A DNA stretch of 32,739 nt from Corallococcus llansteffanensis (GTDB lineage Bacteria > Myxococcota > Myxococcia > Myxococcales > Myxococcaceae): contig NZ_RAWB01000035.1 in the NCBI RefSeq assembly GCF_003612055.1, positions 1 through 32,739 of the forward strand, given 5' to 3'. Made by a program: the position numbers and the translations under genes. This document shows, in pieces, positions 1-32,739 of the stretch. How positions within the stretch are numbered: the stretch's first letter is position 1; each line of letters starts with the position of its first letter. The notes beneath the pieces were generated by a model. The model did not search any database. It was not told where the DNA came from and saw only the letters and a list, made by a program, of their open reading frames with translations.

Positions 1-798
1 CGTGTAGCCCACTTCCTTCGTGCCCCAGGCGAGCCGCGCCTGAACCAGCAGCGCGAACGCCACCTGGAGCGTCGTCATCGCCAGGAACACCGCGAAGAAC
101 AACGCCAGCACCAGCCCCAAGGCCTTGCGCCGGGGCGCGTCGCGCAGCGCGGCCCACCGCGTCTGGGATTTCGCCGCCACGCGGGCCTCGGGCGGGTGCG
201 TCTCCGGCATGGCCACCAGCGCGCCCACGAAGCCCACCAGCGCCAGCGCCCCCGCGAGCAGCGGCGGCACCCAGGCGCCCAGGCCGGAGAACAGCCCGCC
301 CAGCGTGGGCCCCAGCACCATGCCCAGGCCAATGCCCGCGCCAATGCGGCCCATGGCCCTGGCGCGCGTCTCCTTCGTCGTCACGTCCGCGAGCGCCGCC
401 TGACACGCGGCGATGTTGCCCGACGTCGCCCCCGCGAGGATGCGCGAGGCGAACAGCAGGGGCAGCATCAGCCGGTAGCTGGCCAGCGCGAACAGCAGCA
501 TCGCCACCGCGTTCGCCAGCAGGCTCAGGAGGATGACCGCCCGCCGCCCGTTCCGGTCCGAGTAGCGCCCCAAGAGCGGCGTCGCGAGCAGCTGGGTGAA
601 GGAGAAGCACCCCAGCAGGATGCCCACCGTCAGCGCCGAGCCGCCCATCGACTGCACGTACAGGGGCATCATCGGGATGACGATGCCGAAGCCCACCAGG
701 TCCAGGAACACGGTGACGAACACCACCGCCTCCACCCGGCGCATCAGGCCCGGCGTCACCACCGGGGAGGCCTTCACGCCCACGCTGTCCGTCACCAT
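1..798 (-). CDS. MFS transporter (3' end cut by window edge)
   Basis: The first 266 residues of a major facilitator superfamily protein are visible and the frame runs off base 1, so about a third of a normal 400-residue MFS protein is missing. After a short cytoplasmic N-terminus, transmembrane helix 1 carries VFLDLVGFGIVIPMMPLY. The loop after helix 2 has LGRYSDRNGRR, the classic MFS motif A (GxxxDRxGRR). Further hydrophobic helices follow, and the charged central loop between the two six-helix halves lies near residues 200-225. The N-terminal pattern resembles TetA/MdtG-like drug:proton antiporters, but the substrate cannot be read from the sequence. Its ATG lies one base after the stop of the SDR gene, so it is the third gene of a tightly packed operon with an acyltransferase and the SDR protein. 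Confidence 0.9.
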   Translation of the reverse strand, partial: MVTDSVGVKASPVVTPGLMRRVEAVVFVTVFLDLVGFGIVIPMMPLYVQSMGGSALTVGILLGCFSFTQLLATPLLGRYSDRNGRRAVILLSLLANAVAMLLFALASYRLMLPLLFASRILAGATSGNIAACQAALADVTTKETRARAMGRIGAGIGLGMVLGPTLGGLFSGLGAWVPPLLAGALALVGFVGALVAMPETHPPEARVAAKSQTRWAALRDAPRRKALGLVLALFFAVFLAMTTLQVAFALLVQARLAWGTKEVGYT

Positions 799-799
799 G

Positions 800-1738
800 T
801 CAACCGAGCCCCGCGCGGTCCACCGGCAGGGCGTCCGCGTACGCGCGCAGGATGCGGCCCTCGTCGTAGGTGGCCTGGAAGCCGGTGGCCTCCAGGAAGC
901 GCTTGTTGTCCACCACGATGGGGTAGCGCAGGTGGTCCGTGGCCCCCACCGACAGCCGGGGGAAGCCCGCCCGTCCCATCAGCAGCGACAAGAGCGGCGA
1001 CGGCAGCGGCACCGGCGCGCGGCCCGTGCCCCGGATGATGACCGACAGCGGCACCGGCGCGGGGCCCGCCACGTTGAAGATGCCTCGCACGCGCTTCTCC
1101 AGCGCGAGCTGCAACGCGGTCACCACGTCCTCCTCCTGCAGGACGTGGAACAGCGGGTCGTAGCCCAGCACCATCGGCACGCGCTTGCCCCGGATGAGGT
1201 TCGCGAGCGTGCCCGTGCCCGGCGTGCCCAGCGTGTACACGAGCCGCAGCACGGCGGTGGTGATGTCCGGCAGGCGCCACAGCGCCGTCGCCGCGTACAG
1301 GTCCGCGGCCACCAGGTCCGCCAACTCCGGGATGGCCTCCAGCGCGCGCGGCGGCTCGTCCTCGGAGTGGTACAGCGGCGAGTCCGGCGCGGCGCCGTAG
1401 AACGTGTGCCGGCCCACGAAGAGCACCTGCTTCACGCCGTGCGCCGCGCAGTGGTCGAACACCGCCTTGGTGCCGTCCAGGTTGATGCGGCCGCGCTCGC
1501 CGCCCCGCACCGTGAACGCCGTCACCGTGGCCATGTGGATCACCGCTTCGGGCTTCCAGCGGCGGAAGATGTCCTCGGTGGCGCGCTTGCGCACGTCCAC
1601 CGAATGCACCGGGATGTCCTTGGGCGCGTCCCGCCACGGGCGGATGTCGATGCCCGCGACCTGGTGCCCGCTGTCGTGCAGGCGCAGCGCCAGCCTGCGC
1701 GCGATGCCGCCGGAGATGCCGAGGATCAACACCTTCAT
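800..1738 (-). CDS. SDR/NAD-dependent epimerase-like protein with degenerate active site
   Basis: The 312-residue protein has an extended-SDR Rossmann fold. The N-terminal strand MKVLILGISGGIA is the nucleotide-binding loop, although the last Gly of the usual GxxGxxG is Ala. An acidic region (GIDIRPWRD) follows beta-2, and VIHMATVTAF matches the conserved NAG/HLAA region of epimerases. The tyrosine of the YxxxK catalytic motif appears to be Tyr148, but the lysine position holds Ala152 (YAATA). Classical SDR redox catalysis is therefore doubtful; the protein may bind a nucleotide without acting as an epimerase. Its ATG overlaps the acyltransferase stop by four bases (ATGA), so translation is probably coupled. 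The neighbours suggest a lipid or envelope role, but the substrate is unknown. Confidence 0.82.
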   Translation of the reverse strand: MKVLILGISGGIARRLALRLHDSGHQVAGIDIRPWRDAPKDIPVHSVDVRKRATEDIFRRWKPEAVIHMATVTAFTVRGGERGRINLDGTKAVFDHCAAHGVKQVLFVGRHTFYGAAPDSPLYHSEDEPPRALEAIPELADLVAADLYAATALWRLPDITTAVLRLVYTLGTPGTGTLANLIRGKRVPMVLGYDPLFHVLQEEDVVTALQLALEKRVRGIFNVAGPAPVPLSVIIRGTGRAPVPLPSPLLSLLMGRAGFPRLSVGATDHLRYPIVVDNKRFLEATGFQATYDEGRILRAYADALPVDRAGLG

Positions 1739-2562
1739 GGCAGCAGCCTCCGGGTGCGGCGCAGGTCGCGCTCGGCGCGGTGGTCCTCGATGAGTTGCGC
1801 GATGCGGGCCTTCACCTGGTTCACGTACCCTTCGATGACGTGGTCCTCCTCGTCTCCGGTGCCTTCGAAGACGAGCGGCTCGCCGTAGTGGATTTCGAGC
1901 CCCACCGGCAGCGGCAGGGGCAGGAGGTACGGCGTCAGGGGCACGTACGGCACGCCCAGCAGCTTCCCCAGCGCGTATGCGTTGGTCACCGTGGGGATGG
2001 CCGCGCCGCCGCCGAGGAAGGCGAACGGGATGATGGGCGAGCGCGTCTGGAGCGCCAGCCGGACGAAGCCCGTGCCGAAGTCCACGAGCGAGTAGCGCTC
2101 CGTGTAGAGCTTCGCGGTGCCGCGGGCGCCCTCCGGAAAAATCATCAGGAGCCGGTCGTCCTCCAGCAGGCGCACGGCGTGCTCCGGCAGGCCGGTGAAC
2201 TGACCGGTGCGGCTGGCCCACAGCGAGGCCACGGGGAACTTGTGGATGAAGCGCTCCACCATGCCCTGCGCGAGCCGGGGCGGATCCATCTCCAGGAGGG
2301 TGGAGGTGAGCACCATCATCCCGTCCACCGCGACGCCGCCGGAGTGGTTGCCCACCAGCATGCCCCGGCCCTTCTTGGGGATGTGCTCCACGCCGGTGCA
2401 GCGCACCCGGAAGTAGCTCCGGTAGAGGAAGGCGAAGAACTCCAACGCCAGCTTCAGGTGCTTCTTGGAGATGCCGTACGGGTCGACGCCGTACTCGTTG
2501 AAGGGCAGCTCCAACCGCTCCACCCGCGCTGACAGCGAATCGCTCTGGGGCACGGGGCGCAC
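1735..2562 (-). CDS. lysophospholipid acyltransferase family protein (PlsC-like)
   Basis: The 275-residue protein transfers, by family, an acyl chain from acyl-CoA or acyl-ACP to a glycerolipid at the membrane. NHSGGVAVD at about residues 72-80 is the His/Asp catalytic block, with the wider spacing seen in the LPLAT/MGAT-like branch rather than the strict Hx4D of PlsC. FPEGARG at 142-148 is the FPEGxRS substrate-binding block, and IIPFAFLGGGAAIP is the downstream block with the conserved Pro. The N-terminus is amphipathic and not a cleavable signal. The start is GTG at 2562, the first in-frame start before PVPQSDS; a later start is possible. It heads an operon with the SDR-like and MFS genes. 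The exact lipid substrate is unknown. Confidence 0.88.
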   Translation of the reverse strand: MRPVPQSDSLSARVERLELPFNEYGVDPYGISKKHLKLALEFFAFLYRSYFRVRCTGVEHIPKKGRGMLVGNHSGGVAVDGMMVLTSTLLEMDPPRLAQGMVERFIHKFPVASLWASRTGQFTGLPEHAVRLLEDDRLLMIFPEGARGTAKLYTERYSLVDFGTGFVRLALQTRSPIIPFAFLGGGAAIPTVTNAYALGKLLGVPYVPLTPYLLPLPLPVGLEIHYGEPLVFEGTGDEEDHVIEGYVNQVKARIAQLIEDHRAERDLRRTRRLLP

Positions 2563-2660
2563 CGTAGCACCGCGCGTGCGCTTTGCACGGGGCCCCCGCG
2601 TACCCCATTGTGCCCGGGCGGGCGGTCCGGCGGGACCGGAGCCCGATGGAGGCGCGCACG

Positions 2661-3308
2661 ATGGCGGGGCAGTGGACGGGTTTGCTGGAGGGAGCGCTCG
2701 CGTGGGCCACGGCGCTGCCGGGACCGCTGGCGAACGAGGTCGCGGTGGACGTGGCCGGCCGGCGGGTGCGGCTGTCGCACGCGCGGGTGGAGGCCCTGTC
2801 GCGCCAGGTGCTCAAGGGGGTGAAGGGGCTGGAGCTGCGCTCCTGGGCCTCGGGCCCCACGGTGTACGACCTGCGGCTGTCCGTGCGGGGCTGGAAGCTG
2901 CGGGTGGAGACCACCCCGGTGCGCGTGGAGCTGGCGGAAGGGCGCTACACCCTGTGGCTGTCCACGCCGGGCCGGGTGGAGCTGGAGGAGTCCCCCGGGG
3001 CCTCGTCGCTGCTGATGGGCGCGCTGCGCACCGGCGCGGGACGGGCCGCGCTCAAGGCCCTGGCCCAGAAGCTGTTGCCGCCCACCATCCAATGGGACGG
3101 GGCGCTGCTCCGGGTGGAGGGCCGGCTGCCGAAGGACGGCGCGCTGGCCTCCCGCCTCTTCGAGTCCTCGTCGCTCACGCTGACCGCGGAGCACGCGCCC
3201 GAAGGGCTGTGGCTGGCCGCGGAGGCATGGCCGGGACTGCTGGACCTGCTCCAGGCCGTGCTGGGGCCCGTGGGGCCCGACGCGGCGCGGCGAACGACGA
3301 CGCCGTGA
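2661..3308 (+). CDS. conserved hypothetical protein, beta-rich
   Basis: The 215-residue protein is not recognised. I chose the ATG at 2661 because GGAGG lies eight bases upstream; an in-frame ATG at 2646 and a TTG at 2583 lack such a site. The sequence alternates hydrophobic and charged residues in long beta stretches (LRLSVRGWKLRVETTPVRV, RYTLWLSTPGRVELE) with short helices between. This pattern resembles small lipid-binding beta-sheet proteins of the DUF2993 type, but that is a guess from pattern only. There is no signal peptide and no obvious catalytic motif. It is divergent from the acyltransferase operon, about 100 bp away, which might link it to lipid handling. Its stop lies four bases from the end of the convergent VOC gene. 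Confidence 0.75.
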   Translation: MAGQWTGLLEGALAWATALPGPLANEVAVDVAGRRVRLSHARVEALSRQVLKGVKGLELRSWASGPTVYDLRLSVRGWKLRVETTPVRVELAEGRYTLWLSTPGRVELEESPGASSLLMGALRTGAGRAALKALAQKLLPPTIQWDGALLRVEGRLPKDGALASRLFESSSLTLTAEHAPEGLWLAAEAWPGLLDLLQAVLGPVGPDAARRTTTP

Positions 3309-3312
3309 CGCG

Positions 3313-3702
3313 TCAGCGACCCTCGCCGTCCCACACGTTGGCGCGCCCCTCCAGGGGGCCGCGCTGCGGACGGACGATGCAGAAGCGCTGGCCGGTGGGG
3401 GCTTCCATCACCCACCAGCGCTTGACGTAGGCCACGCGCTTCGCGCCCAGGGCCTCCAGCCGCTCCAGCTCCGCATCCAGGTCATCCGCTTCGATGTCCA
3501 GGTGGATGCGGCTCTCGTGGTCCACCTTCTGGAGGAGGAACATGGCCTCCTCGGGGTCCGCCTCCAGCTCGCGGTAGTTGGGCGAGTCCGGCTCCGCCGG
3601 CTTCATCGCCCGTCCCAACGCCGCGCTCCAGAAGCGAGCGGCGGCGTCGATATCCTCGACCTTGCAGTCCATGACGAACGCGGCGAGTCGGCTGTGGTGC
3701 AT
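3313..3702 (-). CDS. VOC (glyoxalase/bleomycin-resistance-like) family protein
   Basis: The 129-residue protein is a single vicinal-oxygen-chelate module. The N-terminal part (FVMDCKVEDIDAAARFWSAALGR) is the typical first beta-alpha unit, in which a helix carrying RFWSAALG follows the strand. The second half has RIHLDIEADDLDAELERLEALGA and then WWVMEAPTGQRFCIVRPQ, the D-P/E-G-N-x-F-x-V-type ending of the family. Metal ligands would be the His in IHLDIEA and a Glu in the last strand. The family includes enzymes and small-molecule sequestering proteins, and the substrate cannot be predicted. GGAGA lies about five bases before the ATG. The gene is monocistronic by position, downstream of the GH16 gene on the same strand after a 175-bp gap. 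Confidence 0.88.
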   Translation of the reverse strand: MHHSRLAAFVMDCKVEDIDAAARFWSAALGRAMKPAEPDSPNYRELEADPEEAMFLLQKVDHESRIHLDIEADDLDAELERLEALGAKRVAYVKRWWVMEAPTGQRFCIVRPQRGPLEGRANVWDGEGR

Positions 3703-3877
3703 GGCTTCTCCTGGAGCTCGGGCAGGGAGGGGGAACGCCTCGGGGGAGCCACGGATACACCGAAAAGCAGGGCGTGGGTACGGCAGAGTGAAGGGGGCCG
3801 GAAGTGTCCGCCAGGGTACGCGGGTGCAGGGGAATTGCCGCCCCGTGGACGTTCCGGCCCCGTCCAGTTCCTGAGGC

Positions 3878-5569
3878 CTACTGGCCGCTCATGCCCGGGC
3901 CCGGCTTCCAGACCTTCACGTAGTCGATGGACGCGGTCCACGCCGTGGCGCCCGTGGAGTTCGCGTCGCCGTACCAGAACGCGGACGCGGAGCCGTTGAT
4001 GGCCCAGGTGGAGGCGACGAAGTTCGCCATGCCCACCAGCATCCGCTTGTAGTCGGGGTTGTTGGAGAACGCGGCCGGCAGGGGGATTTCGGTGATGACG
4101 TTCGTGGACGGGTTGCCGATCCACATGCGAATCGTGTTGCCCGTGCGGCGGGCCGTGTAGACCCACTGCTTGCCGCCGGTGCGGTCGACGGCGGGACGGA
4201 CTTCCGACTGCTTGTTGTCCGGGTCCCAGTGCCAGGTCGTCATCACGTTGCTGCCGTCGTTGAAGGGCAGCTCCACGAGGTCCAGCTCCGGCGGCCACGG
4301 CGTCCCGCCCCAGCTCTCCGCCACGGGCCACATCAGGAAGTACATGCCGGTGCCCAGGCCCGGCGGCAGGTTCGCCTTGAACGACACCTGGTAGTCCGCG
4401 TACCCGGGATGCGCGGGCCGGTTGTTGTTGGCGTCCCACCACGTGCCCTGATCCAGGTAGCAGCCGTCCCAGATGCCCGAGCCGTCATTGCGCTTGCGCG
4501 CGCGCAGCTCCATGTAGCCATTGACGGGCACGCACTGGCTCTGCGTGTTCATGTACATGACCGTGTGGACCAGCGGCACATGGGTTTGCCCCTGCTTCCA
4601 CTTGTTCCAGTCATACGTGTCGAAGTCGTCCTGCATGTCCAGCACCCAGCCGGAGGGCGGGGTGGGGATGCCACCCGTGCCCGGGACGGTGCTGGAGAGC
4701 CGGGACCACGAGACGTTGGCGGACGCGCCGCCCGCGGCCTCGTAGTACTCGACCTTCACGCGGTGCGTGCCGGCGGTGAGCGCGATGTCGCCGGTCAGCG
4801 CCGTCGGGCCGTGGTCGCTCCAGTGATTGACGACGAGCGTGCCGTCCACATAGACGCGGCTGCCGTCGTCGGACGTCGTGGAGAACCGGTAGGTGCCCGC
4901 GGTGGAGAAGCTCCAGTCGCCCTCCCAGCGGACGCTGAAGGTGTCCGCGCCCACGCCGGTGCCGGGGCTTCCGGTGCCCCAGTCGAACTGGATGGCCGCG
5001 TCCACGCGCTGGAACGCCTGTGTCGTCAGGTTCTTGTCGCTGAAGTACGTGCCTCGGAAGGCGCCCGTCGGAATGGCAGGGCCGCTGCCGACCGAGTCGC
5101 CGCGGATGGCCACCTCCTGCACCCACGAGCCGGTCGTGTTCGTGCGATAGCGGAAGTAGACGAACCGCGCGTTCGTGTCTGGGATGTCGCAGGCCTGCCA
5201 CGTGAGCTGGCTTCCATCGAGCGTGCAGTCATACCAACCCGTCTGCGACCAGTTGGTGTCGAACAGCTGGACGGCGTAGCCATACGCTTGATCGCCATAG
5301 CTGCGCAGCTCCTGGACCTGTTTCAACGCTCCCAGGTCGTAGCCGACATAGGCCTGATCACCCGCGCCCCAGGCACCCAGGGTGTCGACGTTGTCATTGA
5401 CCTGCCACGGGTAGTCGAACCCACCCTGGTCGATCAGCGTCCCGCTCAGCTCGGAGGTGACCGCGCCCTGGAGGACCCCGACCTCCACCAGAGGGCGGGC
5501 GTCGTCTTCCTGGCACGCCATCGAAAGGAGGAGGGGAATGGCGAGACACGTCCGCTTGAGACGACTCAT
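3878..5569 (-). CDS. secreted GH16 glycoside hydrolase lipoprotein with discoidin-like and PA14 domains
   Basis: The 563-residue protein starts with a lipoprotein signal (CLAIPLLLSMAC, lipid-modified Cys19). Residues about 35-160 form a discoidin (F5/8 type C)-like carbohydrate-binding domain, with repeated aromatic and Asp residues. Residues about 168-292 are a PA14 domain (GTYFSDKNLT, SDDGSRVYVDG, VEYYEAAGGAS), which usually binds glycans. A Pro-rich linker follows. Residues about 308-556 are a GH16 jelly-roll with PELDLVE at 427-433, matching the ExDxxE active site (Glu428 nucleophile, Glu433 acid/base). Known GH16 enzymes cleave beta-1,3- or beta-1,4-glucans, galactans or kappa-carrageenan; which of these applies is not clear. 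The ATG at 5569 has GGAG upstream; an open frame extends to 5758, but the signal peptide fixes the start. A dyad lies just upstream at 5602-5632. Confidence 0.88.
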   Translation of the reverse strand: MSRLKRTCLAIPLLLSMACQEDDARPLVEVGVLQGAVTSELSGTLIDQGGFDYPWQVNDNVDTLGAWGAGDQAYVGYDLGALKQVQELRSYGDQAYGYAVQLFDTNWSQTGWYDCTLDGSQLTWQACDIPDTNARFVYFRYRTNTTGSWVQEVAIRGDSVGSGPAIPTGAFRGTYFSDKNLTTQAFQRVDAAIQFDWGTGSPGTGVGADTFSVRWEGDWSFSTAGTYRFSTTSDDGSRVYVDGTLVVNHWSDHGPTALTGDIALTAGTHRVKVEYYEAAGGASANVSWSRLSSTVPGTGGIPTPPSGWVLDMQDDFDTYDWNKWKQGQTHVPLVHTVMYMNTQSQCVPVNGYMELRARKRNDGSGIWDGCYLDQGTWWDANNNRPAHPGYADYQVSFKANLPPGLGTGMYFLMWPVAESWGGTPWPPELDLVELPFNDGSNVMTTWHWDPDNKQSEVRPAVDRTGGKQWVYTARRTGNTIRMWIGNPSTNVITEIPLPAAFSNNPDYKRMLVGMANFVASTWAINGSASAFWYGDANSTGATAWTASIDYVKVWKPGPGMSGQ

Positions 5570-5601
5570 CTCTGGCTCCAGGAGGGGGTGGAGGTCTTGG
5601 A

Positions 5602-5632
5602 CAGGAAAGGGTGATTTCACCGTTTTCCTGTT
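5602..5632. promoter_or_regulatory. 31-bp interrupted inverted repeat upstream of the GH16 lipoprotein gene
   Basis: ACAGGAAA at 5602-5609 is mirrored by TTTCCTGT at 5625-5632, and inside it GGTGA (5611-5615) pairs with TCACC (5618-5622), leaving only a small asymmetric bulge. It lies 33 bp before the GH16 start codon. There is no T-tract in either direction and the stem is not especially GC-rich, so it looks less like a terminator than like an operator or a 5' leader hairpin. Confidence 0.45.
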
Positions 5633-5670
5633 TTCGACTAACACGCGCCCTGATGGAGCGTCAAACGGGG

Positions 5671-6156
5671 TCAGCCCAGCGCGGCGAGCACCTTGTCGAG
5701 CGCCACGTAGCTCTGGTTGAGGCCCTCCGTCATGCCGGAGCCGAGCATGCCGTCGCACTCTTCGGTCGTGTGAAACAGGGAGAGGGTGACGAGCTTCGTG
5801 CGACCGTCACCCAGGTCCTCGAGCATCACCGACTCCACCACGACGTGGCCGGGCATGCCGTCCCACTCGAAGGTCCGCACGACGCGCTCCATGGGCGTCA
5901 CCTCGCGATAGCGGCCCTCGAACCCGTGCTGCCCGTCCGGAGCGTGCTCGACGTAGCGCCAGTGGCCGCCGCGCTGCACCTCCATGCGTTCGATGACCAG
6001 CTTGTTGCCCCGGCCCCACCACTGCGCGACGAGCGCGGGGTCGGTCATGGCCTTCCAGACACGCTCGCGCGACGCATTGAAGATCCGCTCGGTGCGGACC
6101 TCCCGGTCGGAGGGTTGGGTCACGGTGGCGGGGGTGGGTTTCACGGCGGCGTTCAT
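5671..6156 (-). CDS. SRPBCC/AHSA1 family protein
   Basis: The 161-residue protein belongs to the START-like AHSA1 family. RTERIFNASRERVWKAMTDPALVAQWWG is the hallmark N-terminal helix-grip start, followed by GGHWRYVE and TFEWDGMPGHVVVESVMLEDLGDGRTKLVTLSLF, and the C-terminal helix ends in LDKVLAAL. These proteins bind hydrophobic ligands in a deep cavity; their physiological ligand in bacteria is usually unknown. The start is the ATG at 6156, preceded by AAAGGAA, and it overlaps the stop of the ArsR gene by four bases (ATGA). The ArsR/AHSA1 pairing is very common in bacteria and suggests that the two form an autoregulated unit. An open frame extends upstream to 6237, but that part lies inside the ArsR gene. 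Confidence 0.93.
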   Translation of the reverse strand: MNAAVKPTPATVTQPSDREVRTERIFNASRERVWKAMTDPALVAQWWGRGNKLVIERMEVQRGGHWRYVEHAPDGQHGFEGRYREVTPMERVVRTFEWDGMPGHVVVESVMLEDLGDGRTKLVTLSLFHTTEECDGMLGSGMTEGLNQSYVALDKVLAALG

Positions 6157-6488
6157 GGCGTTCCTTTCGTGCGTTCGAGGAAGTCCTCGAGGTGATCCAG
6201 GCGCTGCTCCAACATGCTCCGGTACGAGGCCATCCACTTCGCCACGTCCTCGAGCCGCCTTGGGCCGAGCCGGCAGTGCCGCACCCGTCCGACCTTCTTC
6301 GTCGTGACGAGGCCCGCCTCTTCGAGGACGCGCACGTGCTTCTGGAGCCCGGTCAGCGTCATCTCGAAGTGCTCGGACAGGCTCCCGATGGACACCTCGG
6401 AGCTCCCGAGGCGCATCAGGATGGCCCGGCGCGTCGGATCCGACAGCGCCGCGAAGGAACGATCCAGGATGGCTTGAGACTGAACCAT
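6153..6488 (-). CDS. ArsR/SmtB-family winged-helix repressor (SdpR-like)
   Basis: The 111-residue protein is a compact winged helix-turn-helix regulator. SFAALSDPTRRAILMRLGSS is the characteristic N-terminal helix, VSIGSLSEHFEMTLTGLQKHVRVLEEAGLV is the HTH with recognition helix, and TTKKVGRVRHCRLGP is the wing. I see none of the Cys metal-binding motifs (such as ELCVCDL) of true arsenic or cadmium sensors, so it belongs to the non-metal group that accompanies AHSA1 genes. The ATG at 6488 is used because family members begin with MVQ followed by this helix; the upstream in-frame start at 6524 adds an unrelated extension. A 20-bp perfect palindrome spans the start codon and is the probable autoregulatory site. 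Confidence 0.93.
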   Translation of the reverse strand: MVQSQAILDRSFAALSDPTRRAILMRLGSSEVSIGSLSEHFEMTLTGLQKHVRVLEEAGLVTTKKVGRVRHCRLGPRRLEDVAKWMASYRSMLEQRLDHLEDFLERTKGTP

Positions 6489-6498
6489 ATGGTTCAGT
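6479..6498. promoter_or_regulatory. 20-bp perfect palindrome across the ArsR start codon, probable operator
   Basis: ACTGAACCATATGGTTCAGT is its own reverse complement over all 20 bases. The ATG of the ArsR gene sits at its centre-right when read on the minus strand (CATATGGTTCAG). Dimeric ArsR proteins bind such two-fold symmetric sites and this one would block the promoter or early transcription of arsR-ahsA1. The part within the coding region encodes Met-Val-Gln, which matches the conserved start of this family, so operator and protein constraints overlap. Confidence 0.65.
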
Positions 6499-6543
6499 GT
6501 TGTGCCGAGGGACGGATTCGTCAAGCGCGACGACGGAAAAGGG

Positions 6544-6711
6544 CTACCGGCACCGTGCGAAGCGGGCGCGGAGCTTCACGTCGATGGCCACCCCGGGGTG
6601 CAGACGCTCGTCCGTGCCGTCAAAGGCAGGCTCGGCCCGGAAGCCAGCGAGGGAGGTCTTTCGTTGCAGGCCCACTCCGACGCGCAGCGCCCGGTTGGAA
6701 GCCCGGTGCGC
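6544..6711 (-). pseudogene. possible coding remnant directly after the FAD oxidase stop codon
   Basis: In the same frame as the FAD oxidase and directly after its TGA, the minus strand stays open for 55 codons to a TAG at 6544-6546. It reads AHRASNRALRVGVGLQRKTS and ends VAIDVKLRARFARCR, and most codons end in G or C as in real genes here. It has no start codon or ribosome-binding site of its own. It may be the tail of a lost downstream gene, or chance. The rest of the 6489-6711 gap shows nothing else. Confidence 0.25.
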
Positions 6712-8226
6712 TCACGCAAGTCCCAGGGTGCGGAGGTAGTCATTGGAGAAGGCCGCGCGCAGCGCGGGGCTGGTGAGCAGGGCCTGGCGTGCCTTGAGCC
6801 AGGCTGCCACGCGTTCCGGGCCGTACATGCTCCGCACGCGCGCTCCATCGAGGTGGTTGATCTTCCCCCAATGCAGTGTGTACGGGACCTGCTGCTCGGT
6901 GAGCTGCTGCCAGACCTTCTGGCAGTACGTCTTCGTGCGCGCCGACCCGGCCCCGTCGATGTCGAGCACGCACGTCATGGGGGCGCGGTCGGTGAACGCC
7001 AGCGTGGCCTTGGAGGACATGACGTAGCGCAGCGCCAGCAGGCCGGGGAAGGCGTACTCGCGGTTGATGGCCAGGGCGGTCTCGACGGTCTTGCGCACCT
7101 GGCCCAAAGGAATGCCCAGCGCGCTGCCAAAGGCCTTCCCCCGGGTGGAGGTGTCGGTGAACATCTGCCCCGGGGTCCCGCAGATGTCCGAGTACTCCCC
7201 GTAGAAGCGGTCCAGGAGCCTCCCGAGGACGGGGATGGTCAGGTCCGAGACCATGTCGGTCAGGACGCCGACGATCTCCAGCGCGCTGTCCCCGGGCGTC
7301 AGCTTGCTGCCGGGGCTGGGCGGCCTGGAGCCCGGGGGGCACTGGGCATGCTTGTACATCGCCGTGACATAGACACCGCGCTCCAACTCGTGGGGATTGA
7401 TGACGAACTGGAGGTGATAGGGCTTCTGCCCCGTGGAGCCCGGGAGCTGGACGCCGGAGAAGTCGAGCTGATCCATCGCGCGCCAGAGCCCGTCGGTCAG
7501 GGGCATCCGCTGGCGGTAGGCCTGGAGGTAGTAGCGGTCCTCGGCCACGAGGAGGACGCCATGCACGATGCCGAAGCTGCCCAGGCTCACGAGCGCGGCG
7601 TTGAACAGGGCGTCATCCCGGATGAGCTCCGCTCCCATCTTCTGGGGGATGTCATCGCTGATGGTGGGGGAGCTGGCGCGCTCCAGCCACACGTGCCGCT
7701 CCGGTGAGACCACCAGGTGGAGGCCGGCCACGAAGTCCTGCATGGCGCCGAAGTCCAGGGAGGAGCCATGCGTCCCCGTCGCGATGGCGCCGGCGATGGT
7801 CTGCCCGTTGCTGGCGCCGGAGGTCGGCAGGGCCTTGCCCATCTTCTCCTCCAGGAAGTGGTTCAACTCCGCGACGGAGTTGCCGCACTGGACGAAGAGG
7901 AGGTTGTCCCGCGAACCCGCGTAGGACGGGTGGGTGCGCGGGGTGGGGAAGAGGTAGTTGAGCGGCTTGGTGTTGACGAGGAGGCCGCTGGTGGCGGGCG
8001 CGGTGGAGAAGGACCAGCCGGCTCCCAGGGCACGGATTTCGAGCCCCTCCCGGAGCGCCTGGGCAATCAGCCCCTGCAGGCCCCGGGTGGTATCCGAATA
8101 GCCCTCCGTCGTGGACTGGGAGGCATTGGCGTTCCACACGTCCACCAGCAGCTCCAGCTTCTGGCTGTAGGTCTGGTGCCAGTTCTGCCATTGCTTCAAG
8201 TCGCTCTTGTGGATGATGGGGGGCAT
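6712..8226 (-). CDS. FAD-linked oxidase, D-arabinono-1,4-lactone oxidase-like
   Basis: The 504-residue protein has the VAO/PCMH-type FAD fold. EIRALGAGWSFS at about 63-74 and GQTIAGAIATGTHG at 141-154 are the two flavin-contacting segments, and HWGKINHLD near residue 452 is the C-terminal ALO motif that closes the active site. By family it would oxidise a sugar lactone or alditol with oxygen, producing hydrogen peroxide. In sugar-lactone oxidases that attach FAD covalently, the first segment is GxGHS with the linking His; here Trp71 takes that place, so FAD is probably non-covalent. There is no signal peptide. AGGAGGT precedes the ATG and lies in the last codons of the Bor-like gene, two bases upstream, so the two are co-transcribed. 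The true substrate is unknown. Confidence 0.85.
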   Translation of the reverse strand: MPPIIHKSDLKQWQNWHQTYSQKLELLVDVWNANASQSTTEGYSDTTRGLQGLIAQALREGLEIRALGAGWSFSTAPATSGLLVNTKPLNYLFPTPRTHPSYAGSRDNLLFVQCGNSVAELNHFLEEKMGKALPTSGASNGQTIAGAIATGTHGSSLDFGAMQDFVAGLHLVVSPERHVWLERASSPTISDDIPQKMGAELIRDDALFNAALVSLGSFGIVHGVLLVAEDRYYLQAYRQRMPLTDGLWRAMDQLDFSGVQLPGSTGQKPYHLQFVINPHELERGVYVTAMYKHAQCPPGSRPPSPGSKLTPGDSALEIVGVLTDMVSDLTIPVLGRLLDRFYGEYSDICGTPGQMFTDTSTRGKAFGSALGIPLGQVRKTVETALAINREYAFPGLLALRYVMSSKATLAFTDRAPMTCVLDIDGAGSARTKTYCQKVWQQLTEQQVPYTLHWGKINHLDGARVRSMYGPERVAAWLKARQALLTSPALRAAFSNDYLRTLGLA

Positions 8227-8228
8227 GG

Positions 8229-8588
8229 CTAGCGCACCTCCTGCGGGGCGTGGGCGAGGGACCCCAGCTCACCCGGAGAGGGCTGGGCCTTGGCGCAGCG
8301 CCACTCCACCCGCTGCGGCATCGCGATGCCCAGGGTCACGACGCTGATGAGCGCGAAGCCCAGGTTGGTGCTCTGGGTCACCTCCGCGAGCGCCTGGTCC
8401 TGACAGTTGTCGACCCGTGGCTGCTCCTGGACGAGCCCCCACGCCAGCGACCAGAGGACCTCCCCCTCGGGCTCGGTGGCCGGGGCCCCCGCATGGCCGG
8501 GCGCCTGGACGCGATAGTGCGCACAGGCGGAGGTCAGTGTCAGACACAGCACCGCGGTCAGCCGCCACGAACCGAGCATGGATTGCAT
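8229..8588 (-). CDS. Bor-like lipoprotein
   Basis: The 119-residue protein has a lipoprotein signal (LTAVLCLTLTSAC). The mature part is short, with WSLAWGLVQEQPRVDNCQ, then a stretch ending GFALISVVTLGIAMPQRVEW and a final RCAK. This matches the architecture of the lambda Bor lipoprotein family: an exposed beta segment, a Cys, a helix, a hydrophobic T-L-G-I-x-x-P turn and an ending with R-x-x-C. Bor is a surface lipoprotein linked to serum resistance in E. coli; here the role is unknown. Another in-frame ATG at 8579 could be the real start and would still give a good signal. It precedes the FAD oxidase by two bases and carries that gene's ribosome-binding site. Confidence 0.7.
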   Translation of the reverse strand: MQSMLGSWRLTAVLCLTLTSACAHYRVQAPGHAGAPATEPEGEVLWSLAWGLVQEQPRVDNCQDQALAEVTQSTNLGFALISVVTLGIAMPQRVEWRCAKAQPSPGELGSLAHAPQEVR

Positions 8589-8733
8589 GTGTCCCCACTT
8601 TCACGAAGGAGCGTAGGCGTCTGTCTGGGGGCCTCAATCGCTCGCGCGGGCGGTGGGAGTGATGGGTGCTGGATAGGCGGGAGTATCCTGCGGGGACACG
8701 CGCGAACCCCCCTGTCGCGCCAAGGAGCGGAAG

Positions 8734-10383
8734 ATGAAGCGGTGCCTTCCCCTGTTGTTGCCCCTGCTCACCTGGAACCTGGCCTGCGGTGCGCCGGCTG
8801 AAACCGACGTGCTGGACGCGGCGCTGGCCCCGACCAGTCGGTCAGATGACCTCTCGGATGCGAACCTCTACGACTCGTTCACCCGGACCAACAGCACGTC
8901 CAGCCTGGGCAGCCTGGAGCAGGGGGGCCAGGGCTGGAGCATCACCCCGGCGGGAACGGCGTGGGGCGTCCAGTCCGGGCGGGCGTACCTGGCGACGGAT
9001 GACGCCACCTGGAACGACCACTACGCCACCGTCAACGGCAGCGCCAACGTGCGCGTGCTCGTCTCGCTCGCCACCCTGGGCCAGTACTCCGGCCTGACCT
9101 TCCGGTTCGTCGACCGGAGCAACTGCTGGAAGCTGGCGACGGACGTGAGCGCGGGGCGCTACTTCCTGACGAGGTTCGTCGGTGGGACGCAGACGTTCCC
9201 GCTCCAGATTGCCCAGGCCCCCGTCGCGGGAGACGTGCTGGAGGTGCGCACGTCCGGCAGCCGCATCGACGTCTTCATCAACGGCGTGGCGAAGGGTGGG
9301 GTGACGGACACGAGCCACCAGACGGCCACCCGCGTGGGCCTGCTCGCGAGCCAGGACAACCTCGCGCGCTTCGACGAGTTCCGCGTCTACACCCAGACGG
9401 CGACGCGCAACGCCACGCTGCACCCGTTCCGTTCGGACTCCGTGTGGAACCTGCCCATCGGCCAGGGCGCGACGTACGCCAGCACCACCGACCCGGCGAC
9501 GGCGGACTTCATCGCCACCAACGTCAACGGCGTCAACATCAACACCTGGGCGAACTGGGACGTGTATTCGCACCCCATCACCTTCGCCTCCACCAGCAGC
9601 CCGTGGGCGACGGTGACGGACTACAACGACAGCGGTCGCAGCAGCGCCTATTACGTGCCCGCCACGGCGACCATCGCCGCGGGCAGTGACAAGCACATGC
9701 ACGTCATCAACCCGGCGCGGACGTTCATCGACGAGGCGTGGGACACGACCCGTGTGTCGACCACGGCGTACCGCGTGGGGCGCCACCACAAGATCGACCT
9801 CTACGGCATGGGCCTCGGGCCCCAGAACGGCGTGCGTGCCTACGGCGGCTCCGCGATTGGCGGGCTCATTCGCGCGTGGGAGACCAACCCCAGCGACGCG
9901 GCGTACACGGGGAAGATCCAGCACGCGCTGGCCGTCGCCGTGGACCGCGTGCAGCTCTACTACCAGTGCTGCGGCACCAGCGGCTACGACGCCAACGGCT
10001 ACGGCACGGCGAAGGGCTACGTGTGGCCCGCCACGGAGCAGGACTGGGGCAGTGAGACCAACTACCTGGGCCACGTCCCCATGGGCTCCTACTTCGCCAT
10101 CCCGCCCTCGGTGAACATCCAGGCCCTGGGGCTGTCGCCGGAGGGCCGCATGGTCGCCCAGGCGCTCCAGGACTTCGGCGCCTACGTCACGGACGCCACC
10201 GGAGGCACGGTGGCGTTCTACGTGGAGCCGACCGCGCCCTCCGTGTTCGTCTCCGCGCTGCGGAAGGACCTGCCCGCCATCCGTGCGCAGATGCGGCGGG
10301 TGACCAACAACAGCGCGGCGACCCCCAACGGCCCGGGCACGCGGCGCGTCCCCCTGCTGCCCGCGCTGGCACCCGCTCCGTAG
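8734..10383 (+). CDS. secreted lipoprotein with LamG-like domain and uncharacterised C-terminal domain
   Basis: The 549-residue protein has a lipoprotein signal with Cys18 (LTWNLAC). Residues about 45-220 look like a concanavalin/LamG-type jelly roll (YDSFTRTNS, GQYSGLTFRFVDRSNCWKL, VLEVRTSGSRIDVFINGVAKG, RFDEFRVYT), typical of carbohydrate-binding modules. Residues about 230-530 form a second domain that begins HPFRSDSVWNLPIG and contains DKHMHVINPARTFIDEAW, GLGPQNGVRAYGGSAIGGLIRAWE and IQHALAVAV. Several conserved-looking His, Asp and Glu residues suggest an enzyme, but I recognise no catalytic signature. AAGGAG lies eight bases before the ATG. It is divergent from the Bor-like gene and ends 34 bp from the convergent repeat protein. 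It probably acts at the cell surface on polysaccharide. Confidence 0.8.
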   Translation: MKRCLPLLLPLLTWNLACGAPAETDVLDAALAPTSRSDDLSDANLYDSFTRTNSTSSLGSLEQGGQGWSITPAGTAWGVQSGRAYLATDDATWNDHYATVNGSANVRVLVSLATLGQYSGLTFRFVDRSNCWKLATDVSAGRYFLTRFVGGTQTFPLQIAQAPVAGDVLEVRTSGSRIDVFINGVAKGGVTDTSHQTATRVGLLASQDNLARFDEFRVYTQTATRNATLHPFRSDSVWNLPIGQGATYASTTDPATADFIATNVNGVNINTWANWDVYSHPITFASTSSPWATVTDYNDSGRSSAYYVPATATIAAGSDKHMHVINPARTFIDEAWDTTRVSTTAYRVGRHHKIDLYGMGLGPQNGVRAYGGSAIGGLIRAWETNPSDAAYTGKIQHALAVAVDRVQLYYQCCGTSGYDANGYGTAKGYVWPATEQDWGSETNYLGHVPMGSYFAIPPSVNIQALGLSPEGRMVAQALQDFGAYVTDATGGTVAFYVEPTAPSVFVSALRKDLPAIRAQMRRVTNNSAATPNGPGTRRVPLLPALAPAP

Positions 10384-10417
10384 CCTGCTCGTGAAGCGGA
10401 AGGACGGTGGGCGCGGC

Positions 10418-11395
10418 TCAGGGCTGCTTGCGCGGCGCGCCCCCGTCCTTCGACATCGAGCGGACGAAGACGGAGTCGACACCGTGGATGCGCAGCTGCA
10501 TCAGGTCATCCGCGGTGGCGTTGGTGTAGCCCAGGCCGCGCATCTCCTTGACGAACGCGGGCGTCACGCCGTGGATGCGCAGACCCACCAGCGCTTCCGC
10601 GTCCAGGTCCTTGAATCCCAGCCCGCGCATCTCGTTGACGAACGCGGGCGTAATGCCGTGGATGCGCATGGACACGAGGTCGTCGGCCTTCAGGTCCTTG
10701 AAGCCCAGGCCGCGCATCTCGCGGATGAAGTCCGGCGTCACGCCGTGGATGCTCATGGAGAGCAGCGTGTCCAGGTCCAGGCCCTTGAAGCCCGCCGCGG
10801 CCAGGGACTTGATGCGCTCGGGCGTCACGCCGTGGATGCGGGTCTGGACGAGCTGCTCCAGCGTCAGCTTGGAGTAGCCCTCGGCGGCGAGCGCCTTCAC
10901 GTATTCCGGGGTGACGTTGAAGATGCCCACCTGGAGGAGCTCGTCCACCGTGCGCACCTGGTGGCCCGCGGCGGCCAGGGACTTGATGCGCTCCGGGCCC
11001 ACGCCGACCGTGGCCAGCGCGAACTGCTGCTCCGCGTCCGGCTTGGGGAGGCCCAGGTCCGTCAGGGCCTTCGTGTACGCGGCGTTGGGCGTGAAGCGCC
11101 AGGTGCCCGTGCCCTGTCCCTTGGCGAAGCGGCCCTCGAAGTCGAAGGTGCCCGCCTCGCGCACCAGCTTGAAGGGGGCGGTGCTCCCGTCCGCGGTGGA
11201 CAGCCCCTGGAACGCGGTGAGCGGCGCGGAGAAGCCCATCTGCGACCCGGGATCATCCTTCGGATGCAGGGAGAGGTGCAGCTCCGTCTCCCGAGGCGTG
11301 CCGACCCAGGCACCGCTGTCCCGGGAGCCAGCGAGGACGGGGAGGGCGAAGAGGACCACGAACACGGTGAGCCACTGCGACAGGCGCGAGGTCAT
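10418..11395 (-). CDS. secreted protein with 29-residue GVTPxFIxxMRGLGF repeats
   Basis: The 325-residue protein has a signal peptide (WLTVFVVLFALPVLAG). Residues about 25-101 form a beta-rich domain (ELHLSLHPKDD, GTFDFEGRFAKGQGTGTWRF). From residue 102 there are seven consecutive 29-residue units and a partial eighth, with a consensus of G-V-T-P-x-[FY]-[IV]-x-x-M-R-G-L-G-F followed by D-L-x-[AD]-D-x-L and R-I-H. Each unit is predicted to form two short helices, giving a solenoid. The same repeats end the BlaR1-like protein encoded 91 bp upstream, so this is probably a periplasmic partner or target of that sensor. The function is not known. It is the last gene of the blaI-blaR1 operon. Confidence 0.85.
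   Translation of the reverse strand: MTSRLSQWLTVFVVLFALPVLAGSRDSGAWVGTPRETELHLSLHPKDDPGSQMGFSAPLTAFQGLSTADGSTAPFKLVREAGTFDFEGRFAKGQGTGTWRFTPNAAYTKALTDLGLPKPDAEQQFALATVGVGPERIKSLAAAGHQVRTVDELLQVGIFNVTPEYVKALAAEGYSKLTLEQLVQTRIHGVTPERIKSLAAAGFKGLDLDTLLSMSIHGVTPDFIREMRGLGFKDLKADDLVSMRIHGITPAFVNEMRGLGFKDLDAEALVGLRIHGVTPAFVKEMRGLGYTNATADDLMQLRIHGVDSVFVRSMSKDGGAPRKQP
10442..11092 (-). repeat. array of 29-residue (87-bp) coding repeats, seven units plus partial
   Basis: The units begin at residues 102 (degenerate), 131, 160, 189, 218, 247, 276 and 305 of the secreted repeat protein, with exact 29-residue spacing. The last three full units are the most alike (GxTPxFVxEMRGLGF, then R-I-H), pointing to recent local duplication, whereas the first is degenerate. 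Confidence 0.85.
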
Positions 11396-11486
11396 GACGG
11401 TGATTCCTTTCGGGCAAGGCGCGGCCCTCCCGCGCGCTCGGGTGGGAGCGCGCGGGTGGGGCCGTGCGTGAGGAGGGGAGAGGGGG

Positions 11487-13340
11487 TTACTTCCGGGGCT
11501 GCTGCATGCGGCGGATGAAGTCCGCGTCGACGCCGCCGGTGCGCAGGCGCCGCAGCTCGTCCACGTTGGCGGGCTTCAGGCCCGCGGCTTCCAGCTCGCG
11601 GATGTAGGCCGACGTGACGCCCAGGGCGCGCAGCTCCACGGCCGTGTCCAGGTCCAGGTTCCCGAAGCCCGCGGCCTTCAGGTCGCCCAGCCAGGCCGCG
11701 TCGATGCCCACCGCCTTCGCGGACAGCAGCTCCTCCGGATCCGTGGACGTGAAGCCCAGCGCCTTCATCTGCCCCAGCCACTCGGGCGTGACGCCCAGGT
11801 GCTTCATCCCCACGAGCAGCTCGGAGGGAATCGGCTTGCCGAACCGGTCCGCCATGGCCTTCGCGTACTCCGGCGTGATGCCCGCGTGGCTGAACTCGAC
11901 GAGCGTCTCCACCGTGGGCGCGTAGCCCATGGCCGTGACCTTCGCGACGACCTCCGGGGTGACGCCGGCGATCTTCAGCTCGACGAGCTGATCCACCGTG
12001 AGGCGGTCCTGGCCCACGCGGGTGGTCGCATCGGCTTCATCGTCGTCCTCGGAGTCCTCCTTCGCACGCTCGGCGGTGGGCGGCTTCGGGGGCACGGGTG
12101 CGACCGCCGGAGCCGGGGCTGCCGCGGCCACGAGGCGCGGACGGGGCAGCAGGGTGGGAGCCGCGCCCACGACGGGCATCGGGGCCACCACGGGTGCGGA
12201 GACGGAGGGCGCTTCGGTCCGCGTGGGCATCGCCAACGTGGGGGCCACCGCCTCGGCCTTCACGTCGGAACCCTTCACAGGCTGCACGGCGAGCGCGGTG
12301 AGGGGCACCGCCAACGCGAGGCTGCTGGCCAGGGTGACGATGGAGACCCCCGCCGCCCAGCGCGACGAGCACCGCGGCGCGGGCGCCAGCACCAGCCGCC
12401 GCACGCGGTCCGTCAACGAACCTCCGAGCGCGGACAGGGCGGGACCGCCTGCTCCCATCCCCTGCAGCCGCAGCGCCTCCAGCGCGGTGAGCGCACGGGC
12501 GTAGGGGAGCGCGCCGCTGCCCTGGTGCACGGCGAGGTCGTCACAGCAGTTCTCCCGCTCCACGCGGATGACCTGGGACATCCACCACACGACCGGGTGG
12601 TAGAACAACAGCGTCTCCACCAGCGTCTGCACCACGTTCACCGCGAAGTCGTGCCGGCGGATGTGGGCCAGCTCGTGGGCCAGCACCAGCTCCAGCTCGC
12701 GCACGGCGAGCCCCGTGAGCGTGGCGGTGGGCACCAGCACCACCGGCTTCAGCCAGCCCAGCGTGGACGGCACCTCCAGCTTCGACGACACCAGCAGGCG
12801 CACCGGCCGCGTGAGCCCCAGCCGCCGCGCCATCGCCTCCATCCGCTCCTGCCACTCCCTCGACGCGTGCACCGCCTCGTGGACCTGATGCCGCAGGAGC
12901 ATCCAGCCCTTCAAGAGCCGCAGCGACGAGGCCGCGACTCCCATCCCCCATGCCAGCACCAGCCAGGGCAGGTGCTCCCCCACCTGCTGGAAGCTCCGCT
13001 CCCACAGCGGCCGCTCCGACGTCCCGGAGGGCAGGGCGCGCCGGGGCGCGTGAGACGTGCGCGCGAGGGCCGCCGTGCCCGCGAACGCGGGGGCGCTCCG
13101 CTCGAAGGACACCGTCCGCGCGGGCCGGGCCTCCAGGGCGCGCGAGGCATGCCGCCACGCGGTGGCCACGGGCAGCGCGAGCATGATGCCCAGCGCGCCA
13201 CAGGCCAGCGCATAGCGGAGGTTCGCCGAGCGCCCGCCCACCCACCGCAGCGCGAGGGCCAGCGCCGCCGCGACGAGCACGCCCTGCCACACCAGGTGCA
13301 GGAGCGCCCAACCCACCGATTCCAGGATGAGACCGTTCAT
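11487..13340 (-). CDS. BlaR1-like M56 metallopeptidase sensor with C-terminal 29-residue repeats
   Basis: The 617-residue protein has four hydrophobic segments (near residues 10-32, 42-60, 122-140 and 330-352) and an M56 peptidase domain. HELAH at 222-226 is the zinc site and ERENCCDDLAV at 261-271 the third-ligand region, as in BlaR1 and MecR1. In those proteins, sensing outside the membrane activates the cytoplasmic protease, which inactivates the BlaI repressor. Here the usual beta-lactam-binding penicillin-binding domain is missing. Instead, after a Pro/Ala-rich linker (residues 355-425) and an acidic stretch, the C-terminus carries five 29-residue repeats and a partial one (from residue 459). 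The ligand is therefore unlikely to be a beta-lactam. The ATG overlaps the blaI stop by four bases. Confidence 0.9.
   Translation of the reverse strand: MNGLILESVGWALLHLVWQGVLVAAALALALRWVGGRSANLRYALACGALGIMLALPVATAWRHASRALEARPARTVSFERSAPAFAGTAALARTSHAPRRALPSGTSERPLWERSFQQVGEHLPWLVLAWGMGVAASSLRLLKGWMLLRHQVHEAVHASREWQERMEAMARRLGLTRPVRLLVSSKLEVPSTLGWLKPVVLVPTATLTGLAVRELELVLAHELAHIRRHDFAVNVVQTLVETLLFYHPVVWWMSQVIRVERENCCDDLAVHQGSGALPYARALTALEALRLQGMGAGGPALSALGGSLTDRVRRLVLAPAPRCSSRWAAGVSIVTLASSLALAVPLTALAVQPVKGSDVKAEAVAPTLAMPTRTEAPSVSAPVVAPMPVVGAAPTLLPRPRLVAAAAPAPAVAPVPPKPPTAERAKEDSEDDDEADATTRVGQDRLTVDQLVELKIAGVTPEVVAKVTAMGYAPTVETLVEFSHAGITPEYAKAMADRFGKPIPSELLVGMKHLGVTPEWLGQMKALGFTSTDPEELLSAKAVGIDAAWLGDLKAAGFGNLDLDTAVELRALGVTSAYIRELEAAGLKPANVDELRRLRTGGVDADFIRRMQQPRK
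11505..11966 (-). repeat. 29-residue repeats in the BlaR1-like protein C-terminus
   Basis: The units begin at residues 459 (28 residues), 487, 516, 545, 574 and 603 (partial) with the pattern G-[VI]-T-P-E-x-x-x-x-M-x-x-x-G-F and a Leu-rich second half. The pattern and length equal those of the neighbouring secreted protein, although individual units are more diverged here. Confidence 0.85.
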
Positions 13341-13723
13341 GACTCCGCCTCCTTCTCCAGCGACTCCAGCAACTGGCGCAGCTCCGCCAGCTCCTCGGGG
13401 GACGTCTTCTTCGTGGACAGGGCCTGCAGGGCCAGCCGCGCCGGGGACCCGCCGAAGACGCGGTCCACCAGGTCCGTGACCAGCTGCCGCTGCGTGTTCT
13501 CTCGGGGGACGCGGGAGGTGTAGACGTGCGCGCGCTGCGACTCGTCGCGCATCACCAGCCCCTTCTCCGTCATGATCTGCATCGTCTTCAGCACCGTGGT
13601 GTAGCCGCTCCCGTCCTGGAGCGTCTCGTGCACCTCGCGCACCGTGCTGGCTCCCCGCTCCCACAGCACCCGCAGGATGCCCAGCTCCGCATCGGTGGGG
13701 CGCGGCAGCTTGTCTCGGCTCAT
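13337..13723 (-). CDS. BlaI/MecI-family transcriptional repressor
   Basis: The 128-residue protein matches BlaI throughout. RPTDAELGILRVLWERGASTVREVHETL is the start of the winged helix with the recognition region, YTTVLKTMQIMTEKGLVMRDE is the highly conserved BlaI segment, and HVYTSRVPRENTQRQLVTDLVDRVFGG links to the C-terminal dimerisation helices. In BlaR1-linked systems the dimer represses the operon until cleaved. GGAGG and AGGAA lie shortly before the ATG at 13723. The gene heads the blaI-blaR1-repeat-protein operon, and two TACGAA-type inverted repeats cover its promoter. An open frame continues upstream to 13858 but has no support. Confidence 0.95.
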   Translation of the reverse strand: MSRDKLPRPTDAELGILRVLWERGASTVREVHETLQDGSGYTTVLKTMQIMTEKGLVMRDESQRAHVYTSRVPRENTQRQLVTDLVDRVFGGSPARLALQALSTKKTSPEELAELRQLLESLEKEAES

Positions 13724-13755
13724 GGTGTTCCTCACTCCTCCAGCGATACGCACTA

Positions 13756-13797
13756 GATATACGAATGATTTCGTAGGTGTCAACGAAGCCTTTCGTA
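13756..13797 (-). promoter_or_regulatory. blaI operon promoter with two BlaI-type operators
   Basis: On the minus strand TTGACA (13778-13783) and TATATC (13756-13761) are 16 bp apart, forming a sigma-70-like promoter about 33 bp before the blaI ATG. Between them lies a perfect inverted repeat TACGAA-N4-TTCGTA (13760-13775). A second copy with one mismatch (AACGAA-N4-TTCGTA on the plus strand, 13782-13797) overlaps the -35 element. The two centres are 22 bp apart, about two helical turns, so two repressor dimers could bind on one face of the DNA. The short spacing and TAC/GTA ends resemble known BlaI/MecI sites. Confidence 0.7.
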
Positions 13798-13991
13798 GAT
13801 CGACTTCTCGAACCTTCGGTCCATGCCGTGAAGGGCTCCGTCCAAGGCGGGAGCGCACACGCAGGCAAGCCTTGAGGGCAGGCTCGCCCCCGGGGGCGCG
13901 GTGTTTACCGTTGCTTGCGACAGGGAACGGCCGCTGACGCGAGCGCGGTGGGGAGGGGCGGGGGCATGGGGCGCGAACACATCCTCATCAC

Positions 13992-14054
13992 CAGGGGCGG
14001 GTCTTCAACATCGGCGGTGGGCCGGAGCGCACGGTGAGCCTGCTGGCGCTCATG
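13992..14054 (+). pseudogene. short remnant of an NDP-sugar epimerase 3' end
   Basis: In the frame starting at 13992 the plus strand reads QGRVFNIGGGPERTVSLLAL. This looks like the conserved C-terminal segment of CDP-paratose-type NAD-dependent epimerases (G-x-V-x-N-x-G-G-G-x-x-x-T-x-S-L-L). No matching upstream epimerase sequence is present, so only about 20 codons remain. The rest of the 13724-14101 gap holds the blaI promoter and a 14-bp GC palindrome (CGCCCCCGGGGGCG, 13885-13898) and nothing else I recognise. Confidence 0.4.
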
Positions 14055-14101
14055 CACCGGCCGCGCGCCACGCATCCTGAACCCGAGGAGTCGTCCAAGC
14101 C

Positions 14102-15241
14102 ATGCGTGTCATCCTCTTCTGTCACTCGCTGCTGTCGGACTGGAACCACGGCAACGCCCACTTCCTGCGCGGGGTGGTGACGGAGCTCGCCGTGCGCGGC
14201 CATGAGGTGCGCGTCTTCGAGCCCGAGGACGCGTGGAGCCTCCAGCACCTTCGCGCTGAACCCCAGGGTGAGGCGGCGCTGGCCGAGGTGCGCGGCGTCT
14301 ACCCGTTCGTGCGGCCGGAGTGCTACGCGGCCGCTTCGCCCGACCTGGATTGCGCGCTCGACGGGGCGGACCTGGTGCTCGTGCACGGGAGGAGCCCGCC
14401 GGAGCTGGTGCGGCGCCTGGGCGAGCGCCGCGGCGCGGGCGGCACCTTCCGGCTGCTCTTCCACGACACCTACCACCGGTGCGTGAGCGCTCGCGAGGAG
14501 ATGGCCCGGTACGCGCTGGACGCCTTCGATGGGGTGCTCGCCTTCGGTGACATCCTCCGGCGCCTGTACCTGGAGGAAGGCTGGGCCCGCCGCGCGTGGA
14601 CGTGGCACGAGGCCGCGGACGTGCGCGTGTTCCACCCGCGCCCCCGCAACCGCGAGGTGCGGGACCTGGTCTGGATTGGCAACTGGGGGGACGACGAGCG
14701 CACCGCGGAGCTGCACGAGTTCCTGCTGGAGCCGGTGCGCACGCTGGGGCTGACGGCGCGGGTGCACGGCGTGCGCTACCCGGCCCCGGCGCTGCGGGCG
14801 CTGTCGGAGGTCGGCATCGAGTACGCGGGCTGGCTGCCCAACCACCGGGTGCCCACGGCCTTCGCGCAGGCTCGCGTCACCGTGCACGTGCCTCGCAGGC
14901 CCTACGCCACCGTGCTGCCCGGCATCCCCACCATCCGCCCCTTCGAGGCGCTGGCGTGCGGCATCCCGCTGGTGACGGCGCCCTGGGAGGACGCGGAGGG
15001 GCTCTTCACGCCGGGGAGGGACTTCCTCGTCGCCCGCGACGGCGCGCAGATGCGGCGTCACTTGTCCGCGCTGCTCGCGGACCCCGCGATGCGGCGCGAG
15101 TTCGCGGACGCGGGCCTGCGCACGGTGCTGGCGCGCCACACCTGCGCGCACCGCGTGGATGAGCTGCTGGGCATCTGCCAGGAGCTGGGCCTGTCCCCCG
15201 AAGTCCTCCACCCGCTATCGTCCGAAAGAGTCCTCGCATGA
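14102..15241 (+). CDS. CgeB-like glycosyltransferase (GT-B fold), first of a tandem pair
   Basis: The 379-residue protein has a GT-B layout. The N-terminal half begins MRVILFCHSLLSDWNHGNAHFLRG, in which the His/Gly-rich loop follows strand 1 and is typical of CgeB/DUF3880-like transferases. The C-terminal half carries GIPTIRPFEALACGIPLVTAPWEDAEGLFTPGRDFL, the glycosyltransferase family 1 type nucleotide-sugar region (x-FEALACGIPLV), and ends with the YA/CAHRVDELL helix. It is cytoplasmic, with no signal. The sugar and acceptor are unknown. Its ATGA end overlaps the start of the second transferase, a paralogue. A GAGGAG lies about 12 bases upstream of the ATG. The flanking remnants suggest it once belonged to a larger glycan cluster. 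Confidence 0.88.
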   Translation: MRVILFCHSLLSDWNHGNAHFLRGVVTELAVRGHEVRVFEPEDAWSLQHLRAEPQGEAALAEVRGVYPFVRPECYAAASPDLDCALDGADLVLVHGRSPPELVRRLGERRGAGGTFRLLFHDTYHRCVSAREEMARYALDAFDGVLAFGDILRRLYLEEGWARRAWTWHEAADVRVFHPRPRNREVRDLVWIGNWGDDERTAELHEFLLEPVRTLGLTARVHGVRYPAPALRALSEVGIEYAGWLPNHRVPTAFAQARVTVHVPRRPYATVLPGIPTIRPFEALACGIPLVTAPWEDAEGLFTPGRDFLVARDGAQMRRHLSALLADPAMRREFADAGLRTVLARHTCAHRVDELLGICQELGLSPEVLHPLSSERVLA

Positions 15242-16350
15242 GACACGGCCTGCGCATCGCCTTCTTTGGTTCGAGCCTGGTGTCCGCCTCCTGGAACGGC
15301 GCGGTCACCTACTACCGGGGCCTCATCCGCGCCCTGCACGCGCGTGGCCACCGCGTCACCTTCTACGAGCCGGAGGTCCACGGGCGGCAGGAGCACCGCG
15401 ACCTGGCGGACCCGGCCTGGGCCCGCGTCGTCGTCTACTCCGTGCGCGACACCGACATGCTGGGGGACTGCCTGGAGGAGGCCTGGGGCTCCGACGTGGT
15501 GGTGAAGGCCAGCGGCGTGGGCGCGTTCGACGCGCTCCTGGAGGCGCAGGTACTGGAGCTGCGGCGCTCCGGCACCCAGGTGGTGTTCTGGGACGTGGAC
15601 GCGCCCGCCACGCTGGAGCGCGTGGCGAAGGACGCAGGCGACCCCTTCCGCGCGCTCATCCCCCGCTACGACCACGTCCTCACCAACGGGGGCGGCGCGC
15701 CGGTGGTGAACGCGTACCGGGAGCTGGGGGCGCGCAGGTGCATGCCCATCTACAACGCGTTGGACCCGGACACGCACCACCCGGTGCCGCCCGAGGCGCG
15801 CTTCGCGGCGGACCTGTCCTTCCTGGGCAACCGGCTGTCGGACCGCGAGGCGCGGGTGGAGGACTTCTTCCTCAAGGCCGCGACGCTGCTGCCCCGGGCG
15901 CGGATGCTGCTGGGCGGCAGCGGGTGGGAGGACCGCGCGCTGCCCGGCAACGTGCGGCGCCTGGGCCATGTCTCCACGCAGGACCACAATGCGCTGAACT
16001 GCTCGGCGCGCGCGGTGCTCAACGTCCACCGTGACAGCATGGCGCGCTTCGGCTTCTCCCCCGCGACGCGCGTGTTCGAGGCGGCCGGCGCGGGCGCGTG
16101 CCTCATCACCGATGCGTTCGAGGGCGTGGAGCAGTTCCTGGAGCCCGGGCGCGAGGTGCTGGTGGCCCGCTCCGGCGAGGAGGTCGCGGAGCACGTCCAG
16201 CGCCTCACCCCGAAGGAGGCCGAGCGCGTGGGGAAGGCGGCGCTGCGGCGCGTGCTGGCCGAGCACACGTACGCGCACCGCGCGGAGCAGGTGGAGGCGG
16301 AGCTGGGCTTCCGTCTTTCCGCCGCGGTCGTGGCGCCGGGGGGAATGTGA
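15238..16350 (+). CDS. CgeB-like glycosyltransferase (GT-B fold), second of a tandem pair
   Basis: The 370-residue paralogue of the preceding protein begins [21 protein letters not shown] and its C-terminal part has [37 protein letters not shown], equivalent to the donor-binding region of the first enzyme. [19 protein letters not shown] and [39 protein letters not shown] fit the DUF3880/CgeB pattern, in which the central linker contacts the nucleotide sugar. Both proteins end with an [HY]-A-H-R-[AV] helix, supporting duplication. Substrates are unknown, but two coupled transferases suggest successive sugar additions to one glycan or glycolipid. The start overlaps the first gene by four bases. 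Confidence 0.88.
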
Positions 16351-16442
16351 TGACGCCCGCGCGCATGCACGTCGTCCTCCTGGGGCGGTCGCTCACCGAG
16401 GGCTCCACCTCCTGTGTCGGCATCGGCATCGGGCGCGTCTGA
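16350..16442 (+). pseudogene. 5' remnant of a third CgeB-like glycosyltransferase gene
   Basis: A start codon overlaps the stop of the second transferase (TGATG), and the frame reads [20 protein letters not shown] before stopping after 30 codons. MHVVLLG-x-S-[LI]-T-S is the start of typical CgeB-like transferases in myxobacteria, and the overlap is the same coupling as between the two intact genes. The homology breaks off after about 14 residues, and the next gene starts 33 bp after the stop. I read this as the stub of a deleted third gene. It could be a real 30-residue peptide. Confidence 0.5.
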
Positions 16443-16474
16443 AACCCCGCGCGGGGGCGGGCATCGGAACGCGC

Positions 16475-16849
16475 ATGGCGTCTCTTCCGCCTCCCAAGCC
16501 CTGCGCCGTCTGCGGCCGTGCCATCACCTGGCGCAAGAAGTGGGCGCGCGACTGGGAGTCGGTGCGCTACTGCTCGGACGCGTGCCGGGGGAGGCGGACC
16601 GATGCGCGCGATTCCCCGCTGGAGGCGCTCATCCTGGAGCTGCTGGCCCGGCGGGCAGGCGGAGCCACGGTGTGTCCCTCCGAGGTCGCCCGCGCGGTGG
16701 GGGACGACGACTGGCGCTCCCGCATGGAGCCCGTGCGCGAGGCGGCCCGCAGGCTCGTCGCGCGTGGGGTGCTGGACATCGTCCAGGGCGGGCGCGTGGT
16801 GGACCCTTCCACCGCGCGCGGCCCCATCCGGCTGCGCCTGCGTTCCTGA
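16475..16849 (+). CDS. DUF2256/DUF3253 domain protein
   Basis: The 124-residue protein joins two small domains. Residues 8-40 are DUF2256: [20 protein letters not shown], then a second Cys pair in YCSDACRGR (Cys10, Cys13, Cys33, Cys37), a treble-clef type zinc site with the invariant WRKKW. Residues about 45-124 are DUF3253, a winged-helix-like domain ([49 protein letters not shown]). The combination is common in myxobacteria and other proteobacteria, often near photolyase-like genes, but no function is known. The ATG at 16475 starts just before the zinc domain. It follows the broken glycosyltransferase cluster, so its neighbours are not informative. Confidence 0.9.
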
Positions 16850-16868
16850 CGCCGGTGTGGAGCGCGCT

Positions 16869-16885
16869 ACAGGGGAAGGCCCTGT
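16869..16885 (+). terminator. possible hairpin after the DUF2256/DUF3253 gene
   Basis: ACAGGG (16869-16874) and CCCTGT (16880-16885) form a 6-bp stem with a 5-base loop, 20 bp after the stop codon. No T-tract follows, so a terminator role is uncertain. Confidence 0.3.
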
Positions 16886-16971
16886 CACGGAATCCTGCTT
16901 GCGCGCACATGGAGGGTCCGACTACGCGCAGGCACCGGCTTCGCGCCGTCCCCTTCGACTCCGAGGCAGCC

Positions 16972-17598
16972 ATGAACTGGAAGCGTTCGAAGCACCCGGC
17001 CTGTGTCGTCGTCCTCGCCACGCTGGCCCTGGGCTGTGGGGGCACGGAGCTGCCGGAGGAGACGTCCCCCACCGTGGACACCGACGCCTTCGCCACGTCG
17101 AGCGCGAGCCTCACGGACGTGTACGCGGTGCGCCCGAACGCCTCGGTGGCGCGCTCCGGCGTGCGCGGCGTCCCCGATGACGTGAACCTCGTCAACGACG
17201 TGAAGGACACCGTCCAGCCGGACTTCGACGCGACGTACGTGGAGGGCAACGGCTCCAGCAGCTCCGTCGACTTCACCTATCCGGCCCTCGGCTCGGGCGA
17301 CGTGCTGGTGACGAACGTCAACGTGAAGTACTTCATGCGCAACGCGAGCTGCACCGCGCCGCTCATCTGTGGCCAGGGCGGCAGTGCGCTGCTGCAGGGC
17401 AACACCGTCCTCGCGCGCTCCACGGCGACACACTCCCTGCCGGACATGACGCAGGGCTGGTACCTCTTCAACGACACGTACACGCTGTCGCCCGCGGTGC
17501 CTCTGTCGCAGCTTCGCACCCGCATCACGATGACGTGGCCGGGGCGCTCCACCTTCGGCATGCGCCTGTCCACCGTGGCGGCGGACTTCCGGTACTAG
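16972..17598 (+). CDS. secreted lipoprotein of unknown function
   Basis: The 208-residue protein has a lipoprotein signal (CVVVLATLALGC, Cys23) followed by a low-complexity acidic stretch. The mature domain is beta-rich: DVYAVRPNASVARSG, QPDFDATYVEGNGSSSSVDFTYP, DVLVTNVNVKYFMRNASCT and TRITMTWPGRSTFGMRLSTVAADF. The mature part is Ser/Thr- and Asn-rich and has one likely disulphide (ASCTAPLICG). I do not recognise the family. The ATG at 16972 gives a standard signal peptide, whereas the upstream in-frame ATG at 16909 would put it internally. It lies eight bases before the reductase gene on the same strand. Confidence 0.78.
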   Translation: MNWKRSKHPACVVVLATLALGCGGTELPEETSPTVDTDAFATSSASLTDVYAVRPNASVARSGVRGVPDDVNLVNDVKDTVQPDFDATYVEGNGSSSSVDFTYPALGSGDVLVTNVNVKYFMRNASCTAPLICGQGGSALLQGNTVLARSTATHSLPDMTQGWYLFNDTYTLSPAVPLSQLRTRITMTWPGRSTFGMRLSTVAADFRY

Positions 17599-17606
17599 GA
17601 GACTTC

Positions 17607-18869
17607 ATGGCCCGCGAGAAGAAGACCGAGTTCGACATCGTCCTGTGGGGTGCCACGGGGTTCACCGGCCGACTGGTGGCCGAGTACCTGGCCCGCACGC
17701 AGGACGCGCACGGCGCGAAGTGGGCCCTCGCGGGCCGGGACCGGGAGCGGCTGGAGAAGGTCCGCGCGGAGCTGGCACAGGTGCGGCCCGCGTGCGCGGA
17801 CCTGCCGCTGGTGCTGGCGGATGCGAAGGACGCCGCGTCGCTGGACGCGCTGGTGGCGCGCACGCGCGTCGTCATCTCCACCGTGGGGCCCTACGCCCGG
17901 TACGGCAGCGAGCTGGTGGCCGCGTGCGTCCGCGCGGGCGCGGCCTACTGCGACCTGACGGGCGAAGTGCACTGGATGCGCAAGATGATCGACGCGCACG
18001 ACGCGCACGCACGGGAGACGGGCGCGCGCATCGTCCACACCTGCGGCTTCGACTCCATCCCCTCCGACCTGGGCGTGCTGCTGCTCCAGGACTACATGCG
18101 CGAGCGGCACGGTGGCCACTGTGACCAGGTGCGCTACCACCTGACGCGCATGCGCGGCGGCTTCAGCGGCGGCACCATCGCGAGCATGCTGGACACGCTG
18201 GACGCGGTGAAGGCGGAGCCGTCGCTGCGCCGCGTGCTGACGAGCGCCCACGCGTTGGATCCGGAGCCCGGCCGTGGAACGAAGGAAGAGCGCGACCAGA
18301 TGACGGTGCGCCGCAGCCCGGACACGGGCGGGTGGACGGCGCCGTTCGTGATGGCGTCCGTCAACACGCGCGTCGTGCGGCGCTCCAACGCGCTGCTGGG
18401 CTTCCCCTGGGGCCGCGACTTCTTCTACGCGGAGGTCTCCGACTTCGGGCCTGGCCCGAAGGGGCTCGCGCTGGCGGCGGGAACCACCGCGGGGCTGGGC
18501 GGCTTCATGGCCGCCACGAACGTGTCCGTGGTGCGCGGCCTGCTGGAGAAGCACGTGCTGCCCGCGCCAGGAGAGGGCCCGTCCGCCACGGCGCGCGAGC
18601 GGGGCTGCTTCGAGGTGAAGCTCCTGGGCGAGGGGCTGTCCCCCAAGAGCGGCCAACGCGTGAAGCTGGAGGGCAAGGTGGCGGCGCAGGGAGACCCGGG
18701 CTACGCGGCGACGTCGCGCATGCTCGCCGAGTCCGGCCTGTGCCTCGCGTTCGACACGCTGCCCAAGCGCGGCGGCGTCCTCACGCCCGCGTCGGCCATG
18801 GGCATGGTGCTGGTGGAGCGGCTGCGCAAGGCGGGGATGACGTTCGAGGTCCACGACCGCGCCGCGTGA
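17607..18869 (+). CDS. saccharopine dehydrogenase-like/trans-acting enoyl reductase family protein
   Basis: The 420-residue protein has an N-terminal Rossmann domain, FDIVLWGATGFTGRLVAEYLAR, with the GxTGFTGxLVAxYL signature of the SCCPDH/trans-acting enoyl reductase group, followed by WALAGRDRERLEKV and VISTVGPYARYGSELVAACVRAGAAYCDLTGE, the latter being the most conserved segment of the family. Further on, GFDSIPSDLGV is also characteristic. Mycobacterial members reduce enoyl intermediates of phenolic lipids, and the human homologue is linked to lipid droplets; here the substrate is unknown. AGGAG overlaps the stop codon of the lipoprotein gene. It ends nine bases before a bidirectional terminator. 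Confidence 0.92.
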   Translation: MAREKKTEFDIVLWGATGFTGRLVAEYLARTQDAHGAKWALAGRDRERLEKVRAELAQVRPACADLPLVLADAKDAASLDALVARTRVVISTVGPYARYGSELVAACVRAGAAYCDLTGEVHWMRKMIDAHDAHARETGARIVHTCGFDSIPSDLGVLLLQDYMRERHGGHCDQVRYHLTRMRGGFSGGTIASMLDTLDAVKAEPSLRRVLTSAHALDPEPGRGTKEERDQMTVRRSPDTGGWTAPFVMASVNTRVVRRSNALLGFPWGRDFFYAEVSDFGPGPKGLALAAGTTAGLGGFMAATNVSVVRGLLEKHVLPAPGEGPSATARERGCFEVKLLGEGLSPKSGQRVKLEGKVAAQGDPGYAATSRMLAESGLCLAFDTLPKRGGVLTPASAMGMVLVERLRKAGMTFEVHDRAA

Positions 18870-18877
18870 AGCACGCC

Positions 18878-18903
18878 GGGGCCCGTGTGGTGGCACGGGC
18901 CCC
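18878..18903. terminator. bidirectional intrinsic-type terminator
   Basis: GGGGCCCGTG (18878-18887) and CACGGGCCCC (18894-18903) form a perfect 10-bp GC-rich stem with a 6-base loop. It lies between two convergent genes, nine bases after the reductase stop and nine bases before the end of the MsrB-MsrA gene. No long T-run is present, as is usual in genomes this GC-rich. Confidence 0.75.
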
Positions 18904-18911
18904 ACGCTTCT

Positions 18912-20036
18912 TCAGTCGCGCAGGTAGTGGCAGGTGTAGCCGCCCGGGTTCTTCACCAGGTAGTCCTGGTGGTAGCCCTCGGCGGGGGTCCACTCGCCCG
19001 CGGGGGCGATCTGCGTGACGACGGGGCGGGGCCACTTGCCCGACGCATTGACGCGGGCCTTCACTGCCTCCGCCGTCTTCTTCTGTGCGTCCGACAGGTA
19101 GAACAGCGCGGAGCGGTACTGCGAGCCCACATCGTTGCCCTGACGGTTGAGCGTCGTCGGGTCGTGCATGCGGAAGAACCACTTCTCCAGCAGCCCCTCG
19201 TACGTCAGCAGCTTCGGGTTGAAGACGACGCGCACGGCCTCCGCGTGGCCTGTCGTTCCCAGGTGCACGTCCTCGTAGGTGGGGTGCTCGGAGTCCTTCG
19301 AGCCGCCCGTGTAGCCAACCTCCGTCTCGATGACGCCCGGGATCTTGCGCAGGATGTCCTCCATGCCCCAGAAGCACCCGCCCGCCAGGTACGCCGTCTC
19401 CGTGGTGGCCTCCGGCTTCGGGGCCGCGCGACCGAAGGCGGGCAGCCACGCCCCGTAGCCCTTCGCGGCCAGCTCGCCCACGGGGATGAAGCGCAGCGAC
19501 GCGGAGTTGATGCAGTAGCGCAGGCCCGTGGGCTCCGGCCCGTCCTCGAAGACGTGGCCCAGGTGCGAGTCGCCGTCCTTGGAGCGCACCTCCACGCGCA
19601 CCATGCCCAGGCTCGCGTCGCGCTTCTCGACGACGTGCTCCTTGTCGAGCGGCTTCGTGAAGCTGGGCCAGCCGGTGCCGGACTCGAACTTGTCGCGCGA
19701 GGAGAAGAGGGGCTCGCCGCTGACCACGTCGACGTAGAGGCCTTCTTCGTGATGGTTCCAGAAGGCGTTGCGGAAGGGCGGCTCGGTGCCCTCCTTCTGG
19801 GTCACCTGGTAGACGTTGGGCGGCAGGGTGCGGCGCAGCTCCTCGTCGGATGGCCTCGTGAACTTGCGGCCGTCCTTGGCCGGGGCGGCCGTGGCTGTGG
19901 CGGCCGTCGTGCCTGGGGGAGCGCCGCGAGCCTCGGTGCACGCGCTCAACACCGCGACCAGGGCCAGCGCGACGGGCCACAGCCGGCGTGCCACCGACGG
20001 CGGGGCAGGGTGGGAGACTGCACGGGCGGACGACAT
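18912..20036 (-). CDS. msrAB: bifunctional peptide methionine sulfoxide reductase, MsrB-MsrA lipoprotein
   Basis: The 374-residue protein repairs oxidised methionine of both stereo forms. A lipoprotein signal ([12 protein letters not shown], Cys33) places it in the envelope. Residues about 58-190 are MsrB, with [12 protein letters not shown] and the catalytic Cys175 in RYCINSASL. The four zinc Cys are absent ([20 protein letters not shown]), as in the zinc-free PilB-type MsrB. Residues about 215-374 are MsrA, with GCFWGMED (Cys221), GTTGHAEAV and [18 protein letters not shown]. Cys369 near the C-terminus is a likely resolving Cys. The order B-A is the reverse of the Neisseria PilB order. Reducing power would have to come from a thioredoxin-like partner, but none is encoded nearby. 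Confidence 0.95.
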
Positions 20037-20233
20037 GGACTCGGGCCTCCGGACGCGCCCGGGGTGGACGCTCCTGTTGGGTACGCGGGACCCCCGGGTG
20101 CGGTTTCAGGGATTGTTGACTCCTGGCGCACACCGGGCGGCCGGACGGGCCGTCCTGCGCCCTCCCGGAGCCCCGGGCAGTGGCCGGAATGCCAGCCCGG
20201 CGCTACGTTTGGGCCGCAAGGGAAGGGGAGCCG

Positions 20234-20569
20234 ATGAGCCAGGGACGTGGGCCGAAAGGTCCAATCGGACGGGTGACGGGCATCTCGCGGGCCGAGGGCG
20301 CCAGCGTCGTCCTGCGCATCCGGGCCCTCCAGCGGGTGGAGGGCGCCGCGGCCATCTCCGCCAACAGCACCCCTCGGCGCTCGTTCGCGGAGGTGATGGA
20401 GCGCCACGCCCAGGGACTCAACTGGTCGGAGCCCCTGCCGCTGCCCGTGCCTCCCAGGGCCCTGCCGCCGCCCGTGCGCGGCCACGAGGACGCGGAGTTG
20501 ATGACCGCAGAGCCCGCACCGGACACCTTCGTCGGCCTGATGTGGTCGAAGCTGAAGCGCTCCCGCTGA
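20234..20569 (+). CDS. small hypothetical protein, 3' end amplified downstream
   Basis: The 111-residue protein is not recognised. GGGGAG lies just before the ATG at 20234. It has a basic N-terminus (MSQGRGPKGPIGRVTGISR), a short helical region (VVLRIRALQRVEGAAAI), RRSFAEVMERHAQGL, and a Pro-rich region, and ends PAPDTFVGLMWSKLKRSR. There is no signal or membrane segment. The last 60 bases form the first of five tandem 74-bp repeats that continue to 20857. It is divergent from the MsrB-MsrA gene, 197 bp away. Confidence 0.6.
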   Translation: MSQGRGPKGPIGRVTGISRAEGASVVLRIRALQRVEGAAAISANSTPRRSFAEVMERHAQGLNWSEPLPLPVPPRALPPPVRGHEDAELMTAEPAPDTFVGLMWSKLKRSR

Positions 20570-20857
20570 GGCCTCCCGATGGCGAGCCCGCGCCGGACAC
20601 TTTCGTCGGCCTGATGTGGCCTCAGCCGAAGCGCTCCTGCTGAGGCCTCCCGATGGCGAGTCCGCGCCGGACACCTTCGTCGGCCTGATGTGGTCGAAGC
20701 TGAAGCGCTCCCGCTGAGGTCGCCCGATGGCGGGCCCGCGCCGGACACCTTCGTCAGCCTGCTGTGGCCTTCGCCGAAGCGCTCCGCTGAGGCCTCCCGA
20801 TGGCGGGCCCGCGCTGGACACCTTCGTCAGCCTGCTGTGGCCTCAGCCGAAGCGCTC
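20510..20857 (+). repeat. five tandem 74-bp repeats derived from the 3' end of the preceding gene
   Basis: The shared core GGACACCTTCGTC begins at 20521, 20595, 20669, 20743 and 20816, giving spacings of 74, 74, 74 and 73 bp (the second and fifth copies have one or two substitutions). Copies 1 and 3 share TGGTCGAAGCTGAAGCGCTC; copies 2, 4 and 5 have CCTCAGCCGAAGCGCTC or a close variant, so the copies form an alternating mosaic. Because 74 is not a multiple of three, each copy can encode PAPDTFVGLMW-x-x-x-KRS only in its own shifted frame. The 20570-20959 gap holds nothing else I recognise. Confidence 0.9.
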
Positions 20858-20959
20858 ACGTAGCGGACCTGGCCTGGCCGTATCACCCGCACCCCACCGC
20901 GAAGCCTGACAGGCGAGCGGTCACGACCCTGCGGGTACGAGGTACGCTGCCTGGCCTTC

Positions 20960-21790
20960 ATGACCGCCTCGTCCGAACCCCCGCTGCCTGCTGCCCGCCA
21001 CGCGCTAGTGGTGACCACGTCGGACCGGGTGGACGCGTCGCTCGCACAGCACGCACGCGAGGCAGCGGAAGCCGTGGGCGTGCCGTATGTGGAGCGCCAC
21101 CACAAGCTGCCCCTGAAGAAGCTGCTCACCGACACCGCGGACGCGCTCATCGTCTTCGAGTCCACCGCCGTGTCGTTGGTGGACGCCGAAGGGTCGCTGC
21201 GCTTCTCTCCGGGGCTTGCGCACCTGCGCGTGAAGCAGCTGGACGCGGGCGTACCGGAGGACATGCTGCTGCGCATCGCGGAGCTGCGCGAAGGGGAGCG
21301 CGTGCTGGACTGCACGCTGGGCCTGGGCGCGGATGCCCAGGTGGCGGCGAGGCTGGTGGGGCCTTCGGGCCGTGTCGTTGCGCTGGAGAAGAGCCCCGCG
21401 CTCTACCTCCTGGTCCACCATGGGCTGGAGGGCCTGCCGCGCCATCCCGCGTCCTGCGCGGTGGAGGTGGTGCACGCGGACGCGGCCGAACACCTGCGCA
21501 CGCTGCCGGACGGCGCGTTCGACGTGGTGCTCTTCGATCCGATGTTCGAGAAGGAGCGCAAGTCCTCCGTCGCGTTCGAGACCCTGCGCCGCCACGCGGA
21601 CTACGCGCCGCTGACGCGCGACACGGTGGAGGAGGCCCAGCGGGTCGCGCGCCGCGCGGTGGTGCTCAAGGGCTCGCGCTACTCCCGCGACTTCAAGAAG
21701 CTGGGCATCACCCCGGAGCCCGCCCGGCCCAACGCCACCGTGCTCTGGGCGAAGTTGCCGGGGCGGGGGAGCTCCCTCAGGCGCGCCTGA
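20960..21790 (+). CDS. class I SAM-dependent methyltransferase, RsmJ-like
   Basis: The 276-residue protein has an N-terminal region (ALVVTTSDRVDASLAQHARE, VPYVERHHKLPLKKLL) and a Rossmann methyltransferase domain. LDCTLGLGAD (116-125) is the SAM-binding loop, VVALEKSPALYLLVHHGL the acidic strand 2, and VVLFDPMFEKERKSS the catalytic DPMF-type motif followed by basic residues, as in RsmJ (16S rRNA G1516 methyltransferase). By family it would modify a guanine in RNA; the divergent N-terminus leaves the exact target open. The start ATG has no strong ribosome-binding site. The last 14 bases overlap the convergent DUF1501 gene. Confidence 0.88.
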   Translation: MTASSEPPLPAARHALVVTTSDRVDASLAQHAREAAEAVGVPYVERHHKLPLKKLLTDTADALIVFESTAVSLVDAEGSLRFSPGLAHLRVKQLDAGVPEDMLLRIAELREGERVLDCTLGLGADAQVAARLVGPSGRVVALEKSPALYLLVHHGLEGLPRHPASCAVEVVHADAAEHLRTLPDGAFDVVLFDPMFEKERKSSVAFETLRRHADYAPLTRDTVEEAQRVARRAVVLKGSRYSRDFKKLGITPEPARPNATVLWAKLPGRGSSLRRA

Positions 21791-23321
21791 AGGCGCTCGC
21801 GTCGGGCAGGCCGCTGCCGCCCAGGTCCGCGCCCATCGCGGTGAGGATGCCGGAGTAGATGTCCGGCTCGTTGGAGGTGAGCTTCCCCGGCTGGGCCACT
21901 CCGGTGCGCGCGTCGAAGCCGTAGGTGAGCGTGGTGTTGGGGTCCACGCCGCCCAGCACGGTGTTGCCCTTCACCATGGGGGACAGCAGCAGGAAGCCGT
22001 TGTTCAGGTCGTGGCCCGAACCGAACTCCGTGGCGTTGGCGGGGCGGGGACGGGTGCGGCCGAACTCCGTGGCCACGTAGATCATCGTGCGGTCCCACAT
22101 GGACTCGCCGGTGCTCGCGTCGAACGGCTCCGCCTTGAGCAGGGTGATGAGCGAGTCCACCGCGCCCAGGATGCGCGCCCACATGAAGGCCTGGCCGCCC
22201 CGGTGGTCGTTGTGGCTGATGTCGAACGCGAGCGGCGGGTTGGCGATGCCGTTGGCGCCGCCCACCGCGACGTTGAAGTCGGGCCCGAGCGTCACCGACA
22301 CCGACACCCGGTACTTGAGCAACAGGAACGCGAGCGCGGCCTGTCCCTCCACGGGGTCGGTGAAGAACGCGGGGAAGGCGGCGCGCAGCCGCGCCCCGTC
22401 CGGCGAGCTGTCCAGCCCGTACTGCGCCAGGGGAATCTGCGGCGGCGCGTTGGGCAGGATGTTGAGCCGGGTGATGAGGTCCATGCCCTCCAGCTTCGGC
22501 TGCTGCACGGTGCGCTGCTCGTTCCAGCGCTTGAGGGCCGCGCTGTCCTGGAAGGTGCGGCCGAAGATGGACTTCCGGTCCAGGGCGTCGCGCGTGGAGC
22601 GCGCCAGCGCGATGACGTCCTTCGACGGTGCGTTGGCGATGCCGCGCGAGCCGTCCAGGCCCAGGGGCCACAGGGACGGGTTGACCACCGTTTCCCCGAA
22701 GCAGGCCAGGGGCAGGCTGTCGTCGGTGCCGCGCTCGGCGTAACCGCCAGTGCCCATGTTGACGTTGGGCAGGGGCATGCTGGCGCCCCACTGGAGCGCG
22801 ACGGCCTCCTGGAGCGTGCGGCCCCGCCAGGCGGCGTTGCCCGTGAGCGAGCGCTTCTGGGCGATGCCGTGGTTCACCGACGTGCCCACGGAGGTGGCCA
22901 CCAGCATCTCGTTCATGTGCTTCTTCACGAACGCGAGCTGATCGGTGTTGACCGGGATGGGGATGCTGCCCAGGCGCGTGTTGTTGTACTTCACCGCACG
23001 GAAGGGGCTGCCCGTGACGGACTGCACCTGCGCGTCCGGGAAGGTGTTGAGCGCGCCCGCGTTGGAGGACTCGGACTGGCGCACCGCGAGGAAGCTGTCG
23101 ACGATGGACGCGCCTCCCGCCGCCCCGATGACGATGAGGAACTTCGGCTTGCCGTCGAGCGCGTCGCGCTTGCGGCCCAGCTTCTCCAGGGCCTCGGGCG
23201 TCTCCAGTGATTCACGGCAGCCGGAGAGGAGGGGACCGAGGGTGGCGGAGCCCGCCGCGCAGAGCGACAGCGCCCGCAGCATCTCCCGACGCGACAGCCG
23301 ACCGGTGTGTTTGAGGGTCAT
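21777..23321 (-). CDS. DUF1501 family Tat-exported protein
   Basis: The 514-residue protein begins with a twin-arginine signal, LSRREMLRALSLCAAGSATLGPLLSGC, which also has a lipobox ending at Cys35. The body matches DUF1501: FLIVIGAAGGASIVDSF at the start, VNHGIAQKRSLTGNAAWRGRTLQEAVA in the middle, and DHRGGQAFMWARILGAVDSLITLL, IYVATEFGRTRPRPANATEFGSGHDLNNGFLLLSP near the end. These His/Asp segments resemble the alkaline phosphatase/sulfatase fold. Family members are usually paired with cytochrome-like DUF1592/DUF1587 proteins, as here, but their biochemical role is unknown. It is the last gene of the operon and follows the small lipoprotein gene by 12 bp. Confidence 0.92.
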   Translation of the reverse strand: MTLKHTGRLSRREMLRALSLCAAGSATLGPLLSGCRESLETPEALEKLGRKRDALDGKPKFLIVIGAAGGASIVDSFLAVRQSESSNAGALNTFPDAQVQSVTGSPFRAVKYNNTRLGSIPIPVNTDQLAFVKKHMNEMLVATSVGTSVNHGIAQKRSLTGNAAWRGRTLQEAVALQWGASMPLPNVNMGTGGYAERGTDDSLPLACFGETVVNPSLWPLGLDGSRGIANAPSKDVIALARSTRDALDRKSIFGRTFQDSAALKRWNEQRTVQQPKLEGMDLITRLNILPNAPPQIPLAQYGLDSSPDGARLRAAFPAFFTDPVEGQAALAFLLLKYRVSVSVTLGPDFNVAVGGANGIANPPLAFDISHNDHRGGQAFMWARILGAVDSLITLLKAEPFDASTGESMWDRTMIYVATEFGRTRPRPANATEFGSGHDLNNGFLLLSPMVKGNTVLGGVDPNTTLTYGFDARTGVAQPGKLTSNEPDIYSGILTAMGADLGGSGLPDASAFRRA

Positions 23322-23333
23322 GGACGGGGTTCC

Positions 23334-23990
23334 TCAGTAGAAGACGGCTTCGGCGGAAGAGAAGACGGCGAGACACGAGGCCTGCATCCAGGCGATGCCC
23401 GGGTTGGGCGTGCCGGTGGCCTCCACGTCGCGCGCCAGCTGCACCAGCGTGTCGCGCTCCTCCTGGGTCGGGTCGCGCAGCCACGCGCGCCGCACCAGCG
23501 AGGTCAGGGCCGTGGCCACCGCGGGGCTCGCGGCGTCGTTGAGCTTCCCGTTCGTGAGCGCGACGTCCTTGAACACCACCGCGGTGGCAGGCGTCTTCAC
23601 GTCCAGCGCGATGCGGGCGTTGCAGGCGGAGAGCACGGTGCGCTCCACCGCGAGCGGCGTGGCGGCGCCCGTCACGGGGGCCGTCTCGTAGACGCTGTGC
23701 TGGTACGGATCCACGCCGCCCAGGGACACGCCGTGCACGCCCAGGCACGGGTACTGGCCCAGCTCGTTGCACACGGCCGCCGCGGGCAACTCCAGCGCCT
23801 GGGCCAGGTCCAGGGTGAGGCGCTCGGGGCCCTTGAAGCGCAGGTTGCCCTTCTGGGACTTCGCGACGCCGCCGTCGTAGGCGGGAGTCACCCCGGGGCC
23901 GGCGCCGGGGCCCAGGTCGATGGCGGTGGGCGGCTTGTCGGAGCAGCCCGTGAGGAGGAAACAGGCGAGCAGCAGGCGTTCAGGGCGCAC
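23334..23990 (-). CDS. lipoprotein of the DUF1501 operon
   Basis: With the GTG start at 23990 the protein has 218 residues and a short lipoprotein signal (ERLLLACFLLTGC, Cys16). I prefer this start because GGAGG lies six bases upstream; the ATG at 24017 has no comparable site and would overlap the previous gene by 38 bases rather than 11. The mature part has LDLAQALELPAAAVCNELGQYPCLGVHGVSLGGVDPYQHSVYE, ERTVLSACNARIAL and RRAWLRDPTQEERDTLVQLARDV. Four Cys residues could form disulphides. The helix with DPTQEERD resembles part of the DUF1592-type cytochrome proteins. It sits between the haem-binding protein and DUF1501 and is probably a partner of the complex. Confidence 0.82.
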   Translation of the reverse strand: MRPERLLLACFLLTGCSDKPPTAIDLGPGAGPGVTPAYDGGVAKSQKGNLRFKGPERLTLDLAQALELPAAAVCNELGQYPCLGVHGVSLGGVDPYQHSVYETAPVTGAATPLAVERTVLSACNARIALDVKTPATAVVFKDVALTNGKLNDAASPAVATALTSLVRRAWLRDPTQEERDTLVQLARDVEATGTPNPGIAWMQASCLAVFSSAEAVFY

Positions 23991-25407
23991 CGTAGGCCTC
24001 CGTGAGGATGAGGTCATGAAGCATCTTCTGCACGCGGTAGCCGTGCGTGGTGCGGAAGGCCTGCCACGTGCGGACGAACTCCTCGTTCTCCTCGGGCGTG
24101 GGCGGGTGGCCGATGAGCAGCTTCCAGTAGTCGGTGACGGTGGAGATGGCGAAGGCGTCGCTGTTGGAGGCGACCTGCGCCCACTCCAGGAGGTTGTTCA
24201 CCGGCTGGCCCAGGATGACGCCCTTCTCCGGCGTCTGGGACAGGGTGGCCGCGTCGTTGGGGAACAGCAGCTCCAGGCGGTTGGGCAGGTAGCGGTTGGA
24301 CAGCGCACCGCTGATGCCGTTGTAGTTGCGGTACGGATACGACAGCGGGTCGAGCGTCGCGTGGCACGCCGCGCACTGCTCGGCCTTCACGCCCTTGGCG
24401 TCGTAGTCGCGGGGCTCGCTGGCGACGCTGTGCAGGCCCTCCTGCTTCGCGATGTCCAGGCCCAGGTACGCGCGGTACATCTGCGAGGCGGCGTTGCGCG
24501 GCAGCGCGGTGAACATGACGAACGCGGTGAGCGTCCACGCGCTCGTCATGTTGCCGGCGCGGTGCGCCGCGTCCACCGTCTGGGAGGACGTGGAGGTGGC
24601 GGACGTGTACGTGGTGGGGTTCGAGCCGGAGCGCTTCACGAAGAACTTCGCGGTGAGCACGTCGCGCGCGTCGTGGTCGTCCGTCTGGGACCAGGCGAAG
24701 AGGGCGTAGTCGTCGTAGTAGTCGGCCAGGGGAATCTGGCCCGCGTCCTCGCCGGACTTGATGGAGCCGACGGGGCGGATTTTCGGGTGCGCGACCTTCC
24801 AGAGCTGCCCGTGCTTGCCGCGCCAGAAGTCGCTCTTGAGGCAGCGGTCCAGCTCCTGGTCGATGAAGGCGCGCTTCGGCTCGTCGCCGCCCAGCTCCAG
24901 GAACGTCTGGACCTGCACGTAGGTGGGGGACACGCCGCAGAAGTCGCTCAAGAGCCGGCGGTAAACGAAGCGCGGGTCGTACTGGCAGACCTTGAACTGG
25001 GGGTTCTCCCCGCCGCCGCAGATGCCGCTGGGCGGGACGCTGGTGACGTCACCGGGCAGGGAGCCCTGCTCGATCTCGAACTGGTTGGGGGCCTTGTCGC
25101 CGTCGGTGTCCTCATTGGCGATGGCGCGAAGCGCGGCGGGCAGCCCGAGCGCGAAGTCCTCGTCGGAGAGGGGACGCGGCTTGCCGGGCGCGAGCGATGC
25201 CTCCAGCGCCGTGCCGAAGGCGTTCCGCTGGGGCGGGGCGACGTGGCAGTAGGTGCAGGCGGGCTGGGTGCCCTGGCACGCGGGCGCGGAGGGGTACTCG
25301 GCGCAGAAGGTGCCGGGGCCGGGGGGTTTGGCCCCGGCGGGGGTCGCGACCCCCAGCAGCAGTCCGAGCACCAGCCAGCGGCTCGGGGTTACAGGTCGTG
25401 GGGGCAC
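23980..25407 (-). CDS. secreted c-type cytochrome-like protein (DUF1592/DUF1588-type)
   Basis: The 475-residue protein has a cleavable signal peptide (WLVLGLLLGVATPAGAK). CTYCH at 51-55 and CAACH at 345-349 are two CxxCH haem c motifs. NEDTDGDKAPNQFE at about 98-111 resembles a calcium-binding thrombospondin type 3 element. The region CAACHATLDPLSYPYRNYNGISG is the typical segment of DUF1592/DUF1588 proteins that accompany DUF1501 proteins, and the last 60 residues (DAFAISTVTDYWKLLIGHPPTPEENEEFVRTW) fit DUF1585. The start is GTG at 25407, with GGAG seven bases upstream. It leads the operon; a redox or envelope function is inferred. Confidence 0.88.
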   Translation of the reverse strand: MPPRPVTPSRWLVLGLLLGVATPAGAKPPGPGTFCAEYPSAPACQGTQPACTYCHVAPPQRNAFGTALEASLAPGKPRPLSDEDFALGLPAALRAIANEDTDGDKAPNQFEIEQGSLPGDVTSVPPSGICGGGENPQFKVCQYDPRFVYRRLLSDFCGVSPTYVQVQTFLELGGDEPKRAFIDQELDRCLKSDFWRGKHGQLWKVAHPKIRPVGSIKSGEDAGQIPLADYYDDYALFAWSQTDDHDARDVLTAKFFVKRSGSNPTTYTSATSTSSQTVDAAHRAGNMTSAWTLTAFVMFTALPRNAASQMYRAYLGLDIAKQEGLHSVASEPRDYDAKGVKAEQCAACHATLDPLSYPYRNYNGISGALSNRYLPNRLELLFPNDAATLSQTPEKGVILGQPVNNLLEWAQVASNSDAFAISTVTDYWKLLIGHPPTPEENEEFVRTWQAFRTTHGYRVQKMLHDLILTEAYGAP

Positions 25408-25462
25408 GCGGGCTCCGGAAACGGGGACAGGTCCTCAAGTACGGACACACCAACCCCTGGAA

Positions 25463-25479
25463 TCAGAAACGGTTTCGGA
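25463..25479. promoter_or_regulatory. 17-bp near-perfect dyad upstream of the cytochrome/DUF1501 operon
   Basis: TCAGAAAC (25463-25470) and GTTTCGGA (25472-25479) are inverted repeats around one central base, with one mismatch in eight. It lies 56 bp before the GTG of the first gene, a plausible operator position. No clear -35/-10 pair is visible in this 102-bp gap. Confidence 0.25.
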
Positions 25480-25509
25480 GATTCGTGCGAGTGGGGAACT
25501 GTCGGACCT

Positions 25510-26181
25510 TCACCGCTCGAAGAGGGTCCGCGACGGTTGCCCTCCGCCCCGCTCCTCGACGCGGAGCACGCACGCCTGCAGGGCCGGGACGGAGTGCTGC
25601 ACGGTCAGCTCGACGACGGGCTCCTTGCGTTTGCGCTTCTGGTCCCACTCCGCGAAGGGGTAGGTGGACAGGGGCAGGAAGGTGGCCGGTCCGCGGGGTT
25701 GAGGAAAGGGCTTCGTGGCACCGCTGTTGATGGGGGACAGGCGCACCTGGGCTTCGTACCGGGACAGCAGGCAGGCGGTGTCCAGGGTGAGCACCGTCTG
25801 GCGTCGGTCCCGGTAGGCGCGTGCCTCCAGCAGCGTGTCGAGCCGGCGGGAGTCCAGCCAGAAGAACACCTGGGCATTGAGGAGCCGATACCAGGCCGTG
25901 GGCGTCAGGCCTCCTCCCAGACAGCGCGACAGCCCCTTGTCATCCATGGGCTTCTGGTCCCGGATGACGGCCCACCCGTGACGGGCGTGTTGAAGCCTCA
26001 CGGACTCGGGACGGTGACAGGCTTCGAGTGCTTCGCGCGGCCTCCCGCGAACCTCGAAGAGGTCCAGCAGCGCGGAGGTGCTCAACAGGCCATGTCGCTC
26101 GATGCTCGGCCAGCTGCCGGCTTCCGCCATGTGGAAGAGCCGGGGAAACCGTTCGGCGAGCGCCTTCGCGGTGATGCCCAT
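25510..26181 (-). CDS. ADP-ribosyltransferase-like protein, probably DUF7002 family
   Basis: The 223-residue protein has FHMAEAGSWPSIERHGLLS near residues 16-35, which resembles the H-x-T/A-x-x-x-N/S-x-x-S-I-x-x-x-G-L-L motif of DarT-type and RNA 2'-phosphotransferase-like ADP-ribosyltransferases. It continues with AVIRDQKPM, WYRLLNAQVFFWLDSRRLDTLL, LSPINSGATKPFPQPRG and a strand VVELTV, whose Glu (about 191) could be the catalytic Glu of such folds. This pattern matches the family I know as DUF7002, whose function is not established; I cannot verify the name. The ATG at 26181 overlaps the preceding stop by one base (TGATG) and has GGAGG eight bases upstream. A GTG at 26184 is an alternative. 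It is translationally coupled to the kinase-synthetase fusion. Confidence 0.72.
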   Translation of the reverse strand: MGITAKALAERFPRLFHMAEAGSWPSIERHGLLSTSALLDLFEVRGRPREALEACHRPESVRLQHARHGWAVIRDQKPMDDKGLSRCLGGGLTPTAWYRLLNAQVFFWLDSRRLDTLLEARAYRDRRQTVLTLDTACLLSRYEAQVRLSPINSGATKPFPQPRGPATFLPLSTYPFAEWDQKRKRKEPVVELTVQHSVPALQACVLRVEERGGGQPSRTLFER

Positions 26182-27803
26182 CACCAGGTCCTCCGGTCGA
26201 TGATGTTGCGGGCCTCGCAGCCCGTGGAGATGAGCGACACGGGCGCGCCCGCGACACGTTCGATCTCCTCGATGTAGCGGTGCGCCTCCTCGCTGAGCTG
26301 CTCGTAGCGGCGGGCCGCCCAGTTGTTCGCGGACAGGTAGTCCACGAACGTGAGCGCGATGTCGGTGGGCGCGTTGAGCGACGCGGCCTTGCGCAGCAGC
26401 ACCCAGTCGAACTCGGCGACGCGCCGGGGACGGTTCGTCGTGGAGGTCCGCTCGGTCTTCTGCAGGTCCCCCAGCGGATGTCCCGAGCGGCGCGACACCT
26501 CCTCCCAGGTGATTTCATTCACCATGGGTCCGGACGTGGCGCCCTCAGGGCTCTGCACGCGGATGGGATGGGTGCGGCAGACCATGAGCGTCCGGCGCAC
26601 CCGGCCCGGCGGGATGCCGGCCTCCGCCAGACACCCGCTCGCGGTCGTGTCGCGCGAGGTGACGTGGGGATAGTCGCCGTGGTGCAGGCTGAGTCCCATG
26701 CCCTGGGTGCCTTCGAGGAGCACGTGGTGTCCCCGGCTGAAGGCATCGTCCAGCACCTCCACGGTGGGCCGCAGGAAGGAGTGGAGTGTTGCCACGTCCT
26801 TCGCGAGGCGCACCGCGGGGGTGGCCGCGGTCCGGAGCACCTTCCTTGAGGTGGCGGAGCCCACGCCCTGCGCCGTCGAGCCGATCTGCTGCTTCAGGGA
26901 CGCGCCCTCCATGAGGAGGTCCGCCTCCTCGATGATGACCGCCTGCGGGTCGATGAAGAGCCGCCCCTCGCGCAGCTCACAGTCCTCCAGCTCCTTGCGC
27001 AACCGCTCCAGGGACAGGGTCGTCCCAGGCCCCAGCACCACCTGCGCGCCCTTCGCCACCCGGGTTCCGGAGGGAAGCTGGTGGAAGGTGTAGACGCCGT
27101 CCTCCGCGTACACGCGGTGTCCCGCGTTCGGCCCGCCCACCCGGACGAGGACGTCGTAAGCGGGCGCGAGGTGCGCCGCGATGTGGCCCTTGCCCTCGCT
27201 GCCGTACTGCCCCCCGATGAGCACGTCCACCAGTCGCGCATCCGGACGCCCGAACAGCCCCAGCCGGCTGGCCACCCGCACCAGCACCGCGTCGGGCGGG
27301 GTCTGCTGCGTGTCCAGGACAAGCTCGGCGGGTGCCGCGAGTTGATCCACCGCGCGTTCGGTGGGGTGCGCACGGGCTTCTTCGAACGTGATGAGCTCCG
27401 TGTCCTTCTCCGCGCCCGCACGCCGGTGCGCGTAGCGCTTCGCCAGCTCCGCCTCCGGTGCATGCAGGTGCACGTGCAGGACCCGGGTGCGTGGACTCTT
27501 GCGCAGCCACTCCACCTGCGGCGCGATGCGCGCGGCATCCACCACCACGAGAAGGGAGCGGGGCTCGCGCGACTGGATCGCGGCGGCGACGTCGTCCGCC
27601 ATCCAGCGTCCCTTCGTGTCCTCATCCAGCGCCGCGCCCAGCTCCTGGAGCGGGCGCCGGCCCTGGCCTTCGGTCGGGAAGCGTTCCCGGAGGAAGTCCC
27701 GGGTGCTGAGCACAAGCGCGCCGAACCGCTGCGCGAGCCGTTGCGCGAGGGTCGTCTTCCCCGCGCCGATGGGCCCCGACACCACCACCACCGTGACCGT
27801 CAT
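26181..27803 (-). CDS. P-loop kinase fused to a PurA/PurZ-like adenylosuccinate synthetase
   Basis: The 540-residue protein joins two enzymes. Residues 1-185 are a P-loop kinase with Walker A GPIGAGKTT (10-18), RYAHRRAGAEKD and a lid-like charged region. Residues about 190-540 are an adenylosuccinate synthetase domain with GGQYGSEGKG (197-206), VGGPNAGHR (His229), FHQLPSGT, LEGTQGMGLSLHHGDYPHVT and ERTSTTNRPRR, all equivalent to PurA motifs. PurA has GDEGKG at the first motif, where Asp is the catalytic base; here it is Ser202, as in phage PurZ enzymes that act on (d)GMP. TFVD replaces the PurA TKLD that contacts guanine of GTP, so the energy donor may differ. GGAGG lies seven bases before the ATG at 27803. 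An unrelated upstream extension to 27830 is ignored. Confidence 0.85.
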   Translation of the reverse strand: MTVTVVVVSGPIGAGKTTLAQRLAQRFGALVLSTRDFLRERFPTEGQGRRPLQELGAALDEDTKGRWMADDVAAAIQSREPRSLLVVVDAARIAPQVEWLRKSPRTRVLHVHLHAPEAELAKRYAHRRAGAEKDTELITFEEARAHPTERAVDQLAAPAELVLDTQQTPPDAVLVRVASRLGLFGRPDARLVDVLIGGQYGSEGKGHIAAHLAPAYDVLVRVGGPNAGHRVYAEDGVYTFHQLPSGTRVAKGAQVVLGPGTTLSLERLRKELEDCELREGRLFIDPQAVIIEEADLLMEGASLKQQIGSTAQGVGSATSRKVLRTAATPAVRLAKDVATLHSFLRPTVEVLDDAFSRGHHVLLEGTQGMGLSLHHGDYPHVTSRDTTASGCLAEAGIPPGRVRRTLMVCRTHPIRVQSPEGATSGPMVNEITWEEVSRRSGHPLGDLQKTERTSTTNRPRRVAEFDWVLLRKAASLNAPTDIALTFVDYLSANNWAARRYEQLSEEAHRYIEEIERVAGAPVSLISTGCEARNIIDRRTW

Positions 27804-27804
27804 G

Positions 27805-27830
27805 TTGGTTCCTCCGTGGAGAGGAGCCAA
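27805..27830 (-). promoter_or_regulatory. leader hairpin covering the ribosome-binding site of the kinase-synthetase gene
   Basis: On the minus strand UUGGCUCCUC (27830-27821) can pair with GAGGAACCAA (27814-27805) in a 10-bp stem with one C-A mismatch and a 6-base loop. The 3' arm contains the GAGGA of the ribosome-binding site and ends one base before the ATG at 27803. Folding would block translation of the fusion and, through the TGATG overlap, of its partner. It could also be a protein-binding dyad in DNA. The gap from 27831 to 27887 shows nothing further. Confidence 0.5.
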
Positions 27831-27887
27831 CTTGGAGGCACGCGGCCAGGCTTTCCATACCCCGGAGGGGGGAGGGCGGAGCGCGGA

Positions 27888-28733
27888 CTACCGCCGCTGC
27901 GAGACGCGCACCCAGTCCACTTCCATCGTCTGGGGCGTGTCGCGCACGAGGTCCGCGGTGGCCTGCGGCACGCCGAAGTACGGCTCCTTCGCGCCGTTGA
28001 CGCCGGACGGATAGCTCCCGCCCACGGCGAAGTTGAAGATGATGAACAGCGGCTTGTCGAAGGCCCAGGCGCCGTGGCGCTCGACCTCCGCGCGCGTCGT
28101 CGTCTTCACCAACGCCCCATCGATGAACCACTTGATGTCCGTGGACGAGGACTCCACGCGGTACTCGTGCCAGTCGCTCACCGGCGTGCGCGGGTTGAAC
28201 CGACCGTTGATGGGCGTGTTGCCGGAGTAGCCCGGGCCATGCAGCGCGACGGAGATCCAATCGCCGTAGCCGACGTTCTCCATGATGTCGAGCTCGCCAC
28301 ACCCCGGCCAACCCGCCGCGCGGATGTCACTGCCCAGCATCCAGAACGCGGGCCACAAGCCAATGCCCACCGGCAGCTTGATGCGCGCCTCGACGCGGCC
28401 ATGGGTGAACTCCCGCTTGCCCGCGCTCTCCACGCGCCCTGACGTGAACGGGTAGCCATTGGCGGTCTGCAGGCGCGCGGTGAGCTTCAGCGTGCCGCCG
28501 CCCACGGACACGTTGTCGGGCGACGTCGTGTACTGCTGCTGCTCGTCGTTCACGTGCACGTCGGTCTGGATGATCCAGTTGGAGGCATCGACGCTGTCGC
28601 CGTCGAACTCATCGCTCCACACCTGGACCCAGTCATCCCCGGCGCGCTTCTCCGCGACCGGTGCTCCGGCGCAGGCCGTCAGCCCCAACACCAGCGCCCA
28701 CGCTCCCACCTTCCTGCTCGGTCTCGATGTCAT
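27888..28733 (-). CDS. GH16 beta-glucanase lipoprotein (laminarinase-like)
   Basis: The 281-residue protein has a lipoprotein signal (WALVLGLTAC, Cys21) and a single GH16 jelly-roll. WVQVWSDEFDGDSVDASNW is the typical start, GCGELDIMENVG (Glu147 nucleophile, Asp149, Glu152 acid/base) is the ExDIME active site of bacterial beta-1,3-glucanases and lichenases, and DIKWFIDGALV and FIIFNFAVGGSYP are the conserved later strands. It would cut beta-1,3-glucans such as laminarin or fungal cell-wall glucan. GAGGAA precedes the ATG at 28733. It is a close paralogue of the enzyme at 29518 and lacks that protein's extra N-terminal domain. It follows the peptidase gene by 28 bp. Confidence 0.92.
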   Translation of the reverse strand: MTSRPSRKVGAWALVLGLTACAGAPVAEKRAGDDWVQVWSDEFDGDSVDASNWIIQTDVHVNDEQQQYTTSPDNVSVGGGTLKLTARLQTANGYPFTSGRVESAGKREFTHGRVEARIKLPVGIGLWPAFWMLGSDIRAAGWPGCGELDIMENVGYGDWISVALHGPGYSGNTPINGRFNPRTPVSDWHEYRVESSSTDIKWFIDGALVKTTTRAEVERHGAWAFDKPLFIIFNFAVGGSYPSGVNGAKEPYFGVPQATADLVRDTPQTMEVDWVRVSQRR

Positions 28734-28761
28734 CGCTGTTCCTCGAAGATGAGGCCAAAGC

Positions 28762-29508
28762 CTACTGGAGCCGCCGTCGGTCCACGGGCTCGTTCGGGGG
28801 CTCGCCGCGATAGGGCACGGCGGGGGGCAGCAGCAGCGACTCGTGCAGCCGGCCCTCCACGTCCAGGGACATGTCCACCACGGGCTGGCGCACGGGCTCC
28901 ACGCTGCCGTCCGCGTGGAGGAGCACGCCGCCACCATGCGGGATGCCGAGCCCCCGCGTGGGCAACCCCATCCGCCGCACCGCGAGCTTGAGTCCGGGCC
29001 AGTCCGCCGGCTCATGCACGCCGATGAGGTAGGGCGTGAGCCCCAGCACGGGGAAGGGCTCACCCTCGCCGGGAAGGTCCTCGCACCACGCGCCCAGCCC
29101 CAGGTGCATGGCGCCAGCGGACACGCCCATCAGCACCGCGCCCGCCTCGTGCCGCTCGCGCAGGAGGGCGTCCACCCCGTGCGCCTGGAACGCGTCCCAG
29201 CCCACGCGCGGGTCGCCGCCCGCGAGCAGGATGACGTCCGCGTCCTTCAGCCACTCCAGGTCCTGCGCGGAGGGCGCGGCCGGGATGCTCCGGCAGCGGG
29301 TGATGCCGATGCCCTCCATGGCCGCGGTGAAGATTTCGTAGAAGGCCGGCTCGTCGCCGTTGGACGCGCCCAGGTACGCCGCGCGCACGGGCGGCACGCG
29401 CAGGTCCGCCCCGGTGTGCACGCGCACGAAGTCCAGGAAGGGGCGCCCCTCCACGCGCCAGAACAGCGGGGAGCTGTCAGCCAGCAGGAGGAGGGGCGGA
29501 GGCGGCAT
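28762..29508 (-). CDS. peptidase S51-like protein (cyanophycinase/dipeptidase E superfamily)
   Basis: The 248-residue protein has the class I glutamine-amidotransferase-like fold. ILLAGGDP (94-100) is the oxyanion-hole loop, GVSAGAM (128-134) is the nucleophile elbow with Ser130, and GIPHGGG (188-194) carries the probable catalytic His191. The family comprises aspartyl dipeptidases, cyanophycinase and related Ser hydrolases. The N-terminus PPPPLLLLADSSPLFW is hydrophobic, but it is a fold strand rather than a clear signal, so the protein is probably cytoplasmic. Its stop lies 28 bp before the second GH16 gene and its start nine bp after the first GH16 gene stop, so all three are likely co-transcribed. 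The reason for a peptidase among glucanases is not evident. Confidence 0.85.
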   Translation of the reverse strand: MPPPPLLLLADSSPLFWRVEGRPFLDFVRVHTGADLRVPPVRAAYLGASNGDEPAFYEIFTAAMEGIGITRCRSIPAAPSAQDLEWLKDADVILLAGGDPRVGWDAFQAHGVDALLRERHEAGAVLMGVSAGAMHLGLGAWCEDLPGEGEPFPVLGLTPYLIGVHEPADWPGLKLAVRRMGLPTRGLGIPHGGGVLLHADGSVEPVRQPVVDMSLDVEGRLHESLLLPPAVPYRGEPPNEPVDRRRLQ

Positions 29509-29517
29509 GCGCGGAGA

Positions 29518-30840
29518 CTACCGCCACTGATAGGCGCGCACCCAGTCCACTTCCATCGTCTGGGGCGTGTTGCGGATGAGGTCCACCGTGGACTGAGGCA
29601 CGCCGTAATAGGGCGTCGTCGCGCCGTTCATGCCGAAGGGGTAGCCGCCGCCCACCGCGAGGTTGAGGATGATGTACAGCGGCTTGTCGTAGACCCACCG
29701 CCCGTAGCGCTCGACCTCGGTGCGCGGCGTCGTCTTCACGAGCGCCCCGTCGATGTACCACTTGATGTCCGTGGTCGAATATTCGGTGCGGTACACGTGC
29801 CAGGCGCTCACGCCGCCGGCCGGGTAGAAGCGGCCGTTGATGGGCGTGTTGCCGGAGTAGCCCGGGCCGTGCAGCGCCCCCGACGTCCAGTCGCCGTAGC
29901 CGACGTTCTCCATGATGTCGAGCTCGCCGCAGGCCGGCCAACCCACCGACCCGATGTCATTGCCGAGCATCCAGAACGCCGGCCACAGGCCCGCGCCCAC
30001 CGGCATCTTGATGCGCGCCTCGATGCGGCCGTGGCTGAACTCCCGCTTGCCCGCGCTCTCCAACCGGCCGGAGGTGAACGGATAGCCATTGGCGGACTGC
30101 AGGCGCGCGGTGAGCTTCAGCGTGCCGTTGCTCACGGAGATGTTGCTGCTCGACGTCGTGTACTGCTGCTGCTCGTTGTTCACGTGCACGCCGGTGTTGG
30201 GCGCCCAGTTGGACGCGTTGACGGTGGTGCCGTCGAACTCGTCGCTCCAGATCTGCACCCAGCGGTCCGTGCCGCCGCCCACGATGCCGAAGGAGAAGGC
30301 CTCCCAGCAGCCGGCGGTGGCCTTGTTGGCGTACAGCGGCGCGGTGCCCGCCTGGTTCGCGTCCGCGGACACGAACTGGCCGGTGCTCTTCGCCTTCAGG
30401 CCCACGGTGCCGTCCGGGAAGGGCACCCAGGTGAAGCGCTCCCAGTCCCCCACCGCCGTGCGGAACCCGGTGACCTGTCCGCCCGCGTTCGGGTCGGCCG
30501 ACACGTACAGGCCCGTCTCGCTCACGCGCAGGGAGATGAAGTCGTTGCCCGCGTCCGCCACCTGGAACTGCTCCCAGCCCTGCGCGCTGTCGCGGTTGGC
30601 GACCAGCGGCGCGGTGGTGCTGAGGTTGCGATCCGCCGACACGAACTTCTGCGTCGCGCACGCCTTGAGCCACACCGTCTGGCCCAGCGGTGCCTGCGTG
30701 GCCGCCTGCGCCTGGGTGTTCACCACTTCGGGCTGCACCGCTTCAGCGGTCTCCGGCGCGGGAGACCCGCCGCAGGCCGTAAGCCCCCACAGCAGCCCCA
30801 GCGTCCACACTCCCACCGTCTTCACCGCGCTCGTTGCCAT
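29518..30840 (-). CDS. GH16 beta-glucanase lipoprotein with N-terminal fascin-like beta-trefoil
   Basis: The 440-residue protein has a lipoprotein signal (WTLGLLWGLTAC, Cys23). After an Ala/Gln-rich linker, residues about 52-187 form three related segments (QKFVSADRNLSTTAPLVANRD, GLYVSADPNAGGQVTGF, GQFVSADANQAGTAPLYANK) typical of a fascin/ricin-like beta-trefoil that binds sugars. Residues about 193-440 are GH16 with GELDIMENVG (Glu306, Asp308, Glu311), nearly identical to the paralogue at 27888. It should hydrolyse beta-1,3-glucan while bound to the surface. I chose the ATG at 30840 because GAGG is six bases upstream; the ATG at 30846 abuts that site. It is divergent from the LamG-type gene. 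Confidence 0.92.
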   Translation of the reverse strand: MATSAVKTVGVWTLGLLWGLTACGGSPAPETAEAVQPEVVNTQAQAATQAPLGQTVWLKACATQKFVSADRNLSTTAPLVANRDSAQGWEQFQVADAGNDFISLRVSETGLYVSADPNAGGQVTGFRTAVGDWERFTWVPFPDGTVGLKAKSTGQFVSADANQAGTAPLYANKATAGCWEAFSFGIVGGGTDRWVQIWSDEFDGTTVNASNWAPNTGVHVNNEQQQYTTSSSNISVSNGTLKLTARLQSANGYPFTSGRLESAGKREFSHGRIEARIKMPVGAGLWPAFWMLGNDIGSVGWPACGELDIMENVGYGDWTSGALHGPGYSGNTPINGRFYPAGGVSAWHVYRTEYSTTDIKWYIDGALVKTTPRTEVERYGRWVYDKPLYIILNLAVGGGYPFGMNGATTPYYGVPQSTVDLIRNTPQTMEVDWVRAYQWR

Positions 30841-30925
30841 CGTCATCCTCGAAGGGGACCCCGGGCCCGGAGCACTCCAGGCGTGGGGTTGGGTAGGTGC
30901 TGAAGGTTCGATTATCCTATTTTCC

Positions 30926-32739
30926 ATGCAAAACAAACTTAACTGGAGCCTGGGGGCGCTGCTGGGAACGGCGCTCGCGGTGGTGCCTTCGGCGGTGCTC
31001 GCGGAGGGGCGTCCTTCGCTGGTGAACACGCGGATCGCGACGCCGTTCGGATCCAACGGTCACTCCTCGACGGTGGATGGCCGCATCTTCATTGGCAACA
31101 TCCGCGAGGACGCGGCGACCACGACGACCACCTGGATTGCGCGGGTGTTCCGTCCGGAGGCGGTGACGTACGACGCTTCAGGCAGGCCGTCGTTCTCCAC
31201 GGCCTTCTCGGCGGGGAAGACGGTGGACGTGCACAACGGGGAGAACGCGCTGGCGTTCTGCTTCCCCAACCCGGCGCAGCCCTACGCGCTCGCGAGCGGC
31301 GTGGCGGTGTACCAGCCGTTCCTCTTCGACTCGCAGATGTACAACGGGCCCAACCGCTTCCGGCGGCGCACGGTGGACGTGCGGGTGTCGCAGCCCTTCA
31401 CGACGCAGGCGGAGGTCGCGTCCTTCAGCACTGGCGCGCTGGAGACGCTGACCACGGTGACGGGCGCGGGCATCTTCGGCATCGAGCCGACGATGACGTC
31501 CGACGGCCGGCTGCTCATCTTCCAGGGTGGGCCCGCGAACAACGGCGCCATCGACCACATGATGTACGCGTACAACCCCACGCCGTGCGCGGCCACGGGC
31601 TGGAGCAACCCGCGTCCGGTGTCGATGATGTTCAATGACGCGAACCCGGGCGTGAAGCGCTACCCGCTCGCGTGGAAGCGCCTGAAGGCGGCCACGGGCG
31701 AGGACTTCGGCGATACGACCTCCGGGGCCCTTGTCCGAGGCGCGTACGCCTGGGTGGACCACGAGGGGCGCAACCTCCTCTACATCGCCGTGACGTACAC
31801 CGACGGCGCACGTCGCGAGGCGGTGAGCCTGGTGGGCGCGGACACGAACTGGACCGCGTACCACATCGACGGGGCCATCAACACGGACCGCCTGGACCTG
31901 GCGCACCTCTTCTATTCCGGACCGATGTGGAACTTCGAGCAGGAGCGGCTGCCATCGCAGAGCTTCCCGCAGGGCCAGAGCAACGAGGCGCACTACCTGC
32001 CGGTGACGAAGACGCACGACGTGCTGGCGCTCTTCGGCAGCAACACGGCGGACTACAACGAGGTGGACCTGGGCGAGCTGATGGATCCCTTCCACCTGCT
32101 CTTCCTGCCGATGAACGAGCTGGTCACCCGCGCGGGCGCGTATGACCTGACGCGCACGCCGGACCTGTCCGGGCGCTTCTTCACCGGCACGCTCCAGGGT
32201 GCGGCGTCCATCTCCCCGGGCAACGCGGTGACGCGCTCGGCGCCCACGGACTCGCTGTGGCAGCCGCACGGCAAGGGCAAGGCGCTGCTGGTGCCGGGGG
32301 GCAGCGCGCTCGCGGTGAACCTGACGGACGCCTCCGGTACGGTGCCCGGCGTGGGGGCCTTCGTGCGGGGCCTGTCGGTGGAGTTCGCGGTGCGGCCGGA
32401 CGCGGACATCCAGCAGGGGTGCACCACCGGCAACCCGTACCGCTACCTGATGCAGAAGCAGGGCGGCCTGGACATCATCTACGAGGCCAGCAACCAGGTG
32501 CAGTTCTCGCTGGTGATCAACGGCCAGCGGGTGCGCCTGGGCGTCAGCCCCGCCCTGCCCGTGGGGCAGTGGAGCCACCTGGCCTATACCTGGGACGGCG
32601 TCACCGGTGTGTTCAACGAGTACCTCAACGGCGTGCCCACGAACCGCACGCTGCCGGTGGCGCCGGGGACGGCCCGGCTGGGCACGGGGACGCTGTTCAT
32701 CGGCGCGGGCGCGAACCTGGATGCGCAGCGCTGCCCCGC
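30926..32739 (+). CDS. secreted LamG-like domain protein (3' end cut by window edge)
   Basis: The frame is open for 604 codons to the end of the window. The signal peptide MQNKLNWSLGALLGTALAVV ends with SAVLA and an EGR mature start. The first 400 residues contain IARVFRPEAVTYD, FQGGPANNGAIDHMMYAYNP, WVDHEGRNLLYIAVTYTDG and AHYLPVTKTHDVLALFGSN, a beta-rich domain of unknown family. From about residue 440 a concanavalin-type LamG domain follows (SVEFAVRPDADIQQG, YRYLMQKQGGLDIIYE, PVGQWSHLAYTWDGVTGVFNEYLNG). LamG domains bind or process glycans. The region around the ATG is A/T-rich and has no ribosome-binding site. It is divergent from the GH16-trefoil gene 85 bp away. Confidence 0.85.
   Translation, partial: MQNKLNWSLGALLGTALAVVPSAVLAEGRPSLVNTRIATPFGSNGHSSTVDGRIFIGNIREDAATTTTTWIARVFRPEAVTYDASGRPSFSTAFSAGKTVDVHNGENALAFCFPNPAQPYALASGVAVYQPFLFDSQMYNGPNRFRRRTVDVRVSQPFTTQAEVASFSTGALETLTTVTGAGIFGIEPTMTSDGRLLIFQGGPANNGAIDHMMYAYNPTPCAATGWSNPRPVSMMFNDANPGVKRYPLAWKRLKAATGEDFGDTTSGALVRGAYAWVDHEGRNLLYIAVTYTDGARREAVSLVGADTNWTAYHIDGAINTDRLDLAHLFYSGPMWNFEQERLPSQSFPQGQSNEAHYLPVTKTHDVLALFGSNTADYNEVDLGELMDPFHLLFLPMNELVTRAGAYDLTRTPDLSGRFFTGTLQGAASISPGNAVTRSAPTDSLWQPHGKGKALLVPGGSALAVNLTDASGTVPGVGAFVRGLSVEFAVRPDADIQQGCTTGNPYRYLMQKQGGLDIIYEASNQVQFSLVINGQRVRLGVSPALPVGQWSHLAYTWDGVTGVFNEYLNGVPTNRTLPVAPGTARLGTGTLFIGAGANLDAQRCP

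Follow-up and report, generated by a model that had tools for sequence, protein, structure and literature searches.

The window analysed here is a stretch of 32,739 nt on contig NZ_RAWB01000035.1 of Corallococcus llansteffanensis, numbered along the forward strand. Three genes follow one another on its minus strand: blaI, a blaR1-like gene and a gene for a secreted repeat protein (Table 1). The range given in the original prediction, 10418-13723, spans all three genes, and its end coordinate is the start of blaI. The stop codon of blaI overlaps the start codon of blaR1 (ATGA). BlaI scores 94.7 bits against PF03965 (Penicillinase_R; cut-off 22.6) and its gene adjoins blaR1, as expected of a BlaI/MecI-domain repressor.

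Table 1. Features of the blaI-blaR1-secreted protein locus, in order of transcription.
Feature	Positions	Strand	Basis or remark
Second operator dyad, TACGAA-AGGC-TTCGTT	13782..13797	-	22 bp upstream of the other dyad; overlaps the -35-like TTGACA
TTGACA, -35-like hexamer of the blaI promoter	13778..13783	-	Promoter assigned by eye
Operator dyad, TACGAA-ATCA-TTCGTA	13760..13775	-	In the -35/-10 spacer; touches the -10-like TATATCT
blaI, BlaI/MecI-type repressor, 128 aa	13337..13723	-	PF03965, E 6e-27; frame and stop checked
blaR1-like M56 metallopeptidase, 617 aa	11487..13340	-	PF05569, E 2e-30
HELAH zinc motif, residues 222-226	12663..12677	-	Invariant in 14/14 aligned BlaR1
ENCCD (EXXXD) motif, residues 263-267	12540..12554	-	
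Six BlaR1 repeats of ~29 residues, residues 459-613	11502..11966	-	
Secreted repeat protein, 325 aa	10418..11395	-	AlphaFold2 model, mean pLDDT 90.6
Probable Sec signal peptide, residues 1-22	11330..11395	-	By eye and alignment
N-terminal beta domain (SecN), residues 26-103	11087..11320	-	AlphaFold2 model
Seven 29-residue repeats, residues 131-316	10448..11005	-	Each two short helices

The BlaR1-like protein was predicted to keep the HELAH motif and M56 core while lacking a penicillin-binding domain, and both points hold. HELAH and ENCCD lie 41 residues apart, the spacing given for HEXXH/EXXXD (H201/E242) in S. aureus BlaR1 (PMC9834060). An HEXXH-like string also occurs by chance at residue 154; the true motif is the one at 222. 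The six best Foldseek matches (E 3e-5 to 1.2e-3) were all cryo-EM chains of S. aureus BlaR1, and alignment with 8exr_A gave a TM-score by target of 0.61 and an rmsd of 4.6 Å over 195 columns; the transmembrane protease part has the BlaR1 fold. The AlphaFold2 model (mean pLDDT 74) contains four long transmembrane-type helices (residues 3-34, 39-71, 112-155 and 329-351), a low-confidence linker at about 352-435 and, where the penicillin-binding domain would sit, a repeat solenoid modelled at pLDDT about 90. Among the Pfam matches listed up to E 1 there was none to a penicillin-binding (class D beta-lactamase-like) or transpeptidase family, and the protein scores 75.6 bits against NCBIfam blaR1_generic, below the 400-bit cut-off. 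A script together with inspection by eye gave six C-terminal repeats, starting at residues 460, 488, 517, 546, 575 and 604 (numbering one above Met-based), so the predicted repeats are present, with a first spacing of 28 and 29 thereafter. The repeat domain is presumably periplasmic, because the known topology of BlaR1 is N-out, C-out (PMC9834060).

In the secreted protein, Ala22 is invariant in 18/18 aligned members, and SecN matched no Pfam family above its cut-off. The repeats of the secreted protein start at residues 131, 160, 189, 218, 247, 276 and 305 (script and by eye), which agrees with the predicted seven at exact 29-residue spacing; the second opens N-V-T-P, and therefore a script looking for the G pattern gave six and the count by eye seven. 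Foldseek returned no match to this protein at E 0.001. We dropped a mobile-element origin for the gene after searches of 72,556 plasmid and 50,697 phage records yielded no match at E 1e-5. A plain helix-hairpin-helix identity was also rejected, since the window protein scores under the cut-off of Pfam HHH_5; among weak matches (E up to 0.1), HHH_5 occurs in 7/18 members, level with SAM_GIDA_C, and these two are the commonest.

The two repeat arrays of the window resemble each other. BLASTP aligned BlaR1 and the secreted protein at 37% identity over 180 residues (E 8e-33), and the mean identity between their repeats, 0.29, exceeded the maximum of 1000 shuffles (0.106). Judged by these comparisons, the likeness is beyond chance. 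Repeat numbers in BlaR1 and its secreted partner correlate (Spearman 0.53, n=53, kinship uncorrected), and in the wide-scan loci the arrays of both proteins average out as mildly acidic, with no charge complementarity. E-values from phmmer run inflated for tandem repeats.

TAL effectors and BurrH share the two-helix repeat architecture, and a TALE repeat protein (PDB chain 9jo8) was matched by the window protein (E 2e-19), its relative L041 (6e-22) and the family profile (3e-18); the reversed repeat region gave no match at E up to 1. Against PF03377 (TAL_effector), the window protein reached 15.2 bits, under the cut-off of 28, and only 1/18 members matched even at E 0.1. TALE repeats are 33-35 residues long, compared with 29 here, and TALE proteins are cytosolic or nuclear DNA binders whereas the window repeat protein is secreted. 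Structural comparison with TALE and BurrH chains gave Z 5.3-7.1 and rmsd 6.7-10.7 Å overall. For the secreted model, BurrH scored Z 7.1 (rmsd 7.1 Å over 217), TALE chains Z 5.3-7.0 and an mTERF-containing entry Z 6.5, where repeat Z values under about 13 are ambiguous and may reflect a common arrangement. We rejected filing the protein in the TALE family on the Pfam cut-off and repeat length. If the resemblance is homology, it bears on where TALE repeats originated. A screen of TALE-like proteins covered repeats of 30-43 residues (PMC5472282), and the term BlaR1 is absent from its main text.

The dyads in Table 1 conform to a BlaI-type operator consensus, TACGAA-N4-TTCGTA, that is usually doubled ahead of blaI, and we infer that BlaI binds them. 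All 60 blaI upstream regions scanned (58 distinct) had one or more sites with no more than 1 mismatch, and 57 of the 60 had a tandem pair at 20-22 bp spacing (up to 2 mismatches); base-shuffled controls gave a single site in 3/12000 regions. Within the assembly that contains the window, this promoter is the sole place with the exact core; allowing up to 1 mismatch adds one lone 1-mismatch site. A reversed-pattern control at that tolerance gave 4 hits per strand in this genome versus 3 for the operator core; specificity is confined to the exact core and to the doubled pattern. For loci L052 and above, the scan omitted blaI matches weaker than E 1e-30 and hence left out the alphaproteobacterial trios. 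Six of these (L101, L108, L114, L118, L129, L130) have by eye tandem TACA/TGTA-like boxes before blaI, which we take to be the classical BlaI operator type. Among hand-picked extra loci, neither type was visible by eye in L061 and L131, and L105 lacks upstream sequence.

We surveyed the distribution with SecN, repeat, BlaR1 and BlaI profiles built from Myxococcota copies, which may under-score distant loci (for example the BlaR1 repeats of L115); many of the loci are metagenome assemblies. A wide scan that started from Myxococcota repeat patterns confirmed 95 loci, of which the best 80 were kept; blaI, repeat-bearing blaR1 and the secreted gene were adjacent in 50/80, three further loci lacked only a visible blaI, and 7/80 were cut off upstream. 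The trio recurs across several phyla. In Myxococcota, the pair is adjacent in 55/63 matching genomes. Six Myxococcota genomes carry the secreted gene away from blaIR (G016, G090, G092, G094 and G096 from loci, G091 by coordinates), and the tandem operator is kept in 6/6. We rejected operon hitch-hiking of the secreted gene, given that the operator is present at each of the six detached copies found. Two Myxococcaceae genomes (G095, G097) have the repeat BlaR1 and the operator, and no secreted protein was detectable in them.

At six loci (L099, L164, L264, L272, L306, L314) BlaR1 carries the secreted module, SecN plus repeats, in fusion as its sensor domain. The L099 fusion is 53% identical to BlaR1 of the close split relative L107 (residues 15-610, running into the repeats) and 65% identical to the L107 secreted protein (residues 424-762); relative to L107, BlaR1's own repeats are gone and replaced. 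On a quick tree, four changes are required for the fused label, at least three of them backed by starred branches, with gains and losses undistinguished; the detached label, for the four such copies included, needs three changes, two of them forced. L315, an orphan by its label, starts right at the edge of a contig and could be a truncated fusion.

In Acidobacteriota, and in that phylum only, the survey goes partly towards the outcome named as refuting the original prediction, repeat proteins mostly without a nearby BlaR1 gene: the secreted protein stood without a visible BlaR1 in 31/60 fetched loci (three, L273, L283 and L315, near a contig end), with up to five candidates scored and one place fetched per genome. 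Among 30 M56 loci from genomes with stand-alone secreted copies, only two (L145, L164) had repeats. From these two observations, the secreted protein also has roles outside the circuit. No conserved partner of the stand-alone copies emerged: in the 28 of the 31 loci checked, neighbours recur only within one lineage and we recognised none as an envelope sensor; a same-strand gene lies just upstream in 16/28. Single stand-alone copies lie beside an ECF sigma gene (L112) and a DUF4097 gene (L087).

The operator also marks BlaR1 relatives with other C-termini: SLT, SLT plus M23, polysaccharide deacetylase or Poly_export in some, TonB_C or 'SDYE' repeats without a Pfam name in others. These M56 proteins share the blaI-blaR1 order and tandem operator with the window system and differ in their sensor modules; no repeat ORF was scored near their genes in ten fetched loci. 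The operator signature brings to light BlaR1-like sensors whose C-termini resemble wall enzymes (SLT, M23, deacetylase). Together with Poly_export, these neighbouring architectures, rather than the window protein itself, suggest envelope-polymer sensing. The TonB_C and 'SDYE' C-termini do not favour it.

Operator conservation, retention of the operator by detached copies and fusion of the module to BlaR1 together indicate that the secreted protein is part of the BlaI/BlaR1 circuit, and the recurrence of the trio in several phyla likewise upholds the predicted single circuit. To the gene set, motifs, tandem operator, its retention by unlinked secreted genes and the fusion, all read from sequence, our preferred scheme adds the postulates of BlaI-dyad binding, BlaI cleavage, periplasmic location, a shared ligand and feedback. 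The system would be a BlaI/BlaR1-type regulated-proteolysis switch with its sensor swapped. BlaI on the two tandem dyads over the operon promoter would jointly repress blaI, blaR1 and the secreted gene. A cell-envelope ligand, by our guess a wall or surface polymer, would bind BlaR1's periplasmic solenoid and turn on the cytosolic M56 protease, leading to BlaI cleavage and expression of the operon. The soluble protein made on induction, built on the same module type, would bind this ligand in the periplasm and buffer or process it; the signal would then fall and the circuit reset. We regard this scheme, in which one binding module, both anchored in BlaR1 and in soluble form, recognises a common envelope ligand and feeds back through BlaI, as about as likely as not.

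It is possible, though doubtful, that the secreted protein is instead a direct co-receptor or inhibitor whose solenoid sits on that of BlaR1 and keeps the protease off until ligand removes it, as CpxP acts on CpxA. Homologous repeats in both proteins, shared regulation with blaIR, the fusion and the correlated repeat numbers would fit such contact, but BlaR1's own repeats are lost in the L099 fusion, G095 and G097 keep BlaR1 repeats without the secreted protein, and the charges of the two arrays are not complementary. Contact as a necessity is weakened by L099, by G095 and G097 and by the Acidobacteriota stand-alone copies.

We consider it unlikely that the secreted protein is purely an output, a BlaI-controlled envelope-protection effector whose similarity to BlaR1 reflects ancestry alone (recruitment of the sensor from the secreted protein, or the reverse). 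The many stand-alone copies, including those beside ECF sigma and DUF4097 genes, would suit this role, but repeated gain or loss of the fusion and linkage in several phyla suggest a continuing tie. Similarly improbable is a beta-lactam or wall-damage response in which the repeat domain senses drug-released wall fragments. In G065 the operator precedes a gene of the PF00144 beta-lactamase family, in G066 it precedes the counterpart of that gene (96% identical), and a peptidoglycan dipeptide is described as binding BlaI/MecI (PMC3305447); against this, the window BlaR1 lacks a penicillin-binding domain, the operon has no beta-lactamase gene, and elsewhere in the assembly the operator core has only its lone mismatched site. 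The predicted separation from beta-lactam resistance is thus likely, with the PF00144 genes in two genomes as the qualification and a cell-wall link possible. Most doubtful is that the 29-residue repeats form an ancient periplasmic branch of the superfamily from which TALE repeats also arose and serve as an expandable recognition solenoid, with the BlaR1 copy reading an envelope polymer and a soluble variable-repeat copy docking on BlaR1 as a diffusible co-receptor; if true, repressor proteolysis would be under the control of a repeat-coded receptor in two parts, and the origin of TALE repeats would have a lead.

No paper on a repeat-bearing BlaR1 was among the matches listed for open PMC papers at the level of titles and abstract starts. 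BlaI/BlaR1 is familiar chiefly as a switch that responds to penicillin; the form described here, which joins another kind of sensor to a conserved operator and a same-module secreted partner, points to a little-studied cell-envelope sensing circuit in several bacterial phyla. Myxococcus and Corallococcus carry this form of BlaR1, and genetic testing is feasible there.

With BlaI/BlaR1 and MecI/MecR1 of staphylococci and Bacillus licheniformis, the window system shares the adjacency of blaI and blaR1, M56 HEXXH and EXXXD motifs at the same spacing, dyad operators at the promoter and probably a C-terminal extracytoplasmic domain. It differs in having a repeat solenoid in place of the penicillin-binding sensor, in its operator sequence (TACGAA-N4-TTCGTA), in its blaR1_generic score and in the added secreted relative of the sensor. 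CpxP/CpxA and LiaX/LiaFSR are envelope-stress feedback systems that likewise couple a secreted or surface protein to an envelope-stress sensor. However, their proteins are unrelated and they signal by phosphorelay, whereas the circuit here would act by repressor proteolysis.

The original prediction described a BlaR1-like protein that keeps the M56 core and HELAH, lacks a penicillin-binding domain and shares 29-residue repeats with a secreted protein encoded downstream, and these gene-level observations were borne out. The blaI and blaR1 genes overlap by four bases, and a gap of 91 bases separates blaR1 from the secreted-protein gene. No penicillin-binding domain was among the Pfam matches listed for the window BlaR1. 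Six repeats lie at its C-terminus and seven in the secreted protein, and by BLASTP (E 8e-33) the two sequences are clearly related. For the glycosyltransferase genes on the other side of blaI, a Pfam run on the first gave Glyco_trans_1_2 (E 4e-40), and its neighbour has a similar look.

Features in the window and in fetched loci (L numbers)
Location	Feature	Position	Strand	Remarks
Window	blaI	13337-13723	minus	PF03965, E 6e-27
Window	blaR1-like gene	11487-13340	minus	PF05569, E 2e-30
Window	secreted-protein gene	10418-11395	minus	third in row after blaI and blaR1
Window	operator core	13760-13775		exact
Window	operator core	13782-13797		≤1 mismatch
Window	two consecutive glycosyltransferase genes	14102-16350	plus	divergent from blaI
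L106	distant DUF5916-type relative	6924-9236		Krumholzibacteriota record; 28% identity, E 1e-33; adjoins stand-alone secreted repeat protein
L112	ECF sigma gene and weak-HEAT-match gene	3417-4777		Calditrichaeota record; these, not blaI/blaR1, upstream of secreted repeat protein
L134	M56 peptidase fused to SLT lytic-transglycosylase domain	775-2304		window's own genome, contig C122
L226	AhpC-TSA/DUF4369-like gene	273-1499		behind sole Acidobacteriota operator site not before blaI
L317	M56 + polysaccharide deacetylase fusion	878-2917		behind same BlaI operator
L325	M56 + Poly_export fusion	447-2765		behind same BlaI operator

Membership of the secreted protein in the BlaI regulon is best supported by the distribution of a putative operator, a TACGAA-N4-TTCGTA dyad. 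At least one such site (≤1 mismatch) was present in all 60 blaI upstream regions (58 distinct), and 57 of the 60 carried two sites 20–22 bp apart (≤2 mismatches); in 12000 trials with base-shuffled regions, a site turned up 3 times. With at most one mismatch, the core occurs in the window's assembly at the two tabulated places and at one lone place on contig C555. Since a reversed-pattern control gave 4 hits per strand there against 3 for the core, only the exact core is telling in that assembly. The stricter double pattern yielded 70 sites, spread over 62 of the 195 Myxococcota genomes, against no hits in the control. Six sites precede detached secreted genes (G016, G090, G091, G092, G094 and G096, that of G091 judged from coordinates). 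Two more stand before a PF00144 beta-lactamase-family gene (L198 and L199; G065 by Pfam, its G066 counterpart being 96% identical), and three before a DUF5916-type gene, assigned by Pfam in G117 and from 60–61% identity in G073 and G074. The other 59 were placed at blaI, by profile where the locus was fetched and otherwise by position. Among the 30 sites fetched as loci, 24 lie before blaI, 4 before a detached secreted gene and 2 before another gene. Acidobacteriota had 20 operator sites in 19 of 396 genomes, 19 of them before blaI. Six alphaproteobacterial trios (blaI, repeat BlaR1 and secreted gene adjacent) have, by eye, TACA/TGTA-like boxes in place of the dyad. Three Myxococcaceae loci (L201, L202, L203) have the tandem operator ahead of a CBM9/DUF5916-type gene.

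BlaR1 and the secreted protein are as a rule linked in Myxococcota and linked in only a minority of cases in Acidobacteriota. In Myxococcota, 63 of 195 genomes matched the secreted protein or the BlaR1 repeats: the pair was adjacent in 55, the secreted gene lay only elsewhere in 5 (G090, G091, G092, G094, G096), BlaR1 occurred without it in 2 (G095, G097) and the pair was broken across contigs in 1 (G133). In Acidobacteriota, with up to five candidates scored per genome, 62 of 396 genomes matched; one locus was fetched in 60 of these, and the other two (G195, G203) were covered by L052, L164 and L111. The 60 loci comprised 18 pairs, 4 fusions, 31 with the secreted gene only (L273, L283 and L315 near a contig end), 3 with a repeat ORF only, 3 with a repeat BlaR1 only and 1 with nothing scored. 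The Acidobacteriota count tells in part against the original prediction, in that phylum only. A wide scan of genome contigs confirmed 95 loci, and the best 80, classed by profile, comprised 50 trios, 3 pairs with blaI unseen, 1 pair with unscored BlaR1 repeats, 1 fusion, 1 repeat BlaR1 only, 12 secreted genes without adjacent BlaR1, 7 loci cut off upstream and 5 repeat proteins without SecN, the N-terminal beta domain of the secreted protein. By record title, trios came from Acidobacteriota, Myxococcota, Alphaproteobacteria, Rhodothermia and others. Of 16 genomes with stand-alone copies, 12 supplied 30 M56 loci, and repeats were found in two of these (L145, and L164, a fusion).

In 16 of 28 Acidobacteriota stand-alone loci (including L263, L267, L270, L274, L275, L278 and L280) a gene on the same strand, some 490 aa long in L313, lies upstream of the secreted gene, usually within 700 bases; it recurs within one lineage. 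Five Chloroflexi-titled loci (L093, L109, L120, L124, L125) have 29-residue repeats behind an N-terminal SHOCT-like segment, with no signal peptide seen by eye; four searched genomes of these loci gave no M56 match. In L120, the one locus run through Pfam, the repeat gene adjoins a DUF2089 gene.

Six loci (L099, L164, L264, L272, L306, L314) encode M56, SecN and repeats in one open frame. Mapped on a quick 109-module tree, the fused state took four changes, of which starred branches back at least three, without distinguishing gains from losses; split L107 was sister to fused L099. L099 matches the L107 BlaR1 at 53% over residues 15–610 and its secreted protein at 65% over residues 424–762; where its repeats align to those native to BlaR1, identity is 28–30%. 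By eye, no signal peptide was seen at the L099 join. The secreted module can thus act as the sensor in its own right, and the fusions together with the regulon evidence indicate that what it binds is the signal or something close to it. The original prediction allowed for repeat–repeat contact or a shared ligand. Docking of the secreted solenoid directly on the BlaR1 solenoid is our second choice and seems rather unlikely; secreted copies standing alone argue, as does the L099 fusion with its loss of BlaR1's own repeats, that such contact is not required. With the ligand probably near the signal and contact dispensable, our first choice, given about an even chance, is that tethered and soluble copies of one binding module would have an envelope ligand in common, with feedback running through BlaI. 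There is a hint of wall or surface polymers as the signal in the same-operator BlaR1 relatives that end in SLT, SLT+M23, polysaccharide deacetylase or Poly_export. It does not hold throughout, since further relatives have TonB_C or 'SDYE' repeats at this end.

Behind the tandem BlaI operator we saw M56+SLT+M23 (L200, genome G068) and M56+SLT (L319–L321, Acidobacteriota); the operator core is absent from the L134 locus. A different C-terminal repeat, mostly around 'SDYE', occurs in BlaR1-like L151, L153, L157, L158, L324 and L326, and had no Pfam name in the two proteins scanned (L324, L326).

AlphaFold2 modeled the secreted protein (mean pLDDT 90.6) as six strands (26–103) followed by two short helices per 29 residues. 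The BlaR1 model (mean pLDDT 74) has four long transmembrane-type helices and a protease domain, then a low-confidence linker of ~80 residues and a solenoid with pLDDT ~90. Foldseek matched the BlaR1 model to S. aureus BlaR1 (E 3e-5) and gave no match at E 0.001 for the secreted-protein model. VIA-align ranked BurrH (Z 7.1, rmsd 7.1 Å) and TALE chains top for the latter and an mTERF-containing entry ninth (Z 6.5), with its own warning that such Z may reflect merely a common arrangement. By sequence, PDB TALE chain 9jo8 matched the window protein (E 2e-19), a relative (6e-22) and a family profile (3e-18); the reversed repeat stretch had no match up to E 1. The window protein falls below the Pfam cut-off of the TALE family, and these comparisons point to resemblance, not family membership.

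Among the open PMC papers listed, none dealt with the repeat-type sensor, with a secreted relative under shared control, with the fusions or with the TACGAA-N4-TTCGTA operator. BlaI, M56 and dyad operators are parts already known. The window BlaR1, with HELAH at residues 222–226 and ENCCD at 263–267, has the same 41-residue HEXXH-to-EXXXD spacing as S. aureus BlaR1, whose H201 and E242 are likewise 41 apart (PMC9834060).
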